Source: Billgrantia antri (GTDB lineage: Bacteria > Pseudomonadota > Gammaproteobacteria > Pseudomonadales > Halomonadaceae). From it: DNA of 64,000 nt. Positions 1 through 64,000 of the stretch are shown here, one piece after another; position 1 is the stretch's first letter, and each line of letters begins with the position of its first letter. The DNA lies in contig NZ_JAHYCA010000010.1 of assembly GCF_019430905.1 (NCBI RefSeq), forward strand, positions 1 to 64,000. The letters are read 5' to 3'. Position numbers and translations under genes: made by a program. The notes under the pieces are model-generated. The model had not been told where the DNA came from, ran no database searches, and saw nothing but the letters and a program-made list of their open reading frames with translations.

Positions 1-67
1 CTCCAGGCCGCACTCCGGCCGATACAATACCCTATAGAAGCGGCATCGCAGCCTGAAGGACGGCTTA
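1..67 (+). other. 3' end of an upstream integron cassette (partial)
   Basis: The first bases precede the first attC-like site. One plus-strand frame is open from base 3 and ends with TGA at 54-56, about 12 bases before the attC-like site, which is the usual distance between a cassette stop codon and its attC. It is therefore probably the last 17 codons of a cassette gene cut by the window edge. Too little remains to recognise a product, and another frame is also open here. Confidence 0.3.
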
Positions 68-126
68 GTCCAACAGGCATTTATTCGCCATGCTGCGCAC
101 AGCGAATAAATGCTGAACAGTTAATT
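68..126 (+). repeat. attC site 1
   Basis: Left box GTCCAAC at 68-74 and right box GTTAATT at 120-126. Between them the arm GCATTTATTCGC is matched by GCGAATAAATGC around a 13-base loop, with small mismatches beside the boxes as in attC sites. Length is 59 bases. It separates the partial upstream cassette from the gene starting at 139. Confidence 0.75.
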
Positions 127-138
127 AGACGGCACAAT

Positions 139-984
139 ATGCTCTGCTTCGATCTGCCAAACTCAATAGCCGCCCTGTGGGGGAGCATCGCTAGCTTCCT
201 CAATTCTTCCTTCATAAGCGCATTTCTGTCCGCGCTCGCCGGCGCTGGATTTGGCGTTTGGGGAGCGCAGAAGGTTGCGGAGCGGTCTTCTCGGGCCATA
301 GAGCTTTTGGAGGGGCTACGTCAAGCAAATGCGATCGTCGTTCTGGCAACAACTATTGCCAATCAAGCCCTTTCCGTAAAGAAACAGCATGTAAAGCCAC
401 TCTCGGATCAGTACTTCAAAGACCGTGATGCAGCCAAGGAGCTTCAGTACAAGCTGTCAAACGGCACTCCGGCTCAACCGACGACCTTTCAGTTCCAGCT
501 TACTAAGATCACCCCCCTCACCCTTCCAATAGAAGCCCTTAAGAGTTTGACGTTCTCTGCGCAACTCATGCCAGGACGAGCACTTGCTCTGGTTTCGATG
601 ACAGAGCAATCCATTGCGGAGCTTTCCAACGCGATCAATACCAGGTCCGAGATAATTGATGCGCTCCAACGGTCCAATTTGCCATCGCACATACTTTGCT
701 TCGACTACTATGGGCTTCAGCGACCGGACGGAAATACACATGCCATGTACCATGACGTAATGGTTGCCGTTTCCCAGTACACTGATGATGTCGCATTCTT
801 CAGCACAGAACTTGCCGAAGAGCTTCAATCGCATGCCGCCCGCATGCGCGAAAGACTTCTCAAGATCCGTCGCGATGCACCAAAGGCCAACTCAGTAGAC
901 TTTTCAGGCCCTCGAGAGTCTGGACTTATGCCACCTCGAGAGAATTACAGTTCCTGGCTGTCTGGCTTTAGATCGCAGGAGTAA
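139..984 (+). CDS. Cassette-encoded hypothetical protein
   Basis: A 281-residue protein of unknown function and the sole gene of the first complete cassette. The start ATG at 139 lies 17 bases after the GTT of attC site 1, and the stop TAA lies 9 bases before the left box of attC site 2. Residues about 13-45 form one hydrophobic, small-residue-rich stretch (SAFLSALAGAGFGVWG), probably a single N-terminal membrane helix. The rest is soluble and mostly helical, with charged heptad-like segments near residues 215-245. No catalytic motif is recognisable. The architecture (one membrane anchor plus a cytoplasmic helical domain) is common among uncharacterised integron cassette proteins, so no function is proposed. 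Confidence 0.7.
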   Translation: MLCFDLPNSIAALWGSIASFLNSSFISAFLSALAGAGFGVWGAQKVAERSSRAIELLEGLRQANAIVVLATTIANQALSVKKQHVKPLSDQYFKDRDAAKELQYKLSNGTPAQPTTFQFQLTKITPLTLPIEALKSLTFSAQLMPGRALALVSMTEQSIAELSNAINTRSEIIDALQRSNLPSHILCFDYYGLQRPDGNTHAMYHDVMVAVSQYTDDVAFFSTELAEELQSHAARMRERLLKIRRDAPKANSVDFSGPRESGLMPPRENYSSWLSGFRSQE

Positions 985-992
985 GGGGTGCG

Positions 993-1078
993 GTCTAACA
1001 ATTCATTCAAGCCGACGCTGGACTTCCCCCACTCCACTGGACGCCCCTGTCGGGCTGCAGCTTATTTCAGCGTTAACT
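993..1078 (+). repeat. attC site 2
   Basis: Left box GTCTAAC at 993-999 and right box GTTAACT at 1072-1078, both good matches to the RYYYAAC and GTTRRRY consensus. The 86-base interval is imperfectly self-complementary (AAGCCGACGCT near the left, AGCTTATTTCAGC near the right). It follows the stop of the 281-residue cassette gene by 8 bases. Confidence 0.8.
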
Positions 1079-1095
1079 GTACCAAGGAGGTATCC

Positions 1096-1492
1096 GTGAA
1101 AGGGAGTTTTTTTGTGTGGATCCATTGAGTATGAGATTGCCTCACTGGACATGCCGATTATTTTTTGTCACTGCAAAAATTGCCGCAAGACACATGCTGC
1201 TCCTTTCGCACCCACAGTTGGTGTTCTGAGAGAAAGTTTCCGTTGGATTCGTGGTGAAGAAAAACTTTCTAGCTTTGAATCTAGTCAAGGAAAGTTGAGA
1301 CATTTCTGTTCAGTATGCGGGACGCATTTGGTAGCTCAAAGACCTAGTCAACCTCATGTAATATTGCGTGTAGCCACTTTGAACGAAGGTCCGGGAGTTA
1401 AGCCAGATGCGCATATTTGGTCATCACATGACGTTAGTTGGTTGGAGTATGAGGGTGTTCCTATCTATCAAGAGTGGCAGCCAAATAGATGA
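1096..1492 (+). pseudogene. GFA/CENP-V family protein gene, frameshifted at a T7 run
   Basis: From TTG 1112 an open frame encodes 126 residues with the zinc-site motifs of glutathione-dependent formaldehyde-activating (GFA) family proteins: CGS at the start, CHCKNC near residue 20 and CSVCG near residue 67. The expected N-terminus is in another frame. A strong AAGGAGG ribosome site at 1084-1090 precedes GTG 1096, which reads V-K-G-S-F then runs into a seven-T tract (1107-1113) and out of frame. Removing one T gives a canonical MKGSFLCGSIEYEI start. The gene is therefore a one-base insertion mutant, a homopolymer sequencing error, or a slippage-dependent gene. The first zinc-ligand Cys of the family (CxCG) is Phe here. 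GFA proteins bind zinc; most act on unknown thiol substrates. Confidence 0.75.
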
Positions 1493-1499
1493 CAAGTAC

Positions 1500-1577
1500 A
1501 GTTAACAATTCGCAGCAGTTCGCGCCTTCGCCGCCGGACACTCACTTCGTTCGTGCCGCTGAGCCCAAGCGTTGCAC
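1500..1577 (+). repeat. attC site 3
   Basis: Left box AGTTAAC at 1500-1506 starts 7 bases after the stop of the GFA cassette gene, and right box GTTGCAC is at 1571-1577. The interior has the paired CGCCGCCGGACACTCACTTCG-type arms seen in many attC sites. Boxes fit the consensus less well than in site 2, but position and length (78 bases) are right. Confidence 0.65.
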
Positions 1578-1593
1578 GTATTAAGGAAATAGC

Positions 1594-1980
1594 ATGATTG
1601 TAGTTTATGGTATCAATGACCAGCTAAATCCAATAAAGGCCAAGATGTCGGATGTCATTCATAGCTGTATGCAGTCAGTTCTAGGTATGCCGGAAGATAA
1701 GCGTGCGCATAGATTTGTGCCCTTGGAGCGAGAGGATTTCTATTACCCAGGCGGCAGAAGCGATGCCTATACAGTCATTGAAATCAACATGATGTCTGGC
1801 CGGAAGCCGGAAACTCAAAAAGCTCTTATCAAGTCGCTGTTCCAAGAGCTCGAATCGCAGCTCTCCTTGGCGCCAGTTGACGTTGAAATTACGATCAATG
1901 AGCAGCAGCCGCATCAGTGGGGATTCCGCGGGATGACAGGGGATGAGGCAAATGACCTCAAGTATAAAGTCAACGTGTAA
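1594..1980 (+). CDS. Tautomerase-family protein lacking the N-terminal proline
   Basis: A 128-residue protein and the third cassette gene, with AAGGAA six bases before ATG 1594. The order of elements resembles the long tautomerase subgroup (Pfam Tautomerase_2): a short beta strand, a helix ending in GMPEDKR, a strand with IEINMMSGR, a helix starting PETQKALIKSLF, and a C-terminal strand with VEITINEQQPHQWGF. These proteins use an N-terminal proline (Pro1 after Met removal) as catalytic base. Here residue 2 is Ile (MIVVYG), so the usual chemistry should be absent. It may be a non-catalytic fold member or use another residue. Family assignment is by overall pattern and is moderate in strength. 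Confidence 0.65.
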   Translation: MIVVYGINDQLNPIKAKMSDVIHSCMQSVLGMPEDKRAHRFVPLEREDFYYPGGRSDAYTVIEINMMSGRKPETQKALIKSLFQELESQLSLAPVDVEITINEQQPHQWGFRGMTGDEANDLKYKVNV

Positions 1981-2052
1981 CAAAGCCATTAAATTCGCTC
2001 CCTGCGGTCGCCGGACGCTCGTTCCTCGCGCCGTGTATGGCGGGCGTTAATT
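1975..2052 (+). repeat. attC site 4
   Basis: Left box GTGTAAC at 1975-1981 overlaps the stop codon of the tautomerase-like gene, and right box GTTAATT is at 2046-2052. The interval contains self-complementary GCTCCCTGCGG / CCGTGTATGGCGGGC segments typical of attC. Length is 78 bases. Confidence 0.7.
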
Positions 2053-2082
2053 GTCGAAAACCGAGGTTCTTATGTCTGTTGT

Positions 2083-2328
2083 TTGGAGAAAAGAGTACAT
2101 CGTAATTTCAAGGTGTTTGTCTCAGAGACCGATGATGGGGCGATTTACAGTAGTTGCTTATGGTATGAAGGTGACCGAGCACTGAAAGCTCCCAGCGAAA
2201 AAAGTGAGGGATTGAGGTTTGATTTGAAGACATTCCACGCATCCTCAGAAGATGAAGCATACGAAAAAGTGATGGCATGGGTTGTCGAGAAGTTTGGGCC
2301 TGATGTTGAGGTTACAGCCGCCAATTAA
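2083..2328 (+). CDS. Cassette-encoded hypothetical protein with uncertain start
   Basis: The open frame ending at TAA 2326-2328 encodes about 70-81 residues with no recognised domain. It is acidic and rich in aromatic residues (FKVFVSETDDG, SSCLWYEGDR, KVMAWVVEKFG). The stop overlaps the left box of attC site 5, so the 3' end is convincing. The 5' end is not: the only ATG in cassette position (2072) is in a different frame and stops after 36 codons. TTG 2083 and the in-frame GTG 2113 have no visible ribosome site. A one-base deletion between 2072 and about 2100 would explain this, as would an unusual start. The coding call rests on frame length and on the stop-to-attC spacing. Confidence 0.45.
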   Translation: MEKRVHRNFKVFVSETDDGAIYSSCLWYEGDRALKAPSEKSEGLRFDLKTFHASSEDEAYEKVMAWVVEKFGPDVEVTAAN

Positions 2329-2412
2329 CCAGTCGGTCAACAGGACGCCAAAAGCGTACCGCTTTTGGTTCCCTCCGCTGGCGCTCCGGAGCCGGTTACC
2401 TCAGCGTTAGGG
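2323..2412 (+). repeat. attC site 5
   Basis: Left box AATTAAC at 2323-2329 overlaps the stop of the preceding gene, and right box GTTAGGG is at 2406-2412, a good GTTRRRY match. The interior carries CCAAAAGCG / CGCTTTTGG and CCGCTGGCGCTCCGG self-complementary segments. Length is about 90 bases. Confidence 0.75.
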
Positions 2413-2432
2413 ACAAAACAAGGAGAGTCTGC

Positions 2433-3026
2433 TTGGCAACAAATTATGTCCTAATAGATTTCGAGAATGTGCAGCCGAGCAACCTGCAGCTTCTCAAGCA
2501 GCACCCATTCAAAGTGGTGGTTTTCGTAGGTGCAAACCAAACTAAAATACCATTCGATTTGGCTGCAGCTATGTAAGACCTTGGCAATGCGGCGCAGTAC
2601 ATAAAGATCACCGGTGCCGGGAAAAACGCTCTTGATTTCCATATTGCCTATTACATTGGTGAACTTGCAGCCAAGGACTCAGGTGCGTACTTTCATATCA
2701 TCTCTCGCGATACTGGTTTTGACACGCTAATCAAGCATCTAAAGTTACGTGGCATTAAAATACAGCGCGAGCGAGACTTGGTAGAAATTCCCGTAGTAAG
2801 AATATCCACTGCTACCTCATCCGACGACATGGTGTCTGCCATCGTGAAAAACTTGGCTGGTCGGGGGCAATCTCGGCCTCGCAAAGTTAGAACGCTCACC
2901 AATACTATCAATTCGCTATTCACTGAGAAGCTATCGGAGCAGCAGCTAATTTCAATTATGAAAGACTTGGAGCAGCGAAAATACATAAAGGTGAATAACG
3001 GAAATGTCTCATACCAATTGCCATAG
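2433..3026 (+). pseudogene. PIN-like domain protein gene interrupted by a nonsense codon
   Basis: A TTG at 2433, 7-10 bases after AGGAGAG, opens a frame reading through to TAG 3024-3026 (197 codons) except for one TAA at 2574-2576, codon 48. The protein on both sides of the stop is continuous: NYVLIDFENVQ at the start and GANQTKIPFDLAAAM just before. DLGNAAQYIKI, NALDFHIAYYIG and HIISRDTGFDTLIKHL follow. These match the PIN-like fold nuclease family often carried by integron cassettes, with acidic residues in LIDFEN, LDFH and SRDTGFD forming the metal site. TAA sits where related proteins carry Gln, so a single C-to-T change (CAA to TAA) explains it. A reinitiation product from ATG 2832 would lack most of the active site. 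No attC follows. Confidence 0.75.
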
Positions 3027-3171
3027 TAATTCTAATAAATACAATCATGAGAGACTTCTTACGACGCACCCCTGCTGAAAAGCCTGGCGTCATCGCCCCT
3101 GTCGAATTCAGCCAGCTCCATTCGACATTAGATTGCCACCCACAGCAATCACCCACAGAAGGGAGCCGATC

Positions 3172-3657
3172 ATGAAGCCCATGGCAAAGAACACGATCTG
3201 CCTTTGGTACGATGGCGCCGCTGAGGAAGCCGCAAAATTCTATGCCGAGACCTTCCCCGATTCCTCGCTCGATGCGGTGCACCGGGCGCCTGGGGACTAC
3301 CCAGCAGGGGAGGAGGGGAGCGTTCTGACGGTCGAGTTCACCGTGTTGGGCGTGGCGTGCCTCGGGCTGAACGGCGGGCCTATGTTCAAGCACAGCGAGG
3401 CGTTCTCGTTCCAGGTGGCGACCGAGGACCAGGAGGAGACGGATCGCTACTGGAACGCCATCGTCGGCAATGGTGGCGAGGAGAGCCAATGCGGCTGGTG
3501 CAGGGACAAGTGGGGCATCTCGTGGCAGATTACCCCGATCGCGCTGACGAAAGCCTTTACCAGCCCCGACCGCGCCGCCGCCAAGCGGGCGTTCGAAGCC
3601 ATGATGACGATGCGGAAAATCGACATCGCTACGATCGAGGCCGCCTTTCGCGGTTGA
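3172..3657 (+). CDS. VOC-fold (PhnB/glyoxalase-like) protein
   Basis: A 161-residue protein starting at ATG 3172, 6 bases after AAGGGAG. The pattern NTICLWYDGAAEEAAKFYAETFP at the N-terminus, VEFTVLGVACLGLNGGP near residue 60, FSFQVATEDQEETDRYWNAI near residue 80 and CGWCRDKWGISWQI near residue 107 is that of the PhnB-like branch of the vicinal-oxygen-chelate superfamily (once labelled 3-demethylubiquinone methyltransferase). Members have two beta-alpha-beta-beta-beta units, and several have no known substrate. The C-terminal tail (KRAFEAMMTMRKIDIATIEAAF) is a feature of this subgroup. The gene is a single unit between the integron array and the antiporter, followed by a hairpin. Confidence 0.8.
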   Translation: MKPMAKNTICLWYDGAAEEAAKFYAETFPDSSLDAVHRAPGDYPAGEEGSVLTVEFTVLGVACLGLNGGPMFKHSEAFSFQVATEDQEETDRYWNAIVGNGGEESQCGWCRDKWGISWQITPIALTKAFTSPDRAAAKRAFEAMMTMRKIDIATIEAAFRG

Positions 3658-3681
3658 GATGAGAAGGGGTTTACCCAACAC

Positions 3682-3707
3682 CGCCGACGCTACCCAGCGT
3701 CGGCGGG
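3682..3707. terminator. Hairpin between the VOC gene and the antiporter gene
   Basis: Perfect 11-base arms CCGCCGACGCT and AGCGTCGGCGG close on a 4-base loop (ACCC), in the gap between two convergent genes. There is no U-run on either side, so its terminator strength is uncertain, but its placement fits a bidirectional terminator. The same stem recurs at 5658-5688 on the other side of the antiporter gene. Confidence 0.6.
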
Positions 3708-3710
3708 TGA

Positions 3711-5591
3711 TCAGCCATTGTTCCTCGGTGGTGTCCAAGCCGGTGCTTCGTCCACGGTTCGCTGTGCGTCCTCCTGCATGGCGTGCCCCAACGACTCCTC
3801 GAGCTTCATGAACAGCTCCCCGTAGCGCGGGCTGAAGTGAATGCCTTCTTCGATATTGCGCCAGGCGTCGAACAGTTGGTCTTCGTGGGCTTTTTCGCTG
3901 GCAATGAAGGAGTCGGTCATCCGGCGGGCGCGTTGAGGGTGGACGCCCATGGCGGTGAGGGCCTCGCCACCGAGTTCCAGGGCGGAGTAATAGGTCTCGC
4001 TCACCACGTCGTCGGCGCCGGCTTCACGCAACTCGTAACCATGGCCGCGGTCGAAGGCGCGGGCCAGTATCCAGACCTCTGGATAAAGCTGTTTGACGTG
4101 GCGCACCAGGCTCACGGCCCGGTCGCGGTCGTCGATGGCGACGACCAGCAGGCGCGCCTCGGCAATGCCGGCGGTTTCCAGCAGTTCGACGCGGGTGGCG
4201 TCGCCGAAGTAGCTTTTCAGTTGGATGCGGCGCAGGTTTTCGATCTGATCCAGGGCATGGTCCAGGGCGACGCTGGGAATGTTGTTGGCGCGAAGCAAGC
4301 GACAGACGATCTGACCGAAGCGGCCGACCCCTGCCACGATCACCGGGGCCTGTTCTTCTATCTCATCCGGCTCCGCTTCTTCATTGGATGCCTTCTGATA
4401 GCGCGGCAGCACCATCCGGTCATAAACAATGAACAACAGTGGGGTTAGGAACATGGAGAGGGCCACCACCAGTGAAAGCACCTGGGCGGTGTCCGCCGGA
4501 ATCACCCGGTTCTGGGTGCTGTAGGTCAGTAGGACAAACCCGAACTCCCCGGCCTGGGCCAGCCCGAGCGTGAACAGCCAGCCTTCGCTGTCGCGGATGC
4601 CGAATGCGAAGGCCAGGCCAACCAGAATCAGCGCCTTGCCCACGATAACCGCCAGGGCGAGAAGAAGGACCGTATCCCAGGCATCCGCCAGCACCCCGAA
4701 GTTGATCCCCGCGCCCACGGTAATGAAGAACAGCCCCAGCAACAGCCCCTTGAACGGTTCGATATTGGCTTCCAGCTCGTGCCGGAATTCGCTGTTGGCC
4801 AGGACCACACCGGCCAGGAAAGCGCCGAGCGCCGGCGACAGGTTCACCAGGCTCATGAGCGCCGCGATGCCGATAACCAGCATCAGGGAGGTGGCGGTGA
4901 ACACTTCCCGCATGCCGGACTGCACCACGTAGCGGAACAGCGGCCGGCTCAGGTAATAGCCGCAGACAATCACCAGCACGATCGCGCCGACAACCACCAG
5001 TCCATGCGCCCAGCCCGGCAGGTTCTCAACCAGGCTGAGGCTGCTGTGTCCATGCTCTGTGCCGGTGCCAGAAATTCCCGGCACGGCCAGCAGCGGGATG
5101 ATGGCCAGCATGGGAATCACCGCAATGTCCTGGAAAAGCAGCACTGAGAAGGCACTACGGCCGCCTTCGGTCTTGACCAGACCCTTTTCGTTCAATGTCT
5201 GCAGGACGATCGCGGTTGAGGAGAGGGAGAAGAGAAACCCCACCGCCACGGCTGTTTGCCAGGGCAGGCCCAGGGACCAGGCAAAACAGGTGGCGGCGGC
5301 TGCGGTCAGTGTGACCTGCAGGCCGCCGAGACCGAGCAGGCGGACCCGCATGGCCCAGAGGGTTTTGGGGTCAAGCTCCATGCCCACCAGGAACAGCATC
5401 ATGACCACGCCGAACTCGGCAAAATGCTGAACGGTGGCGGTCTCCTGGCCCACCAGTCCGGTCACCGGCCCTATGACCACACCGGCCACCAGGTAACCGA
5501 GTACCGACCCCAGCCCGAACCGCTTGGCCAGTGGCACCGCGATTACCGCCGCCACCAGGTAGATAAACGCCTGAACAAAGTAGTCTGTCAT
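3711..5591 (-). CDS. CPA2-family cation:proton antiporter, Kef type
   Basis: A 626-residue inner-membrane protein. Residues about 1-380 hold some twelve hydrophobic segments with the CPA2 pattern (GYLVAGVVIGP, FGVVMMLFLVGMELDP, FSLSSTAIVLQTL, SPALGAFLAGVVLA, LGLAQAGEFGFVLL). A cytosolic RCK/TrkA-N nucleotide-binding domain spans about 398-520 (GVGRFGQIV, ending near DDVVSETYYSA), followed by a charged tail. This is the Kef layout: K+ or Na+ efflux in exchange for protons, often gated by glutathione adducts. No KefF/KefG-type ancillary gene is next to it, so the ion and effector are undetermined. The longer frame to 5603 would need a TTG start; ATG 5591 is preferred although no clear ribosome site precedes either. 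The gene is monocistronic. Confidence 0.85.
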   Translation of the reverse strand: MTDYFVQAFIYLVAAVIAVPLAKRFGLGSVLGYLVAGVVIGPVTGLVGQETATVQHFAEFGVVMMLFLVGMELDPKTLWAMRVRLLGLGGLQVTLTAAAATCFAWSLGLPWQTAVAVGFLFSLSSTAIVLQTLNEKGLVKTEGGRSAFSVLLFQDIAVIPMLAIIPLLAVPGISGTGTEHGHSSLSLVENLPGWAHGLVVVGAIVLVIVCGYYLSRPLFRYVVQSGMREVFTATSLMLVIGIAALMSLVNLSPALGAFLAGVVLANSEFRHELEANIEPFKGLLLGLFFITVGAGINFGVLADAWDTVLLLALAVIVGKALILVGLAFAFGIRDSEGWLFTLGLAQAGEFGFVLLTYSTQNRVIPADTAQVLSLVVALSMFLTPLLFIVYDRMVLPRYQKASNEEAEPDEIEEQAPVIVAGVGRFGQIVCRLLRANNIPSVALDHALDQIENLRRIQLKSYFGDATRVELLETAGIAEARLLVVAIDDRDRAVSLVRHVKQLYPEVWILARAFDRGHGYELREAGADDVVSETYYSALELGGEALTAMGVHPQRARRMTDSFIASEKAHEDQLFDAWRNIEEGIHFSPRYGELFMKLEESLGHAMQEDAQRTVDEAPAWTPPRNNG

Positions 5592-5654
5592 CGGTGTAGT
5601 CAATCATGTCCGTGGGCCGAAAATCAGATATTCGGTCCGTCACCGACATGAGTC

Positions 5655-5699
5655 AAAGCCGCCGACGCTTTTCCCCAGCGTCGGCGGCTTTTTCTTTTC
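5655..5699. terminator. Strong intrinsic terminator, same stem as at 3682
   Basis: Arms AAAGCCGCCGACGCT (5655-5669) and AGCGTCGGCGGCTTT (5677-5691) pair perfectly around TTTTCCC and are followed by TTTTTCTTTT on the plus strand. It lies between the 3' end of nirD (minus strand) and the 5' end of the antiporter gene (minus strand). The A-rich left flank provides a shorter U-run for the minus-strand nirD transcript. The core stem CCGCCGACGCT/AGCGTCGGCGG is identical to the hairpin at 3682-3707. Confidence 0.75.
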
Positions 5700-5713
5700 C
5701 TATTGCGGAAACC

Positions 5714-6112
5714 TCAGGCCTCGATCCACACCTCGTCGCCCTTGAAGCTCACCTTCCAGGTGCGCAGCCGCACGCTGTCGTCTTCCAGGCACTGGCCGTC
5801 TTCCAGGCGGAAGTGCTGCTTGTAGATCGGCGAGGCGACGACGGGCTGACCCTTGAGGTCGCCGACGATGCCGCGGGCGATGACGTTGGCGTTGGAGAAG
5901 GGGTCATGGTGGTCGATGGCGTAGAGTTCCTGCGCCTGGCCGGTTAGCTGCGACGTGTTCGGGTCGCTTGGAATATAGAAGAGGGCCACCTGGGCGGGGC
6001 CTTCCGGGGTTTCCACCCAGGCGGCGACGCCGGAGAAGGGCACCAGGTCGGCGCGGGTACATACGGTTTGCCAGGTCTGGGTCATGGTCTTGGCCGCAAT
6101 TGCTGAGCTCAT
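5714..6112 (-). CDS. nirD: Assimilatory nitrite reductase, small subunit
   Basis: A 132-residue protein with a Rieske-like fold and none of the Cys/His iron-sulfur ligand pairs, as is normal for NirD. Recognisable parts are WQTVCTRADLVPFSGVAAWVE at the N-terminus, the loop DHHDPFSNANVIARGIVGD near residue 68, and ASPIYKQHFRLEDGQCLED near residue 92. NirD associates with NirB to reduce nitrite to ammonium with NAD(P)H in the cytoplasm. It starts at ATG 6112, 9 bases after GGAG, and lies 75 bases downstream of nirB on the same strand, so nasB-nirB-nirD is read as one transcript ending at the hairpin near 5655. Confidence 0.93.
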   Translation of the reverse strand: MSSAIAAKTMTQTWQTVCTRADLVPFSGVAAWVETPEGPAQVALFYIPSDPNTSQLTGQAQELYAIDHHDPFSNANVIARGIVGDLKGQPVVASPIYKQHFRLEDGQCLEDDSVRLRTWKVSFKGDEVWIEA

Positions 6113-6187
6113 TCAGGGTGTCTCCATTTTCTTATCTGTCACTGGCGAGCGAGATGAAGTGGCGGCGCGCTGGGCGCCGCCATTCCT

Positions 6188-8701
6188 TCAAGCCGGCCGC
6201 AACTGGCCGCGCTCGGTGGTGTAAATAATGTCCGGATCCGGGCGCGCGTCGTTGACGAAGCTGCGGAAGCGCTTGAGCTTCTCCGGATCGCTGATGGCGT
6301 TGGCCCATTCGCATTCGTAGGTGTCGACCACGGCCTGCATCTGCCGCTCGAGTTCCTCACCGATGCCGAGGCTGTCCTCGAGGATCACGTCCTTGAGGTA
6401 GTCCAGGCCGCCTTCCAGGTTCTCGCGCCATACCGAGGTGCGCTGCAGGCGGTCGGCGGTGCGGATGTAGAACATCAGGAAGCGGTCGATGTAGCGGAAC
6501 AGCTCCTCGTCGCTGAGGTCGGTGGCGAACAGTTCGGCGTGGCGCGGGCGCATGCCGCCGTTGCCGCATACGTACAGGTTCCAGCCGTTCTCGGTGGCGA
6601 TCACGCCGACGTCCTTGCTCTGGGCTTCGGCGCACTCGCGGGTGCAGCCGGAAACGGCGAACTTGAGCTTATGCGGCGCGCGCAGCCCCTTGTAGCGGTG
6701 CTCCAGCTGGATCGCCATGCCCACGCTGTCCTGCACGCCGTAGCGGCACCAGGTGCTGCCGACGCAGGACTTCACGGTACGGGTCGATTTACCGTAGGCG
6801 TGGCCGGTCTCGAAGCCGGCCTCGATCAGTTCGCCCCAGATCGCCGGCAGGTCCTCCAGGCGGGCGCCGAACAGGTCGATGCGCTGGCCGCCGGTTACCT
6901 TGGTGTAGAGTTCGTACTTCTGCGCCACCTGGCCCAGCACCACCAGCTTGTCGGGGGTGATCTCGCCACCCGGCACGCGGGGAACGACGGAGTAGGTGCC
7001 GTTTTTCTGCATGTTGGCCATGAAGGTGTCGTTGGTATCCTGCAGCGGGATGTGGGCCGCGTCGGTGATCGGCTCGTTGAAGCAGGAGGCGAGTATCGAG
7101 GCCACCGCCGGCTTGCAAATGTCGCAGCCGAGTTTGTGGGTCTCGGGGTTGCCGTGCTTCTCCATCAGCTCGCTGAAGGTCTTGATGCCCTCCACCCGTA
7201 CGATGTCGTAGAGCTCCTGACGGGTATGGGCGAAGTGCTCGCAGATCGACTTATCGACCTCCACGCCGCGGCTCTCGAGTTCGTGATCGACCAGGTTCTT
7301 GAGCAGGGCGGCACAGCCGCCGCAGCCGGTGCTGGCACGGGTCTCGCCCTTCACCGCGCCGAGATCCACGGCGCCGGCGTCGATCGAGGCGCACACGTCG
7401 CCCTTGGTCACGTTGTGGCACGAGCAGATGGTGGCGGTTTCCGGCAGCGCGTCCGGCCCCAGCGCGGGGGCGGCTTCGCCACCGGCCGGCAGGATCAGCG
7501 CAGCCGGGTCCTCGGGCAGCTCGATGCGGTTGGCGTAGTACTGCAGCAGGGTGTCGTAGTAGCTGTTGTCGCCCACCAGCATGGCGCCCACCACGCGCTT
7601 GCCGTCGCTGGAGACCACCAGCTTGCGGTACTGCTGCTTGATGGGGTCGAGGAAGCGGTACTGCCGTGCACCGGGGGTGCGGTCGCCGTGGGCATCGCCG
7701 ATGGAGCCCACGTCGACGCCCATCAGCTTGAGCTTGGTGCTCATGTCGGCGCCGCGGAAGGTCTCGCTGCCTTCGAGGAGCGTAGACGCCGCGACCTTGG
7801 CCATCTGGTAGCCGGGGGCGACCAGGCCGAAGATACTGTTGTTCCACAACGCCACTTCACCGACGGCGAGTATCGCCGGGTCGCTGGTCAGGCAGTTGTC
7901 GTCGATCACCACGCCGCCGCGCTCGCCGATCTCCAGGCCGCTGTCGCGGGCCAACTCGTCGCGGGGGCGAATGCCGGCGGAGAACACGATCAGGTCGGTC
8001 TCCAGCACCTTCTCGTCCTGGAACACCATGCGGTGGCGGCTGGCCTCGCCGTCGACGATCTCCTGGGTGGCGCGGCCGGTGAGTACCTGCACACCCAGCG
8101 CTTCGATCTTCTCGCGCAGCAGCTCGCCACCTTCACTGTCGACCTGCATCGGCATCAGGCGCGGAGCGAACTCCACCACCGCAGTGTCGAGATCGAGCCC
8201 GCGCAGGGCGTTGGCAGCTTCCAGGCCGAGCAGGCCGCCGCCCACCACCACGCCGGTGGTGGCGGTTTCGGCAGCGGCCCGGATGGCATCGAGGTCTTCC
8301 AGGGTGCGGTAGACCAGGCAGCCCTCGCGGTCGTTGCCGGGAATCGGCGGCACGAAGGGGAAGGAGCCGGTGGCCAGCACCAGGCGGTCGTAGGCGTAGC
8401 GGCCCTTCGGCGTGACGACTTCGCCCGCCTCGCGGTCGATGGCGGTCACCGCTTCGTGCAGGCGCAGTTCGATGCCGTGCTCGGCATAGTAATCGGCGGT
8501 GGAGAGCGCCAGCGAGGCGGCATCGCGGCCGCTGAAGTACTCGGAGAGGTGCACGCGGTCGTAGGCCAGGTGGCGCTCCTCGCCGAACACGGTAATGGCG
8601 TAGCGCTCGGTGGCGCCCTGTTCGACCAGTTGCTCGACCAGGTGGTGGCCGACCATGCCGTTGCCGATGACGATCAGTTGCGGTTTCACGGGCGTGTTCA
8701 T
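6188..8701 (-). CDS. nirB: Assimilatory nitrite reductase, large subunit
   Basis: An 837-residue NAD(P)H-dependent nitrite reductase, the usual family length. Domain order: pyridine-nucleotide-disulfide oxidoreductase module (about 1-320; IGNGMVGHH and GGGLLGLEAA nucleotide-binding motifs), a BFD-type [2Fe-2S] domain (about 425-480; CSCHNVTKGD then CGGC) and a second Cys-containing BFD-like repeat (LGCDICKPA, near 530). The sulfite/nitrite reductase hemoprotein halves follow (about 560-800). The siroheme/[4Fe-4S] ligands appear as SCVGSTWC and GCTRECAEA. It catalyses six-electron reduction of nitrite to ammonium in the cytoplasm and needs the siroheme for which cobA in this cluster supplies a step. 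The start codon overlaps the stop of nasB by 4 bases (ATGA), indicating translational coupling. Confidence 0.95.
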   Translation of the reverse strand: MNTPVKPQLIVIGNGMVGHHLVEQLVEQGATERYAITVFGEERHLAYDRVHLSEYFSGRDAASLALSTADYYAEHGIELRLHEAVTAIDREAGEVVTPKGRYAYDRLVLATGSFPFVPPIPGNDREGCLVYRTLEDLDAIRAAAETATTGVVVGGGLLGLEAANALRGLDLDTAVVEFAPRLMPMQVDSEGGELLREKIEALGVQVLTGRATQEIVDGEASRHRMVFQDEKVLETDLIVFSAGIRPRDELARDSGLEIGERGGVVIDDNCLTSDPAILAVGEVALWNNSIFGLVAPGYQMAKVAASTLLEGSETFRGADMSTKLKLMGVDVGSIGDAHGDRTPGARQYRFLDPIKQQYRKLVVSSDGKRVVGAMLVGDNSYYDTLLQYYANRIELPEDPAALILPAGGEAAPALGPDALPETATICSCHNVTKGDVCASIDAGAVDLGAVKGETRASTGCGGCAALLKNLVDHELESRGVEVDKSICEHFAHTRQELYDIVRVEGIKTFSELMEKHGNPETHKLGCDICKPAVASILASCFNEPITDAAHIPLQDTNDTFMANMQKNGTYSVVPRVPGGEITPDKLVVLGQVAQKYELYTKVTGGQRIDLFGARLEDLPAIWGELIEAGFETGHAYGKSTRTVKSCVGSTWCRYGVQDSVGMAIQLEHRYKGLRAPHKLKFAVSGCTRECAEAQSKDVGVIATENGWNLYVCGNGGMRPRHAELFATDLSDEELFRYIDRFLMFYIRTADRLQRTSVWRENLEGGLDYLKDVILEDSLGIGEELERQMQAVVDTYECEWANAISDPEKLKRFRSFVNDARPDPDIIYTTERGQLRPA

Positions 8702-10008
8702 GCGGCCTCCTTTGCGGGGCGTTGCGGTGATTCGTTCAGGGCGTCGTCGAGCAGGACCTGGGCGTCGGCGGCACCGAGCAGCAGCGCGGTGCGGCAGGCG
8801 GTGAGGTCGACCCCGGCCAGGGCCTGCTCGAAGTACCAGGGGCCGGAGGCGGTGTCGCCGTAGAGCACGGCGCCCTCCAGGCGGCCGCCTCTGAGCAGCA
8901 GGCGGCGGTAGTCACCCTGCTGGGGATCGCGGTAGCTGAGCACCTCGTGGTCGGGCTCGGGCTCGGTGGGCCCGAAGGCGTAGAGCGCCACACCGCTGAC
9001 CTTGAGCTTGGTGGCGGTAGGCGCTTCGACGTACCCGGTGCTGGGCTTGCCACAGAGGCAATCGGCCAGCACTTCGACCTGGCGCCAGATCGGCTCGACC
9101 AGGCCGTAGAGGTTGCCGCGGTGCTCGCAGCATTCGCCGAGGGCGTGGATCGCCGGGTCGGAAGTGGTCAGCCACTCGTCGACGATCACGCCACGCTGAG
9201 TGTCGAGCTCGGCGGCGCGGGCCAGCGCGGTATTGGGCACGATGCCGATGGCCACCACCACGCAGTCGGCGGCGAGCCGGGTGCCGTCGGCGAGCCGGGC
9301 GGCGCACACGCGGCCGTCGCTGCCGGCTTCCAGGCTTTCGAGCTGGGCGTCGGTGTGAATGTCGAGCCCACGGCCGCGCAGCTCGCTTTCCAGCAGGCGG
9401 GCGGCGGTGAGATCGAGCTGACGGTTCATCAAGCGGTCGTCGCGCTGCAGCAGGCTCACCTGCATGCCGCGCTTGCCCTGTCCACGTTTACGTAAGCCTT
9501 CCGCCGCCTCCAGGCCGAGCAGGCCGCCGCCGATCACCACGGCGCTGCCGCCTTGCGCGGCGGCACGAGCCAGGGCGTCGGCGTCGTGCAGGTCGCGGAA
9601 CACGTGCACGCCGGGAAGTTCGAGCCCCGGCACCGGCGGGCGAGCCGGGTTCGAACCGGTGGCCAGCACCAGGCGGTCGTAGTCGAGCGTGCGGCCGGCG
9701 TCGGTGGTAAGCGTGCGGGCGTCGCGGTCGATGGCCTCGACCCGCTCGCCGAGGATGAGCTCGATGTCCTGCTCGGCGTACCACTCGGCGCTGCGCAGGG
9801 TCAGGGCCTCGCGCTGCATCTCGCCGGCCAGCAGCGGGGAGAGCAGGATGCGGTTGTAGGCCGGCGCGGTTTCGGCGCCGATCACGGTGATCCTGGCGGG
9901 GCGCTCGGGCCGGGCGAGGAGCGCCTCGACCAGCCGATGGCCGGCCATGCCGTTGCCGACGATGACCAGGTGCTCGACGGTGGATGTCTCGGGATGTCGC
10001 CGTGGCAT
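8698..10008 (-). CDS. nasB: Assimilatory nitrate reductase electron-transfer subunit (NasB-like FAD/NAD(P)H oxidoreductase)
   Basis: A 436-residue FAD-dependent oxidoreductase related to the N-terminal third of NirB: IVGNGMAGHRLVEALL binds FAD, VVIGGGLLGLEAAEGLR binds NAD(P)H, and ALGECCEHRGNLYGL is near residue 290. It lacks the iron-sulfur and siroheme domains of NirB. In nas clusters such a flavoprotein is the proposed electron donor to NasA, consistent with NasA here ending in a BFD-type [2Fe-2S] domain. The start is ATG 10008 because GGAGG stands seven bases upstream and the protein then begins at its FAD fold. The open frame extends further upstream but crosses the leader hairpins. It is first gene of nasB-nirB-nirD. 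Confidence 0.85.
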   Translation of the reverse strand: MPRRHPETSTVEHLVIVGNGMAGHRLVEALLARPERPARITVIGAETAPAYNRILLSPLLAGEMQREALTLRSAEWYAEQDIELILGERVEAIDRDARTLTTDAGRTLDYDRLVLATGSNPARPPVPGLELPGVHVFRDLHDADALARAAAQGGSAVVIGGGLLGLEAAEGLRKRGQGKRGMQVSLLQRDDRLMNRQLDLTAARLLESELRGRGLDIHTDAQLESLEAGSDGRVCAARLADGTRLAADCVVVAIGIVPNTALARAAELDTQRGVIVDEWLTTSDPAIHALGECCEHRGNLYGLVEPIWRQVEVLADCLCGKPSTGYVEAPTATKLKVSGVALYAFGPTEPEPDHEVLSYRDPQQGDYRRLLLRGGRLEGAVLYGDTASGPWYFEQALAGVDLTACRTALLLGAADAQVLLDDALNESPQRPAKEAA

Positions 10009-10056
10009 GCGAACACCTCCTCTCGCTGCGCTTGTCGAAATGACGGGCCTATAACG

Positions 10057-10156
10057 CAACGACGCCTCGGCGCTTCCCCTGTCGATTCGATGATCGAACC
10101 GGGGAGCACAGAGACGTCGTTGTCGCTTTCCTTGTGGGCGATCGCCTTTGATCGCC
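10057..10156 (-). promoter_or_regulatory. NasT (ANTAR) antitermination leader of nasB-nirB-nirD
   Basis: Read on the minus strand, the leader first forms GGCGATC-AAAGGC-GATCGCC (10156-10137): a perfect 7-base stem with a 6-base loop having A at position 1 and G at position 4. About 13 bases later a second hairpin has loop AACGAC (10121-10116) on a GAC/GTC stem, again A1 and G4. The second loop lies inside CAACGACG (10122-10115), which can instead pair with CGTCGTTG at 10064-10057 to close a large terminator-like stem. Paired six-base loops with A1/G4, the second overlapping a terminator arm, are the described target of ANTAR antiterminators such as NasR and NasT. The terminator stem has no strong U-run, so its strength needs testing. 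Confidence 0.75.
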
Positions 10157-10172
10157 GCTCTGTCCTGCAAGT

Positions 10173-10188
10173 ATCAAGATTCCGGCCA
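10173..10188 (-). promoter_or_regulatory. Probable sigma54 promoter of nasB (degenerate -12)
   Basis: On the minus strand TGGCCG-N5-TTGAT matches the sigma54 consensus TGGCAC-N5-TTGC except that the -12 GC is GA. Its predicted transcript start near 10163 falls 7 bases before the first leader hairpin, the same geometry as the better elements before nasA and nirC. On sequence alone the call would be weak; position supports it. Confidence 0.45.
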
Positions 10189-10289
10189 GGAGGCGCCTTG
10201 CGAGAGTTTTTCTCTTTTAGGGCAGTGTGTTGGAAGATGGCTCGCAGGTCGTGCGACAGGCCGGAGGCATCTCAGCCGCCACCGGCCGT

Positions 10290-10304
10290 GCACATCAGTG
10301 GTGC
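10290..10304 (-). promoter_or_regulatory. Candidate NtrC binding site upstream of nasB
   Basis: GCAC-N7-GTGC (GCACATCAGTGGTGC) has the outer half-sites of the NtrC consensus GCACYANNNTRGTGC but differs in two inner positions. It lies about 100-115 bases upstream of the probable sigma54 element, a normal enhancer distance and nearly the same as for the nasA site. It overlaps the last codons of nasS. Confidence 0.4.
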
Positions 10305-11335
10305 GTTGCGGCATCGAAATGCACAGGGCTGTAGCACGCTGCCAGCAGCGCCGGATCGAAGCGGCTGCCCTCGGCTTCCAGCTGGCGCACGATGGGTTGG
10401 GCGAAGTGCAGGGCGGCCTGCGGCGTCGGGCGCAGCATGTCCGCGCCGTAGAGATGCTGGTGGATGGGGGCCGTATTGCTGTCGAGCGTAGCGAGGTGGC
10501 GAATCGAACGGTCGAGGTAGGGCGGCAGGGCCAGCCACTCACGTGCCTGGCGGCGATGATCCGGCGAGGCGGCCAGCCAATCGCTGGCTGCTACCAGGGC
10601 ACGCAGCAGGGCGGCCAGGGTGGCCGGGTAGCGCTGCGCCCAGGAGCGGGTCATGCCGAGTACCTTCTCCGGATGGTCGTGCCACAGCTGGGCGCCGGTG
10701 GCGACCAGCCGGCCCACGCCGCAGTGGCGGGCCAGGGTGCCCCAGGGTTCGCCGGCGCAGAAGCCGTCGATCTGGCCGTCGCGCAGGGCTTCCACCATGC
10801 GCGGCGGCGGCAGGGCGACCAGCTCGACGTCGCGGTCGGGGGCGATGTCGCCCAGGGTGAGCCATTCGCGCAGTTGGTAGTGCTGGCAGGAATAGGGATA
10901 CACCATGGCCAGGCGCGGGCGCCTGCCGCTGCCCGCTCCGCGCAGCCAGTTGCCCAGCGCCAGGGCGCTGTCGGCCGGGTCGCTGCCGAGCGTGGCACCG
11001 CTGGCCTGGCACAGCGATGCGGAGAGCGTAACGGTGTTGCCGTTGCGCGAGAGCAGCAGCGGTGCCAGCGTCTCGCAGGGGGCGCGGCCCAGCCCCAGGC
11101 TCATGGCCAGCGGCATGGGGGCGAGCATCTGGGCGCCGTCGAGCAGGCCGGCGGCGACCTTGTCGCGCAGGGTGGCCCAGGCGTTTTCCCGCGACAGGCT
11201 GACGTCCAGCCCCTGGGCGGCGAAGCAGCCGCGTTCGCGGGCGACGATCAGCAGAGCAGCATCGAGCAGCGGTACGAAGCCGAGGGTGAGGCGCTCGAGT
11301 TCGGGGCTGGCGGCGTGGTGTTGCGGTTGACTCAT
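10295..11335 (-). CDS. nasS: Nitrate/nitrite sensor NasS
   Basis: A 346-residue protein of the nitrate-binding NrtA/SsuA periplasmic-protein fold (ERLTLGFVPLLDAALLIVARERG at the N-terminus, MLAPMPLAMSLG near 75, DGFCAGEPWGTLA near 210), but with no signal peptide, so it acts in the cytoplasm. NasS proteins hold the antiterminator NasT inactive and release it when they bind nitrate or nitrite. The start is ATG 11335, which overlaps the nasT stop by 4 bases (ATGA), so the two are translationally coupled as expected for a stoichiometric pair. The frame open upstream of this ATG belongs to the shadow of nasT. It lies between the nasB leader and nasT. Confidence 0.88.
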   Translation of the reverse strand: MSQPQHHAASPELERLTLGFVPLLDAALLIVARERGCFAAQGLDVSLSRENAWATLRDKVAAGLLDGAQMLAPMPLAMSLGLGRAPCETLAPLLLSRNGNTVTLSASLCQASGATLGSDPADSALALGNWLRGAGSGRRPRLAMVYPYSCQHYQLREWLTLGDIAPDRDVELVALPPPRMVEALRDGQIDGFCAGEPWGTLARHCGVGRLVATGAQLWHDHPEKVLGMTRSWAQRYPATLAALLRALVAASDWLAASPDHRRQAREWLALPPYLDRSIRHLATLDSNTAPIHQHLYGADMLRPTPQAALHFAQPIVRQLEAEGSRFDPALLAACYSPVHFDAATHH

Positions 11336-11970
11336 GAGCGGGTTCCCCGTTTGTCGTCGGCGTGCCCTTCGGGCGATAGCGGGTTCAGGCGGGCGAGAAT
11401 GTCGATGACGCTGTCGGCGACCTCGGCGATGCGCTGGCCGCGGTCCATGGCGAGCTTGCGCAGCATGCGGTAGGCCTGCTCCTCGTCGCAGCCCTGATGC
11501 TTCATCAACAGGCCCTTGGCGCGCTCGATGCACTTGCGCTCGGCCAGTTGGTTGCGGGCCTTGTCGAGTTCCTGGCGCATGCTGTGAAAGGCGTCGAAGC
11601 GGGCGATGGCGACCTCGACGATGGCCTTGACCCGCTCGGGCACCAGGCCATCGACGACATAAGCGCTGACCCCTGCCTTGAGCGCGGCCTGCAGCATGTC
11701 GGAGTCGTGCTGGTCGGCAAAGAACACCACCGGACGCGGGTTCTCCCGGTTGAGCAGCGCCATGCTCTCCAGCGTGTCGCGGTCGGGGCTCTCCATGTCG
11801 ATGATTACCACGTCGGGCTGGTGGCGCCCGACCATCTCGTTGAGGCTGGCCGGGTTCGAGAGCCGGCAGATGACCCGGTGTCCCTCGGCCATCAGCGCTT
11901 CCTCGACCATGGCGGCACGTACCACCTCGTCGTCGACCAGCAGAATGTTCAGGGGGGGTGGTGATGGCAT
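11332..11970 (-). CDS. nasT: Nitrate-responsive antiterminator NasT (REC-ANTAR)
   Basis: A 212-residue response-regulator-like protein. Residues about 8-125 are a receiver fold (LLVDDE, then DVVIIDMESPD with the aspartate position occupied), and about 130-195 are an ANTAR RNA-binding domain (LAERKCIERAKGLLMKHQGCDEEQAYRMLRKLAMDRG). NasT binds paired six-base-loop hairpins in nas/nir leaders and prevents termination; NasS inhibits it without nitrate. Four leaders in this window carry such loops (nasB, nasA, nirC, narK). The start is ATG 11970, where the receiver fold begins; the ribosome site is weak. It is divergent from nasA across a 402-base gap holding the nasA promoter and leader. Confidence 0.92.
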   Translation of the reverse strand: MPSPPPLNILLVDDEVVRAAMVEEALMAEGHRVICRLSNPASLNEMVGRHQPDVVIIDMESPDRDTLESMALLNRENPRPVVFFADQHDSDMLQAALKAGVSAYVVDGLVPERVKAIVEVAIARFDAFHSMRQELDKARNQLAERKCIERAKGLLMKHQGCDEEQAYRMLRKLAMDRGQRIAEVADSVIDILARLNPLSPEGHADDKRGTRS

Positions 11971-12109
11971 AGGGTCTCGCTCATGAACGGCGTGCCGGGG
12001 ACTCTTTGCTAGTGCTAAGCAAGAAACGTTCCATGTCGCGAAACGACCCACGTGGCGCAGCGTTCGGCGCAACGTCAGCCGGCAGCGAGCGCAACTGGAC
12101 GCCCGTTCG

Positions 12110-12124
12110 GCACCAGCCTGGTGC
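12110..12124 (+). promoter_or_regulatory. Probable NtrC binding site upstream of nasA
   Basis: GCACCA-GCC-TGGTGC is a perfect inverted repeat matching the NtrC consensus GCACYANNNTRGTGC. It lies 99-113 bases upstream of the sigma54 element for nasA, the usual enhancer distance. It could also serve nasT on the other strand. Confidence 0.65.
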
Positions 12125-12222
12125 AAGGGCGCTTTGGGGCGGGAGAGTGATGGTGCAGAGCAGCATGCCGGTGTGCCGTGACGAGGGACCATCTGGCTGA
12201 TTGACGCCCGTTCTTCGCCGGA

Positions 12223-12238
12223 TGGCACGCTTTCTGCT
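12223..12238 (+). promoter_or_regulatory. Sigma54 promoter of nasA
   Basis: TGGCAC-N5-CTGCT carries GG and GC exactly ten bases apart, matching the -24/-12 consensus TGGCAC-N5-TTGCW with one mismatch. The predicted transcript start near 12249 is 13 bases before the first leader hairpin. Together with the upstream NtrC-like dyad this predicts nitrogen-limitation control. Confidence 0.75.
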
Positions 12239-12261
12239 TGATACATGTCAATACCTCTACC

Positions 12262-12340
12262 GGGGCGCCATGCGGTGCCCCACGCGGCAACGACGCCCGC
12301 CAACCGCCTCCCTCATGGGACCGGCCGTTGGCGGGCGTCG
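12262..12340 (+). promoter_or_regulatory. NasT antitermination leader of nasA
   Basis: The first hairpin GGGGCGCC/GGTGCCCC (12262-12281) closes on ATGC; if the last pair is open its six-base loop is CATGCG, with G4 but not A1. A second small hairpin has loop AACGAC (12289-12294) on a GGC/GCC stem, fitting A1/G4. This loop merges into the left arm of a perfect 14-base stem, CGACGCCCGCCAAC (12291-12304) with GTTGGCGGGCGTCG (12327-12340), which must be broken for the small hairpin to form. That mutual exclusion is the ANTAR antitermination arrangement. The large stem is followed only by TCGTTTCG, so it lacks a classical U-run. The nasA start codon is 33 bases downstream. Confidence 0.75.
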
Positions 12341-12372
12341 TCGTTTCGCGAGGAACCCGACAGGAGATCGAC

Positions 12373-15132
12373 ATGCGCGAGGCCCGAACCACTTGCCCCT
12401 ACTGCGGCGTCGGCTGTGGCGTGCTGGCCGGCGTCGAGGACGAGCGGATCGTCGAGGTGCAGGGCGACCCCGAGCACCCGGCCAACTTCGGCCGGCTGTG
12501 CGTGAAAGGGTCGGCGCTGCACGAGACGCTGGGACACGGCGGCCGGCTGACAAGACCCAGGGTAGATGGCGTCGAGACGGACTGGGACACGGCGCTCGGC
12601 GCAGTGGCCGAACGGCTCACGGCGGTGCGCGACAGCCACGGCGCGCAGGCAGTCGCCGCCTACCTTTCCGGCCAGCTGCTCACCGAGGACTATTACGTCG
12701 CCAACAAGCTGTTCAAGGGCTTTCTCGGCACGCCGCACCTGGATACCAATTCACGGCTGTGCATGGCCTCGGCGGTGGCGGCGCACAAGCGCGCCTTCGG
12801 CGCCGATGCCGTACCGTGCAGCTACGAGGATCTCGAGGAGGCCGAGCTGGTGGTGCTGGTGGGCTCCAACCTGGCCTGGAACCACCCGGTGCTCTACCAG
12901 CGGCTGAAGGTGGCCAAACAGCGCAACCCGCTGCTGCGGGTGGTGGTGATCGACCCGCGGGTGACCGATACCTGCGAAATCGCCGATCTCTACCTGGGGC
13001 TCGAGCCGGGCAGCGATGCGCGCCTGTTCACCGGATTGCTGGCGTGGATGGCAGCGCACGACAAGCTCGACCGGGTCTACTTGGAGGCGCATGCTCAGGG
13101 CTACGAGGAGGCGCTTGCCGCGGCGCGGGAGCAGGATGCCGCTGTGGAAGCCATCGCCGCCGACTGCGATGTCGATGCCGAGCGCCTGGAGACCTTCTTC
13201 TACTGGTTCGCCAGTCACCTGCACGTGGTCACCCTGTTCTCCCAGGGGGTCAACCAATCGAGCAGCGGCACCGACAAGGGCAATGCCATCATCAACTGCC
13301 ACCTGGCGGGCGGCAAGATCGGCCTGCCGGGCGCCGGACCGTTCTCGATCACCGGCCAGCCCAACGCCATGGGTGGGCGCGAGGTGGGCGGGCTGGCCAA
13401 TCAGCTGGCTGCCCACATGGACTACGACACGCCCGGCGCGCGGGACCGGGTCACGCGCTTCTGGGCCACCGAGCGGCTGGTGCCGTGCCTGCCCGAGGCG
13501 CCCGGCCACAAGGCGGTGGCGCTGTTCGAGGCGATCGAGCGCGGCGAGATACAGGCGCTATGGATCATGGCCACCAATCCGGCGGTGAGCCTGCCGCGGG
13601 CCGACCGGGTGCGCGAGGCACTGGCGAAGTGCCCGCTGGTGATCGTCTCCGAGTGCATGGCCAACGCCGACCTGCTGCCCTATGCCGACATCGTGCTGCC
13701 GGCCTCGAGCTGGTCGGAGAAGGACGGCACCGTGACCAACTCGGAGCGTCGCATCTCGCGCCAGCGCGGTATCCTGCCGCCGCCGGGAGAGGCGCGGCAC
13801 GACTGGTGGATCGTCTGCCAGGTGGCCAGGCGGCTGGGCTTCGGCGAGGCCTTCGCCTATACCCATCCGTGCGAGATCTTCGACGAGCATGCCCGGCTCT
13901 CCGGATTCGAGAACGGTGAGCGCTCGGGGGAGAGCCGCCGGCTGTTCGATATCTCCGGCCTGGCCGGGCTCGACCGCGCCGCCTACGACGCCTTGGCGCC
14001 GATCCAGTGGCCGGTCAATGCCGCTGCTCCCCATGGCACCGCCCGGCTGTTCACCGATGGCCGCTTCGCCACGCCGGATGGTCGCGCTCGAATGCTGCCG
14101 GTGCGTCCGCGCCCGCCGGCCCAGGCGCTCGACGCGGCCCGCCCGCTGCGGCTCAATACCGGGCGCGTGCGCGATCAGTGGCACACCATGACCCGCACCG
14201 GTCGGGCGCCGCGGCTGATGAATCACCGCGCCGAGCCGTTCATCGAGCTCACCCCGGAAGACGCCGCCGCACTTGGCGTGGAAGAGCATGGCCTGGCACG
14301 CCTGGCGGGCGCGGGCGGAGAGTATATCGGCCGGGTGCGGCTATCGCGCGGGCAGCGCCGCGGCGAGGTGTTCGTGCCGATGCACTGGAGCGGCCACTTC
14401 AGTGCCACGGCGCGCATGGGGGCGCTGCTCGAGGCGCATCTCGATCCGCTCTCCGGCCAGCCGGAATCGAAGCACGGCGCGGTGGCGCTGGCGCCGTTGC
14501 AACCCGCTTGGGAGGCCACCCTGCTGGTAGCCGACGATCTGGAAGTGGCGGAGTCGAGCTGGTGCGACGAGAGCCGCTACTGGGCGCGAATTCCGCTGCA
14601 CGGCTGCCAGCGCTGGCAGCTGGCCGGCGGTGAGTCGCCCGGGGGTGAAAAGGAAGCACCGCGTGACTGGCTGACCTGGCTCGAGGCGTCGCTGCCGGTG
14701 GCGCCAACGCTGTGGTGCACCGACCCCGCCAGCGGACGGCTGCGCGCTGCCGGGGTGGATGCCGCGGGCCGCCTGCGCTGGTGGCTGATGGTGGGGGCGC
14801 CGGTGGAGCTGCCCAACCTGAGCTGGCTCGATGCCCGCTTCGAGGAGGCCGGCGCTGGCACGGGGCTATCGGCGCAGCATCGCCGCCGCCTGCTGGCCGG
14901 CTGCGACGACGGCGCCGCCAACCAGGGGCCGGTAGTGTGTAGCTGCCATCAGGTGGGTCAACGCGCTATCCTAGAGGCGATCCGTGAAGGCGACGACAGC
15001 GTCGAGGCGCTGGGCGCCAGGCTGGCCTGCGGCACCCAATGCGGAAGTTGCGTTCCCGAGCTGAAATCGTTGATCGAAGAGGAGAAGGCGCATGCGAGCG
15101 CTGAGCCAATTGAAGTCACTGCTGTCGCCTGA
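12373..15132 (+). CDS. nasA: Assimilatory nitrate reductase, catalytic subunit
   Basis: A 919-residue molybdenum bis-MGD enzyme reducing nitrate to nitrite in the cytoplasm. It opens with the [4Fe-4S] motif CPYCGVGCG-x(n)-RLCVKG. The molybdopterin oxidoreductase domain fills about 60-560 (SSSGTDKGNAIINCHLAGGKIG, GPFSITGQPNAMGGREVG), and a dinucleotide-binding domain lies at about 600-720 (LNTGRVRDQWHTMTRTG). A C-terminal BFD-type [2Fe-2S] domain (CSCHQVGQRA then CGTQCGSC, about 855-905) is typical of the NasA class fed by a flavoprotein such as NasB. The start is ATG 12373, seven bases after AGGAG; the frame open to 12238 crosses the leader hairpins and is not coding. The 3' end overlaps cobA by 41 bases. 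Confidence 0.95.
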   Translation: MREARTTCPYCGVGCGVLAGVEDERIVEVQGDPEHPANFGRLCVKGSALHETLGHGGRLTRPRVDGVETDWDTALGAVAERLTAVRDSHGAQAVAAYLSGQLLTEDYYVANKLFKGFLGTPHLDTNSRLCMASAVAAHKRAFGADAVPCSYEDLEEAELVVLVGSNLAWNHPVLYQRLKVAKQRNPLLRVVVIDPRVTDTCEIADLYLGLEPGSDARLFTGLLAWMAAHDKLDRVYLEAHAQGYEEALAAAREQDAAVEAIAADCDVDAERLETFFYWFASHLHVVTLFSQGVNQSSSGTDKGNAIINCHLAGGKIGLPGAGPFSITGQPNAMGGREVGGLANQLAAHMDYDTPGARDRVTRFWATERLVPCLPEAPGHKAVALFEAIERGEIQALWIMATNPAVSLPRADRVREALAKCPLVIVSECMANADLLPYADIVLPASSWSEKDGTVTNSERRISRQRGILPPPGEARHDWWIVCQVARRLGFGEAFAYTHPCEIFDEHARLSGFENGERSGESRRLFDISGLAGLDRAAYDALAPIQWPVNAAAPHGTARLFTDGRFATPDGRARMLPVRPRPPAQALDAARPLRLNTGRVRDQWHTMTRTGRAPRLMNHRAEPFIELTPEDAAALGVEEHGLARLAGAGGEYIGRVRLSRGQRRGEVFVPMHWSGHFSATARMGALLEAHLDPLSGQPESKHGAVALAPLQPAWEATLLVADDLEVAESSWCDESRYWARIPLHGCQRWQLAGGESPGGEKEAPRDWLTWLEASLPVAPTLWCTDPASGRLRAAGVDAAGRLRWWLMVGAPVELPNLSWLDARFEEAGAGTGLSAQHRRRLLAGCDDGAANQGPVVCSCHQVGQRAILEAIREGDDSVEALGARLACGTQCGSCVPELKSLIEEEKAHASAEPIEVTAVA

Positions 15133-16045
15133 GCTGTTGCGTCGGGCGCAGCGGCCCCGGGCGCTGGGGCAGGCGGCGTTCTCGCGGCTGCATGGCCTGG
15201 GCCACATCGTGCGCTCGCCGTTCGGCCGCTCCACGCGGGTCAAGGCGCCCACCCTGACCCTGGACGGCGAGTGCCGCGCCGGGCGGGTCTACCTGGTAGG
15301 AGCGGGCAGCGGCGACGTCGAGCTGCTCACGCTCAAGGCCGCTCGCCTGCTGCAGCAGGCCGAGGCGGTGGTCTACGACCGCCTGGTGGGCGACGACGTG
15401 CTGGCGCTGATTCCCGCCGGCCACGAGCGCTACTACGTGGGCAAGGCGCGTGGCCACCACAGCGTGCCCCAGGCCGAGATCGGTGCCTTGCTGGTGAAAC
15501 TGGCGCGGGAGGGCAAGTCGGTGGTGCGGCTCAAGGGCGGCGACCCCGGCGTGTTCGGGCGCATGGGCGAGGAACTCGCCGCGCTGGCCGAGGCCGGCGT
15601 CGAGGCCGAGATCGTGCCCGGCATTACCGCCGCCTCGGCCGCTGCGGCGGGCATGGGCATTCCGCTGACTGATCGCGCCCACGCCCAGCAGCTGCGCTTC
15701 GTCACCGCCCAGCTGTGCCGCAAGGACGGCGAGCCCGACTGGGCCGAGCTGGCGCGCCAGGATGAAACGCTGATCTTCTACATGGGCCTGACCAAGGTCG
15801 AGGCCATCTGTGCCGGGCTGCGCCGCAATGGGCTGCCCGACGACTGGCCGATCATGCTGGTGGCCAACGCCAGCCTGCCCGAGCAGGCCTCGCTGGTGGG
15901 TTCCCTGGCCGACATGCCGGAGAAGCTGGCCGCCTCGCCGCTGCCTTCGCCCTGCCTGATCGTGGTGGGCAGCGTGGTGCGCATGGTCGCCACCAGCCCG
16001 GCCGCCGCGCAATCCGCTCGTGCCGAGATTTCCCCGCCCCGCTGA
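15092..16045 (+). CDS. cobA: Uroporphyrinogen-III C-methyltransferase (siroheme branch)
   Basis: A 317-residue SAM-dependent methyltransferase converting uroporphyrinogen III to precorrin-2, the first committed step to the siroheme used by NirB. Family motifs are VYLVGAGSGDVELLTLKA (about 67), VVYDRLVGDDVL (about 92), RLKGGDPGVFGRMGEE (about 147), VPGITAASAA (about 175) and FYMGLTK (about 226). About 60 residues precede the catalytic domain, so the protein is longer than the stand-alone enzyme (about 250-280). The tail is a proline/alanine-rich segment. ATG 15092 follows GAGGAG by six bases and lies inside the 3' end of nasA, so the two are cotranscribed and coupled. Pairing SUMT with nasA is a recurrent arrangement. 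Confidence 0.92.
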   Translation: MRALSQLKSLLSPELLRRAQRPRALGQAAFSRLHGLGHIVRSPFGRSTRVKAPTLTLDGECRAGRVYLVGAGSGDVELLTLKAARLLQQAEAVVYDRLVGDDVLALIPAGHERYYVGKARGHHSVPQAEIGALLVKLAREGKSVVRLKGGDPGVFGRMGEELAALAEAGVEAEIVPGITAASAAAAGMGIPLTDRAHAQQLRFVTAQLCRKDGEPDWAELARQDETLIFYMGLTKVEAICAGLRRNGLPDDWPIMLVANASLPEQASLVGSLADMPEKLAASPLPSPCLIVVGSVVRMVATSPAAAQSARAEISPPR

Positions 16046-16094
16046 GACGAACTGCACCAAGGCTGGGCGCCAGCGCCACCCCATGCACCGCCGT

Positions 16095-16122
16095 GGCCTC
16101 TATCCGCCGTGGGATAGAGGCC
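16095..16122. terminator. Hairpin downstream of cobA
   Basis: Perfect 11-base arms GGCCTCTATCC and GGATAGAGGCC around GCCGTG, 50 bases after the cobA stop codon. There is no U-run after it, so it may be a Rho-assisted stop or an RNA-stabilising 3' hairpin rather than a classical intrinsic terminator. Confidence 0.5.
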
Positions 16123-16210
16123 GCGCTGCCTGCTGCGGCAAGCATGGCAGCGGAAGGCATGGCGTGAAGCCCCCGCGACTCGCGCTTTTTTCCGATCTGT
16201 AATAAAGAGT

Positions 16211-16226
16211 TGGCACGCCACGTGCT
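16211..16226 (+). promoter_or_regulatory. Sigma54 promoter of nirC
   Basis: TGGCACGCCACGTGCT has TGGCAC at -24 and TGC at -12, with GG and GC ten bases apart. The predicted start near 16237 is just before the first leader hairpin at 16241. A partial NtrC-like dyad (GCACCA-AGG-CTGGGC, 16054-16068) lies about 145 bases upstream, further than for nasA and weaker. Confidence 0.72.
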
Positions 16227-16240
16227 TGTTCTTGGGCAGG

Positions 16241-16360
16241 GCCTGCTGCATGCGCAGGCTGGCCGGCAGGATCAACGACGATCGCCGCCGGCCTTGGCCC
16301 CATGACAACGCGACGAATACAGGCAAGGGCGCCTGAAGCTGCACGCCGGCTTCAGGCGCC
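16241..16360 (+). promoter_or_regulatory. NasT antitermination leader of nirC
   Basis: First hairpin GCCTGC/GCAGGC (16241-16259) with loop TGCATGC, again containing CATGC as in the nasA leader. The second element is GATC-AACGAC-GATC (16270-16283), a four-base stem with an AACGAC loop (A1, G4), nested inside GGCCGGC/GCCGGCC arms. Downstream a strong terminator-like stem GGCGCCTGAAGC (16328-16339) with GCTTCAGGCGCC (16349-16360) is followed by TTTGCG. Order and loop match the nasA and nasB leaders, so NasT control of this unit is predicted. The ATG is 57 bases after the last stem. Confidence 0.72.
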
Positions 16361-16416
16361 TTTGCGTTCGTCACCTCAGACACGAGACGAGAGGCGCCAA
16401 GCGCGTAGAGAACACT

Positions 16417-17226
16417 ATGTCCTATCTGCTTCCTTCGGAATTCGCGACAAAGATGGTCGACGCCGGCGAGTCCAAGCTCCACATGGCCACGCGGGACGTC
16501 CTGATTCGCGCCTTCATGGCAGGCGCCATCCTGGCACTGGCCGCGGTATTCGCGGTGACCATCACGGTGCAGACCGGTATGCCGATCCTCGGGGCTGCGC
16601 TGTTCCCGGTCGGCTTCTGCATGCTCTATCTGATGGGCTTCGACCTGCTGACCGGGGTGTTCGTGCTCACCCCGCTGGCCTGGCTCGACCGGCGCCCCGG
16701 CGTCACCATCGAGAGAATCCTTATCCACTGGGGCAAGGTCTTCTGCGGCAACCTGGGTGGCGCCCTGACCGTGGCGGTGCTGATGGCGATCGTCTTCACC
16801 TACGGCTTCGCCACGCCGCCGGACGAGGTGGGGCAGAAGATCGCTGGAATCGGCCATGCCCGCACCGTGGGTTACAAGGAGTTCGGCGCGGCGGGCATGC
16901 TGACCATCCTGATTCGCGGCATCCTGTGCAACTGGATGGTCTCGCTCGGCGTGGTCGGGGCGATGATCTCGACTACGGTGGGCGGCAAGGTGATCGCCAT
17001 GTGGATGCCGATCATGGTGTTCTTCTTCATGGGCTTCGAGCACTCCATCGTCAACATGTTCCTGTTCCCGTCGGCGCTGATGATGGGCGGCGACTTCTCG
17101 ATTGCGGATTACCTGATCTGGAACGAGATCCCCGTGGTGGTGGGCAATCTGATCGGCGGGCTCTCGCTGACCGGCCTGACGCTGTATGCCACCCATGTGC
17201 GCACCGCGCCGCTGCGTGACATCTGA
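16417..17226 (+). CDS. nirC: Formate/nitrite transporter family channel, NirC-like
   Basis: A 269-residue inner-membrane protein of the FNT family, close to the family's usual length, with six hydrophobic segments. Typical stretches are AFMAGAILALAAVFAVTI (TM1), LGAALFPVGFCMLYLMGFDLLTG (TM2), HWGKVFCGNLGGALTVAVLMA (TM3), LIRGILCNWMVSLGVVGAMIS (TM4), WMPIMVFFFMGFEHSIVNMFLFP (TM5) and VVVGNLIGGL (TM6). The FEHSIVNMF segment contains the channel histidine of FocA/NirC. Nitrite rather than formate is the likely substrate because the gene lies in the nitrate-assimilation cluster behind a NasT-type leader; the sequence alone does not settle it. A kinase gene follows after one base. Confidence 0.85.
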   Translation: MSYLLPSEFATKMVDAGESKLHMATRDVLIRAFMAGAILALAAVFAVTITVQTGMPILGAALFPVGFCMLYLMGFDLLTGVFVLTPLAWLDRRPGVTIERILIHWGKVFCGNLGGALTVAVLMAIVFTYGFATPPDEVGQKIAGIGHARTVGYKEFGAAGMLTILIRGILCNWMVSLGVVGAMISTTVGGKVIAMWMPIMVFFFMGFEHSIVNMFLFPSALMMGGDFSIADYLIWNEIPVVVGNLIGGLSLTGLTLYATHVRTAPLRDI

Positions 17227-17227
17227 G

Positions 17228-18961
17228 ATGTCGGCGTTCGAACCCGGCAACTCGTTGCGGGTCTCGCTGGGCCAGTGCTCGAAGGCGGGGCGCAAGGCGG
17301 TCAACCAGGACTTCCACGGCGCCTACGTGCCGCGTGAGCCGCAGTTGTCGAGCAAGGGTGTCGTGGTGGCGCTGGCCGATGGCATCAGCACCAGCGCGGT
17401 GAGCAGGGTCGCCAGCGAAACGGCGGTCAGGAGCTTCATCGAGGACTACTACTGTACCGCCGAGAGCTGGACGGTGAAGACCGCAGCACAGCGGGTGCTG
17501 ATGGCGACCAACGCCTGGCTGCATGCCCAGACCCGGCGCAGCGAGTATCGCTGGGACAAGGACCGCGGCTACGTCTGTACCTTCACCGCGCTGGTGCTGA
17601 AGTCGCGCACTGCGCATGTCTTCCATGTCGGCGATGCGCGGCTCTACCGCCTGCAGGACGACAACCTCGAGCCGCTGACCCGCGAGCACCGCGCCTGGCT
17701 GGAACCCGACAGGTGCTACCTCAGCCGGGCAATAGGCATCGGCGAGCAGCTCGAGATCGACTACCTGGCGCTGCCCGTCGAGGCGGGGGACGGCTTCCTG
17801 CTGGTGACCGACGGCGTATACGAGCACCTGAGCGAAGCGCGCATGCGTCAGCTCCTGGCCGAGCACGAGGCAGACCTGGACGCCGCCGCTCGCGCCCTGG
17901 TGCATGCGGCCTTCGAGGCGGGCAGCGACGACAACCTCACGGCGCAGGTGGTGAGGGTGGAAGAGGTGCCGCTGGGTGATGCCCGCGAAGCCTGGTCGGG
18001 GGAGGCGGAACTGCCGTTTCCGCCGCAGCTCGAACCGAGAATGTGCTTGGACGGCTATCGGGTCGTGCGCCATCTCCACGCCAGCGCCCGCAGCCACGCC
18101 TACCTGGCCGTGGACGAGGAGACCTCGCACAAGGTGGTCATCAAGACCCTGGCGACCGAGCTGCGCGAGGATCCGCGACACGTGGAGCGGTTCCTGCTCG
18201 AGGAATGGATCGCCCAGCGCATCGACAACCCCCACGTGGTCAAGGCGCACCGGCCGGGGCGCCGACGCCGCTATCTCTACAGCGTGACGGAGTACATCGA
18301 GGGCCGCACATTGGCCCAGTGGCTGCGCGACCAGCCGCGGCTGGAGCTGGAGACGGTACGCAGGCTGGTCGAGCAGATTGCCCGCGGCCTGCGCGCCTTC
18401 CATCGCCTCGAGATGGTGCATCAGGACCTTCGGCCGCACAACGTCATGGTCGACGCCACGGGCCACGTTACCCTGATCGACTTCGGCTCGGTACGCGTGG
18501 CGGGAATCACCGAAAGCCGGCCGGAGCAGGCGGAAGAGCCGCTGGGTACGGCCTCCTACACGGCGCCGGAGTGTTTCCTCGGCGAGCCGGCCACGCCACG
18601 CTCGGACCTGTACTCGCTGGCCGTGATTGCCTACCAGGCGCTCACCGGAACGCTGCCCTACGGCACCGAGGTGGCTAAGGCGCGCAACCGTGCGGCGCAG
18701 CACCGCCTCGTGTACCGCTCGGCGCTTTCGGCCAACCGCGAGCTGCCTGCCTGGGTCGACGAGGTGCTGAGGAAGGCGCTGCACCCTCAGCCCACACGGC
18801 GCTTCGAGGCTCTCTCCGAGCTGGTCCACGAACTGCGCCAGCCCAGTCCCGTATTCCTGAAAAAGTCCCGCCCACCGCTGATCGAGCGAAACCCCGTGCT
18901 GTTCTGGAAAGGCGTGGCCGCGCTACTTTCGCTGCTAGTGCTCGTGCTGCTGCTCGAGTGA
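17228..18961 (+). CDS. Fused PP2C-type protein phosphatase / Ser-Thr protein kinase, membrane-anchored
   Basis: A 577-residue two-domain regulator. Residues about 10-235 are a PP2C phosphatase (NQDFHG, LADGIST, HVGDARLYRL, LVTDGVYEHL, GSDDNLTAQVV), with the metal-binding aspartates present. Residues about 268-530 are a eukaryotic-type kinase: VVIKTL lysine, HQDLRPHNVM catalytic loop, LIDFGS, and APE (YTAPECF). The glycine-rich loop is degenerate (HLHASARSHAYLA). Residues about 558-575 form one membrane helix at the C-terminus. The start ATG 17228 is one base after the nirC stop, so it shares the nirC transcript. Similar phosphatase-kinase genes beside nitrate-assimilation genes are known in Pseudomonas; target and purpose are not established. 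Confidence 0.85.
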   Translation: MSAFEPGNSLRVSLGQCSKAGRKAVNQDFHGAYVPREPQLSSKGVVVALADGISTSAVSRVASETAVRSFIEDYYCTAESWTVKTAAQRVLMATNAWLHAQTRRSEYRWDKDRGYVCTFTALVLKSRTAHVFHVGDARLYRLQDDNLEPLTREHRAWLEPDRCYLSRAIGIGEQLEIDYLALPVEAGDGFLLVTDGVYEHLSEARMRQLLAEHEADLDAAARALVHAAFEAGSDDNLTAQVVRVEEVPLGDAREAWSGEAELPFPPQLEPRMCLDGYRVVRHLHASARSHAYLAVDEETSHKVVIKTLATELREDPRHVERFLLEEWIAQRIDNPHVVKAHRPGRRRRYLYSVTEYIEGRTLAQWLRDQPRLELETVRRLVEQIARGLRAFHRLEMVHQDLRPHNVMVDATGHVTLIDFGSVRVAGITESRPEQAEEPLGTASYTAPECFLGEPATPRSDLYSLAVIAYQALTGTLPYGTEVAKARNRAAQHRLVYRSALSANRELPAWVDEVLRKALHPQPTRRFEALSELVHELRQPSPVFLKKSRPPLIERNPVLFWKGVAALLSLLVLVLLLE

Positions 18962-19034
18962 GCCGCTGCCTCGGCATCTGCTAGGCTGATGCTGCAAGCA
19001 CCTGGAATGGTGCCAAGCCAGGCAAGGAGCCGAC

Positions 19035-20102
19035 ATGGCCGACAGGGACAGTGCCACCAACTCGATATCGCATTTCACACGCCGTGCATTGATCGTCATC
19101 GGGCTCGTCGGGCTGGTGTCGGTGCTGCTCTATTTCGCCAACCAGTTGCTCGGCGTGCTGCTGCTGGTGTTCGCCAGCGTGCTGGTCGCGGTGGCCATCG
19201 ACGGGATGGTGCGACTGTGCTGGCGCTATCTGCCGCTGTCGCGACCGTGGGCGCTGGTGCTGGTCGCCATCCTCATCGTGTTGATCCTGGTGGGGTTGGG
19301 GGCGTTGGTCGGGCCGCCGCTGATGACTCAGCTCTCGCAGCTGGCCCAGGAATTGCCTCAGGCGTTCCAGCAGCTCATCGGCATGGTTCGCGAGCTGCCC
19401 GGGAGCGAGAGGGTGCTGGGGGGGGGCGACGAGCCGGCCCGCTCGCTGGCACAGCCGGTGCTGAACCGCATAACGACGGCCTTGTCGACCACCTTCGATG
19501 CAATTACCAGCTTTCTGCTGGTACTGCTGGTGGGCTTCTATCTCGTGGTCGACCCGGCCGAATATGCCCGCAACCTGCTGATGCTGTGCCCGCCGGCACG
19601 GCGCGAGCGGCTGGGGCAAGTGCTGTGCATGCAGGGGCGAGCGCTGCGTTGGTGGCTGATCAGCCGGCTGATCTCCATGCTCTTCATCGGCGTGCTCGTG
19701 GCGCTGGGCCTCGCCATAATGGGGGTTCCGATGGCCGGCGCCCTGGGGTTGATTGCGGGGCTCTTCACCTTCATCCCCTACCTGGGGCCGATCCTGGGGG
19801 TGATTCCCACCGTGCTGATCGCCATCCTCCAGGCGCCGCAACTGGGCTTGTATGCCGTGCTGCTCTACCTGTGTATCGAGACGTTGGAGTCCAACGTCGT
19901 GACACCGCTGGCGGCCAAGGGCATGGTGCGCTTGCCGCCTGCCTACACCGTGGTGGTACAGCTCGCCGGCGGGGCCGTGGCGGGGGTCGCCGGCGTCATG
20001 CTGGCCACGCCGCTCGCGGTGGCGGTCGCGGTGGCGGTGCAGATGCTCTATGTGGAGGACCTGCTGGGCGATGAGGTAGAGGTGCTGGGGCAGCGCAAGT
20101 GA
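19035..20102 (+). CDS. AI-2E family transporter (PerM-like permease)
   Basis: A 355-residue inner-membrane protein. Two hydrophobic segments lie at the N-terminus (ALIVIGLVGLVSVLLYFA and LLLVFASVLVAVAIDG) and one at about 75-95. A long soluble helical stretch follows, then clustered C-terminal helices (LLVLLVGFYLVVDP, LISMLFIGVLVALGLAIMGVP, GLIAGLFTFIPYLGPILGVIP). FIPYLGPILGVIPT is the family hallmark. Members have been linked to AI-2 export or Na+/H+ exchange; most are uncharacterised and no specific substrate is claimed. ATG 19035 follows AGGAG by six bases. It ends three bases before the restored stop of the opposite-strand c-di-GMP gene. Confidence 0.85.
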   Translation: MADRDSATNSISHFTRRALIVIGLVGLVSVLLYFANQLLGVLLLVFASVLVAVAIDGMVRLCWRYLPLSRPWALVLVAILIVLILVGLGALVGPPLMTQLSQLAQELPQAFQQLIGMVRELPGSERVLGGGDEPARSLAQPVLNRITTALSTTFDAITSFLLVLLVGFYLVVDPAEYARNLLMLCPPARRERLGQVLCMQGRALRWWLISRLISMLFIGVLVALGLAIMGVPMAGALGLIAGLFTFIPYLGPILGVIPTVLIAILQAPQLGLYAVLLYLCIETLESNVVTPLAAKGMVRLPPAYTVVVQLAGGAVAGVAGVMLATPLAVAVAVAVQMLYVEDLLGDEVEVLGQRK

Positions 20103-20105
20103 ACT

Positions 20106-20326
20106 TCAGGCATTGCCCTCTGGGGAGCCGTCGCTCCCCTGGCGTCGACTCCTGGCATTCTGAATGGCGGCCTCGCGCACGGCCTGCTGCACGATCACGC
20201 GCAGCTCGTCGTCGTCCCAGGGCTTGGTGAGGAACTTGTAGATTCCTCCCTCGTTGACGGCCGTGGTGATGGTCTGGAGGTCGGTATAGCCCGACAGGAG
20301 GATTTGCAGGGTTTGCGGGTAGAGAG
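20106..20326 (-). other. Out-of-frame 3' part of the c-di-GMP gene's receiver domain
   Basis: Reading the minus strand two bases out of the upstream frame from about 20322 gives YPQTLQILLSGYTDLQT, then NEGGIYKFLTKPWDDDELR and a short tail ending TGA at 20106-20108. This is exactly the second half of a response-regulator receiver domain, including the conserved lysine (LTKPW). The upstream frame supplies the first half. The junction is a (CT)3 repeat (AGAGAG at 20321-20326 on the plus strand); removing one CT unit joins the halves as VKALYPQTLQILLSGY. Confidence 0.85.
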
Positions 20327-22627
20327 GGCCTTCACGCGCTTGAGGAATTCCGTGCCGTTCATTTCGGGCATGCGCTGGTCGCTGATCACCAGCACTACCT
20401 CTTGGGTGGCCAACAGGTCGAAGGCGTCCCGCGCGCTGCCGGCGGTCAGGATATGATAGCCGTCGCGGCGTAGGGTGCGCTTCAGCGCCTGCAGGACATT
20501 GGGTTCGTCATCGACCATCAGGATCGTCGGGGCGATGACGCCATGGTCGTCGGGGCGCAGGTCCTTCGTCGCGGCATGGTGGTCCTGGAGAAACGGGAGA
20601 AGCTCCTCGAAGGGCATGGGGCGAGCGAAGTAGAAGCCTTGGAAGAGATCGCACAGGTGCTTGCTGAGATAGGCATAGTGCGCCTGCGTCTCGACGCCCT
20701 CGGCGACCACCTTGAGCTGCAGTTGGTTGGCCATGGCGATGATGCCCTGCACGATGGCGGCATCGCGATGATCGCTGATCACCTCGCTAATGAAGGAGCG
20801 GTCGATCTTTATCTTGTCGATGGGCAGGTGCTTCAGGTAGCTCAGGCTGGAAAAGCCGGTACCGAAGTCGTCGATGGCCACGGCGATTCCATGACGGCGC
20901 AACGTCGTCAGGGTCTCGATGGCCTTGTCGGTGCCCTCCATCAGGATGTTTTCGGTCAGCTCCAATTCCAGCAGTGCCGGAGGCAGACCGACCTCTTCCA
21001 AGATTTTCAGGATGCCCTCGGCAAAGCCGCTGCGGTGGAACTGCATCGGCGAAATGTTGACCGCCATCGGATACTTGCCGATACCGTGGTCGTTGAGGCG
21101 GCGATTGTCGCGGCAGGCCGTACGAACCACCCATTCGTTGATGGCGATGATCTGTCCGGTGTCCTCGGCCAGCCCGATGAATTCGGCCGGCGGTATGAAG
21201 CCACGCTGGGGGTGGCGCCAGCGTATCAATGCCTCGCACCCTACGATGCGGCCGCTGGTACCGTGGATCTGTGGCTGATAGTGCAGCTCGAACTGCTGCT
21301 CGTCGATGGCGCGCTGCAGTGCGCTGCGCAGCTCCACGCGCTGGCTGACCCGGGTGTTGAGTTCTAGCGAAAACCAGTCATAGGTGTTGCGGCCCCGTCG
21401 CTTCGCCTGGTACATGGCGAGGTCGGCCTGCTGGATCATCCGGGCGGGCGGACCCTCGCCGTCGTACACGGCGATGCCGATGCTGGCGGTGAAGTGCACC
21501 TCATGCTCGCCTAAGTGATAGGGACTGGCAATGGTCGTCAACAGGCGCTCGGCGACGCCTGCCACGTCGTCCGGCTCGGGCAGCAGCACGACGAAGGCAT
21601 CGCCGCCGAGGCGTGCCACGGTGTCGCTACGGCGCACCTGCTGAACCAACCTGGCGGCGACTTCGACGAGCACGCGATCGCCCAGCTCATGGCCGAGGCT
21701 GTCGTTGATCGACTGGAAATCGTCCAGGTCGATATAGAGCAGGGCGGTGCGGCGAGTGTGCCCCGGCGGAAGGAAGCAGCTCTGCTGCAGGCGTCTCTCC
21801 AGCAGTGAGCGGTTGGCCAGGCCGGTCAGGGCATCGTGGTCGGCATGGTAGGCGAGCCGTGACTCGTACTCCCTCTGGGTCGAGATATCGTTGAGGATGC
21901 CGATGAAATGGGTGACGTCCTGATTCTCGTCGAGTACCGGCGAAATGTGCAGGTCGTTCCAGAAGGGGGTGCCGTCCTTGCGGTAATTGCACAGGGTAAC
22001 GTGGATGTCGCGCTGTGCCTCGAGCTCGTCGCGGATATGCTGACGGGCGCAGGGATCGGGTTGCTCACCCTGAAGGAAACGGCAGTTGCGTCCCAGGACC
22101 TCGTCGCGGGAGTACCCGGTGATACGCTCGAAGGCGGCATTGACGTAGACGATGGGCTGGTCGGGCGCGAGCGCATCGGCGATGACCACGCCGTTGACGC
22201 TGGACTCGATGCTGCGCTCGAGAATCCTCAGCCGGTTGTCGGCTCGCTTGCGCTGGCCGATGTCCTGGAAGTAGATCGCCAGGCCCTCGTCGGAAGGGTA
22301 GGCGTGAACTTCCAGCCACAGGTCGAGTTCGTCGTAGTACGCCTCGAAGGCGACCGACACCGACTCGGACATCGCCCGGCGGTACTCCTCTTCGAATCGG
22401 GTGCCCTGCGCCCCGGGGAAGGCGTCCCAGAGCACCTGGTCGAGGAGTTCCCCCTCGGTTTTCCCGATGATGCGCTCCGCCGCCGGATTGAGATATGTGA
22501 ACCGCCACTCTCGGTCCAGCATGAGAAAGCCGTCGGTGATACTGTCGAGCAGCCCGGTCAGACGCGCCTCGAGATACGCCACTCTCTGTCGACAGCGATC
22601 CAACAGATCCTGCTGGAAGTCACTCAT
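20195..22627 (-). CDS. PAS-PAS-GGDEF-EAL c-di-GMP protein with a frameshifted C-terminal receiver domain
   Basis: As read, 810 residues: two PAS domains (about 20-130 and 135-255), a GGDEF domain (about 262-425) whose signature is GGDAF, an EAL domain (about 440-690) and the first half of a receiver domain (from about 705; MVDDEPN and VLVISDQRMPEMNG). The EAL motif set is complete (EALIRW, ELTENIL, IDDFGTGFSSL, VAEGVET), so c-di-GMP phosphodiesterase activity is expected while the cyclase site looks inactive. After VKAL the frame is lost: the last 40 or so residues are unrelated low-complexity sequence and the receiver lysine is missing. The restored gene would end at 20106. ATG 22627 overlaps the upstream response-regulator gene by 8 bases. 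Confidence 0.85.
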   Translation of the reverse strand: MSDFQQDLLDRCRQRVAYLEARLTGLLDSITDGFLMLDREWRFTYLNPAAERIIGKTEGELLDQVLWDAFPGAQGTRFEEEYRRAMSESVSVAFEAYYDELDLWLEVHAYPSDEGLAIYFQDIGQRKRADNRLRILERSIESSVNGVVIADALAPDQPIVYVNAAFERITGYSRDEVLGRNCRFLQGEQPDPCARQHIRDELEAQRDIHVTLCNYRKDGTPFWNDLHISPVLDENQDVTHFIGILNDISTQREYESRLAYHADHDALTGLANRSLLERRLQQSCFLPPGHTRRTALLYIDLDDFQSINDSLGHELGDRVLVEVAARLVQQVRRSDTVARLGGDAFVVLLPEPDDVAGVAERLLTTIASPYHLGEHEVHFTASIGIAVYDGEGPPARMIQQADLAMYQAKRRGRNTYDWFSLELNTRVSQRVELRSALQRAIDEQQFELHYQPQIHGTSGRIVGCEALIRWRHPQRGFIPPAEFIGLAEDTGQIIAINEWVVRTACRDNRRLNDHGIGKYPMAVNISPMQFHRSGFAEGILKILEEVGLPPALLELELTENILMEGTDKAIETLTTLRRHGIAVAIDDFGTGFSSLSYLKHLPIDKIKIDRSFISEVISDHRDAAIVQGIIAMANQLQLKVVAEGVETQAHYAYLSKHLCDLFQGFYFARPMPFEELLPFLQDHHAATKDLRPDDHGVIAPTILMVDDEPNVLQALKRTLRRDGYHILTAGSARDAFDLLATQEVVLVISDQRMPEMNGTEFLKRVKALSTRKPCKSSCRAIPTSRPSPRPSTREESTSSSPSPGTTTSCA

Positions 22628-23951
22628 CGGCTTCTTCCTCCCGGTAGACCAGCAGGGTGTAGCGCGTATTCTCGGCGTCCTCGAGCCGGATCAGCTTGTC
22701 GATCAGGTGTGTATCGAGCCGCTTGCCTTCGTGCAGCAGCATGCCGCTGGTGGAGTGAATATCCTCGGCCAGGACCATGCCGGGCTCGAGCTTGCGCGTT
22801 TCCAGGGCCAGCACCGGCCGACCTTGACTTTCGAGGTCCGGCGCCTTGTCGCGGCACAGCGTGACGAAAGCCTGGCACAGGCTCGGGTCATAGACGCGTC
22901 CGGCAAACTTTTGTAGCAGCTCCAGCGCCTGGGGGCGCATGACCTGGCGCGGCAGGATCATGCCGCGCTGCAGCTCGATGAAATCGACGGCGAGCCCGAG
23001 CAGGCGGGAACCAAGGGGAATGGCCTCGCCCTTGAGACGGTCGGGAAATCCGCTGCCGTTCCAGCGTTCACGGTGGTGACGGATGATTTTTGCCGCTCCC
23101 TCCATGTGCTCCAGCGCCATCAGCAGGTTTTCGCCTGTGGCCGGATAAAGACGGTAACTCTCGCGTTGCTGAACCGAGAGCCGTTCGGCGGGCGTGGCGA
23201 GCAGGCGGTCGTTCCAGGCCAGCTTGCCCAGGTTGTAGAGGGCAGCCGCCAACTGCAGGTCATGCTGCTGTGCTTCGTCGAGACCAAGCTCCTTGGCGAA
23301 GGCCTGGACCAGGACGCCAACCTTGGCATTGGTCTGGAAGCGTGGCGGAAGGCGCTGGTTGATCAGCGACGAGAAGACTTTGGTGGCCGTCACGTAGCTC
23401 TTGCGCAGTTCGCGGAAGGCGACCTCCAGCATGTCGGCAGTCTGCTTGAGCTCTTGAGTGCGCGCCTCGACACGCTGTTCCAGCGAGGCGTTGAGCTCGG
23501 CGAGCTCCCGGTTCTGATCCTGCGTCAGCGCTTCGAGGCGCTTCTGTTCGCGTTCAGTATGTTGATACTGGAGTGCCTGGCGCAGGGTGAGGCGCAGCCC
23601 TTCGTCGTCCCAGGGTTTGGACAGGTAGCCGTAGATGCGGCCCTCATTGATGGCGCGGTCGGTGGCGGCCAGGTCGCACTGACCGGTCAGCAGCAGACGC
23701 AGACACTCCGGCCACTGCTGCTGTACGCGGGACAGCAGTTCGACCCCATCCATGCCCGGCATCATGGCGTCGCTAAGCACCAGGTCGATAGGCTCGCGTT
23801 CGAGTATCGCCAGGGCCGCATGGCCATCCCCGGCGGTATGAAGGACGTATCCCTCATGACGCAGCATGCGTGACAAGGCGGAGAGCACGTTGGGTTCGTC
23901 GTCGACCAGTAGCACACTGGCGGGTACGGCTTGTTGTGCCACGTCTTCCAT
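22620..23951 (-). CDS. Response regulator with a degenerate HD-GYP domain
   Basis: A 443-residue protein. Residues about 12-125 are a receiver domain (LLVDDEPN, DLVLSDAMMPGMDG with the phospho-acceptor Asp, LSKPWDD with the Lys). About 130-180 is a coiled coil (NRELAELNASLEQRVEARTQELKQ). About 185-380 corresponds to an HD-GYP domain. The catalytic HD pair is replaced: where active members read HDIGK this protein reads YNLGK, and GYP is GFP in HHRERWNGSGFPDRLKGEAIP. It is therefore probably a c-di-GMP-binding or signalling protein rather than a phosphodiesterase. ATG 23951 follows GGGAGG by six bases. It is the first gene of a two-gene unit with the PAS-GGDEF-EAL protein. Confidence 0.85.
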   Translation of the reverse strand: MEDVAQQAVPASVLLVDDEPNVLSALSRMLRHEGYVLHTAGDGHAALAILEREPIDLVLSDAMMPGMDGVELLSRVQQQWPECLRLLLTGQCDLAATDRAINEGRIYGYLSKPWDDEGLRLTLRQALQYQHTEREQKRLEALTQDQNRELAELNASLEQRVEARTQELKQTADMLEVAFRELRKSYVTATKVFSSLINQRLPPRFQTNAKVGVLVQAFAKELGLDEAQQHDLQLAAALYNLGKLAWNDRLLATPAERLSVQQRESYRLYPATGENLLMALEHMEGAAKIIRHHRERWNGSGFPDRLKGEAIPLGSRLLGLAVDFIELQRGMILPRQVMRPQALELLQKFAGRVYDPSLCQAFVTLCRDKAPDLESQGRPVLALETRKLEPGMVLAEDIHSTSGMLLHEGKRLDTHLIDKLIRLEDAENTRYTLLVYREEEADE

Positions 23952-24047
23952 GCGGCTTCCTCCCTTCTTGCCGGTGATGCGATGTACCGAAGCGCTCTTG
24001 ACGGGATTATCGGCAGAGAGGAAGGAAGCTTGAGCGTAGCGGGTGCA

Positions 24048-24533
24048 TTATTCCGCCAGATGGGCCAGCACCGTATCGACGCTGCTCTTGTCGACCACGC
24101 CGCGCTCGGTGTCGATACCCACGTAGGTCACCACGCCATCCTCGGCGATCAGCGCGAAGCGCAGGCTGCGAGTCCCCATACAGGCACCGCTGGCGTCCTT
24201 CTCCATGCCCAGGGCGCGGGTCAGTTCGGCGTTGCCGTCGGCTAGCATCCAGATCGCCTCGGCGTTCTGGTCCTTTTGCCAGGCGCGCATGACGAAGGCG
24301 TCGTTGACCGCCATGCAGGCCAGGGTATCGGCCTTCTCCAATACCTTGTCGGCCTTGATCACGAACCCGGGCATGTGGGTGTTGGAACAGCCCGGGGTGA
24401 AGGCGCCGGGAACGCCGAACAGTACCACGCGCTTGCCGGCAAAGAGCTCGCCGGTCGAGATGTCCTCTGGGCCGTCGGGGCCGTTGGTCTTGAGGGTGAC
24501 GTCGGGAATCTTGTCGCCTACGGAAATGGGCAT
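24048..24533 (-). CDS. Peroxiredoxin, Prx5 type
   Basis: A 161-residue thiol peroxidase reducing hydrogen peroxide and alkyl hydroperoxides in the cytoplasm. The peroxidatic site is PGAFTPGCSNTHMPGF (Cys near residue 49) with the conserved Thr, and SLRFALIAEDGVV near 125 carries the conserved Arg. Length fits the Prx5 subfamily, which is usually glutathione- or glutaredoxin-dependent. Further cysteines (ACMAVND, GACMGT) could be resolving residues. The start is ATG 24533, four bases after AGGAGG; the frame open to 24566 lacks a ribosome site. It is a single gene, upstream of which a GFA gene is read in the same direction. Confidence 0.9.
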   Translation of the reverse strand: MPISVGDKIPDVTLKTNGPDGPEDISTGELFAGKRVVLFGVPGAFTPGCSNTHMPGFVIKADKVLEKADTLACMAVNDAFVMRAWQKDQNAEAIWMLADGNAELTRALGMEKDASGACMGTRSLRFALIAEDGVVTYVGIDTERGVVDKSSVDTVLAHLAE

Positions 24534-24612
24534 GGGCCCTCCTGATGCTGTCTTCGATGGGGACACTGTAGTGCATTTTGACGGCTGGGGACGTTGCCAA
24601 TTGTCACGGCGA

Positions 24613-25035
24613 TCAGCTGCCCTGGTAGGCGTCGAAGACTTCCTGGCCGGTCATGTCGTGGGTCTCGTTGGCGAAGCGGTAGTACTCCGGCTTCTGGTCG
24701 ATGAAGATTTGGCTGTCGAAGTGCCACGCTTCGCCGCCGTCGACCAGCCCCACCGGAATGGCGTAGTGGTTTCCGGTCTTGAGGCGGTAGAAGAGGTGGG
24801 TGCCACAGCGCCGGCAGAAGCCGCGTTCGGCCCACTCCGACGAGGCATAGACCGTGATGTTGTCCTCGCCTTCGATCTCGACGTCGCTGACCGACTCCAG
24901 TGCCAGCAGCGGGCCACCGCCCCAGGTGCGACACATGTCGCAGTGGCAGGCGCCGACGTTCTGCTTGTTGACCGCCACGGCGACTTTTACCGCGCCGCAC
25001 AGGCAGCTGCCGCGTGCATTCATTCCGTCTTTCAT
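24613..25035 (-). CDS. GFA/CENP-V family zinc protein
   Basis: A 140-residue protein of the glutathione-dependent formaldehyde-activating family, with the full zinc-ligand set: SCLCG at residues 10-14, CHCDMC near 34-39 and CRRCG near 78-82. Despite the family name, few members act on S-hydroxymethylglutathione, so the substrate is open. ATG 25035 is chosen because GGAGGG stands six bases upstream; the frame runs to an ATG at 25071 but that start lacks a ribosome site. The second GFA gene of the window, in the integron array, is only distantly similar and lacks the first cysteine. Confidence 0.85.
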   Translation of the reverse strand: MKDGMNARGSCLCGAVKVAVAVNKQNVGACHCDMCRTWGGGPLLALESVSDVEIEGEDNITVYASSEWAERGFCRRCGTHLFYRLKTGNHYAIPVGLVDGGEAWHFDSQIFIDQKPEYYRFANETHDMTGQEVFDAYQGS

Positions 25036-25138
25036 GAACTTCCCTCCGTCGAGCATGGGATTGATCTTCATGGCGAAGGATAGCCTTCGCCGGAAAGGTT
25101 CGCAGCCTCATGGCGCCCGAATATGAGCGCCGCGCCCA

Positions 25139-26254
25139 TCAAGTCGGCGAGCCGGGGTCATCCGAGATGAAAGCTTGTTGGTGGAAAGCGGCCGCTGCCT
25201 TGGCTTCGGCAACGCCGATGAGTCCGGGGGTGGGGGCTTCTTCCCCAGCCAATACTGCCAGCACCGTTCTTACGCCGCGAGACAGTGAGAGCAAGTGATA
25301 TCCGCCTTCCAGGACGAAGACCAGCCGTCCGCCGCAATGTTGATGAGCCAGCGTCTGCAGCATGCGCGTCATGACGGCAAAGCCCTCATAGGAGACGTTG
25401 AGCGCCAGGTCGAATGGATGAGGGTCGAAGCCGGCCGAGACCAGAATCAGGTCCGGCTGGAACCAGTTCGCCGCGGGGATCAGGATCTCCTCGAAGGCCT
25501 TGAGGTAGGCCTGGTCGCCGGCGCCTGCCGGCATGGGCACATTTACGGTGGTGCCTTCACCGAGGCCCACGCCGACATCCTCGAGGTTGCCGGTGCCGGG
25601 GTAGAAGGGCGAGGCGCGGTGGATGTCGAAGAGCATCACGTTGGGGTCGGCCCAGAAGATGTCCTGGGTGCCGTTGGCGTGATGGGCGTCCCAGTCCACG
25701 ATCATTACGCGTTCGCAGCCGAGCTCGGCCCTGGCATGGGCCGCAGCCACCGCCACGTTGTTGTATAGGCAGAAGCCACGGGCACGGACGGGTTCGGCGT
25801 GATGGCCGGGTGGCCGCACCAGGGCAAAGGCGCTTTCCGAGCGGCCGGCCATCACCGCTTCGACGGCGGCGAGAGTGGTACCGGCGGCCACTTCGGCGGC
25901 TTCGACGCTACCGGGAGAGACGGCGGTGGTATCGACATCGAGCCAGGCGTTCTGTCCACGTAAATCATACACGTGGTCCAGGTAGGAGCTGGTATGGACG
26001 CGCCCCAACTGCTCGCGTGTGGCTGCCTTCCCGGTTTCGAAGGCAACGCCGGCAACCGGTTCGAGTTGGAGCAACTGGTGTATGGCGCTCAGTCGCCCGG
26101 CATGTTCCGGATAGACCCAGGGCACCTTGAGTGCCGATAGCAGTTCGCGCACACGGCGGTCCATGCGACCGGGCAGGAAGGGCGCTTCGGAATCGGGCTG
26201 GTGGGACAGGGTGCGCTCGTCATAGAAGGCGATCACGCTATTGGGCTCGGCCAC
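25139..26254 (-). CDS. Histone-deacetylase-family protein (AcuC/acetylpolyamine amidohydrolase-like)
   Basis: A 371-residue zinc-dependent deacylase fold. Active-site signatures are VRPPGHHAEP (tandem catalytic His, about 150), VDWDAHHANGTQD (Asp/His zinc ligands, about 188), SAGFDPHPFDL (third ligand, about 270) and LEGGYHL (about 325). Bacterial members deacetylate small molecules such as polyamines or proteins such as acetyl-CoA synthetase, and the sequence does not decide which. GTG 26254 is preferred over TTG 26260 because AGGAG is six bases before it. It lies 54 bases downstream of a LysR gene on the same strand and may be cotranscribed with it. Confidence 0.88.
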   Translation of the reverse strand: MAEPNSVIAFYDERTLSHQPDSEAPFLPGRMDRRVRELLSALKVPWVYPEHAGRLSAIHQLLQLEPVAGVAFETGKAATREQLGRVHTSSYLDHVYDLRGQNAWLDVDTTAVSPGSVEAAEVAAGTTLAAVEAVMAGRSESAFALVRPPGHHAEPVRARGFCLYNNVAVAAAHARAELGCERVMIVDWDAHHANGTQDIFWADPNVMLFDIHRASPFYPGTGNLEDVGVGLGEGTTVNVPMPAGAGDQAYLKAFEEILIPAANWFQPDLILVSAGFDPHPFDLALNVSYEGFAVMTRMLQTLAHQHCGGRLVFVLEGGYHLLSLSRGVRTVLAVLAGEEAPTPGLIGVAEAKAAAAFHQQAFISDDPGSPT

Positions 26255-26308
26255 GTGCAACTCCTGGGCAGGCTCGGGTTCACCTCCAGCATAGCTGCTG
26301 TAGAGAGC

Positions 26309-27208
26309 CTAGCTGCTCGAATCCAGCGTTGGTTCCCTGATCATATCGCGTAGCGCCGCGGCGGCGGCCGAGAGCGGATGACGGTGGCGCATGACGATGC
26401 CCAGCGGGCGTTCGACGTCGGGTGTCGTCAACGGCCGGTAGTCGATGCCGTCGGTGGCGATCTGGCGGAAGCTCAGCCGCGGCAGCACGCTGATACCCAG
26501 CCCGGCAGCGACCATGCGGCCCACGGTGGCGATCTGGCTGGCGTCGCACAGGATGTCGAGCGGGGCGCCCACCTCGGCCATGATGCGGTCGATGTCCTGG
26601 CGCGAGCTGGAAAGGCGGTTGATGCCGATGAAAGGGTGTCCCGCGAGCTGTGCCCAGCGCACGCTGGGCTGCTCGAGCAGCGGATGGCCGCTGGGGCAGA
26701 CCGCCACGTAGCGATCCACCAGCACCGGTTCGAAGGCCAGCTCCTCGGTGTCGTGGGGAGCCACTGATAGTCCCAGGTCGGCTCGCCCCTCGCGCACCAG
26801 TTGGCTGACTTGCTCGGCCAGCACGTCGTGAAGGCTCAGGTTGATGCGCGGGTAGCGGGCATGAAAGGAGGTGATGATGCCGGGCAGCAGCCCTGCTGCC
26901 AGAGTGGGCAGGGCGGCCACCGTCACCTTGCCGCGCTGCTTGGAGAAGCGTTCCTCGAGATCCTCGAAGGCTTCGGACCAGTCGTTGAGCAGACGTACCG
27001 CCACCGGCAGGAAGGCCTCGCCCTCCGGGGTCAGGCTGAGCTGGCGCGTGACGCGCGAGAACAACGCGCCGCCCACCGTCTCCTCGAGCTTGCGCAGGGC
27101 GATGGAGATCGCCGGCTGGGAGAGATGGATGCGCTCGCTGGCCTCGGCGAGACTGGCCGACTGGGCCACGGCGACGAAGGCGCGCAGCTGCTTGATGCTT
27201 GGATTCAT
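26309..27208 (-). CDS. LysR-family transcriptional regulator
   Basis: A 299-residue regulator of normal LTTR length. The N-terminal winged helix (about 1-62: IKQLRAFVAVAQSASLAEASERIHLSQPAISIALRKLEE) is followed by the effector-binding domain from about 90 (VTVAALPTLAAGLLPGIITSFHARYP). It is divergent from the TAXI-TRAP operon across a 135-base gap whose half next to the LysR gene is strikingly AT-rich, the usual setting for LTTR control of the neighbouring operon and of itself. The inducer is unknown. Confidence 0.9.
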   Translation of the reverse strand: MNPSIKQLRAFVAVAQSASLAEASERIHLSQPAISIALRKLEETVGGALFSRVTRQLSLTPEGEAFLPVAVRLLNDWSEAFEDLEERFSKQRGKVTVAALPTLAAGLLPGIITSFHARYPRINLSLHDVLAEQVSQLVREGRADLGLSVAPHDTEELAFEPVLVDRYVAVCPSGHPLLEQPSVRWAQLAGHPFIGINRLSSSRQDIDRIMAEVGAPLDILCDASQIATVGRMVAAGLGISVLPRLSFRQIATDGIDYRPLTTPDVERPLGIVMRHRHPLSAAAAALRDMIREPTLDSSS

Positions 27209-27343
27209 TTAGAAATTAAAGCACAAGTTAAAAACTATTTAATATACAAAACTTAGGGGGCGCACCATGCTGATCGAATGGGGATTTCCCATGCGTGATA
27301 CGACAACAACAAGCCCGCCAAGCCGGGCCCAAAGGAGCCACTC
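27209..27343. promoter_or_regulatory. Divergent LysR/TRAP promoter region
   Basis: The 135-base gap contains an AT-rich block (about 27206-27255, with TTAAAAACTATTTAATATAC) in an otherwise GC-rich context. This is expected to hold both promoters and a LysR operator. No single T-N11-A dyad stands out enough to name. AAAGGAG near 27331 is the ribosome site of the downstream gene. Confidence 0.4.
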
Positions 27344-28327
27344 ATGAAGCCAATGCCAAAGATGAAGACCCTGTTTGCCGCCATGGCGGCCAGCGCCACC
27401 CTGTTTTCCGCCGCTACCGTACAGGCCCAGGAGCGCCTGCTGATCGGTTCGACCTCCAGCTCGTCTAGCCACTACGGCTATTTCGTCGCCGTCAACCAGA
27501 TCATCAACAGCCAGGTTGAGGGCGTCAGCGCCTCGGTGGCGGAGACCGGCGCCACCGTCGACAACCTGCGCCGCCTGAGCCGCAACCAGGTCGACATGGG
27601 CCTGGTGACCACCAACACCGGCTACCACGCCTATGCGGGGCAGCAGGATTTCGAGGGCCGCCCGGTCGACAGCCGCCTGCTGTGGGTCTATACCGTGGCG
27701 CCCCAGAACGTGGTGATTCGCGAGGACGCCGATGTCTCCTCTCTCGAGGGGCTCGACGGCGTGCGCTTCAACCCGGGCATCACCGGTTCGGCCACCGAGA
27801 GCACCACCGAAGCGGTATTCGAGACCCTGGGCATTGCGCCTGACTACGTGCGCGGCTCGACTACCGACGTGGTCGACTCCATCAAGGACGGCCGCATCAT
27901 GGGCTACGTCAAATCCGGGGTCGGCAACAAGCTCGACGGCTCGACCATGGACATCGCCACCTTCACGCCGGTCGAGGTGCTGTCGCTCTCCGACGAGCAG
28001 GCCGAGACCCTGCGCGCCGAGATGCCCGACCTGGCCGTGGTCGACATTCCCGAAGGCGCGGGCGAGGGCGTCCCGGCCTATACCACCTGGGCCTTCGGCG
28101 TTGCCGTGCACGCCCACCCGGACCTCGACGAGGAGACTGCCTACCAGATCGTCAAGGCGGTGATGGAGAACCCCGAGCCGCAGGCCAATGCCTTCTCGGC
28201 GGTACGTGACGAGGATCTGGCGCAGATGACCCTGGATGTCGGCACCGTGCCGCTGCATGCCGGCGCGGCGCGTTACTTCGAGGAGCAGGGCCTGGAAATT
28301 CCCGACGCCCTGCGGCCCGTCGAGTAA
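27344..28327 (+). CDS. TAXI-family TRAP transporter substrate-binding protein
   Basis: A 327-residue periplasmic protein with a Sec signal peptide cut after VQAQA-type residues (about 1-28). The mature part starts ERLLIGSTSSSSSHYGYFVAVNQII, the TAXI (TRAP-associated extracytoplasmic immunogenic) pattern, with ASVAETGATVDNLRRLSRNQVDMGLVTTNT and NPGITGSATESTTEAV following. It captures a substrate for the fused permease encoded next. TAXI proteins include glutamate/2-oxoglutarate binders, but this substrate is unknown. AAAGGAG precedes ATG 27344, and the permease gene starts 18 bases after the stop. Confidence 0.92.
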   Translation: MKPMPKMKTLFAAMAASATLFSAATVQAQERLLIGSTSSSSSHYGYFVAVNQIINSQVEGVSASVAETGATVDNLRRLSRNQVDMGLVTTNTGYHAYAGQQDFEGRPVDSRLLWVYTVAPQNVVIREDADVSSLEGLDGVRFNPGITGSATESTTEAVFETLGIAPDYVRGSTTDVVDSIKDGRIMGYVKSGVGNKLDGSTMDIATFTPVEVLSLSDEQAETLRAEMPDLAVVDIPEGAGEGVPAYTTWAFGVAVHAHPDLDEETAYQIVKAVMENPEPQANAFSAVRDEDLAQMTLDVGTVPLHAGAARYFEEQGLEIPDALRPVE

Positions 28328-28345
28328 CGCCAGGAGGCGATTGCC

Positions 28346-30268
28346 ATGCGCGAGAACCTGACCAAGCTGCTGGCCCTCGCATTGGGCGGGCTGATTCTCT
28401 ATACCTCGGCGACCGGCCCCTTCGAGAGCCTGGTCCAGCGGGCCATCTTTCTGGCGCTGGTTATCCTGCTGGGGCTGACGCTCTATCCGCTCGGGGGAGG
28501 GCGGCGCTGGCGGCCGCTGGGGCTGGCCGTCGACCTCGCGCTGGCGCTCGGCACGGTGCTGGCCTGCGGCTACGTGGCGATGAACCATGAGCGGATCCTC
28601 GTCGAGCTGCCCTGGGCCACGCCGCGAGACATGCTGTTCACCGCCGTGCTGGTGGTGACTGTGCTGGAGCTCTCTCGGCGTGCCATCGGCGCGATCTTCC
28701 CGCTGCTGGTGCTGGCGGGGCTGGCCTATGCCTGGCTCGGGGCGGCGATCCCCGGGCCGCTGGGGCATCGCGGCTTCGATATGCTCTTCATCACCGAGAC
28801 GCTCTACCTGGGTGATCTTGGCGTGTGGGGCATGCTGGTCGGCGTGGCGGCCACCACCATCGCCGCCTTCGTGTTGTTCGGCTGCCTGCTGCTGCACACC
28901 GGTGGCGGCCAGACCTTCATGGATCTGGCGCTGCGCATCAGCGGCCGTTCGCCGGGCGGCGCCGCCAAGGTCGCCACCGTGGCCTCGGGACTGTTCGGCA
29001 TGGTCAGTGGCAGCGCCGTGGCCAACGTGGCCACCACCGGCAACTTCACCATCCCGATGATGAAGCGGCTCAACTATCCGGCGCCCTTCGCTTCGGGAGT
29101 GGAAGCGGTGGCCTCCACCGGCGGCCAGATCGCGCCGCCGATCCTCGGCGCGGCGGCCTTCATCATGGCCGAGATCCTGGGTGAGAGTTACCTGCGCATC
29201 GCGCTGGCCGCGCTGCTGCCGGCCATCCTGTTCTACCTCGGCGTGTTCCTGACCATTCACCTGGTGGCGCGGCGGCGCAACCTGCAGGTGGTACCCGACG
29301 ACGAGCTGCCGAGCTGGCCGGCGGTGCTGCGCCCAGAGCGCATCGTACCGATCCTGGCGGCGCTGGGCGGACTCTTCTACGGCGTGCTTTCGGGACGCTC
29401 GATCCAGATGTCGGCCTTCTACGGCATCCTGATGACGGTGCTGACATTCGTGCCCTTCGCCCTGCTGGCGCGTACGCCGCTGCGCGAGATCGCCGGCAAG
29501 CTGTTCGCTGGGCTGATCGATGCCGGCAAGGGCATGGTGATCATCGGCGTGCTGCTGGCCGGCGCGCAGATGCTGGTGGCGATGATTGGCATGACCGGCA
29601 TTGGCGTGACGCTGGCCAGCCTGATCGTCGACGTGGGCGGGCAGTCGCTGTTCCTGGTGGCCTTCATCGTCGGCGGCGTGTGCCTGATCCTGGGCATGGG
29701 CATTCCCACCACGGCGGCCTATGTCCTGGTCGCCTCGGTGCTGGCACCGGCGCTGACCACCATCGGCGTCGAGCCGCTGATCGCCCACCTGTTCGTGTTC
29801 TACTTCGCCACGCTGTCGGTGATCACGCCGCCGGTGTGCGTGGCGGTCTTCGTCGCGGCGGGCATCGCCGGTACCAACTGGCTGCCGGCGGCGGGCGAGG
29901 CGGTACGCCTGGCGGCGGCGATCTACGTGATTCCCTTCCTGTTGCTGATCTATCCGGCCCTGGCCGGCTTCGGCAGTGCCCTTGATGTCGTGCTGGCCTG
30001 CTCCCAGGGCGTGGTGTTCGTGGTCGCCTTCGCCGCGCTGATGTCGCGGGTGGCGATGACCGGTAACCGGCTGATAGACGTGGTGGGGCTCGTACTGGTG
30101 GTGGGCCTGGCGCTGATACCCGGCTGGCTGACCACGGCCGGGGCGCTGCTGCTGTTGGTGGTGCTCTTCGCCCGGCGCCGCCAGCGCCTGGTGGCGGCCT
30201 CGCCCACGCCGGGTGAGAAGAAACCCGATGTGCACCCAGGCATCTCGGCCAAGGAGACCCACTCATGA
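28346..30268 (+). CDS. TRAP transporter permease, fused small and large subunits
   Basis: A 640-residue inner-membrane protein in which the four-helix DctQ-like part (about 1-120) is joined to the DctM-like transport domain (about 125-610), as is standard for TAXI systems. Hallmarks are SGSAVANVATTGNFTIPMMKR (about 225), ASTGGQIAPPILGAAAFIMAE (about 256), GMGIPTTAAYVLVASVLAPAL (about 450) and SVITPPVCVAVFVAAGIAGTNW (about 495). It drives Na+-coupled uptake. The stop overlaps the following AtuA-family start by 4 bases, indicating one operon with the catabolic genes. Confidence 0.93.
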   Translation: MRENLTKLLALALGGLILYTSATGPFESLVQRAIFLALVILLGLTLYPLGGGRRWRPLGLAVDLALALGTVLACGYVAMNHERILVELPWATPRDMLFTAVLVVTVLELSRRAIGAIFPLLVLAGLAYAWLGAAIPGPLGHRGFDMLFITETLYLGDLGVWGMLVGVAATTIAAFVLFGCLLLHTGGGQTFMDLALRISGRSPGGAAKVATVASGLFGMVSGSAVANVATTGNFTIPMMKRLNYPAPFASGVEAVASTGGQIAPPILGAAAFIMAEILGESYLRIALAALLPAILFYLGVFLTIHLVARRRNLQVVPDDELPSWPAVLRPERIVPILAALGGLFYGVLSGRSIQMSAFYGILMTVLTFVPFALLARTPLREIAGKLFAGLIDAGKGMVIIGVLLAGAQMLVAMIGMTGIGVTLASLIVDVGGQSLFLVAFIVGGVCLILGMGIPTTAAYVLVASVLAPALTTIGVEPLIAHLFVFYFATLSVITPPVCVAVFVAAGIAGTNWLPAAGEAVRLAAAIYVIPFLLLIYPALAGFGSALDVVLACSQGVVFVVAFAALMSRVAMTGNRLIDVVGLVLVVGLALIPGWLTTAGALLLLVVLFARRRQRLVAASPTPGEKKPDVHPGISAKETHS

Positions 30269-31680
30269 CCTTCCTGCTGGGCAGCGGGGCCGGGTTCTCC
30301 GGCGACCGCACCGATGCGGCGATACCGGTGGTGGCGGAGCTGATCCGCCGTGGTCAGCCCGCGGCGCTGATCTTCGAGACCTTGGGCGAGCGCACGTTGG
30401 CAGCCGCCCATCGCGCCATGCGCGACGATCCCGAGGCCGGCTTCGAGCCGCTACTGGAAGAGCTGCTGGCGCCGGTTCTCGACGACTGCCTGAAACACGG
30501 CATTGCCATTCTCGGCAACTTCGGCGCGGCCAACCCGGAGGGTGCCTGCCGCCTGGTAGCCGGGCTGGTCGCCGACACCGAGCGGGGTACCGCCAGCATC
30601 GGTCAGGTGCACGGCGACGACATCCGCGCACGCCTCGGTGAGCTGGAGCTGCAGCGCTGGGAAGCGGAGAGCCGCGAACTGCCCGGTGAGGAGGCGCTGA
30701 TCTCGGCCAACGTCTATCTGGGCGCGGCGCCCCTGGTCGAGGCGCTCGCACTCGGCGCCGAGGTGGTGGTCAGCGGCCGGGTGGCCGACCCGGCGCTGTT
30801 CCTGGCGCCACTGGTGCACCACTTCGGCTGGGCCTGGGACGACTGGGACCGCCTGGCCGCCGGCATGATGGCGGGTCATCTGGGCGAGTGCGGTGCCCAG
30901 GTCACCGGGGGGTACTTCGCCGATCCAGGCGTCAAGGATGTTCCCGGCCTGGCCACGGTGGGCTACCCCATCATCGAAGTGGAGGAGGATGGCAGCCTGG
31001 TGGTGACCAAGCCCGCCGGCACTGGCGGCATGGTCACCGCACGCACGGTCAAGGAGCAGTTGCTCTACGAGGTGCACGACCCCGCCAACTACCTGACCCC
31101 CGACGTGGTGGTGGACCTCTCCGCAGTGACTGTTCGCGAGATCGGTCCCGATCGGGTGGCGGTGAGCGGCATTCGCGGCAAGCCGGCGCCACAGCGGCTC
31201 AAGACCACCGTCTGCTACGAGGGTGGCTGGCAGGGCGAGGCGGAGATCTCCTACGCCGGGCCCAATGCCCTGGCCCGGGCGCAACTGGCTGCCGAGGTGC
31301 TGCGCGAACGGCTGGCTTTTCGTGCGCCGTCGGAGTTGCGCTCGCGGCTCGATATCGTCGGCCATGCCAGCGTCTTCGACAGCGATGCCGGCGACCTGCA
31401 GCGCTCGGTGCAGGGCAATGCCAGCGGCGACTATCGTCTGCGCCTGGCTGCCGAGCATGCCGAGCGCCGCTGGGTGGAGCGTGCCACCCAGGAGCTGCTG
31501 GCGCTCTATTGCGCCGGTCCGGCCGGTGGCGGCGGGGTGCGCCGCCAGTATCAGCGGCGCGTGTGTACGGCGTCCTACCTGGTCAAACGTAGCGACGTGA
31601 ACGCCTTCGCTACGCTGTTCGATGCCAGCCTTTTCGAGACGAAGATGGCCAACGAGAGGAGGGCCGCTCATGCCAACTGA
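30265..31680 (+). CDS. AtuA-family (DUF1446) acyl-metabolism protein, large part
   Basis: A 471-residue protein of the acyclic terpene utilisation AtuA family: GSGAGFSGDRTDAAIPVVAELI at the N-terminus, ILGNFGAANPEGACRLVAGLV near 76, NVYLGAAPLVEALALGAEVVVSGRVADPALFLAP near 148 and GTGGMVTARTVKEQLLYEVHDP near 252. AtuA is needed for citronellol/geranyl-CoA degradation in Pseudomonas, but its reaction is not defined, and this operon has none of the other atu genes. Linkage to a TAXI-TRAP system suggests it acts on an imported carboxylate. ATG 30265 follows AAGGAG and overlaps the permease gene by 4 bases. Confidence 0.85.
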   Translation: MTFLLGSGAGFSGDRTDAAIPVVAELIRRGQPAALIFETLGERTLAAAHRAMRDDPEAGFEPLLEELLAPVLDDCLKHGIAILGNFGAANPEGACRLVAGLVADTERGTASIGQVHGDDIRARLGELELQRWEAESRELPGEEALISANVYLGAAPLVEALALGAEVVVSGRVADPALFLAPLVHHFGWAWDDWDRLAAGMMAGHLGECGAQVTGGYFADPGVKDVPGLATVGYPIIEVEEDGSLVVTKPAGTGGMVTARTVKEQLLYEVHDPANYLTPDVVVDLSAVTVREIGPDRVAVSGIRGKPAPQRLKTTVCYEGGWQGEAEISYAGPNALARAQLAAEVLRERLAFRAPSELRSRLDIVGHASVFDSDAGDLQRSVQGNASGDYRLRLAAEHAERRWVERATQELLALYCAGPAGGGGVRRQYQRRVCTASYLVKRSDVNAFATLFDASLFETKMANERRAAHAN

Positions 31681-32029
31681 GGCCAATCGGGTGATGCCAA
31701 GTGCCACAGCAGGGCGAGAGGTGCCGCTGCACCGCCTGGCCCATGCCCGCGCCGGCGACAAGGGGGATCGTCTCAACCTGGCGCTGTTCGCCTACGAGCC
31801 GCAGCATTACCAGGCGCTGGTGGCGCAGGTGACCGAGGAGCGGGTGCTGGCGCTATTCGCTCATCGCGGGGCCAGTCGCGTTCGACGCTACCTGATGCCG
31901 GGGCTGTGCGGCATGAATCTGGTGATCGACGACGTGCTGCAGGGCGGGGTCAACGGTGCCCTGAACCTGGACGGCCACGGCAAGACGCTGTCGTTCCTGC
32001 TTCTGGGAATGAGCGTGGTGACCGAGTAG
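31670..32029 (+). CDS. AtuA-related small protein
   Basis: A 119-residue protein corresponding to the separate C-terminal ferredoxin-like unit found with AtuA-family proteins (VPLHRLAHARAGDKGDRLNLALFAYEP near residue 18, FAHRGASRVRRYLMPGLCGMNLVIDDVLQGGVN near 61, GKTLSFLLLGMSV at the end). Large and small parts are fused in some genomes, so they probably form one complex. GAGGAGGG lies 6 bases before ATG 31670, which is 11 bases inside the 3' end of the preceding gene. It is the last gene of the operon, and a strong terminator follows. Confidence 0.82.
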   Translation: MPTEANRVMPSATAGREVPLHRLAHARAGDKGDRLNLALFAYEPQHYQALVAQVTEERVLALFAHRGASRVRRYLMPGLCGMNLVIDDVLQGGVNGALNLDGHGKTLSFLLLGMSVVTE

Positions 32030-32054
32030 AGGTGAGGGTCCACTGAAAGGTAAA

Positions 32055-32097
32055 GCGCCTGGCCGGGTTTGCGGAACCCGGCCAGGCGCCGTTTTTT
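32055..32097 (+). terminator. Intrinsic terminator of the TAXI-TRAP/AtuA operon
   Basis: Arms GCGCCTGGCCGGGTT (32055-32069) and AACCCGGCCAGGCGC (32075-32089) pair perfectly across a 5-base loop and are followed by six T residues (32092-32097). It lies 25 bases after the last stop codon. The convergent narK gene ends at 32158. Confidence 0.9.
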
Positions 32098-32157
32098 GGC
32101 AATGAACTGTCAATGCAAGACTCGACCGCCGAAGGCAGACTGCCGGGCGAGCGGCGC

Positions 32158-33510
32158 TCAGCGCAGTGACAGTGCACCGGCATTGGTGTCTTCGCCCACC
32201 GCGTCGGTGTAGGCCTTGGCCTCCTCGGCTTCGACCTCGGTCGAGAAGCGCACGACCAGGGCGCACAGCGAGGCGATCACCACGGCGATGCCCAGATAGA
32301 ACAGCCCCTGCTGGTAGGAGATCGTCTCCGAGCGGAACAGGAAGCCGGCTGCCACGGCGCCGGCGTTGCCACCGGCGCCGACGATGCCGGCTACCGCGCC
32401 CAGCGCCTTCTTGTTGATGAAGGGCACCACACCGAAGGTCGCCCCTTCAGCCATCTGCACGAACAGGCTGAACACCAGCATGATGCCGATGGCATATGAC
32501 AGCACGTGCATCTGCGAGAAGAACATCAGCGCGATGCCTTCGCAGAGCATGGCGATGAACAGCCAGCGTACCCGCCCCTTGAGCCCGCCAGTGCGGGCGA
32601 ACAGGTCGGAGAAGATACCCCCCAGGGTGCGCGCGAAGATGTTCATCAGCCCGAACAGGCCGGCGATCATGCCCGCGGTGGCCAGGGTCAGGTCGAAGTT
32701 GTCGAAGAAGTAGATGGCGGCGATGTTGTTGATCGTCAGTTCGACGCCGAAGCAGGCGGCATACACCACGAACAGTGCCCACACGCGGATGTCCTTGGCC
32801 GCGGCCTTGAAACTAGCGCCCATGCCGTGTTCACCGTTGGCTTCGGCAAGCTCGCCGCGGGCGCGAAGCTCGGCGAAGTTGCCGTCGGGGGCATCCTGGG
32901 TAAAGCGGTAGTAGGCGATACCGGCGAAGAACAGCACCACCCCCGGGACCATCATCGCCAGGCGCCAGCCGAGCGCCTCGTTGACGCCGAGCATCAGGAT
33001 GCCGGAGAAGATCAGCGGCATCAGGATCTGCGTGGTACCTCCACCCAGGTTGCCCCAGCCGGCCGAGGTGGCGTTGGCGGTGCCGACCACGTTGGGCGCG
33101 AACATCACCGAAGTGTGGTACTGGGTGATAACGAAAGAGGCACCGATGGCGCCGATGGCCAGGCGCGCCAGGAAGAAGGTTTCGAAGCTCGAGGCCAGGC
33201 CGATGCCCATGACCGGCAGCGAACCCAGGCACAGCAGCCAGGTGTAGGCCTTGCGCGGCCCGATGCGGTCGCACAGTACGCCCATTACCAGGCGCACCAG
33301 GATGGTGATTGCCACCGAGGCAATGATGGTATTGCCGATCTGGGTCTTGGTCAGGCCCAGGTCGTCGCGCACGACGGCCATCAGCGGGGCGATGCCGAAC
33401 CAGCCGAAGAAACAGAGATGGAAGGCGAGCCAGGAGAAGTGGAAGGCGCGCATCTGGGGGGTGCGCAGGTTCAGGAGGCGAATGCGGTTCGCCTTGTTGC
33501 GAATTTCCAT
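32158..33510 (-). CDS. narK: Nitrate/nitrite MFS transporter
   Basis: A 450-residue, twelve-helix major-facilitator protein. Both nitrate signature motifs are present: GWGNLGGGTTQ (TM5, about 152-162) and GIVGAGGNAGAV (TM11, about 372-383), along with the arginine-bearing helices of NarK-type carriers. It is expected to import nitrate (H+ symport) or exchange nitrate for nitrite at the inner membrane. It stands 14 kb from the nas cluster but shares its regulatory signature, a sigma54 element at 33635-33650 and an A1/G4 six-base-loop hairpin at 33551-33566. That assigns it to nitrate assimilation rather than respiration. GAGG is the ribosome site and lies against a hairpin. Confidence 0.92.
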   Translation of the reverse strand: MEIRNKANRIRLLNLRTPQMRAFHFSWLAFHLCFFGWFGIAPLMAVVRDDLGLTKTQIGNTIIASVAITILVRLVMGVLCDRIGPRKAYTWLLCLGSLPVMGIGLASSFETFFLARLAIGAIGASFVITQYHTSVMFAPNVVGTANATSAGWGNLGGGTTQILMPLIFSGILMLGVNEALGWRLAMMVPGVVLFFAGIAYYRFTQDAPDGNFAELRARGELAEANGEHGMGASFKAAAKDIRVWALFVVYAACFGVELTINNIAAIYFFDNFDLTLATAGMIAGLFGLMNIFARTLGGIFSDLFARTGGLKGRVRWLFIAMLCEGIALMFFSQMHVLSYAIGIMLVFSLFVQMAEGATFGVVPFINKKALGAVAGIVGAGGNAGAVAAGFLFRSETISYQQGLFYLGIAVVIASLCALVVRFSTEVEAEEAKAYTDAVGEDTNAGALSLR

Positions 33511-33550
33511 GGGCTTTGACCTCGTACGGATTGCCGATACGTGTTTTCGC

Positions 33551-33566
33551 CCTTCTCCGTTGAAGG
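33551..33566 (-). promoter_or_regulatory. Six-base-loop hairpin in the narK leader (NasT target)
   Basis: On the minus strand CCTTC-AACGGA-GAAGG forms a perfect five-base stem with loop AACGGA, A at position 1 and G at position 4, matching ANTAR targets and differing from the AACGAC loops of nasA, nasB and nirC only in the last two bases. Closer to the start codon, CGTA(T)CGG/CCGTACG with loop CAAT (about 33542-33523) abuts the GAGG ribosome site. It could act as terminator or sequestering stem. A partner hairpin upstream (ACTTCC/GGAAGT) lacks the A1/G4 loop. Confidence 0.6.
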
Positions 33567-33634
33567 TCAGGTCTGACGCACTCGTACTTCCTCAGGAAGT
33601 CTGGTCCACGCCTACCCAGCATTGACTTATGTCA

Positions 33635-33650
33635 AGCAACCTGCTTGCCA
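33635..33650 (-). promoter_or_regulatory. Sigma54 promoter of narK
   Basis: On the minus strand TGGCAAGCAGGTTGCT matches TGGCAY-N5-TTGCW with GG and GC ten bases apart. Predicted transcript start near 33624 leaves a leader of about 115 bases containing the A1/G4 hairpin. Upstream, GCCCCC-TGC-TGGTGC (33762-33776) is a weak NtrC-like dyad at the right distance. Confidence 0.72.
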
Positions 33651-33806
33651 TATCACTATCATATTCTTTTAAAACATTGGGTTGTGGTTTGATGGGGGAG
33701 GAAGAGAGTGGCCGGGAGCGCGTGTCGACGTGATAAGAATGGTGCAGTGCCGCAGAGCGATGCCCCCTGCTGGTGCCAATAGGGGGCTCTCTCCGTTCAC
33801 GCCGAT

Positions 33807-34529
33807 TCAGTACATGGCCAGCTGCGTGGGGGATCGGTCGCAGCTAAGGAAGGCCGAGTTATCCAACCACTCGGGATCGGGGTAATAGGCAAACAGGTAG
33901 TGATCCTCCTTGATGCTGTCGATCAGGGGATAGGTCACTTCCTGGCGCACGGCGGGGCAACCGTGGCTGCGGCCCAGTCGTCCGGTTTTCTGGATGAAGG
34001 ATTCACTGACGTAATCGGCGCCATGAATCACTATGGCGCGCTGGTAGGCCAGGTCGTTGACGCCAGCTTCCAGCCCCTCCAGGCGTAGCGAATAACCGTT
34101 GCTGCCGTAGTAGCTGTTCATGGTGCGAAACAGTCCCAGGCTCGACTGGTAACTCTCGGGCGTGTTGGAGAACTGCGTGGCTTCGGCATCACCCGAACCA
34201 CGGCCATGGGAAACCAGCTCTTCGAACAGCAGCCGTTCTCGTGCCAGGTCGAAGACCCATAGGCGCGGCTCGCTCGAAGGGCGCGAGAAGTCGATGACCG
34301 CCAGCCGCTCGGCGTCGGGCTCGGCGCAGGCCAAGGCGCTGGCGGCAAGCTTGAGTACCTGGGGGTCGGCATCCGGCGCGAGGCGGGTCAGGGTCTGGCT
34401 CAGCAGCGGCTGGGGCGAGGAGAGCCCGGCCTGGGCGAGGAAATCGCCGGCCTGGGCGGAGGGCAGGGCAGCCAGCAGGGAGGCCGCCAGGGTCGATAGC
34501 GAAAGTGGCAGTGTGAGGTGAAAACGCAT
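33807..34529 (-). CDS. Murein L,D-transpeptidase catalytic-domain protein (YkuD_2 type)
   Basis: A 240-residue exported protein with a signal peptide ending in LPSAQA (about residue 27). The catalytic region carries VIHGADYV (His, about 172) and GRSHGCPAVR (Cys, about 197), the YkuD_2 variant of the L,D-transpeptidase site. Such enzymes modify peptidoglycan by 3-3 cross-linking or lipoprotein attachment in the periplasm. Start ATG 34529 gives a normal signal peptide; a longer frame to 34556 exists. It is divergent from a second, larger L,D-transpeptidase gene 171 bases away. A GC hairpin (33762-33787) lies after the stop codon. Confidence 0.87.
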   Translation of the reverse strand: MRFHLTLPLSLSTLAASLLAALPSAQAGDFLAQAGLSSPQPLLSQTLTRLAPDADPQVLKLAASALACAEPDAERLAVIDFSRPSSEPRLWVFDLARERLLFEELVSHGRGSGDAEATQFSNTPESYQSSLGLFRTMNSYYGSNGYSLRLEGLEAGVNDLAYQRAIVIHGADYVSESFIQKTGRLGRSHGCPAVRQEVTYPLIDSIKEDHYLFAYYPDPEWLDNSAFLSCDRSPTQLAMY

Positions 34530-34700
34530 CGAGCATGCCTGTAACGTGGATTCCACATGTCGTGCATGCGGAAACGCGAAAATTTTAAATAAGGTAAGTA
34601 AGGTAGATGGGCCGGCTGGTTTGCCGACATGTACCAGGCACTATTATGCGGAGAGTGGCCAGGAAGGCCAAACCAGCCATCAACGGAGCAGGAGCCATAG

Positions 34701-36332
34701 ATGCGGCTAATTACATGGATGGGGATCTGGGGAATGCTGCTGCTTGGGGCTGGGCCGCTGGCCTGGGCCGAGCAGGAGGCGTCAGGGCGGGGTGCCGATG
34801 CCGGTGGCATCACCGGCGAGCTGGTCCGGCAGGTCGCCGAGCAGGACCCGCGTATGCAGGATTTTTATGCGCTACGTGACTATCGTCCTGCCTGGCAGGA
34901 TGCCGACGCGGTGGCTGCGTTCACTTCGGCGCTACATACCCTCGAAAGTGATGGGCTTCATCCTCAGGATTATTGCCCGGATGAGTTGAGGAATCGGCAT
35001 CGAGCGGTCTATGAGGACGGTGCCGATGTCGAGGCGCAGGCGCAATATGACCTGTTTGCCACGCGACAGCTGCTGATGGCGCTCGATCATCTGCAGCGCG
35101 GCAAGGTCGACCCCGAAGCGCTCGATACCGGCTGGGAAGTGCCAGTTTCGCCTCCCGAATTCTCCCTGGCGACTGTATCCGGTGCCGTGGACCAGCAGAG
35201 ATTCGAGGCGCTGATCAGCGAAGTGCGGCCGGGTTTCGTTCCCTACCAGCGGCTGCGGTCGGGGCTGGCGCGCTATCGCAATATCGAGAAACTGGGCGGC
35301 TGGCCGCGCCTGCCGGAGCGGCAGCAGGCGTTGCGTCCGGGGGACGTCGACGAAGATGTCCCGCTGTTGCGCGAGCGCCTGGCGGTCATCGGTGAACTCG
35401 AAATACTGATCGCCGATAACGATGTCTTTCCTGGTGGCGAGCTCGTGGCGCCTGACCCGCGACGCTACGATGCCAGCCTCGAGGCCGCGGTAAAGCGCTT
35501 CCAGCGTCGGCACCTGCTGGAGGCGGACGGGATCGTCGGGCGCCAGACCCTGGCTGCACTCAACGTTCCGGTGGAGCGCCGTATCGACCAGATTCGCCTC
35601 AACATGGAACGCGCCCGCTGGCTGTTGCACGGCTTGCCGGAGTCTTTCGTGCTGGTCGACATTGCCGGCTACCGGCTCAGTTATTATCGCCCTGACGGCC
35701 AGATCTGGCGTTCACGCATCGTGGTGGGGCGGCCCTATCGGCGTACGCCCTCGCTACGCTCGGAAATCACCCACTTGACGGTGAACCCCACCTGGACGAT
35801 ACCGCCCACCATCAAGCGCGAGGACGTATTACCCAAGGTGCGGCAGGATCTCGGCTATCTGTGGCGCGAGCGGATTCAGGTGCTGAGCCCGTCGGGTACG
35901 CCTCTCGACCCGTGGGAGATCGACTGGGACAATCCCGGCAACATCGTCCTGCGCCAGGCTCCGGGGCCACAGAATGCCCTGGGACAACTCGTCATCCGCT
36001 TTCCCAATGACCATATGGTCTATCTCCACGATACACCGGCCCAAGATCTCTTTTCTCGCGAACAGCGTGCCTTCAGCTCCGGCTGCATCCGTGTCGAGAA
36101 CATTCGCGAGCTGGGCCAGCTGCTGCTAGACGATACCCACAGCGATCACGACGTAGAGGGGCGAATAGATAGCGGCGAGACGCAGAACGTACGCCTGGCC
36201 AATCGCATGCCGATCATCATCCACTACTGGACGGTGAACCCCGGCGAGGATGGTGAACTCTCGTTCCGTCCCGACATCTACGAACGCGACGACGATTTGC
36301 TACGAGCGTTGGATCGCCCGCTGGTGCTGTGA
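34701..36332 (+). CDS. L,D-transpeptidase of the YcbB/LdtD type
   Basis: A 543-residue periplasmic peptidoglycan cross-linking enzyme. Signal peptide (about 1-23, ending PLAWA), an N-terminal scaffold domain (about 40-190), a peptidoglycan-binding domain (about 215-290: LEAAVKRFQRRHLLEADGIVGRQTLAALN) and the YkuD catalytic domain (about 310-500). The catalytic HDTPAQDLF and FSSGCIRVEN motifs (Cys near 455) are intact. LdtD-type enzymes make 3-3 cross-links under stress. The size is normal for the family. It is followed by a GC-rich hairpin and has its own promoter region opposite the smaller transpeptidase gene. Confidence 0.92.
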   Translation: MRLITWMGIWGMLLLGAGPLAWAEQEASGRGADAGGITGELVRQVAEQDPRMQDFYALRDYRPAWQDADAVAAFTSALHTLESDGLHPQDYCPDELRNRHRAVYEDGADVEAQAQYDLFATRQLLMALDHLQRGKVDPEALDTGWEVPVSPPEFSLATVSGAVDQQRFEALISEVRPGFVPYQRLRSGLARYRNIEKLGGWPRLPERQQALRPGDVDEDVPLLRERLAVIGELEILIADNDVFPGGELVAPDPRRYDASLEAAVKRFQRRHLLEADGIVGRQTLAALNVPVERRIDQIRLNMERARWLLHGLPESFVLVDIAGYRLSYYRPDGQIWRSRIVVGRPYRRTPSLRSEITHLTVNPTWTIPPTIKREDVLPKVRQDLGYLWRERIQVLSPSGTPLDPWEIDWDNPGNIVLRQAPGPQNALGQLVIRFPNDHMVYLHDTPAQDLFSREQRAFSSGCIRVENIRELGQLLLDDTHSDHDVEGRIDSGETQNVRLANRMPIIIHYWTVNPGEDGELSFRPDIYERDDDLLRALDRPLVL

Positions 36333-36348
36333 GATAACGAAAGGGGAA

Positions 36349-36377
36349 GGCCCCGGCCACCTCCTGTGGCCGGGGCC
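36349..36377. terminator. Bidirectional hairpin between ldtD-like and DUF1127 genes
   Basis: Perfect 12-base arms GGCCCCGGCCAC and GTGGCCGGGGCC around CTCCT, between two convergent genes. On the minus strand it is followed by TTCCCCTTTCG, a weak pyrimidine run; on the plus strand there is no U-run. Confidence 0.65.
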
Positions 36378-36381
36378 GAGG

Positions 36382-36648
36382 CTAAGCCAGGGGGGCCCCG
36401 CAGCGCGGACAGAACTCAGTGGAGCGTTCACCAGCCTCGAGGACGGTGGCGGAAGCCTCAGCGGTTTCCGGCTTGCCGAGGGCGAAACGCTCCGGGTCGA
36501 GCGGCACCAGCTTGCCGCGCTCCCAGCGCAGGCCGATATCCTTGAGCATGCGTGGGTCGCAGTCGCGCAGCAGGGCATCGCGCTGACGGTTGGCGTAGAA
36601 GCTGCGTACGGCGCGAAGCAGGCGACGGGTTGTGCGTAGTGCTGCCAT
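36382..36648 (-). CDS. DUF1127-like small protein with a C-terminal CxxC
   Basis: An 88-residue basic protein. Residues about 1-45 resemble the short arginine-rich DUF1127 (YjiS-like) domain: TTRRLLRAVRSFYANRQRDALLRDCDPRMLKDIGL, ending in the family's L-x-DIGL signature. Unlike the common 45-70 residue members it continues with about 45 residues ending in FCPRCGAPLA, a single CxxC knuckle. DUF1127 proteins have been tied to RNA binding and phosphate or stress responses in alphaproteobacteria; no role is assigned here. AAGGAG lies 9 bases before ATG 36648. The 372-base gap upstream contains an inverted repeat that could be its operator. Confidence 0.75.
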   Translation of the reverse strand: MAALRTTRRLLRAVRSFYANRQRDALLRDCDPRMLKDIGLRWERGKLVPLDPERFALGKPETAEASATVLEAGERSTEFCPRCGAPLA

Positions 36649-37020
36649 GATCTCGGTCTCCTTGAGTCAGGGAGGCCGGGAACTTGAGCGCGACGGGCGA
36701 GAAATGGGAGTTCAGGCTTGGCCGCGACAAGTGCCGCGGCCAGCGTCCTTCAAGTGTCGTCGTTTCGACGGCCGGCACACGGCAGCAGCAAACGGGTACG
36801 CATCGCGCAATTGTTTACGCGATGTTGCCAGTTTGCCTTGTTGCCAATGGATAGCCAGCGCATGAGGAACGCGTCTCGATTGAGAGGGTTGAATTGTGCC
36901 GCATCGGCGATGCGACTCTTTTCTTATAGCCAAGCGCTCAACAAGCGTCAACCGATAAGTCGAGCAAGTAGATCAGGCTTTGTACGAAAAGTCGGCGAGC
37001 GCAGACAGTTTTCGTAAAGC
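36649..37020. other. Non-coding region between the DUF1127 and ABC exporter genes
   Basis: No credible gene is seen in these 372 bases. Besides the probable promoter of the DUF1127 gene, it holds a 7-base inverted repeat CATCGCG-N10-CGCGATG (36801-36824), flanking CAATTGTTTA, which looks like an operator or a short hairpin. The right half (36890-37010) is relatively AT-rich. Confidence 0.5.
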
Positions 37021-38880
37021 CTAGCGGTAGCCTTCGGCCTGCAGCCGAAACAGCCGAGCATAGCGGCCGTTCTGCGTCATCAGGCTATCGTGGTCGCCGC
37101 GCTCGATGACCTCGCCGCCATCGATCACCAGGATCTGGTCGGCGGCACGCACCGTGGAGAAGCGGTGCGAGATGAGAATGGTCATCTTGTCGCGACGGTG
37201 CTCGCGGAAGTCGGCATAGACGGCGGCCTCGGCGGCGGCGTCCATGGCTGCGGTGGGTTCGTCGAGCACCAGAATGTCGGCGCTCTCGCGCATGTAGGCC
37301 CGCGCCAGGGCGATCTTCTGCCACTGGCCGCCGGAGAGCTCCTGCCCCCCCTTGAACCAGCGACCCAGCTGGGTGTGGTAGCCGCCGGGCATATCGCGGA
37401 TGAATTCATCGGCCAGCCCGCGCTCGGCCGCTTCGTGCCAGCGTGCCTCGTCGGCGAAGGCCTCGACATCTCCGGCACCCAGGTTTTCCCCCACTTTGAG
37501 CTGGTAGCGCACGAAGTCCTGGAAGATCACGCCGATGCGTCGCCGCAGGGTGTGGACGTCCCACTCGCGCAGGTCGCTGCCGTCGAGCAGGATGCGGCCT
37601 TCGCTGGGCTCGTAGAGGCGGGTGAGCAACTTGATCAGGGTGGTCTTGCCGGAACCGTTGGCACCCACCAGCGCCAGGCTGTGGCCCGGTGTGAGGTGCA
37701 GTGATACGTCGTGCAGCGCCGCTGCCGCTGCACCGGGATAGGTGAAGCTCACGCCTTCGAAGCGAATGCCGTCACCGGGCCTAACGCCGCGGGTGCGGGT
37801 ACCGCCTTCGGCAGCCACCGGCTGCTCCAGGTACTCGTAGAGATTCGACAGGTAGAGGTTGTCCTCGTACATGCCGCTGATCGAGGTGAGGCTGGCCGAC
37901 AGCGCCGCCTGGCCCTGCTTGAACACCATCAGGTACATGGTCATCTCGCCCAGGGTCAGCGTACCCGAGATCGTTTCCACCACCACCCAGGCATAGGCGC
38001 CATAGAACGCCAGCGTGCCCAGCAGGCCGAGCAGGAAGCCCCAGCTCTCGCGGCGAATCGTCAGGCGCCGGTCCTCGCCGTAAAGCATGTCGAAGATGCG
38101 CCGGTAGCGCTCGAGCAGCAACGGCTCCAGCCCGAACAGCTTGACCTCCTTGATGCTGTCTTCCCGGGCCAGCACGGTCTCCAGGTACATCTGCATGCGG
38201 GTCTGGGGCGAGCGCCAGCGGAACAGGCGGAAGGCATCGCCGGAGAACTTGGCTTCCGAAACGAATACCGGCAGCGCGCCGAGCACCAGAATCCCGATTG
38301 CCCAGGGCGAGAACTGCACCAGCAGCACGCCGAAGCTGGCCAGCGAGATGCCGTTCTGCGCGAGCGAAAAGGTCTTGTTAACCAGCCCCAGCGGTCGGGT
38401 CGATGCCTCGCGCCGGGCGCGGGTGAGCTTGTCGTAGAACTCGCTGTCTTCGAACTGGGCAAGCGACAGCGTGCCGGCCTTCTCGAGGATCATCACGTTG
38501 ACCTTCTGACCGAGCAGTGCGCGCAGCAGCGACTGCTGGGCCGAGAGGCCGCGCTGAGCCAGGGCGATGACGGCGATCACTCCGGCTTCCGCCAGCACGT
38601 AGCGCATTACCGGCCAGGTCGACTCGAAGCTCGGCGAGGTGCCGGTATCGCGGTGGTGGGCCATGGCAGCGACCACCGAGTCGACGATCAGTTGGCCGAC
38701 CCAGGCGGCCACCGCCGGCAACACGCCAGCGATCAGGGTACAGGCCGCGAGCCCCAGGGTGAGCATGTGTGAGGTTTGCCACACCAGCGCCAAGGCACGG
38801 CGGCTGTAACGGAACACGCCGAAGAAGGCCGTCAGGCGTTGACCGCCGGGAGGCGGTGGGGCGGGCGAAGTGCGGCGCAT
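37021..38880 (-). CDS. ABC exporter with fused permease and ATPase
   Basis: A 619-residue half-transporter. Six membrane segments occupy about 30-340 (TLGLAACTLIAGVLPAVAAWVGQLIVDSV, AIGILVLGALPVFVS, LLGLLGTLAFYGAYAWVVVETISG). The nucleotide-binding domain (about 380-615) has Walker A GANGSGKTT, signature LSGGQWQKIALARA, Walker B ILVLDEPTAAMD and the H-loop SHRFSTV. It resembles lipid, peptide or drug exporters of the MsbA/LmrA group; the substrate cannot be inferred. The start is uncertain: the frame extends to TTG 38910, but that sits against the terminator hairpin of the upstream gene, so ATG 38880 is used although no clear ribosome site precedes it. Confidence 0.87.
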   Translation of the reverse strand: MRRTSPAPPPPGGQRLTAFFGVFRYSRRALALVWQTSHMLTLGLAACTLIAGVLPAVAAWVGQLIVDSVVAAMAHHRDTGTSPSFESTWPVMRYVLAEAGVIAVIALAQRGLSAQQSLLRALLGQKVNVMILEKAGTLSLAQFEDSEFYDKLTRARREASTRPLGLVNKTFSLAQNGISLASFGVLLVQFSPWAIGILVLGALPVFVSEAKFSGDAFRLFRWRSPQTRMQMYLETVLAREDSIKEVKLFGLEPLLLERYRRIFDMLYGEDRRLTIRRESWGFLLGLLGTLAFYGAYAWVVVETISGTLTLGEMTMYLMVFKQGQAALSASLTSISGMYEDNLYLSNLYEYLEQPVAAEGGTRTRGVRPGDGIRFEGVSFTYPGAAAAALHDVSLHLTPGHSLALVGANGSGKTTLIKLLTRLYEPSEGRILLDGSDLREWDVHTLRRRIGVIFQDFVRYQLKVGENLGAGDVEAFADEARWHEAAERGLADEFIRDMPGGYHTQLGRWFKGGQELSGGQWQKIALARAYMRESADILVLDEPTAAMDAAAEAAVYADFREHRRDKMTILISHRFSTVRAADQILVIDGGEVIERGDHDSLMTQNGRYARLFRLQAEGYR

Positions 38881-38914
38881 GGGCGGTGTGGGGAGAGAGC
38901 TCCGGTTCAAGGAA

Positions 38915-38942
38915 CGACGCCCTGCTCGGAAGCAGGGCGTCG
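38915..38942 (-). terminator. Terminator downstream of the M23 peptidase gene
   Basis: Perfect 12-base arms CGACGCCCTGCT and AGCAGGGCGTCG around CGGA, 32 bases past the M23 gene stop. On the minus strand the stem is followed by TTCCTT, a weak U-run. Confidence 0.75.
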
Positions 38943-38973
38943 CATGTCATGCTGGCGGCTGATCGAGATGCGA

Positions 38974-40722
38974 TCAGTCGTCGTCGCTTTCGGCGTCGGC
39001 TGAGGTTTGAGCCACCACAGGGCCGGTCTGGCCGGAGCGCAGTGTGGCAAGCAGCGGCTCCGCTTCGCGCTGGAAGGCCACCAGACGCTCACCCTCGAGG
39101 CTCTGGCTCTCTGGCAGCTCGACCTTCATGGCATCGACAGCGTTGTTGTTGACGATGACCTCGTAATGCAGGTGAGGCCCGGTGCTGCGGCCGGTGTTGC
39201 CGGACAGCGCGATGCGTTCCCCCATCGAGACGCGGTCGCCGCGATTCACCATTGCGCGCGAGAGATGGAGGTAGCGAGTGCGGTAGCCGTTGTCGTGGCG
39301 AACCACGATGTAGCGACCCGCCATGGGGTGGTTGCCTACCTTCTCGACGCGACCGTCAGCTGGGGCGACGACCGGTGTGCCGATGGGCATGGCCCAGTCG
39401 GTGCCGCGATGCGGACTGACGCGCCCGGTGACCGGATGCAGGCGGCGCGGGTTGAAACTTGAGCTCAAGCGGTAGCTGCCCTCGAAGGGGTAGCGGCTGA
39501 AGGCCGGGTCGAGGCTCTGCCCGTCGGGCGTGTAGAAGTTGTTGTCTTCGCTGTTGCGTACCAGCGTGAGGTCCATGCGGGCGCCCTGGTACTCGATGGC
39601 GAGCACACGGGAGTCGAAGCTGGTGCCGTCAATGATGTCGGATTCGATCAGCACTTGGAACTCGTCGCCACGGCGTGTGTCGCGACGAAAATCGAGCTTC
39701 TTCTCCAGCAGGCGCGATATCTGGGCCACTTCGGTGCTGGAGAGGCCGGTGGCCTGGGCGGAGCGGGCAAAGCTGCCGCTGACGCTGCCTGCGAACAGCC
39801 GCTGGGTGGCCTCGCCGGCACGCTCGATGGTGGCGACATCGAAACCGTCTCCGTCGCGTTCGAGCATGTAGCCTTCGCGAGCATTCTTCATGATTCGCAG
39901 GGCCAGTAGCCGATCCTGCTCGTCGAGCTGGTACTCGAAGGTGTTGCCGACTCGCCAATGGGTCAGCAGACGCTGGTCCGGCATGTCCTCGAGCAGGAGC
40001 ATGGCTTCGCTGTAGCCAAGTCCGAGTTCGTTCTGGGCCAGCACGGCGAAGGTATCGCCCTGCTGTACGGTATAGGTGCGCCATTCCGGCACGTGGGGTT
40101 CGGCGGCGGCGATCTCATCATCGAAGTGGATCGGGCCATCATCGAACAGTGCCAGCTCCTCGTCCGGGTAGTCTTCGTAGGAGGTCGCGTCGGCGGCCAG
40201 CGCCTCGTCGTCGGTATACGTGTCGTCGAGCATGCCACTGGCCAGGGTGCCGATCACCATGGCCATGTGCAGCGCACCGGAATCCAGCTCCGTTGCCAGT
40301 TCGATGCCGCTGTCAACGCCGGTCGTGGCGGGGCGGGCGGTAGCGGCATCGAACTCGGCAGCGGTCGGAGCCGGGGAGGGGGCTTGCCCCGCCTGGGCCA
40401 CGGCGACCCCGGAGAGGTCGACGATCTCGCTGGGCTGCAACTGGGAGAGAGGGATGTAGTCTCGGGTGGCGTCGATGGCCTGAGTAGCGATCTCTATGGC
40501 ATCGGCGACGGAGTAACGTTCGCTGTTGAGAGCGGGGAGGCCGGGATGAGCCTCGGGCGAGAGAGGGAAGAGAACGGTTTCGGGAACCTGCCCCTCTCGC
40601 TGGGTATTCTCGACGAGGGTAACGATTTTTTGAGCGCCCAGCACGGTCACCATGGTGGCGACGGGTAGCAGCAGTAACTTATGCGTGCGGGGCAGCGAAT
40701 GGAGGATTCGCAACATGGGCAT
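38974..40722 (-). CDS. M23-family metallopeptidase with LysM/OapA-like region (MepM type)
   Basis: A 582-residue envelope endopeptidase. One N-terminal membrane helix (about 15-32, LLLLPVATMVTVLGAQ) is followed by an acidic linker (about 40-210), then a LysM/OapA-like domain beginning WRTYTVQQGDTFAVLAQNELG (about 215-300). The zinc peptidase domain (about 430-545) has both metal motifs, HRGTDW and LHYE in GPHLHYEVIVNN. This is the layout of MepM/YebA, which cuts D,D cross-links to allow peptidoglycan growth. The linker is longer and more acidic than in E. coli, in keeping with a halophile. Start 40722 or the ATG two codons later cannot be separated. It is a single gene with its own terminator. 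Confidence 0.9.
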   Translation of the reverse strand: MPMLRILHSLPRTHKLLLLPVATMVTVLGAQKIVTLVENTQREGQVPETVLFPLSPEAHPGLPALNSERYSVADAIEIATQAIDATRDYIPLSQLQPSEIVDLSGVAVAQAGQAPSPAPTAAEFDAATARPATTGVDSGIELATELDSGALHMAMVIGTLASGMLDDTYTDDEALAADATSYEDYPDEELALFDDGPIHFDDEIAAAEPHVPEWRTYTVQQGDTFAVLAQNELGLGYSEAMLLLEDMPDQRLLTHWRVGNTFEYQLDEQDRLLALRIMKNAREGYMLERDGDGFDVATIERAGEATQRLFAGSVSGSFARSAQATGLSSTEVAQISRLLEKKLDFRRDTRRGDEFQVLIESDIIDGTSFDSRVLAIEYQGARMDLTLVRNSEDNNFYTPDGQSLDPAFSRYPFEGSYRLSSSFNPRRLHPVTGRVSPHRGTDWAMPIGTPVVAPADGRVEKVGNHPMAGRYIVVRHDNGYRTRYLHLSRAMVNRGDRVSMGERIALSGNTGRSTGPHLHYEVIVNNNAVDAMKVELPESQSLEGERLVAFQREAEPLLATLRSGQTGPVVAQTSADAESDDD

Positions 40723-40795
40723 TGGCCATAAAAAAAGATGACAAGAATATAAAAAGCCTGGGGAACCTTAACCCATGATATATGGCCTGCCTAGA

Positions 40796-40811
40796 CTGTA
40801 CGTACGTACAG
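40796..40811. repeat. 16-base perfect palindrome
   Basis: CTGTACGTACGTACAG is a perfect palindrome built on (GTAC)3, between the 5' end of the M23 gene (40722) and the 3' end of the pirin gene (40941). It could be an operator for the M23 gene. A CGCCTGG/CCAGGCG hairpin (about 40817-40852) next to it may end the pirin transcript. Confidence 0.5.
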
Positions 40812-40940
40812 CAAAGCGCGCCTGGAGCGGCTCATGTGAGGCCCCAGGCGGTCGGAACATTGCCGAACACTGTTCAGTAAAGTCATTGAACGCGAATAAA
40901 CGATAGGAAACAACCCCTGTTCGGTAAATAGGCGCCAGGG

Positions 40941-41789
40941 TCAGCCCGTGAAGCTGCCGTTGCGATAGTCGCGCAGGGCTTGTTCGATCTCGTGCGTGTG
41001 GTTCATCACGAAAGGCCCATAATGTGCGATCGGCTCTCGGTGAGGTGTACCGGCGAGCAGCAGGCACTGCGCACCTTCCCGGCTGGCGAGAGCCAGTGTG
41101 TCGCCACTTCCCAGCCGCGCCAGTTGGCCGGCCGCGACGCTCTCGCCGGCGATCTGCAGGTTGCCCTCGAAGACGTAAACCGCCAGCGTCTCGCTGCCTG
41201 CCTCGAGCATCAGCTCGCCGCCGGCCTCGATAAGCGCATGGGCAATGGCGCCCTCTCCAGCCAAGTGTTCCAGCGGGCCGCAAATTCGCTCGCCCGCTAC
41301 GGATGACCAGCTCCCGCCCAAGGCGATCAATACCGCCTGTTGCAACTCCAAGCGTGGCATTTCGTCGCTGCGCACGTCGCGATAGCGTGGCTCGCTCATC
41401 TTGTCCCGCGCCGGAAGGTTGAGCCACAGCTGAAAGCCGTGCAGGCCCTGGCTGTCAGTCAGCGGCATTTCGGAATGCACGATGCCACGGCCGGTGTGCA
41501 TCCACTGGGCATCGCCGGCCTGGATGGTGCTGCTGTGGCCCAGGTGATCCTCATGGGTGATTCCGCCATGGAGGATGTAGGTCAGCGTTTGCATACCGCG
41601 ATGCGGATGCGGCGGAAAGCCGCCGATATAGTCGTCGGGTCGGTCGGAGCCGAGCTCGTCGAGCATCAGGAAGGGGTCGAGTTCGCCGTCGAAGCGGTGA
41701 ATGCGCTGAATGTGTACGCCGTCGCCATCCTGGCTGGGGTGGCTCTGGATCAGGCCTTCGATGCGGCGAAAGTTGGGGCTGGCGACCAT
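40941..41789 (-). CDS. Pirin-family protein
   Basis: A 282-residue bicupin. The N-terminal cupin carries the metal-binding histidines in GGFPPHPHRGMQTLTYILHGGITHEDHLGH and GIVHSEMP, and the C-terminal cupin is near residues 165-275. Bacterial pirins are iron-dependent; some have quercetinase activity and some bind pyruvate dehydrogenase. Which applies here is unknown. ATG 41789 follows GGGAGACC; an upstream in-frame ATG at 41837 overlaps the region next to the divergent LysR gene and has no ribosome site. The LysR gene starts 113 bases away on the other strand and is the obvious candidate regulator. Confidence 0.88.
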   Translation of the reverse strand: MVASPNFRRIEGLIQSHPSQDGDGVHIQRIHRFDGELDPFLMLDELGSDRPDDYIGGFPPHPHRGMQTLTYILHGGITHEDHLGHSSTIQAGDAQWMHTGRGIVHSEMPLTDSQGLHGFQLWLNLPARDKMSEPRYRDVRSDEMPRLELQQAVLIALGGSWSSVAGERICGPLEHLAGEGAIAHALIEAGGELMLEAGSETLAVYVFEGNLQIAGESVAAGQLARLGSGDTLALASREGAQCLLLAGTPHREPIAHYGPFVMNHTHEIEQALRDYRNGSFTG

Positions 41790-41901
41790 GGTCTGCGGTC
41801 TCCCACATGGTTCTGACTGGGTGGATATGTGTGGCATTCTAGACCGTATTTTTCGAAAATTAAGCGCAACGTTTTGCAGCTTTCATTCGAGGAAGTCGAA
41901 T

Positions 41902-42801
41902 ATGTCTCGTGTCACCCTGGCCCAGTGGCAGATGCTTGCGGCAGTCGTCGACCATGGGGGTTTCGCGCGTGCCGCCGAGGCAGTCCACAAGAGCCCCTCC
42001 ACCCTCAACCATGCCGTTCACAAGCTGGAGCAACAGCTCGGCGTGCAGGTGCTCGAACCGGTTGGACGTCAGGTGCGCCTGACCGAGGCCGGCGAGATGC
42101 TGCTGCGCCGGGCTCGACAACTGATCGAAAGCGCCGAAGCGCTGGAGGATGTCGCCGGGCGCTTGTCCGAAGGGCTCGAGGCCGAGGTGGTGCTGTCGGT
42201 CGACCAGATCTTTCCCACCGGCGCCCTGGCGGTGGCACTGAGCCGGTTCTCCACCGCCTACCCCCATGTGCGTGTTCAACTCCACGAGACGGTACTCAAT
42301 GGCGGTATCGAGATGCTTTATGACGGCCGTGCCGACCTGGCCATTTCCGGCCTGGCGGCACAGGGCTTTCTCGGCGAGCCGCTAGTGACGGTCCGCTTCA
42401 TCGCGGTAGCGCATCGCGACCATGAGCTGCACGCGCTGAAGCGCGAACTCGACCTGCGCGACCTGCAGCGTCACCGCCAACTGGTGGTGCGCGACTCGGC
42501 GTTGCGCCAGTCGATGGATGCCGGGTGGCTGAAGGCAGAGCAGCGCTGGACGGTGAGCCATCTCGAGACCTCCATCGACATGATCCGTCGCGGGCTGGGC
42601 TTCGCCTGGCTGCCCGAGACGCGCATTCATGACGACCTCAAGAGCGGGGTGCTGCATCCACTGCCTCTGTCTGCCGGTGGCCTCCGCGAGGTACCCATGC
42701 AGATGATCTTCCGTGATCGTGACCGGGCGGGCCCCGCAACCCATGCCATGGCCCTGGCGCTCAAGGACGCCGTGGCGAGTGAATGTCCGAGCGATGCGTG
42801 A
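41902..42801 (+). CDS. LysR-family transcriptional regulator
   Basis: A 299-residue LTTR. The winged-helix domain is at about 1-60 (LAQWQMLAAVVDHGGFARAAEAVHKSPSTLNHAVHKLEQQLGVQ) and the effector domain from about 88 (VVLSVDQIFPTGALAVALSRFSTAYPHVRVQLHE). ATG 41902 follows GAGGAAG by seven bases; the frame open to 41710 overlaps the start of the divergent pirin gene. The divergent placement suggests that it controls the pirin gene. Confidence 0.9.
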   Translation: MSRVTLAQWQMLAAVVDHGGFARAAEAVHKSPSTLNHAVHKLEQQLGVQVLEPVGRQVRLTEAGEMLLRRARQLIESAEALEDVAGRLSEGLEAEVVLSVDQIFPTGALAVALSRFSTAYPHVRVQLHETVLNGGIEMLYDGRADLAISGLAAQGFLGEPLVTVRFIAVAHRDHELHALKRELDLRDLQRHRQLVVRDSALRQSMDAGWLKAEQRWTVSHLETSIDMIRRGLGFAWLPETRIHDDLKSGVLHPLPLSAGGLREVPMQMIFRDRDRAGPATHAMALALKDAVASECPSDA

Positions 42802-43063
42802 TCTTTCGTTTTTTTCGATGTGAGGGGCGGAAAAACTGCGCTTGAGCATCAAGCAAATCGGTTTAACCTGCTACGGAAACACTGCACAAATGCCTGCGCG
42901 AGCGAATCGCTGCGTTGCGCGGTGCCGAAGCGTCGGACCGTCGGAATCCTCACCTATACCCCATAGGCTCCGGTTCCTGTGCTCCGTGCGCCTTGCGCTT
43001 CATCTCGCTCGTCGATTTGTTCAGAGCTTCCTTAGTCAGACATTTCTGAATCCGGAGGACATG

Positions 43064-44068
43064 ATGGGCCTGCTGATCGACGGCAAGTGGCAAGACCAGT
43101 GGTACGACACCAAGAAGCACGGCGGCGAGTTCGTGCGAGAGTCCGCCAAGCTGCGCGACTGGGTCACCCGTGACGGCAGCCCGGGGCCCGAAGGGCAGCG
43201 GGCGGTACCGGCGGAGGGGGGGCGCTTCCATCTGTATGTCTCGCTGGCCTGCCCTTGGGCCCACCGCACACTGATCATGCGCAAGCTCAAGGGGCTGGAA
43301 GACCTGATCGGCGTTTCATGGGTCAGTCCACTGATGCTCGACCAGGGCTGGAGCTACCATGAGCACGAGGGGGCGAGCGGCGATCAGGTCAATGGCGTCG
43401 AGTACCACCGCGAACTCTACACCCTGACCGACCCGCACTATACCGGACGGGTCACGGTGCCGGTGCTGTGGGACAAGCGGGAGGGGCGGATCGTCAACAA
43501 CGAGTCTGCCGAACTGGTACGCATCCTCAACGAGGCCTTCGACGAGGTGACTGGCAACCGGCTCGACTTCTATCCTGAGGATCTGCGAGAAAACATCGAC
43601 ACGGTCAACGATGACGTCTACGAGCACATCAATAACGGCGTCTATAAAGCGGGCTTCGCCACCGAGCAGGAGGTCTACGAGAAGCACGTGACGGCACTGT
43701 TCGAAGCGCTCGACCGCGTCGAGGCGCGCCTGGCCGATAACCGCTACCTGGCCGGCGAGTGGTTCACCGAGGCCGACGTGCGCCTGTTCACCACCCTGGT
43801 GCGCTTCGATGCCGTCTATTACAGCCACTTCAAGTGCAACTTCAGACGCATCGAGGACTACCCGAATCTGTCGCACTACCTGCGCGAGCTGTATCAGTGG
43901 CCGGGCGTGGCCGAGACGGTAAGCCTGGACCACATCAAGCGCCACTACTACTACAGCCATGACACCATCAATCCGACCCGCATCGTGCCCAAGGGGCCGC
44001 TGCTCGACTTCACGCGGCCGCACGACCGTGAGCGGCTGCCGGGGCAGGGGATTCGCCGGAAACGCTGA
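43064..44068 (+). CDS. Glutathionyl-hydroquinone reductase (Xi-class glutathione transferase, YqjG-like)
   Basis: A 334-residue cytoplasmic enzyme that removes glutathione from glutathionyl-hydroquinones. The catalytic cysteine is in SLACPWAHRTLIM (about 64), followed by VPVLWDKREGRIVNNESAELVRIL (thioredoxin-fold glutathione site, about 137-160). The helical domain has NNGVYKAGFATEQEVYEKHVTALFEALDRVE and VRLFTTLVRFDAVYYSHFKCN, all typical of the Xi class. ATG 43064 is six bases from GGAGG and is preferred to the adjacent ATG 43061. The 262-base gap before it contains no gene. Confidence 0.9.
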   Translation: MGLLIDGKWQDQWYDTKKHGGEFVRESAKLRDWVTRDGSPGPEGQRAVPAEGGRFHLYVSLACPWAHRTLIMRKLKGLEDLIGVSWVSPLMLDQGWSYHEHEGASGDQVNGVEYHRELYTLTDPHYTGRVTVPVLWDKREGRIVNNESAELVRILNEAFDEVTGNRLDFYPEDLRENIDTVNDDVYEHINNGVYKAGFATEQEVYEKHVTALFEALDRVEARLADNRYLAGEWFTEADVRLFTTLVRFDAVYYSHFKCNFRRIEDYPNLSHYLRELYQWPGVAETVSLDHIKRHYYYSHDTINPTRIVPKGPLLDFTRPHDRERLPGQGIRRKR

Positions 44069-44119
44069 CCGAGTTCGCCGCTCCTGATAGGAGCGGCGGA
44101 GCCGCACAGTGGAGCTCGC

Positions 44120-45088
44120 TCAGTAGGCGGCTTCGGGCTGATAGAACTCCTCGACGTTGCCGCCGGTGATCAGGTCGGCGGCGAGGATTACCCGCGACGG
44201 TACGCCGTGATACATGTCGCCCAGCCGCTCGCCCTTCACCCCGTGCACGGCCAGGGCGATGGCGGAGGCGATCATGTTGGGCGGGTAGGTCACCGTGCCG
44301 CGAACCACCGGATGGTCGTTGCGGATCATCTCGATGACCTGCTGCGAGCCGCCCCCGCCGACGATCAGCTTGACGTCGTCGCGCTCATTCTCTTCCACTG
44401 CACGCAGTGCCGAGACCAGCACGTCGTCGTCGCCGGCCCAGATCGCATCGACTTGAGGATTGCTGCCGAGCAGGTCCTCGGTGACGCTCAGGGCCTTCTG
44501 CGGATTCCAGTCGGTGGCCTGGGAATCGAGAATGTTGATGTCGGGATAGTCGGCCATCACCGCATTGAAGGCCTCGACGCGCTGAGAGTTGATCGGAATG
44601 GGCGGGCCTTCAAGCACCAGAATATTGCCTTCTCCGCCGAGCTCCTCGGCCATGTAGCGGGCCGCCACTTCACCCAGCCCCGGGTTGTCGCCGGCGAGGA
44701 AGACGTCCTGGCTCGGCTCTTCCAGCTCGCGATCGACCACCACCGTGTAGATGCCCGACTCGTAGGCTTCGGTGATCACTTGCTGCAACGTGGCGGGATT
44801 GTGGGGCAGGATCACCAGGGCGTCGAGGTCGCGGATCATCAGATCCTCGACGTTCGAGACCTGGGCGGTGCCCGAACTGGCCGAGAGTACCGTGAAGCTG
44901 ACGTCATCGTGCTTCTCGGCCAGTTCCTCGGTGGCATGCTGCGCCCACCACAGCAAGCCTGCGGTCCAGCCGTGGTCGGCGGAGGGTACGGTCACGCCGA
45001 TGTGATACTCCTCCGCGCTGGCCGCCAGCGGGGTGGCCACCAGGGCGGCCGTCAGCGCGGTTTGCTTGAGAACGCGTTTTATCGTCAT
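44120..45088 (-). CDS. Sugar-type ABC transporter substrate-binding protein
   Basis: A 322-residue periplasmic-binding protein of the RbsB/type 1 fold with a Sec signal peptide ending PLAASAEE (about residue 25). Mature features are YHIGVTVPSADHGWTAGLLWWAQHATEE, LVILPHNPATLQQVITEAYESGI, VVVDRELEE, and a GDDDVLVSALRAVEE hinge segment near 235. It feeds the permease and ATPase encoded upstream on the same strand. Substrate is not evident; the neighbouring oxidoreductase and TIM-barrel isomerase point to a cyclic polyol or sugar. ATG 45088 follows GGGAG by eight bases. Confidence 0.9.
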   Translation of the reverse strand: MTIKRVLKQTALTAALVATPLAASAEEYHIGVTVPSADHGWTAGLLWWAQHATEELAEKHDDVSFTVLSASSGTAQVSNVEDLMIRDLDALVILPHNPATLQQVITEAYESGIYTVVVDRELEEPSQDVFLAGDNPGLGEVAARYMAEELGGEGNILVLEGPPIPINSQRVEAFNAVMADYPDINILDSQATDWNPQKALSVTEDLLGSNPQVDAIWAGDDDVLVSALRAVEENERDDVKLIVGGGGSQQVIEMIRNDHPVVRGTVTYPPNMIASAIALAVHGVKGERLGDMYHGVPSRVILAADLITGGNVEEFYQPEAAY

Positions 45089-45182
45089 TGTTGTCACTCC
45101 CGTTGCATCGTGGTCGAACGAATGGGCTGGCATACCCAGCGATGACGGCACGGCGCTCTCATCCGCCGGCCATCGGCTCCAG

Positions 45183-46178
45183 TCAGCCGGTGCGTCGGTA
45201 CTGCAGCAGCACCGCCAGCAGGATCACGGCTCCCTTGACCAGGCCCTGCAGGTAGGGCGAGACCCCGGTCAGGTTGAGCATGTTGTTGATGATCCCCAGT
45301 ATCAGCGCGCCGATGACCGTGCCCCACACCGAGCCGCGCCCGCCGGACAGGGCCGTGCCGCCAATCACCACCGCGGCGATGTCGTCGAGCTCGTAGAAAT
45401 AGCCGGCGTCGCTGGGGCTGACCGAGTTGAGCCGCGAACTCAGCATGATGGCGGAGAGACCCACGCAGATCCCGGCGATCACGAAGGTGCTGAGCACCAC
45501 CCGTTCGACGCGAATGCCGGCATAGCGGGCCACCTGCGGGTTGGCGCCCACGGCACACACATGACGCCCGAAGGGCGTGTGGAACAGCAGGACATGGGCG
45601 ATGGCGGCGAGGCCGAAGAAGGTCCATACCGGAATCGGCAGGCCCAGGACATAACCGCCGCCTATCTCGGAGAAGAGCGGGTTGGGGGTCGTCACTTCGC
45701 CGGCATCGGTGAGGTAGAGCGCCAGCGAGCGAAAAATCGACATGCTGGCCAGCGTCACCACGAAGGCGGCCATTCGTCCTCGGGTGACCAGCAGGCCGTT
45801 GAACAGGCCGAACAGCGAGCCGGCCACCAGCGCGGCCAGCATGCCGAGGAGCACGCCCTGGAGGGGGTCGGCAATGGCATTGACGACATAGAGCAGCAGC
45901 ACCCCCACCAGGGCCACCATGGAGCCCACCGAGAGGTCGATGCCGCCGGCAATGATCACGAATGTCATGCCGATGGCGATGATCCCGGTATAGGAGACCT
46001 GGCGCAGCACGTTGGAAATGTTGCGCGCGTCGAAGAAGTACTCGCTGGCCAGTGACGAGAGTACGAAAAGGATGATCAGCGCCAGCAGCGGCGCCAGGAT
46101 GGTGGCGTTGAGCGGCAGCCGACGCAGTCGCTGCAGGCCCAGTTGCCCCATCGGCTTGGAGTTCGAAGCGTCGTTCAT
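45183..46178 (-). CDS. Sugar-type ABC transporter permease (RbsC family)
   Basis: A 331-residue inner-membrane protein with eight to ten hydrophobic segments and the BPD_transp_2 pattern (GMTFVIIAGGIDLSVGSMVALVGVLLLYV near 95, GLLVTRGRMAAFVVTLASMSIFRSLALYLTD near 150, GRHVCAVGANPQVARYAGI near 205, GGTALSGGRGSVWGTVIGALILGIINNMLNL near 285). It transports the ligand of the adjacent binding protein using energy from the ATPase gene, whose stop is one base upstream of this start. A start at ATG 46178 gives the usual soluble N-terminus before TM1. Confidence 0.9.
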   Translation of the reverse strand: MNDASNSKPMGQLGLQRLRRLPLNATILAPLLALIILFVLSSLASEYFFDARNISNVLRQVSYTGIIAIGMTFVIIAGGIDLSVGSMVALVGVLLLYVVNAIADPLQGVLLGMLAALVAGSLFGLFNGLLVTRGRMAAFVVTLASMSIFRSLALYLTDAGEVTTPNPLFSEIGGGYVLGLPIPVWTFFGLAAIAHVLLFHTPFGRHVCAVGANPQVARYAGIRVERVVLSTFVIAGICVGLSAIMLSSRLNSVSPSDAGYFYELDDIAAVVIGGTALSGGRGSVWGTVIGALILGIINNMLNLTGVSPYLQGLVKGAVILLAVLLQYRRTG

Positions 46179-46179
46179 G

Positions 46180-47694
46180 TCAATGCACCTCGGCACCTGC
46201 CTGGCCGCGCTGGCGTGCACCGGCGGCATAGAGCATGATGTCCCGTTCGTTGATCTCTTCGTAGTCGAGTTCGGCAGCGATGCGCCCCTCGCGTATCACC
46301 AGCACCCTGTCGCACAGGCCGATGATCTCCTCCAGCTCCGAGGAGATGACCATCACCGCCTTGCCTTGCTCGGCCAGCGAGCGGATCAGCCGATAGATCT
46401 GCTGCTTGGTGGCGATGTCGATGCCGCGCGTGGGCTCGTCGAGGATCAGCACCTCGGGGTCGATGTCCAGCAGCTTGGCGAGGTACACCTTCTGCTGGTT
46501 GCCGCCGCTGAGTAGCTGCACCGGTTCGCTGAGCCGTGCGGCCTTGATCGCCAGGCGCTGCTGGTACGCTTCGGCACAGCGGCGCTCGGCACGGTGACGT
46601 ATCAACCCGCGTACGTAGCGCGGCAGGCTCAGGGCGGTGATGTTCTCCATCACGTTGAATGGCAGCACCAGGCCCTTGCCCTGGCGGTCTTCCGAGAGGT
46701 AAGCCAGGCCATGGGCATGCGCTGCGCGCGGCGAGTCGATGGCCAGCGGCTTGCCGTCCACCTCTATCTTGCCCGTGCTCTTGCGCCGCAGACCCATGAT
46801 CGTCTCGGCGATCTCGGTGCGCCCCGAACCGACCAGCCCGGCAAGCCCCAGCACCTCGCCGCGGTGCAGGGTAAAGTCGATGTCGTGAAGCAGGCCGGCG
46901 ACGCCGAGGTCGCGCACCCGCAGGGCTGCCTCGCCCGGTGTGCCGCGCTTGTCGGGAAAGAGCTGCGACAGTTCGCGTCCCACCATCTTGCACGCCATCT
47001 CTTCCTCGCTGAGCTCGCCGGCCGGGCACAGCTCGATCTGCTGTCCGTCGCGCAGGATCAGCAGCCGATCGCAGAGCTGCCTGATCTCCTTGAGCTTGTG
47101 CGAGATGAACAAGACCGCGACGCCCTTGGCGACCAGCGCGCGTATCACGTCGAACAGCACCGCGACCTCGCGGTCGGTCAGCACGGTGGTGGGCTCGTCA
47201 AGGATCACGATGCGCGCATCGTGGACCAGCACCCGGGCCACTTCGACCATCTGGCGTTCGGCCACGCTGAGCCGCTCGATGGGCAGGTCGGGGTCGAGCT
47301 CCACCGCCAGCGAATGCAGCACCTCGCGGGTGCGCTGACGCATTCGGGCGCGGTCGAGCAGGGCGCCTCGGCGCAGCTCCTGGCCGAGGAACACGTTCTC
47401 GTAGACCCGCAGGGTCGAGACCAGGTTGAACTCCTGGGGGATCATCGCCACGCCGTGGCGGCGTGCCGTGATCGGGTCGAGGGCGCTGAAGGTCTGTCCA
47501 TCGAGGATCACCCGGCCGGCGCTGGGTGTATACACGCCGCTGACGATCTTGAGCAGGGTCGACTTGCCTGCGCCGTTCTCGCCGAGGATGCCCACTACTT
47601 CGCCCGGGGCGAGATCGAAGGCGATATTCTCGAGCACCGTGACCGGGCCGAAGGCCTTGCCGATGCCTTCCAGGCGCAGGACGGGATGGCTCAT
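46180..47694 (-). CDS. Sugar-type ABC transporter ATPase with two nucleotide-binding domains
   Basis: A 504-residue RbsA-family ATPase. The first domain has Walker A GENGAGKST, a signature reading LSVAERQMVE and Walker B IVILDEPTTVLT; the second has the reduced P-loop GLVGSGRTE, signature LSGGNQQKV and Walker B VLILDEPTRGID. This asymmetry, with one degenerate site, is normal for the family. It energises uptake by the adjacent permease and binding protein. ATG 47694 overlaps the stop of the oxidoreductase gene by 4 bases (ATGA), placing all five minus-strand genes from 49924 to 44120 in one operon. Confidence 0.92.
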   Translation of the reverse strand: MSHPVLRLEGIGKAFGPVTVLENIAFDLAPGEVVGILGENGAGKSTLLKIVSGVYTPSAGRVILDGQTFSALDPITARRHGVAMIPQEFNLVSTLRVYENVFLGQELRRGALLDRARMRQRTREVLHSLAVELDPDLPIERLSVAERQMVEVARVLVHDARIVILDEPTTVLTDREVAVLFDVIRALVAKGVAVLFISHKLKEIRQLCDRLLILRDGQQIELCPAGELSEEEMACKMVGRELSQLFPDKRGTPGEAALRVRDLGVAGLLHDIDFTLHRGEVLGLAGLVGSGRTEIAETIMGLRRKSTGKIEVDGKPLAIDSPRAAHAHGLAYLSEDRQGKGLVLPFNVMENITALSLPRYVRGLIRHRAERRCAEAYQQRLAIKAARLSEPVQLLSGGNQQKVYLAKLLDIDPEVLILDEPTRGIDIATKQQIYRLIRSLAEQGKAVMVISSELEEIIGLCDRVLVIREGRIAAELDYEEINERDIMLYAAGARQRGQAGAEVH

Positions 47695-48851
47695 GGCTGG
47701 TTTCCCTTGTCCTGCAGCGGAGTCCAGGTACCCGCGGCGCGACTCGAGGCGAGTGTGGCAGCGATGAAACGCATGCCGTCGACCCCATCGTCCACGCCCG
47801 GCAGCCACGTCATCTCGGTGCCTTCGAGATCATCGGCGAGCGCCTGATAGAGGTTGGCAAACGCCTCGAGGAAGCCCTCAGGATGGCCGCCGGGGATACG
47901 AATGCCGCGGGCGACGTCGGCGCCGAGGCGGTCGTCACGGCGCGTCAGGCGTTGGGCCGGGCCGTCGAGCGGGGCGAAGTGGAGTTCGTTGGGCGTTTCC
48001 TGGGCCCAGCGCAGGCTGGCCTTCTCGCCCACCACGCGGATGCTGAGTCCATTCTCGAACCCGGGAGAGGTTTGGCTGGCCCACAGCATGCCTCGGGCAC
48101 CGCCGGCGAAGCGCAGCAGGGCGTGCACGTTGTCGTCCAGCTCGCGCCCCGCCACGGCGGTGAACAGCTCGGCGCTGACCTCGCTGACGCGCTGGCCGCT
48201 AATGAACTGGGCCAGGTGAAAGGCGTGTACGCCGATATCGCCCAGGCAACCCGCCGACCCGGCCCTGGCCGGGTCCAGGCGCCAGGCGGCCTGGCGGTTG
48301 TCCGCCCCGGGGGCTTCGCTGAGCCACTCCTGCACATACTCCACGTGCACGCTGCGAAGGCGGCCCAGCTCGCCGCGCGCCACCAGCTCGCGGGCATGTT
48401 GTACCAGCGGGTAGCCGACGTAGTTGTGCATCAGCACGAAGCGCCTGCCGCTGCGCTTCACCGCCTGGGCCAGTTGCTGGGCCTCGTCAACGCCGAGCGT
48501 CATCGGCTTCTCGCAGATCACATGCTTGCCCGCTTCCAGGCAGGCCAGCGCCATCGGGAAGTGCAGGTGGTTGGGCGTGACGATGGCGACGACTTCAGCG
48601 CCGTCCTCATGCTCGGCTTCGCCGGCGAGCAGGGCCTGATAGTCGGCATAGCAGCGAGCATCGTTCACCCCCAACTCGCGGGCCGTGGCGCGGTTGCGTT
48701 CGGGCTGCGACGAAAAACTGCCGGCGACCAGCTCGAAGCGATCGTCCATGCGCGCGGCGATGCGGTGCACGCCGCCGATCAGCGCGCCCTGGCCGCCGCC
48801 GACCATGGCCAGCCGCAGGCGCCGTGGCGTTTCCCGGTGTATGGAATTCAT
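47691..48851 (-). CDS. Gfo/Idh/MocA-family oxidoreductase
   Basis: A 386-residue NAD(P)-dependent dehydrogenase. The Rossmann motif is MVGGGQGALIGGVHRIA (about 16), TPNHLHFPMALACLEAGKHVICEKPM (about 108) carries the catalytic-lysine EKP motif, and GDIGVHAFHLAQFISG (about 210) carries the usual histidine. Members oxidise sugars or inositols at a ring carbon. With the TIM-barrel isomerase and ABC transporter it probably forms the first catabolic steps of the imported compound. ATG 48851 is chosen because the Rossmann fold begins 14 residues on; the longer frame to 49025 lies within the next gene. Confidence 0.9.
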   Translation of the reverse strand: MNSIHRETPRRLRLAMVGGGQGALIGGVHRIAARMDDRFELVAGSFSSQPERNRATARELGVNDARCYADYQALLAGEAEHEDGAEVVAIVTPNHLHFPMALACLEAGKHVICEKPMTLGVDEAQQLAQAVKRSGRRFVLMHNYVGYPLVQHARELVARGELGRLRSVHVEYVQEWLSEAPGADNRQAAWRLDPARAGSAGCLGDIGVHAFHLAQFISGQRVSEVSAELFTAVAGRELDDNVHALLRFAGGARGMLWASQTSPGFENGLSIRVVGEKASLRWAQETPNELHFAPLDGPAQRLTRRDDRLGADVARGIRIPGGHPEGFLEAFANLYQALADDLEGTEMTWLPGVDDGVDGMRFIAATLASSRAAGTWTPLQDKGNQP

Positions 48852-48868
48852 ATCCGCTCTCCTCGAGG

Positions 48869-49924
48869 TCAGTCGAGCCCCAGCAGGGCACGATTGGCTT
48901 GACGATCGGTGCCGGCATCGGCGAAGTCGTCGAAGGCGCGATCGGTCACCCGGATGATGTGTTCGGCGACGAAGCGGGCGCCCTCGGCGGCACCCTGCTC
49001 GGGGTGCTTGAGGGCACACTCCCACTCGATCACCGCCCAGCCTGCGAAGTCGTACTGCGCCAGGCGCGAGAAGATGCCCTTGAAATCCACCTGGCCGTCG
49101 CCCAGCGAGCGGAAGCGTCCGGCGCGTTCGACCCAGGAGCTGTAGCCGCCGTAGACGCCCTGCTGGGCGGTGGGATTAAACTCGGCATCCTTGACGTGGA
49201 ACATGCGGATGCGGCGGTGATAGCGGTCGAGGAATGCCAGGTAGTCGAGCTGCTGCAGCACCAGGTGCGACGGGTCGTAGAGGATGCAGCAGCGTGGATG
49301 CTCGTCGACTTCGGCGAGAAAGCGCTCGAAGGTGCTGCCGTCGTGCAGGTCTTCGCCTGGGTGGATCTCGAAGCACAGGTCGACGCCTTCGCTGTCGCAA
49401 ACGTCGAGAATCGGCCGCCAGCGCCTGGCCAGTTCGGCAAATCCCTCTTCCACCAGACCGGCGGGACGCTGGGGGAAGGGATAGAGGAAGGGCCACAGCA
49501 GCGCGCCGGAGAAGGTGCCCAGCGCGCTCAGCCCCAGGTTGGCGCTGGCCCGGGCGGCGAGCTTGAGCTGCTCCACGGCCCAGGCCTGGCGAGCAACGGG
49601 ATCGCCGTGCAGCTCGGCCGGCGCGAAGCCATCGAACAGGCTGTCGTAGACCGGATGCACTGCCACCAATTGCCCCTGCAGGTGGGCGGAGAGCTCGGTG
49701 ATGGCCAGGCCGTACTCGGCCAGCACGGCCTGGATTTCTTGGCAGTATTCCGGGCTCTCGGCGGCGCGTTCCAGATCGAACAGGCGCTTTTCCCAGGTGG
49801 GGATCTGGACCCCCTCGAAACCGAACCTGGAGGCCCAGCGGGCAATGTCACGCAGGTTGTCGAAGGGCGGCTCGTCGCCGGCATACTGGGCCAGGAACAG
49901 CGCCGGCCCCTTGATGGTCTTCAT
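48869..49924 (-). CDS. Sugar phosphate isomerase/epimerase-family TIM barrel
   Basis: A 351-residue protein of the xylose-isomerase-like/AP-endonuclease-2 superfamily. The metal-site segments are LCFEIHPGED (about 182), CILYDPSHLVLQQLDY (about 216), MFHVKDAEF (about 241) and VIEWECA (about 305). Relatives include inosose dehydratases and sugar epimerases; the exact reaction is not readable. First gene of the minus-strand operon, starting at ATG 49924, 62 bases from an operator-like dyad (49986-50003) and divergent from the LacI regulator. Confidence 0.88.
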   Translation of the reverse strand: MKTIKGPALFLAQYAGDEPPFDNLRDIARWASRFGFEGVQIPTWEKRLFDLERAAESPEYCQEIQAVLAEYGLAITELSAHLQGQLVAVHPVYDSLFDGFAPAELHGDPVARQAWAVEQLKLAARASANLGLSALGTFSGALLWPFLYPFPQRPAGLVEEGFAELARRWRPILDVCDSEGVDLCFEIHPGEDLHDGSTFERFLAEVDEHPRCCILYDPSHLVLQQLDYLAFLDRYHRRIRMFHVKDAEFNPTAQQGVYGGYSSWVERAGRFRSLGDGQVDFKGIFSRLAQYDFAGWAVIEWECALKHPEQGAAEGARFVAEHIIRVTDRAFDDFADAGTDRQANRALLGLD

Positions 49925-49985
49925 CGAGCACCTCGTTTGTCGGTCTTGTCGGGTGCGGGCGGGAGCCCGCCTGAAGAGGCCTGAA

Positions 49986-50003
49986 AATGTAATGGATTAC
50001 ATT
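49986..50003. promoter_or_regulatory. LacI-type operator 1
   Basis: AATGTAAT-GG-ATTACATT has perfect 8-base arms. It lies 62 bases upstream of the start of the TIM-barrel gene, where a repressor would cover the promoter of the catabolic/ABC operon. Its core TGTAA-N4-TTACA is shared with the second site at 50220. Confidence 0.65.
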
Positions 50004-50219
50004 GCAGCAGCAAGGACACCAAGGGTCAAGGCGCGGTCAAGGGGCATCGAAGCGCTGGGCAGTGGCCGGGTAATGAGTGGGAATGCGCTGGCAGCGGGCT
50101 TCGTTGTCAGGTTTTGCTTGGCGAAAGCGAGACTTTTCTTAGACTAAAGGGTGATGGGCGAGCGGTTCCTGCTGGCCCAAGCATTACCGCACCGTGTGAG
50201 TTCGACCAGTGAGAGATGG

Positions 50220-50233
50220 TGTAACGCTTTACA
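50220..50233. promoter_or_regulatory. LacI-type operator 2
   Basis: TGTAACGCTTTACA has the same TGTAA-N4-TTACA core as operator 1 and the central CG typical of LacI/GalR operators. It stands 59 bases upstream of the LacI gene, consistent with autoregulation, or with looping to operator 1 about 230 bases away. Confidence 0.62.
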
Positions 50234-50292
50234 TGTCAAGGAGAGGAAACTCACAATAAGGCGAACGAATCCTCTCCAGGCGAACGCTTTCC

Positions 50293-51294
50293 ATGCCCAC
50301 CATCAAGGATGTCGCCAAGGCCGCGGGCTGTTCCACGGCCACCGTGTCGCGGGCGCTGGCCAGCCCCGAGAAGGTCACGGAGGCCACGCGGCAGCGCGTG
50401 GCGCGGGCCATTGCCGAGGTTGGCTACGCTCCCAACGTGGCGGCACGCAACCTGCGCCGCGCCGAGTCGCGAACGATCGTCACCCTGCTGCCTGATATCT
50501 CAAACCCTTTCTTCTCCGAGATCATCAACGGCATGGAGGAGGTGGCCCATCAGGCCGGCTATCAGCTGCTGGTCGGCGACTGCGAGCGCGATCCAGCCAG
50601 GGCGGAGGCCTACTTCAGCCTGCTGCCGACCAACCAGGCCGACGGCATCATCCTGCTGACCTCCGACATTCCCCATGCGCTGGTCAGGCGTGCCGTCAGC
50701 CGGGCGAATGCCCCGCTGGTCATGGCCTGTGAGTTCTTTGCGGATATCGACCTGCCGACGGTTGCCATTGACAATTACCAGGCTGCGGCCCACGCCATCG
50801 ATTACCTGGCCTCGCTGGGCCACGAGCGTATCGCCTCGGTCTCAGGTCCCGTCGGCAACCCTATCTGTCGCGAGCGCACCCGCGGCTATCGCGATACGCT
50901 GGCCGCCCGGGGGCTTTCGGGTTCGGCGCGGGTGGTGGAGGGCGATTTCGGCTTTCGTTCCGGCTATCAGCAGGGGTTGGCATTGCTCGAAGGTACCGAC
51001 CGGCCCAGCGCGATCTTCTGTCATAGCGACGAGATGGCCATCGGCGTGCTCAAGGCGGCACGCCAGCTCGGTATTGGCGTGCCCGAGGCCCTCTCGGTGG
51101 TGGGCTTCGATAACATCGGCTTCAGCGAGTACTGCGAGCCGGAGCTGACCACCGTCAGCCAGCCCCGCCACGAGATCGGCCAGCAGGCGATGCGCATGCT
51201 GTTGAGCCTCCTGGCGGGGGAGAGTGTGGTGCGCCGGCAGACGCTGAGCACGCAGCTCATCGTGCGCAAGAGCACCGGACGGTCAGCCACCTGA
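50293..51294 (+). CDS. LacI-family transcriptional regulator
   Basis: A 333-residue repressor. The helix-turn-helix and hinge are at about 1-58 (TIKDVAKAAGCSTATVSRALASPEKVTEATRQRVARAIAEVGYAPNVAARNLRR). The periplasmic-binding-protein-like effector domain follows (IVTLLPDISNPFFSEIINGMEE; FCHSDEMAIGVLKAARQLGIGVPEALSVVGFDNIGFSEY). It is divergent from the sugar ABC/oxidoreductase operon with two TGTAA-N4-TTACA sites between them, so it is its likely repressor, relieved by the transported compound or a product. The HTH sequence is of the PurR/CytR branch. Confidence 0.92.
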   Translation: MPTIKDVAKAAGCSTATVSRALASPEKVTEATRQRVARAIAEVGYAPNVAARNLRRAESRTIVTLLPDISNPFFSEIINGMEEVAHQAGYQLLVGDCERDPARAEAYFSLLPTNQADGIILLTSDIPHALVRRAVSRANAPLVMACEFFADIDLPTVAIDNYQAAAHAIDYLASLGHERIASVSGPVGNPICRERTRGYRDTLAARGLSGSARVVEGDFGFRSGYQQGLALLEGTDRPSAIFCHSDEMAIGVLKAARQLGIGVPEALSVVGFDNIGFSEYCEPELTTVSQPRHEIGQQAMRMLLSLLAGESVVRRQTLSTQLIVRKSTGRSAT

Positions 51295-51303
51295 ACGGAG
51301 AGA

Positions 51304-51759
51304 CTACTTGCCGTGCTGCTTCGCCAGCCAGCGGTCCAGGGCATTGGCGAATTCGCGCCGGTCGGTGTCGCTGTAGCCTTTGGGCCCGCCGGTGTGTTCG
51401 CCGCTGGAGCGCATCGTCTCCATGAAGTCGCGTAGCTGAACCTTGGTGCGGATGTTGTTCTTGTCGAGCATCTCGCCGCGAGTGGTCATCACCGCGGCGC
51501 CCTTGTCGATGGCCTCCATGGCCAGCGGCAGGTCGGAGCTGATCAGCAGATCGCCCTTCTCGAGGCGTTCCACTATCTCGTTGTCGGCGGCATCGAAGCC
51601 ATGGCTCACCGACAGCGACTTGACCCATTTAGAGGGCGGCAGGGGAATCGCATGATTGGCGACGAACCAGGCCGGGGTGGTGGTGCGCTCGGCGGCGCGG
51701 ACGATGATCTCGCGGGCGACCTTGGGGCAGGCGTCGGCATCGACCCATAAGGTGGGCAT
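51304..51759 (-). CDS. yaiI: YaiI/YqxD-family protein (DUF188)
   Basis: A 151-residue protein with a PIN-like fold: [22 protein letters not shown] at the N-terminus, [30 protein letters not shown] near 51 and [17 protein letters not shown] near 88. These are the conserved acidic motifs of the DUF188 family, which is widespread and uncharacterised. It is convergent with the LacI gene (9-base gap), and its upstream side is a 441-base gap. Confidence 0.9.
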
Positions 51760-52200
51760 TCGGGAGGGCTCCTCGCGGAAGTATCGGCATTATGTGATCG
51801 TAGCGTTGAAAGTACTGGTCATGGAACCAGTATCGATGGTAGCATGCGCGCTCCTCGCATGTGTTGACCCCGCCATCATGACGATTCGCTCCGTATGCCG
51901 CGCATACGAGAGGCAATCACCGAGACCGACAGCGAACGCTGCAACGTCCGAGATGTGAAGATGGAGCGCCACAGGATGCCGCCAACCGGGCGACATCGGC
52001 GCAAAAAGGTCGCCACAGCGGTTCCCGCCCGATGGCGTGAACCGGATGCCAGGTGCGACCGGCATCCCACGATAACGTGATCCGTCCTGTCCAGGCCGTG
52101 TTGGGCCAGCGATGACAGGGCCACCGACCAGCCATGGGCTTGCGTCGGGGATGCCTCAATGTGATTTGCCGGCGAGTGCCGGCCTACCAAGGTGTGATTG
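51760..52200. other. Non-coding region upstream of the DEAD-box helicase gene
   Basis: No convincing gene is present in 441 bases; short frames on both strands lack ribosome sites and family features. A long untranslated leader for the helicase gene is plausible, since cold-shock helicase genes often have one. A small GCCGGCGAGTGCCGGC hairpin (about 52168-52183) lies just before the ribosome site of that gene. Confidence 0.45.
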
Positions 52201-53916
52201 ATGACCTCGACTTCTGTCGCCTCGCCGAGCTTCGGCGATCTTGCTCTGCTGCCTGCCGTTCTCGCTGCCGTTGAAACACTGGGTTACGAAACTCCTTCAC
52301 CGATTCAGGCGCAGACCATTCCGGCACTGCTGGAAGGGCGTGACATGCTGGGCCAGGCCCAGACCGGTACCGGCAAGACCGCAGCCTTTGCCTTGCCGCT
52401 GCTGTCGCGTCTCGAAATGACCCGGCGTGAGCCCCAGGTGCTGGTGTTGGCGCCGACCCGTGAGCTGGCCCAGCAGGTGGCCGTCTCCTTTACCAAGTAC
52501 GGCCAGAACCTGCAGGGCCTGGAAGTGGCGACCCTGTGCGGTGGCCAGGAATATCGTGAACAGCTGGGCGCACTCAAGCGTGGCGCCCAGGTGGTGGTCG
52601 GCACGCCGGGCCGGGTGATCGATCACCTCGACCGCGGCAGCCTCAAGCTCGACGGCCTCTCCGCACTGGTACTTGACGAAGCCGACGAGATGCTGCGCAT
52701 GGGCTTCATCGACGACGTCAAGCGCGTGGTCGCCGATACGCCCAAGGAAGCCCAGCGGGTATTCTTCTCCGCCACGTTGCCGACCGAAATCGAGCGCATC
52801 GTCAACCGCTACCTGGTCGATCCGGTCAAGGTCGCCATCGAGTCGCGCACCACCACCGGCGAGAACATCGAGCAGCGCCTGGTGCGCGTCGACGGCGGCG
52901 CCAAGCTGGAGGCGCTGGCACGCATCCTCGAGGTCGAGCCGGTGGATGCCGCCATCGTCTTCGTGCGTACCCGTGCCGCCTGCACCACCTTGATGGAGCA
53001 GCTCTCCGCCCGTGGCGTGAACGTGGCCAGTCTCTCCGGCGACCTGGACCAGAGCCTGCGCGAGCGCACCATCCAGCGCCTCAAGCGCGGCAAGGTCGAC
53101 GTGCTGATCGCTACCGACGTGGCCGCCCGTGGCCTCGACGTGCCGCGTATCACCCACGTCTTCAACTACGACCTGCCCCAGGACAGCGAAGCCTATACCC
53201 ATCGCATCGGGCGTACCGGCCGGGCTGGGCGTACCGGCATTTCGATCACCTTCGTCGGCTTCCGTGAAGGCCGCAAGGTGGGCTGGATCGAGCAGGCCAC
53301 CGGTCAGCGTATGACCGAAATGGCGGTGCCCGACGAGGCCGCCATCCGTGCTCACCGTGACGAGGTTTTCCACCAGCGCATTATCGGTACCCTGACCGCC
53401 GGCGCCGACGAGCAGCGCGCCCTGGTCGAGCGACTGGTGGCGGAAGGTCACGACCCGGTCGAGCTGGCCTGTGCCTTTGCCGCCCTGGCGCGTGCCGACG
53501 AGGCGCCCATCGGCCGCCTGCAGGCGCCGCGCAAGGAGCGTGCCGACCGTGGTGAGCGGTCTGCCTCGCGTGACGGCAAGCCGCCGCGTCGTGACCGCGG
53601 CCCCAGCGAGGGCATGACCCGCTACCGCGTTGCCGTGGGCCACAAGGACGGCGTCAAGCCGGGCCAGCTGGTCGGCGCCTTGGCCAACGAGGGCGGCATC
53701 GAAGGTTCGCGGATCGGCCGCATCGACATCCGCAACGCCTTCTCGGTGGTGGAGCTGCCCAGCTCGCTGCCGCCCAGCATCCTGGCCAAGATGGCTCGCG
53801 CCCGCGTCGCCGGTCGTCCGCTGGAGATCAGCGAGGATGGCGGTGCTCCCGAGCGTGCCCCGCGCCGTCGCCGCGAGGATGGCGACGCGCCGGTGCGTCG
53901 TCGCACCAGCGCCTAA
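52201..53916 (+). CDS. deaD: ATP-dependent DEAD-box RNA helicase, DeaD/CsdA-like
   Basis: A 571-residue RNA helicase. The Q-motif region is FGDLALLPAVLAAVETLGYETPSPIQAQTIP, motif I is AQTGTGKT, motif II is VLDEADEM, motif III is FSATLP, and motifs V-VI are ATDVAARGLDVPRI and HRIGRTGRAG. After a charged linker (about 440-480) comes a DbpA-type RNA-binding domain (MTRYRVAVGHKDGVKPGQLVGALANEGGI) and an arginine-rich tail. Such helicases unwind RNA during ribosome assembly and cold adaptation. ATG 52201 follows AAGGTG; TTG immediately before it is in frame but unlikely. The tail is shorter than in E. coli CsdA. Confidence 0.92.
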   Translation: MTSTSVASPSFGDLALLPAVLAAVETLGYETPSPIQAQTIPALLEGRDMLGQAQTGTGKTAAFALPLLSRLEMTRREPQVLVLAPTRELAQQVAVSFTKYGQNLQGLEVATLCGGQEYREQLGALKRGAQVVVGTPGRVIDHLDRGSLKLDGLSALVLDEADEMLRMGFIDDVKRVVADTPKEAQRVFFSATLPTEIERIVNRYLVDPVKVAIESRTTTGENIEQRLVRVDGGAKLEALARILEVEPVDAAIVFVRTRAACTTLMEQLSARGVNVASLSGDLDQSLRERTIQRLKRGKVDVLIATDVAARGLDVPRITHVFNYDLPQDSEAYTHRIGRTGRAGRTGISITFVGFREGRKVGWIEQATGQRMTEMAVPDEAAIRAHRDEVFHQRIIGTLTAGADEQRALVERLVAEGHDPVELACAFAALARADEAPIGRLQAPRKERADRGERSASRDGKPPRRDRGPSEGMTRYRVAVGHKDGVKPGQLVGALANEGGIEGSRIGRIDIRNAFSVVELPSSLPPSILAKMARARVAGRPLEISEDGGAPERAPRRRREDGDAPVRRRTSA

Positions 53917-53967
53917 GCGCTGCGTTCGTCGCTAGCGGCGAACGCTGAAATCGCTGAAGAAGACAAG

Positions 53968-53999
53968 GCCCAGGCCGGGAAACCGGTCTGGGCTTTTTT
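53968..53999 (+). terminator. Intrinsic terminator of the helicase gene
   Basis: Arms GCCCAGGCCGG (53968-53978) and CCGGTCTGGGC (53983-53993) around GAAA, with one G-U pair, followed by six T residues. It lies about 50 bases after the stop codon. Confidence 0.9.
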
Positions 54000-54088
54000 C
54001 ATGGCGGCTTGCCAATTGCCATACTACCATACTAGTCTGTTCAGGGCGGCAACGCTCAGCGAACAAGAGACAACGGAGAACGGTGCTC

Positions 54089-54820
54089 ATGACAACTCCC
54101 CTGCAGGCCATGTGGCTGGAAGCGCGAGACGAAGGCTCGGTTCGCGAGCGGCTCTACCGGGTGCTGCGCCAGTCCATCATCCGCATGGTGCTGGCCCCGG
54201 GGCAGGCGCTATCGGAAAAGGAGTTGGCCGATGCCTTCGACGTGAGTCGCCAGCCGGTGCGCGAGGCCTTCATCCGGCTGTCCGAGGCGGGGCTGGTCGA
54301 GGTGCGTCCGCAGCGTGGCACCTACGTGGTGAGAATCTCGCAGCAGGCCGTACTCGAAGCCCGCTTCGTGCGTGAGGCGATCGAGGTGGCGGTGGCGCGT
54401 GAGGCCGCCACGCTGGGCGTGGCCGAGCGCACCCTGGAGGAGCTGCGCGAGCTGATCGAACGCCAGCGGCGCTGCAGCGTTTCCAGCGATTACGACCGCT
54501 TCTTCCAGCTCGACGAGGCCTTTCATCGCGCGCTGTCGCTGGGGGTGGGGCATACCGCCGCCTGGCGCGTCACCGAGGAGGTCAAGGCACAGCTCGACCG
54601 GGTGCGCTACCTGAGCATTCCCGATTCGACTCCCATCGCCAAGCTGACCGACCAGCACTCGATGATCGTGGAGGCCATTGGCCGCCGCGACCCCGAGGCG
54701 GCGAGTCAGGCCATGAGCGTGCATCAGCGCGAAATCCTGCAATCGCTGCCGGAGCTGATGCGCCGCTTCCCTGAAATGTTCGACGGTGCTCCCAGCGCGG
54801 TCGCCGTCGGAAGCAAGTAG
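54089..54820 (+). CDS. GntR-family regulator (FCD/FadR type)
   Basis: A 243-residue regulator. Winged helix at about 18-85 (RERLYRVLRQSIIRMVLAPGQALSEKELADAFDVSRQPVREAFIRLSEAGLVEVRPQRGTYV) and an FCD effector domain from about 95 with its metal-ligand segment DEAFHRAL (about 155) and HSMIVEAI (about 195). This type often controls hexuronate genes (UxuR/ExuR group), and it stands first in the uxaC-manD region, so it is the likely regulator with a uronate or mannonate as effector. Upstream, two copies of CCATACTA (54019-54034) may be part of its operator. The TRAP operon starts 63 bases after the stop. Confidence 0.9.
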   Translation: MTTPLQAMWLEARDEGSVRERLYRVLRQSIIRMVLAPGQALSEKELADAFDVSRQPVREAFIRLSEAGLVEVRPQRGTYVVRISQQAVLEARFVREAIEVAVAREAATLGVAERTLEELRELIERQRRCSVSSDYDRFFQLDEAFHRALSLGVGHTAAWRVTEEVKAQLDRVRYLSIPDSTPIAKLTDQHSMIVEAIGRRDPEAASQAMSVHQREILQSLPELMRRFPEMFDGAPSAVAVGSK

Positions 54821-54883
54821 CAGTCACGCAGCAACACGCCAAGCACGAGACGCAATAACCACAACACACGTCAGGAGGCTCAT

Positions 54884-55843
54884 ATGAAAAGCACCGCCAT
54901 CGCAGCGGCCGTCACTCTGGCCGCCACCGCCAACCTGGCCCATGCGGCCTACCAGTTGAATCTCTCTTCGGCGCTCAGCGCCCAGGACCCCATCGTCCAG
55001 GCCATGGAGGAGGCCAGCCAGACCATCGCTGAACGCTCCGATGGCGAGCTCACCGTGCGTGTCTTTCCCAACAGTCAGCTCGGCTCCGATGAGGACGTGG
55101 TCGAGCAGATCCGCAGCGGGGCGAATGTCGCAGTGCTGATCGACGCCGGCCGCCTATCCGAGTACCAGCCGGAGCTGGGCATCCTCAGCGCGCCCTATCT
55201 GGTCGAGGATCACAGCGATTACGACCGCATCACCTCGTCGGAGCTGTATCAGGGCTGGGTCGATAGCCTGGCCGAGAGCAGCGGCTTGCGCCTGCTCAAC
55301 TACAACTGGTTCCAGGGCTCGCGCCACATGCTCACGCAAGAGCTGGTCGAGACTCCCGAGGACCTGAACGGCATACGCGTGCGCACCATCAATTCACCGG
55401 TATGGCTGCGCACCATCGAGTCGATGGGGGCCACCCCGACGCCGCTGCCCTGGTCGGAGGTTTATTCCGCGCTGCAACTTGGCGCCATCGACGGCGCCGA
55501 GGCGCAGCTCACCGCCGCCGAGGGCCAGAACCTGCACGAGGTCATTACCCACATCGCCCTGACCGGCCATATCCACCTGATGACCGGCCTCGCCACGTCC
55601 GAGCAGTGGTATCAGGAACTGCCGGACGAGCTGCGCACCATCCTCGACGAGGAGTTGCGCAACGCCGGCGAGGCGGCCAGCCAGGCCACCGTCGACGCCC
55701 AGAGCGCCGTGCGTGAGCGCATGGAGGCGGAAGGCGTGACCTTCACCGAGGTGGACGTCGAGCTGTTCCGCGAGCGGGTCGCCGGTGTCTACGAAGAGCT
55801 CGGCTACGACCAGTACCGCGATCAGCTGACCGCGGAAGAGTGA
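54884..55843 (+). CDS. TRAP transporter substrate-binding protein, DctP family
   Basis: A 319-residue periplasmic protein with signal peptide ending ANLAHA (about 22). Mature features: LNLSSALSAQDPIVQAMEEASQTIAERSDGELTVRVFPNSQLGSDEDVVEQIRSG, the ligand-binding NGIRVRTINSPVWLRTIESMGATPTPLPWSEVYSALQLGAIDGAEAQ (with the conserved Arg), and HIHLMTGLATSEQWY. DctP proteins bind organic acids; with the downstream uronate genes, glucuronate or galacturonate is the expected ligand. CAGGAGG precedes ATG 54884 by eight bases. The operon continues with DctQ and DctM. Confidence 0.92.
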   Translation: MKSTAIAAAVTLAATANLAHAAYQLNLSSALSAQDPIVQAMEEASQTIAERSDGELTVRVFPNSQLGSDEDVVEQIRSGANVAVLIDAGRLSEYQPELGILSAPYLVEDHSDYDRITSSELYQGWVDSLAESSGLRLLNYNWFQGSRHMLTQELVETPEDLNGIRVRTINSPVWLRTIESMGATPTPLPWSEVYSALQLGAIDGAEAQLTAAEGQNLHEVITHIALTGHIHLMTGLATSEQWYQELPDELRTILDEELRNAGEAASQATVDAQSAVRERMEAEGVTFTEVDVELFRERVAGVYEELGYDQYRDQLTAEE

Positions 55844-55939
55844 GCCTGATCGCCCTTGTCGCCCCGGCGACAAGGGCGGTCGTCTCGCATGCTGTTCCAT
55901 GGAATCGGCCGGGTGCGTTCCGGCTCCGAGGATCTCGAC

Positions 55940-56431
55940 ATGTGGTACTGGTACGACCGATTCGAGGCGTGGCTCGCCGTGGCGCTGCTGGGGGGCACTT
56001 CCTTGACCCTGCTGGTGAGCTCGACGGCACGCGCCATTGGCCAGCCCTTCGCCGGTGGGGCCGAGCTGGCCCAGCTGCTGTTCATCTGGACCGCCGTGCT
56101 GGGCGCCGACATTACCCTGCGGCATGGCGGTCAGGTACGCATCGACGCCCTGACGGTACGCCTGCCGCTGCCGCTGCAGCGCCTGACAAGCGGGCTGTGC
56201 CTGGTACTGATGCTGGGTTTCCTGGCCCTGCTGGTGTGGCATGGCTTGCCGTTGGCCCTGTCCAACTGGCAACGCCCGATGGGCGTGGCCGGACTGAGCT
56301 ACGGCTATATCACCCTGGCGCTGCCGGTGGGGGCGGCACTGATGATCGTCTCGCTCATGCGGCGCATCCTGGCCAAGGGCATCGTGCCGAGCCTGATAGC
56401 GGATGAAGCCATCGTGGAGGAGGCATCATGA
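55940..56431 (+). CDS. TRAP transporter small permease, DctQ family
   Basis: A 163-residue membrane protein with four helices (LAVALLGGTSLTLLVSSTARAIG; ELAQLLFIWTAVLGADITLRHG; LTSGLCLVLMLGFLALLVWHG; GYITLALPVGAALMIVSLMRRI). The FIWTAVLGADITLRHGGQVRIDAL segment is the DctQ signature. It joins the DctM subunit in the inner membrane. The frame is open from 55856, but ATG 55940 is chosen as GAGG precedes it and the protein then begins just before its first helix. Its stop overlaps the DctM start by 4 bases. Confidence 0.88.
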   Translation: MWYWYDRFEAWLAVALLGGTSLTLLVSSTARAIGQPFAGGAELAQLLFIWTAVLGADITLRHGGQVRIDALTVRLPLPLQRLTSGLCLVLMLGFLALLVWHGLPLALSNWQRPMGVAGLSYGYITLALPVGAALMIVSLMRRILAKGIVPSLIADEAIVEEAS

Positions 56432-57717
56432 CGGCCGCGCTCCTGCTGGGCCTGGGGCTGGTGCTGATGGCGATCGGCATGCCCGTGGCCTTCGCCATCG
56501 GTATCGCCGGCTTCACCTACTTCTTCCTGCCTGAGACCTTCCTGCCGATCAACATCGGGCCGCAGCGCATCGTTTCGGCGACCCAGTCGTTTCCGCTGCT
56601 GGCGGTACCGCTGTTCATCTTCATAGGACACCTGATGAACGCTAGCGGTATCACCCCGCGACTGATGCGCCTCTCCACGCTGCTGGCCGGCTGGATGAGC
56701 GGCGGGCTGGCCCAGGCGAGCATCGTGCTCAGTACGCTGATGGGCGGTGTGTCGGGCTCGGCGGTGGCCGATGCCGCCATGCAGTCGCGGGTGCTGGGGC
56801 AGGGCATGATCAAGGGCGGATACAGCCCCGGGTTCACCGGTGCGGTGCTCTCCATCGGCGGGCTGATTACCGCCACCATTCCTCCCAGCATCGGCCTGAT
56901 CCTCTACGGCTACCTGGGCGAGGTATCGATCGGGCGGTTGTTCATCGCCGGTGTGGTGCCGGGCTTCCTGCTGATGGTGGCGCTGATGGTGACCACCTAC
57001 TTCGTGGCCAGGCGGCGCGGCTATACGCCGGTACGCGAGGGGCTGCCTGCCGGCCGTGAGGTACTCGCGGCTGCGCGCAGCAGTATCTGGGCGTTGCTGT
57101 TTCCGGTGTGGCTGTTGGTGGGCATTCGCTACGGCCTGTTTACGCCCACCGAGGCGGGGGCCTTCGCCGTGGCCTATGCGCTGGTGGTGGGCTGCGCGAT
57201 CCACCGCGAGATGGGGTTGCGCGAGATCGTCGCGGCGATGCATGCCAGCGTGCGCGACATCGGCATGATCATGCTGATCATCATGTTCTCGGGGATCATC
57301 GGCTACGTGGTCTCCTTCGAGCGGGTGCCGCAGACTATCGCCGAGATGACGCTGGGCGTATTTTCCAGCCAGGCGGCGCTGCTGCTGACACTGGCCGTGC
57401 TGCTGGTACTGCTCGGCATGCTGCTCGAGGCCACCGTGGTGGTGATGCTGCTCACGCCGATCCTGGTGCCGGTGGTCAAGGCTGCCGGCATCGATCCCGT
57501 GCACTTCGGACTGCTGATGATGACCCTGGTGACCTTCGGCGGCATGACTCCGCCGGTGGGCATCTCGATGTACACCGTGTGCGGCATCCTGCGCTGCTCC
57601 TTCTTCGATTACAGCCGCGAGCTGGTGCCCTTCGCCCTGGCGGTCTTCGTGGTGGTGCTGGGCATCATCTTCTTCCCCGACATCGTGCTGTTCCTGCCCA
57701 ACCTGCTGATGGGTTGA
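56428..57717 (+). CDS. TRAP transporter large permease, DctM family
   Basis: A 429-residue inner-membrane protein with about twelve helices. Landmarks: FPLLAVPLFIFIGHLMNASGITPRLMR (about 55), MGGVSGSAVADAAMQSRVL (about 108), SIGGLITATIPPSIGLILYGYLGEVSIGRLFIAG (about 148) and MMTLVTFGGMTPPVGISMYTVCGI (about 365). It is the ion-coupled transport subunit partnered with the preceding DctP and DctQ. ATG 56428 overlaps the DctQ stop. Confidence 0.93.
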   Translation: MTAALLLGLGLVLMAIGMPVAFAIGIAGFTYFFLPETFLPINIGPQRIVSATQSFPLLAVPLFIFIGHLMNASGITPRLMRLSTLLAGWMSGGLAQASIVLSTLMGGVSGSAVADAAMQSRVLGQGMIKGGYSPGFTGAVLSIGGLITATIPPSIGLILYGYLGEVSIGRLFIAGVVPGFLLMVALMVTTYFVARRRGYTPVREGLPAGREVLAAARSSIWALLFPVWLLVGIRYGLFTPTEAGAFAVAYALVVGCAIHREMGLREIVAAMHASVRDIGMIMLIIMFSGIIGYVVSFERVPQTIAEMTLGVFSSQAALLLTLAVLLVLLGMLLEATVVVMLLTPILVPVVKAAGIDPVHFGLLMMTLVTFGGMTPPVGISMYTVCGILRCSFFDYSRELVPFALAVFVVVLGIIFFPDIVLFLPNLLMG

Positions 57718-57750
57718 AGTTCGAACGAGCCAAGATAAATGGAGGGTTCA

Positions 57751-59172
57751 ATGGCCTTCACCGACAACATCGCGTTCATGGGGCCGGATTTTCTGCTCGA
57801 GAACGAGCCGGCGCGACGGCTCTACCACGAGCATGCCGCGGCCATGCCGATCTGCGACTACCACTCGCACTTGAGCCCGGAGGAGATCGCCGGCGACGTG
57901 TGCTTCGACAACCTCACCCAGCTGTGGCTCAAGGGCGACCATTACAAGTGGCGGGCGATGCGCATCGCCGGCATCGACGAGCAGCGCATCACAGGCGATG
58001 CCAGCGACCGTGAGCGATTCCAGGCCTGGGCGGAGACGGTGCCGCACTGCCTCGGCAACCCTCTCTATCACTGGACCCACCTGGAGCTGCGCCATCCGCT
58101 GGGCATCGAGGATACGCTGCTCTCGCCGGCCACCGCCGAGGAGATCTGGACCGCCGCCCGCGAGCGCCTGGCTACTCCCCGGCTGAGCGCCCAGGGCATC
58201 CTCGAGCGCTTCCATGTGCGCACCGTCTGCACCACCGACGACCCAGTCGACGATCTCGCGCTGCACCGCCGGCACGTTGAGAGCGGGGCGACGCCCGCCA
58301 TGCTGCCGACGTTCCGCGCCGATGCCGTGCTCAAGATCGCTGAGCCCGGTTTCGCCGATTACCTCGGCGAGCTTGAGGCGGCCAGCGGGGTGGACATCCG
58401 CGGCTACGACGACCTGCTCGCCGCGCTGTACCAGCGCCTCGAGCACTTCGCCGCCCATGGCTGCTGCCTCTCCGACCACAGCCTGGAAAAGCCGGTGTTC
58501 GTCACGCCGCCGAGCACGGCCGAACTCGACCGGCTGATCGAGCGCCGCCGCCAGGGCAGGGCGCTCAGCAGCGACGAGAGCGCCGCCTTCACCAGCGCGG
58601 TGCTGCTATGGCTGGGGCGCGAGTACGCCCGCCGCGGCTGGGTGATGCAGCTGCATCTCGGCGCGCTGCGTAGCCTGAGCCAGCGCGGCCTGGCCGAAAT
58701 CGGCGCCAACAGCGGCTTCGACGCCATCGGCGACGTGACCTACGCTGAGCCGCTGGCGGCGATTCTGGATGCGCTGGACCGCGACCGGGCATTGCCGCGC
58801 ACGGTGGTCTACAACCTCAACCCCCGCGACAACGAGATGCTGGCTAGCCTGGTTGGTTCGTTCGCCAGTGACGGCATTCCCGGCAAGCTACAGTTCGGCG
58901 CCGCCTGGTGGTTCAACGACCAGCGCGATGGCATCGAGCGCCAGCTCGTCACCCAGATGAACTTCGGCCTGTTGCGCCATTTCGTCGGCATGCTTACCGA
59001 TTCACGCAGCCTGCTGTCGTTCTCCCGCCACGACTACTTCCGCCGCATCTTCTGCCAGATGCTCGGCGCGCAGATCCAGCGCGGCGAGCTGCCCGGCGAT
59101 CTCGATCGCATCGGTGAGCTGGTGCGGGCGGTGTGCTACGACAACGTGCAGCGCTATCTCTTCGAGCGATGA
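57751..59172 (+). CDS. uxaC: Glucuronate isomerase
   Basis: A 473-residue uronate isomerase converting D-glucuronate to D-fructuronate and D-galacturonate to D-tagaturonate in the cytoplasm, the usual family length. Metal-binding signature ICDYHSHLSPEEIA (about 35), VRTVCTTDDPVDDLALH (about 160), GWVMQLHLGALRS (about 295) and FGAAWWFNDQRDGIERQL (about 380) are all intact. ATG 57751 follows GGAGG by six bases. It sits 33 bases after the TRAP dctM gene and 89 bases before manD, so uptake and first catabolic step are likely cotranscribed. Confidence 0.95.
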   Translation: MAFTDNIAFMGPDFLLENEPARRLYHEHAAAMPICDYHSHLSPEEIAGDVCFDNLTQLWLKGDHYKWRAMRIAGIDEQRITGDASDRERFQAWAETVPHCLGNPLYHWTHLELRHPLGIEDTLLSPATAEEIWTAARERLATPRLSAQGILERFHVRTVCTTDDPVDDLALHRRHVESGATPAMLPTFRADAVLKIAEPGFADYLGELEAASGVDIRGYDDLLAALYQRLEHFAAHGCCLSDHSLEKPVFVTPPSTAELDRLIERRRQGRALSSDESAAFTSAVLLWLGREYARRGWVMQLHLGALRSLSQRGLAEIGANSGFDAIGDVTYAEPLAAILDALDRDRALPRTVVYNLNPRDNEMLASLVGSFASDGIPGKLQFGAAWWFNDQRDGIERQLVTQMNFGLLRHFVGMLTDSRSLLSFSRHDYFRRIFCQMLGAQIQRGELPGDLDRIGELVRAVCYDNVQRYLFER

Positions 59173-59261
59173 ACCGAGCGCTATGCCAAGCCCCTAGGAC
59201 CAAGCCCTGATGCCGAGCTTCTAATCCCAAGCCCTTATCCCATGACAGCGACGGAACACTC

Positions 59262-60473
59262 ATGAAAATCAGCGACGCCTATGTGATCGTCACCTCGCCG
59301 GGGCGTAACTTCGTCACCCTCAAGATCGTCACCGAGTCGGGTACCTACGGCATCGGCGACGCCACCCTCAACGGCCGTGAGATGGCAGTAGTGGCCTATC
59401 TCGAGGAGCATGTCATTCCAGCCTTGATCGGGCGTGATGCCAGCCGCATCGAGGATATCTGGCACTACCTCTATCGCGGGGCGTACTGGCGCCGGGGGCC
59501 GGTGACCATGGCGGCGGTGTCGGCGGTTGACCTGGCGCTGTGGGACATCAAGGCCAAGGCGGCCTGCATGCCGCTCTATCAGCTGCTCGGCGGCAGGAGC
59601 CGCGAGCGGGTGATGACCTACGCCCACTGCACCGGACGCGACATCGAGGGCTGTCTCGCCGAGGTGGAGAAGCACGTCAAGCTCGGCTATCGGGCGGTAC
59701 GGGTGCAGGCCGGCGTACCCGGCATTCCTACCATCTACGGCGTAGCCAAGAACGCGGGCGAGCGCTACGAGCCGGCGGATGCCGAGCTGCCCGCCGAGCA
59801 CGTGTGGAGCACCGAGAAGTACCTCAACCACGTGCCCAAGCTGTTCGCCGCGGTGCGCGAGCGCTTCGGCGACGAACTACACGTGCTGCACGACGTGCAC
59901 CATCGCCTCACGCCCATCGAGGCGGCACGCCTGGGCAAGGCGGTGGAGCCCTATCACCTGTTCTGGCTGGAGGACTGCGTGCCGGCCGAGAACCAGGAGA
60001 GCTTCCGCCTGATTCGCCAGCACACTACCACGCCGCTGGCGGTGGGGGAGGTGTTCAACTCGATCCACGACTACCGCGAGCTGCTCGAGAACCAGTGGAT
60101 CGATTACATCCGCACGCCGCTCTCCCACGGCGGCGGCATCACTCACGTGCGTCGCATCGCCGACCTGGCCGGGCTCTATCACGTGCGCACCGGCTTCCAT
60201 GGGCCGACCGATCTCTCGCCGGTGTGCCTGGGCGCGGCTATCCACTTCGACACCTGGGTGCCCAACTTCGGCATCCAGGAGCATATGCCCCATACGTCCG
60301 AGACCGACGCCGTTTTTCCCCACGACTACCGCTTCGAGGATGGCCATTTCCTCGTCGGCGAGGCGCCGGGCCATGGCGTCGACATCGACGAGGCCTTGGC
60401 CAAGCAATATCCCTATAAGCGCGCCAGCCTGCCGGTCAACCGGCTGGAGGACGGCACCCTGTGGCACTGGTAA
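59262..60473 (+). CDS. manD: D-mannonate dehydratase of the enolase superfamily (ManD/RspA)
   Basis: A 403-residue enzyme dehydrating D-mannonate to 2-keto-3-deoxy-D-gluconate. Typical ManD elements: [22 protein letters not shown] at the N-terminus, [13 protein letters not shown] (about 118), the metal ligands in [20 protein letters not shown] and VGEVFN (about 207-262), [17 protein letters not shown] (about 310) and FGIQEHMPH near 335. The C-terminal TLWHW is characteristic. Genuine ManD enzymes and low-activity RspA relatives look alike; the context (uxaC before it, a dehydrogenase after) supports a real mannonate dehydratase. The upstream 89 bases hold three copies of CCAAGCCC. Confidence 0.92.
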
Positions 60474-60486
60474 GGAGAAAGCACCG

Positions 60487-61518
60487 ATGAAAGCCTTTCA
60501 GGTAAACGCGCCGCTGGATTACACCATCGCCGAGGTCGAGGTGCCCCGTGCCGCTGTCGGCGAGGTACTGGTGAAGGTGGCCTTCGCCGGCATCTGCGGG
60601 TCCGATATGCACATCATCCATGGCGACAACGCCTTCGTGCGTTTTCCGCGCATCACCGGCCACGAGTTCGCCGGCACGGTCGAGGCGCTCGGGGAGGGCG
60701 CCGAAGGCATCGAGATCGGCGACAGGGTGTGCATCGACCCGGTGATCAGCTGCGGCAAGTGCTATCCGTGCCGTATCGGCCGCCCCAACGTGTGCAGCGC
60801 GCTGCAGGTGATCGGCGTGCACCGTGATGGCGGCTTCGAAGAGTGGGTCAACGTGCCCGTCGGCAACGTTCATCGCCTGCCCGAGGGGCTGGGGCTGGAA
60901 GCCGGTGCGCTGGTGGAGCCCTACTCGATTGCTGCCAACGTGCTGGAGCGGATGCTGCCGCTGCGCGGCGACCGCCTGCTGGTCTATGGCGCGGGCGTAA
61001 TCGGCCTGACAATCCTGCAGATGGCCCGTGCTCAGGGCATCGAGGACATCACCGTAGTCGATCTGATCGACGAGCGCTTGACCACGGCTCGCGAACTCGG
61101 CGCCACGCGCACCTGGCACGGCAAGGAGGATATCGAGGGCGCGGTGAGCGAGCTGACTGGCGGAGAGGGCATCCCGCTGATAGCCGATGCCGCCTGCGTG
61201 CCGGCATTGCTGCCGCAAATGCTGCGCATCGCCTCGCCGGCGGGGCGTATCGGCCTGCTCGGCTTCAATCCCACTCCCAGCGACCTGGTACAGCTGGAAG
61301 TAATCAAGAAGGAGCTGACGCTGGTCGGCTCGCGGCTCAACAACCGCAAGTTTCCGGATGTGCTCGACCGCATGGCCTCCGGACGTCTCGATCCGTTGGC
61401 GCTGGTCAGCCATCGCCTGCCCTTCGACGAGATGCCGGGAGCCATCGACATGCTCGATCACCATCCCGAAAGGGCTCGCAAGGTGCTTATCGACATAAGC
61501 GTCGATATCGGTACCTGA
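60487..61518 (+). CDS. Zinc-binding alcohol dehydrogenase, RspB-like (probable fructuronate/mannonate oxidoreductase)
   Basis: A 343-residue medium-chain dehydrogenase. Catalytic zinc site GICGSDMHIIHG and GHEFAG (about 35-62), structural zinc CGKCYPCRIGRPNVC (about 92-106) and the NAD-binding GAGVIGL (about 168). RspB/LgoD-type enzymes oxidise uronic-acid-derived sugar acids. No UxuB (fructuronate reductase) is visible here, while UxaC and ManD flank the missing step, so this enzyme is the best candidate for fructuronate to mannonate. That assignment is an inference from gene order. AAGGAG lies nine bases before ATG 60487, and the manD stop is 13 bases upstream. Confidence 0.85.
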   Translation: MKAFQVNAPLDYTIAEVEVPRAAVGEVLVKVAFAGICGSDMHIIHGDNAFVRFPRITGHEFAGTVEALGEGAEGIEIGDRVCIDPVISCGKCYPCRIGRPNVCSALQVIGVHRDGGFEEWVNVPVGNVHRLPEGLGLEAGALVEPYSIAANVLERMLPLRGDRLLVYGAGVIGLTILQMARAQGIEDITVVDLIDERLTTARELGATRTWHGKEDIEGAVSELTGGEGIPLIADAACVPALLPQMLRIASPAGRIGLLGFNPTPSDLVQLEVIKKELTLVGSRLNNRKFPDVLDRMASGRLDPLALVSHRLPFDEMPGAIDMLDHHPERARKVLIDISVDIGT

Positions 61519-61604
61519 GCCAGTATGACGCAACAGCCGCATCGCAATGATGCGATGCACATAACAGCAACAACAGCCAGTACAGCAAAGACAGGAGTTA
61601 CGCC

Positions 61605-62573
61605 ATGATCAAACGACTCGTCACAGGCGCCGTCCTCGGCACGGCGCTGATCGCAAGCCAGGCCACCCTGGCCGCCGACGTTACGCTGAAATTCGGTCAC
61701 TTGGCCAATGAGCAGAACATCTGGCACCAGGCCGCCGTGAAGTTCAAGGAGGAGGTAGAAGCCAACTCCGATGGCCGCATCGAGGTACAGCTCTACCCCA
61801 ACGAGCAGCTCGGCGCCGAGATGGATGTAATCAACAGCATTCAGCTCGGCACCGCCGACATGACCATCACCGGCGAGAGCCTGCAGAACTGGGCGCCCAA
61901 GGCGGCGATGATGGCGGTGCCCTACGCCTTCCGCGATTCCGAGCATTTGCGTCAGGCAGTCGAGGGCGAGATCGGCGAGCAGATCGAGGCGCAGATCACC
62001 GAACGTACCAACCTGGTGCCGCTTGCCTGGTTCGAGCGCGGGCCGCGCCACCTGACCTCCAACCGTCCCATCACTCAGCCGGATGAGCTGGATGGCATGC
62101 GTCTGCGGGTACCCAACGTACCGTTGTTCGTCGACACCTGGGAGGCGCTGGGTGCGCGGCCCACGCCGATGGCCTTCAGCGAGGTATTCACCGCTTTGCA
62201 GCAGAACGTGATCGATGGGCAGGAGAATCCGTTGAGCCTGATCGAGAGCGCCAGCTTCTATGAGGTGCAGGACTACGTGAACCTGACCGGCCATGTGCGT
62301 AGCTGGATCTATGTAGTGATCGGCCGCAACCAGCTCGAGAGCATGCCCGAAGAGCTGCAGCAGGTCGTGCGCGATGCGGCCCAGGAGATGCAGACCTACC
62401 AGGCCGAGCTGTTCGAAGAAGATCAGCAGCGCCTGGAGCAGGCTCTTCAGGAGCGCGGCATGGAACTTGTCGAGGTCGACACCGAGGCGTTTGCCGACAA
62501 GGCGCGCCCGGCCGTCGAGGAAGCGTTGTCCGAAGAGCAGCGCGTCCTGTTCGACGCAATCCAGGACCTGTAA
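61605..62573 (+). CDS. Second TRAP substrate-binding protein, DctP family
   Basis: A 322-residue periplasmic protein with signal peptide ending ATLAAD (about 24). It has KFGHLANEQNIWHQAAVKFKEEVEANSDGRIEVQLYPNEQLGAEMDVINSIQLG and the ligand-contact block GMRLRVPNVPLFVDTWEALGARPTPMAFSEVFTALQQNVIDGQENP. It is only moderately similar to the first DctP (54884), more like the sialic-acid/uronate-binding branch. Two DctPQM systems flanking uxaC-manD suggest different substrates or affinities. It is 86 bases downstream of the dehydrogenase gene, possibly in the same operon. Confidence 0.92.
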   Translation: MIKRLVTGAVLGTALIASQATLAADVTLKFGHLANEQNIWHQAAVKFKEEVEANSDGRIEVQLYPNEQLGAEMDVINSIQLGTADMTITGESLQNWAPKAAMMAVPYAFRDSEHLRQAVEGEIGEQIEAQITERTNLVPLAWFERGPRHLTSNRPITQPDELDGMRLRVPNVPLFVDTWEALGARPTPMAFSEVFTALQQNVIDGQENPLSLIESASFYEVQDYVNLTGHVRSWIYVVIGRNQLESMPEELQQVVRDAAQEMQTYQAELFEEDQQRLEQALQERGMELVEVDTEAFADKARPAVEEALSEEQRVLFDAIQDL

Positions 62574-62646
62574 ACCCTAGGGGCGTGGCGGTGAGCCACG
62601 CCCGTTTTCCATGCTTGACGGGGGCACGCTCTCCCAGAGGTTGATT

Positions 62647-63240
62647 ATGGATTCCCCTGAAGGACAGTCGCAGGCGGAGGCTCCGGACTCGCGGCAGGTG
62701 CCTAGCCTGGATGCAATGAGTGAGGTCCCGAAGCTCGGGGGAGCGATCGGGCGCGTGATAGGGTGGATTGATACGCTGTTCATCGTCCTGGCCAACCTGG
62801 CGCTGGTGGCGATTGCTGCCACGGTAATGCTGCAGATATCCGGCCGCCTGTTCCTGCCTTATTCGCCGGCCTGGACCGAGGAGCTCTCGCGCTACCTGTT
62901 CATCTACATGGTGGCGCTTTCGTCCGGGGTCGCAATTCGACGCAATCGGCATGTCAACGTCGAGCTCTTCCATCATCGGCTGGGGCTGCAGGCACGTGCG
63001 GGTTATCAAGCCTTGATCAACCTGATGATCGGTGCCTTCGCCGGCATTCTGCTGCCCTATGCCTGGCTATATGCCCAGAATGGGGCATGGCAGACATCGC
63101 CCACCCTGAAGGTCCCGATGCTTTACATCTTCTTCTCCACCGTCGTGCTCTATGCACTGGTGCTGTTCTATAGCGTTGTCGGCGTCATCGAGGGACTGAT
63201 GGCCATGCAGCGCAAGCCGGAGACTGGCTCATGGAAGTGA
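62647..63240 (+). CDS. Second TRAP small permease, DctQ family
   Basis: A 197-residue membrane protein with four helices (TLFIVLANLALVAIAATVMLQISG; LSRYLFIYMVALSSGVAIRRN; LINLMIGAFAGILLPYAWLYA; MLYIFFSTVVLYALVLFYSVVGVIEGL). Compared with the first DctQ it carries about 40 extra hydrophilic residues before TM1; an internal ATG at 62716 would shorten this. ATG 62647 is used because AGAGG precedes it. The stop overlaps the next gene by 10 bases. Confidence 0.85.
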   Translation: MDSPEGQSQAEAPDSRQVPSLDAMSEVPKLGGAIGRVIGWIDTLFIVLANLALVAIAATVMLQISGRLFLPYSPAWTEELSRYLFIYMVALSSGVAIRRNRHVNVELFHHRLGLQARAGYQALINLMIGAFAGILLPYAWLYAQNGAWQTSPTLKVPMLYIFFSTVVLYALVLFYSVVGVIEGLMAMQRKPETGSWK

Positions 63241-64000
63241 TCGTGCTTTTCAGTGTCTTTCTGGTATTGCTGGTCGTGGGCATGCCGATCGCTTTCGCAC
63301 TGGGTATTTCCTCGCTCGCCTATCTGCTGCTCGAAGGCATTTCGCTCACGATCGTGCCGCAACGGATGTATGCCGGCATCGATACCTTCGTTCTTCTGTG
63401 CATCCCGGGGTTCGTGCTGGCGGGCAACCTGATGAACGTGGGTAACATCACCGAACATATCGTACGCTTCTGCAATGCCTTGATGGGCCACATTCGCGGT
63501 GGCCTGGGGCTGGCCAATGTCGGCGGCTCGATGATCTTCGGCGGTATCTCGGGCACGGCCGTGGCCGATGCCGCCAGTATCGGCTCGGTGATGATTCCGG
63601 GGATGGCCAAGTCGGGTTACGACAAGCCGTTCGCTGCCGCAGTGACGGCGGCATCCTCAACCATTGGCCCGATTATTCCGCCCAGCGTGCCGATGATCAT
63701 CGTCGGCTCGCTGGCCGGCGTTTCGGTCGGTCGAATGTTCCTGGCAGGTGCCGTTCCCGGGCTGCTGCTGGGGGTGGCAATGATGATCACCGTCTACCTA
63801 CTGTCGGTGCGGCGGAGGTATCCCAAGGAGCGCCGTGCCAGCCTGCGCGAGCTGCTGCGCGAGGGGCGTACCGCCTTCTGGGCGTTGTTGATGACCGCGA
63901 TCATCCTCTACGGCATCATCGGCGGCTTCTTCACGCCCACCGAGGCTTCCATCGTCGCCAGCCTCTATGCGCTGGTGGTGGGGATGTATGTCTACAAGGG
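63231..64000 (+). CDS. Second TRAP large permease, DctM family (partial, cut by window end)
   Basis: ATG 63231 opens a frame that runs off the window (256 codons present). Features match DctM: VVGMPIAFALGISSLAYLL at the start, FVLLCIPGFVLAGNLMNVGNITEHIV (about 48), GGISGTAVADAASIGSVMIPGM (about 103), AASSTIGPIIPPSVPMIIVGSLAGVSVGRMFLAGAVPG (about 140) and IIGGFFTPTEASIVASLYALVVG near the cut. It overlaps the DctQ stop and completes the second tripartite transporter of the hexuronate region. Confidence 0.92.
   Translation, partial: MEVIVLFSVFLVLLVVGMPIAFALGISSLAYLLLEGISLTIVPQRMYAGIDTFVLLCIPGFVLAGNLMNVGNITEHIVRFCNALMGHIRGGLGLANVGGSMIFGGISGTAVADAASIGSVMIPGMAKSGYDKPFAAAVTAASSTIGPIIPPSVPMIIVGSLAGVSVGRMFLAGAVPGLLLGVAMMITVYLLSVRRRYPKERRASLRELLREGRTAFWALLMTAIILYGIIGGFFTPTEASIVASLYALVVGMYVYK

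Follow-up and report, generated by a model that had tools for sequence, protein, structure and literature searches.

A probable NasS-NasT antitermination leader before nasB-nirBD in Billgrantia antri and its likeness to the narK RNA family

The nasB-nirBD operon of Billgrantia antri is very probably preceded by an antitermination leader of a known kind, controlled by NasS and NasT. What goes beyond the known kind is the probable identity of this leader with the Rfam narK RNA, its apparent membership in a cluster of three leaders and its departures from textbook form. In the 64,000 nucleotides of DNA that we analysed (called the window below), the operon and its neighbours are arranged as follows.

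5714-6112, minus strand: nirD, nitrite reductase small subunit (Pfam; NCBIfam TIGR02378 over cut-off)
6188-8701, minus strand: nirB, nitrite reductase large subunit (Pfam; NCBIfam over cut-off)
8698-10008, minus strand: nasB, FAD/NAD(P)H reductase component, the first gene after the leader (Pfam; named by context)
10295-11335, minus strand: nasS, NMT1_2/NrtA-like sensor (PF13379; named by context), its start overlapping the nasT stop (ATGA)
11332-11970, minus strand: nasT, response-regulator and ANTAR domains, 212 aa (PF00072 and PF03861)
12373-15132, plus strand: narB/nasA-type gene, taken as assimilatory nitrate reductase (molybdopterin oxidoreductase by Pfam; named by context)
16417-17226, plus strand: FNT, formate/nitrite transporter (Pfam PF01226 over cut-off; NCBIfam TIGR00790 below cut-off)

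The genes nasB, nasS, nasT and narB were named from their Pfam domains and their context, and no NCBIfam model scored over its cut-off for these four among the matches listed; the NasC model gave the nitrate reductase protein 429.9 bits, below the cut-off of 1100. The divergent side carries the genes for the nitrate reductase, a uroporphyrinogen methyltransferase and FNT. On the nasB side the genes of a REC-ANTAR protein and of an NrtA-like sensor stand together beside nas genes, which is the gene arrangement of a NasS-NasT pair. The sequence-only reading had nasT encoded 1.3 kb from the leader; the gene is indeed nearby, with nasS in between, at a distance of 1.14 kb from position 10188. The nearest solved relatives of NasT by sequence are Rv1626, EutV and NasR, and no ANTAR protein besides NasT was detected in the genome, by a search that found such a protein in 0 of 14 control genomes and thus had no positive control. 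Further along the window we noted an open frame for a fusion of a PP2C phosphatase and a protein kinase (17186-18961, plus strand), which begins inside the end of the FNT gene; a gene for a PAS-GGDEF-EAL protein with a C-terminal receiver domain (20195-22627, minus strand), which adjoins the gene of an HD-domain response regulator (22620-23951); and a gene for a histone-deacetylase-family protein (25139-26260, minus strand), which adjoins that of a LysR-type regulator.

Between nasS and nasB, which starts at 10008, the minus strand carries the nasB leader, and the stretch under study (10057-10188) is limited by an arm of a stop-type hairpin at one end and a sigma54-like element at the other. 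Read in the direction of transcription, its elements are:

10188-10173, minus strand: sigma54-type -24/-12 element, TGGCCGGAATCTTGAT, with GG-N10-GA where the consensus has GC
10156-10137, minus strand: P1 hairpin, GGCGATC-AAAGGC-GATCGCC, 7 bp, hexaloop AAAGGC with A1 and G4
10125-10136, minus strand: linker between P1 and P2, 12 nt
10124-10113, minus strand: P2 hairpin, the putative antiterminator, GAC-AACGAC-GTC, 3 bp, hexaloop AACGAC with A1 and G4
10057-10122, minus strand: competing stop-type hairpin, 66 nt, which includes the P2 loop and 3' arm and is followed by CGTTATAGG

It had been claimed that twin six-base-loop hairpins with A1 and G4 in both loops stand here and that the second loop can pair downstream instead. 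Both claims hold: the hairpins are present in the minus-strand letters, are kept in relatives and covary (see below), and in the stop hairpin every base of the 5' arm, CAACGACGTCTC (10122-10111), has its complement in the 3' arm, GAGGCGTCGTTG (10068-10057). This 5' arm holds the whole second loop, so that P2 and the stop hairpin are mutually exclusive. The leader has what characterizes ANTAR dual-hexaloop targets, namely two hairpins of at least 3 bp joined by a linker, A1 and G4 in both loops, and a P2 that excludes the stop hairpin. Folded alone, P1, P2 and the stop hairpin have energies of -11.1, -0.7 and -42.0 kcal/mol, respectively, from which we take the stop hairpin to be the default fold. 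A leader stretch of 216 nt folds 4.1 sd better than shuffles (z -4.1).

By stem and loop rules alone, twin hexaloops arose on average 1.04 times per 64-kb shuffle (both strands) and at least once in 64 of 100 shuffles. A second pair of A1/G4 hexaloops by such simple rules stands in the window at 41595 on the plus strand; it has no complement to loop 2 and was taken as chance. When an 8-base complement between loop 2 and the downstream sequence was added to the rules, none of the 100 shuffles qualified, and in the window only the nasB site did. Twin hexaloops by simple rules are not rare by chance; it is the comparison across 51 leaders that settles the reality of the structure. The set consists of the window and 50 Halomonadaceae loci that were picked by their nasB protein and not by their leader (54 loci were found in this way, of which L082-L085 were left out). 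Both hairpins were present in all 51 nasB leaders, in 46 by script and in five by pattern, with a single P1-stem mismatch. Throughout the 51-row alignment (45 distinct rows) the C-G closing pairs of both hairpins, A1 of loop 1 and G4 of both loops are invariant; position 1 of loop 2 is A in 48 rows and G in three (L037, L044 and L079), where the loop reads GAAGAC or GAAGGC and G4 is kept. Loop 2 is also often GAAGAC in further genomes of the window's genus, and A1 therefore appears less strict in loop 2 than in loop 1.

Changes on both sides were seen in 12 of the 16 base pairs tested, among them five of seven in P1 and two of four in P2, and 91.1% of alignment cells pair; neither value was reached by any of 500 shuffles, and the count of pair types was reached by five of the 500. 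When the partner was slid along the alignment, pairing fell to 34-63%. The same alignment bears on whether the inverted repeats could be DNA operators, or P1 a protein site on DNA, as the perfect palindrome GGCGATC/GATCGCC might suggest. Alignment pair 7-18, however, is G-U in 25 of the 45 distinct rows, and G-U pairs preserve pairing in RNA but break a DNA palindrome; with the six-base loops also kept and P2 and the stop hairpin mutually exclusive, we find an operator hardly credible. The commonness of G-U pairs in the P1 stem points to RNA.

From the nasB leaders a covariance model (R1) was built, whose unfiltered scan over the window gave a second match just before FNT (16263-16335; 22.5 bits, E 3.8e-4 for the window) and a weak one before the nitrate reductase gene (12261-12298; 12.7 bits, E 0.11). 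Related leaders appear, from their letters, to precede the FNT gene and, with a non-canonical P1, the nitrate reductase gene:

12223-12238, plus strand: sigma54-type element of the narB leader, TGGCACGCTTTCTGCT, GG-N10-GC
12262-12281, plus strand: P1-like hairpin of the narB leader, with loop CATGCG, or tetraloop ATGC if C1 and G6 pair, and not an A1/G4 hexaloop
12286-12297, plus strand: P2 of the narB leader, GGC-AACGAC-GCC
12289-12341, plus strand: stop-type hairpin of the narB leader, -44.1 kcal/mol, no U-run
16211-16226, plus strand: sigma54-type element of the FNT leader, TGGCACGCCACGTGCT, GG-N10-GC
16261-16293, plus strand: P1 of the FNT leader, hexaloop AACGAC
16320-16335, plus strand: P2 of the FNT leader, CAGGC-AAGGGC-GCCTG
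16324-16364, plus strand: stop-type hairpin of the FNT leader, which includes loop 2, -33.0 kcal/mol, followed by CGTTCGTC, no U-run

The stop hairpins of these two leaders include all or most of loop 2. Read by eye, P2 and a stop hairpin occur in 13 of the 30 fetched FNT loci and are absent from 17. At those loci of related genera where FNT directly follows the methyltransferase gene (L152-L163), no dual-hexaloop leader like that of the window (16211-16371, plus strand) was seen by eye. All 45 narB leaders that we looked at, several of them identical, have P2 (44 by script and L135 by eye). Their P1 is a strong stem, whose loop in most members of the window's genus measures 4, 5, 7 or 8 nt. 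A script that assigned the wrong P1 in six leaders (L118, L121, L123, L128, L034 and L035) found an A1/G4 hexaloop in six of the 45, and the addition of L128 and L135 by eye makes eight; some more distant relatives have one. With P1 mostly lacking an A1/G4 hexaloop and P2 kept, we regard the narB leader (12223-12372, plus strand) as a one-hexaloop variant. In the genome to which the window belongs, a filtered R1 scan gave 20 further matches at E<=10 besides the nasB leader, and the four that were inspected (L087-L090) read as chance, with no twin hairpin and stop hairpin. The filtered scan missed the FNT leader, so that additional leaders may exist elsewhere in the genome.

The sigma54 elements of the FNT and narB leaders are perfect and of the TGGCAC type. 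Among relatives, the pattern TGGY-N8-YG[CA] stands before P1 in 50 of 51 nasB leaders (shuffled mean 1.4), 34 of 35 distinct narB leaders (shuffled mean 3.0) and 8 of 11 FNT leaders (shuffled mean 1.5; 11 of 13 leaders were counted, L169 and L172 being left out). The element before nasB predicts a transcription start near 10162, about 6 nt before P1. This element also weighs on the possibility that the long hairpin is a plain end-of-operon terminator of nasTS, which its start on the nasS strand, 173 nt past the stop of that gene, would allow: the sigma54-like element lies in between, and one relative (G010) has the leader though its nasB and narB diverge 0.76 kb apart and its ANTAR gene, encoding NasR, lies 32 kb away. 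We therefore consider a nasTS terminator very improbable.

Among relatives of the window the regulator itself varies. In several related genera no ANTAR gene adjoins nasB and the protein present is a NIT-ANTAR one, which is NasR, and some have both; the NIT domain was confirmed in 10 of 10 Pfam-scanned proteins, drawn from 13 long ones extracted, seven short ones lying outside the scan. Within one family (L175-L194) we observed NasT beside nasB, NasR several to tens of kb off, a REC-ANTAR protein elsewhere, or NasT together with NasR. Regulator and leader architecture were compared in the genomes of 89 relatives, with the regulator class assigned by hand from frame length and distance; 66 were parsed, and the 23 that were not comprise seven with a REC-ANTAR protein elsewhere, nine NasR-only, four untyped and three NasT-adjacent genomes, in several of which a leader is visible by eye. 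At least six positions of loop 2 are paired outward in 34 of 47 NasT-adjacent leaders versus 1 of 14 NasR-only ones (10 of the 14 have three), and the linker is at most 17 nt long in 34 of 47 versus 3 of 14, counts that include ten leaders that look misparsed, five of them (G015, G074, G105, G163 and G175) checked in the leader sequences. The link between regulator type and leader architecture appears to be a correlation and is confounded with phylogeny.

According to the accessible text of PMC3369931, eut leaders, the targets of EutV, have linkers of 5-12 nt and a linker of 14 nt reduces induction; that of PMC8934654 reports that an extension of the linker by 20 nt abolishes antitermination. 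The 12-nt linker of the nasB leader falls inside the eut range given in the former (PMC3369931), which supports an ANTAR-type reading. Long linkers of relatives, about 19-49 nt, mostly contain a small third hairpin (L046-L081). In 32 of 36 leaders this hairpin reduces the unpaired part to 3-10 nt, and in L043, L051, L058 and L074 the unpaired part is 14-21 nt. Better folding than the mean of their own shuffles was seen in 28 of 32 distinct long linkers, 13 of the 32 at p<0.05.

The sequence-only reading had called the leader 'textbook', which is an overstatement, as no U-run stands after its stop hairpin. A U-run was found after the stop hairpin in none of the three window leaders (nasB, FNT and narB), so that the U-run directly after the hairpin by which a canonical intrinsic terminator is recognized is lacking, and terminator scans do not call the nasB stop hairpin. 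The same window has terminator-like sites with T-runs at 5655-5691 and 32055-32089, such sites being hardly commoner than in shuffles, and for this reason we withhold the name of canonical intrinsic terminator from the stop hairpin. Outside the Billgrantia group, each of the 35 named leaders has a T-run of at least 5 after P2, whereas the longest such run measures 2-4 in the window and its nine nearest named relatives and 2-7 in six intermediate leaders. Among parsed leaders of the 89-genome set it measures 2-4 in ten of the same subclade; of the others, 25 of 37 of NasT type and 11 of 14 of NasR type have at least 5. Leaders of the window's subclade have GTTGCGTT in place of the run, and the GTTG in it forms pairs with loop 2 and the base that closes this loop.

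The missing U-runs in the window, and the short T-runs of its subclade compared with distant relatives, would be expected if the leader were a NasT target whose off-state is not intrinsic termination, the hairpin pausing polymerase for Rho or another factor or acting on the finished RNA. The accessible text of Ramesh et al. (PMC3369931), in which a terminator was called in only about 30% of ANTAR-target matches, would also agree with this. Nonetheless, we regard such an off-state as rather unlikely: the hairpin is very stable (-42 kcal/mol) and its 3' flank partly U-rich (GUUGCGUUAU), seven T follow the stem in the relative L044, whose loop pairing is designed alike, and a ribosome site about 35 nt downstream does not pair with the stop hairpin in the fold. 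Covariation between loop 2 and the stop arm is modest. In a test with registers set without using the loop, several of them visibly wrong, NasT genomes had 88 of 132 cells paired in their nasB leaders, where shuffles averaged 80.4 (8 of 1000 reached the observed count), and no significant covariation was found in the NasR, FNT and narB groups (reached by 110, 242 and 130 of 1000 shuffles, respectively). The extended loop-2 pairing is exact in the window and near relatives, which reflects sequence identity within the clade more than covariation. One automated parse of the leaders left out L045 and misplaced P2 in L038, L069 and L081 (nasB), L169-L171 (FNT) and about ten narB leaders.

At Rfam gathering thresholds the window has no match. 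A permissive search matched the nasB leader (10187-10111) to narK RNA (RF03032), a cis-regulatory family, over positions 1-72 of 72, with a score of 36.8 bits (E 1.4e-5) that does not reach the gathering value of 43.2. Two more matches of this search were rejected as chance, one to gabT RNA, located on the stop hairpin, with E 0.19 and 22.3 bits, and one to Yar_3, with E 0.3 and 13.8 bits. Among 20 loci of relatives, four pass RF03032, namely the nasB leaders L032 (48.6) and L038 (45.8) and two leaders of MFS genes (79.5 and 74.7), and 16 score below it, including all NasR-type, FNT and narB ones. The Rfam model starts with GGCaCA-N4-UUGCU, which is the sigma54 element, and the element before nasB coincides with this conserved 5' part; the model pairs P1 only and leaves the P2 sequence, CGACAAAGACGUCG, unpaired. 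Across 293 genomes of the order, a passing narK RNA occurs in 12, a match at E<=0.01 in 27 and an ANTAR protein in 130. An ANTAR gene is present in all 12 genomes with a passing copy (G020 included; hypergeometric 4e-5) and in 26 of the 27 (G407 being without; 2e-9), both values uncorrected for relatedness and several matches in the 15 sub-threshold genomes looking like chance. In each of the 12 a narK RNA lies at most 2.2 kb from the ANTAR gene (a sub-threshold copy in G260, G385 and G461). In every one of the 15 passing copies the P2 hexaloop is closed by C-G and contains G4; A1 is present in 13, and 14 are followed downstream by a run of at least four T, L284 having three.

R1 gave 20 matches at E<=0.01 in 18 of the 293 genomes. 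Outside the family, eight of 13 precede genes for MFS transporters (five) or nirB-like, FNT and NrtA-like proteins, one of each kind being confirmed by Pfam; the other five and one inside the family (L106-L110 and L112; E 0.0016-0.009) look like chance. Nitrate may be the cargo of the MFS protein. A search of the window's own genome with a Pseudomonas-like MFS protein gave two MFS-type matches of 29% identity, one of which was scanned and carries PF07690. Our literature search found no paper on narK RNA, the founding description of the family being outside its reach. From these comparisons narK RNA is probably a NasT target. More fully, we think it likely that RF03032 is a NasT-bound dual-hexaloop leader, of which the conserved 5' third would be sigma54 promoter DNA and not RNA structure, the modelled helix P1, and the 'unpaired' 3' part the P2 antiterminator. 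Within the Halomonadaceae this leader would have been reshaped: the NasT stop hairpin would have grown to include the whole second hexaloop, with loss of the U-run in the window's subclade; genera with NasR would retain the U-run, together with a longer linker that a third hairpin bridges; and the nitrate reductase leader would keep one canonical hexaloop only.

In general, nas genes are known to be under dual control by nitrogen limitation, through sigma54, and by nitrate, through NasT. In the scheme that we propose for nasB-nirBD, nitrogen limitation would start transcription about 6 nt ahead of P1, from the predicted sigma54 promoter. As long as nitrate is absent, NasS would hold NasT and the 3-bp P2 would yield to the much stronger hairpin 10057-10122, ending or blocking transcription before nasB. 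Nitrate or nitrite would free NasT, which would bind the P1 and P2 hexaloops as they emerge from polymerase and keep P2 folded, withholding the 5' arm of the stop hairpin, so that nasB-nirBD is made. Release from NasS, RNA binding and read-through are inferred by analogy with Paracoccus NasS-NasT and EutV.

We favour control by NasT because of the covarying twin hairpins, the stop hairpin that overlaps P2 and the sigma54 element; because NasT adjoins the leader and is the only ANTAR protein detected; because distant leaders (35 of 35 outside the Billgrantia group) have their T-run at the same place; because eight of the 13 R1 matches outside the family stand before the transport and nitrite reductase genes listed above; because of the narK RNA match and the same design before FNT and, in part, before narB; and because Paracoccus NasT binds its nasA leader RNA, as stated in the accessible part of PMC3795266. 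Against it stand the lack of a U-run in the three window leaders and of a terminator call, the weakness of P2 alone (-0.7 kcal/mol), a window copy below the Rfam gathering score and the modest loop-2/stop-arm covariation. The earlier suggestion of an ANTAR-type target that NasT would bind is supported by the hexaloops with their invariant closing pairs, the 12-nt linker, the overlap of P2 with the stop hairpin, the single detected ANTAR protein and the sub-threshold narK RNA match.

Judged by the accessible text of PMC3369931 and PMC8934654, ANTAR dual-hexaloop leaders (EutV/eutP, NasR/nasF and AmiR/amiE) likewise have two short hairpins with A1/G4 hexaloops and conserved closing pairs, and have in common with the nasB leader a 12-nt linker and a second hairpin that overlaps the stop hairpin; in contrast to them, the window's stop hairpin includes all of loop 2 and has no U-run after it. 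The leaders could test whether termination occurs without a U-run when the stop hairpin includes the protein's recognition loop. Two features bear on the EutV model: the narB leader is a natural test of whether both hexaloops are needed, and the long linkers with a third hairpin are one of how strict linker length is. In NasR systems the RNA target is of the same kind and the ANTAR protein, in several related genera, is NIT-ANTAR, whereas the window's genome has NasT, and NasR-only leaders mostly have longer linkers and a T-run. The nirBD leader of Pseudomonas aeruginosa is reportedly, from work of Romeo in 2012, subject to NasS-NasT antitermination. Nitrate/nitrite antitermination by NasS-NasT is described, in the parts of the sources at hand, for the Paracoccus nasA leader, where nitrate dissociates NasS-NasT and NasT binds the leader RNA (PMC3795266), and for Bradyrhizobium nos/nas leaders (PMC6759348). 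These systems likewise have nasT-nasS beside the operon, the same kind of target gene and a leader before the first gene; the window's cluster differs, as far as those parts go, in having three separate leaders, of which that of narB is without a canonical first hexaloop, and three leaders of a single Halomonas-type nitrate cluster would thereby come under the control of NasT. As for Rfam RF03032, its full-length match covers the sigma54 element, P1 and the P2 sequence of the nasB leader, with the differences that the window copy is sub-threshold and that the Rfam model pairs P1 only; a curated RNA family with only a gene name would hereby be tied to a concrete protein and signal.
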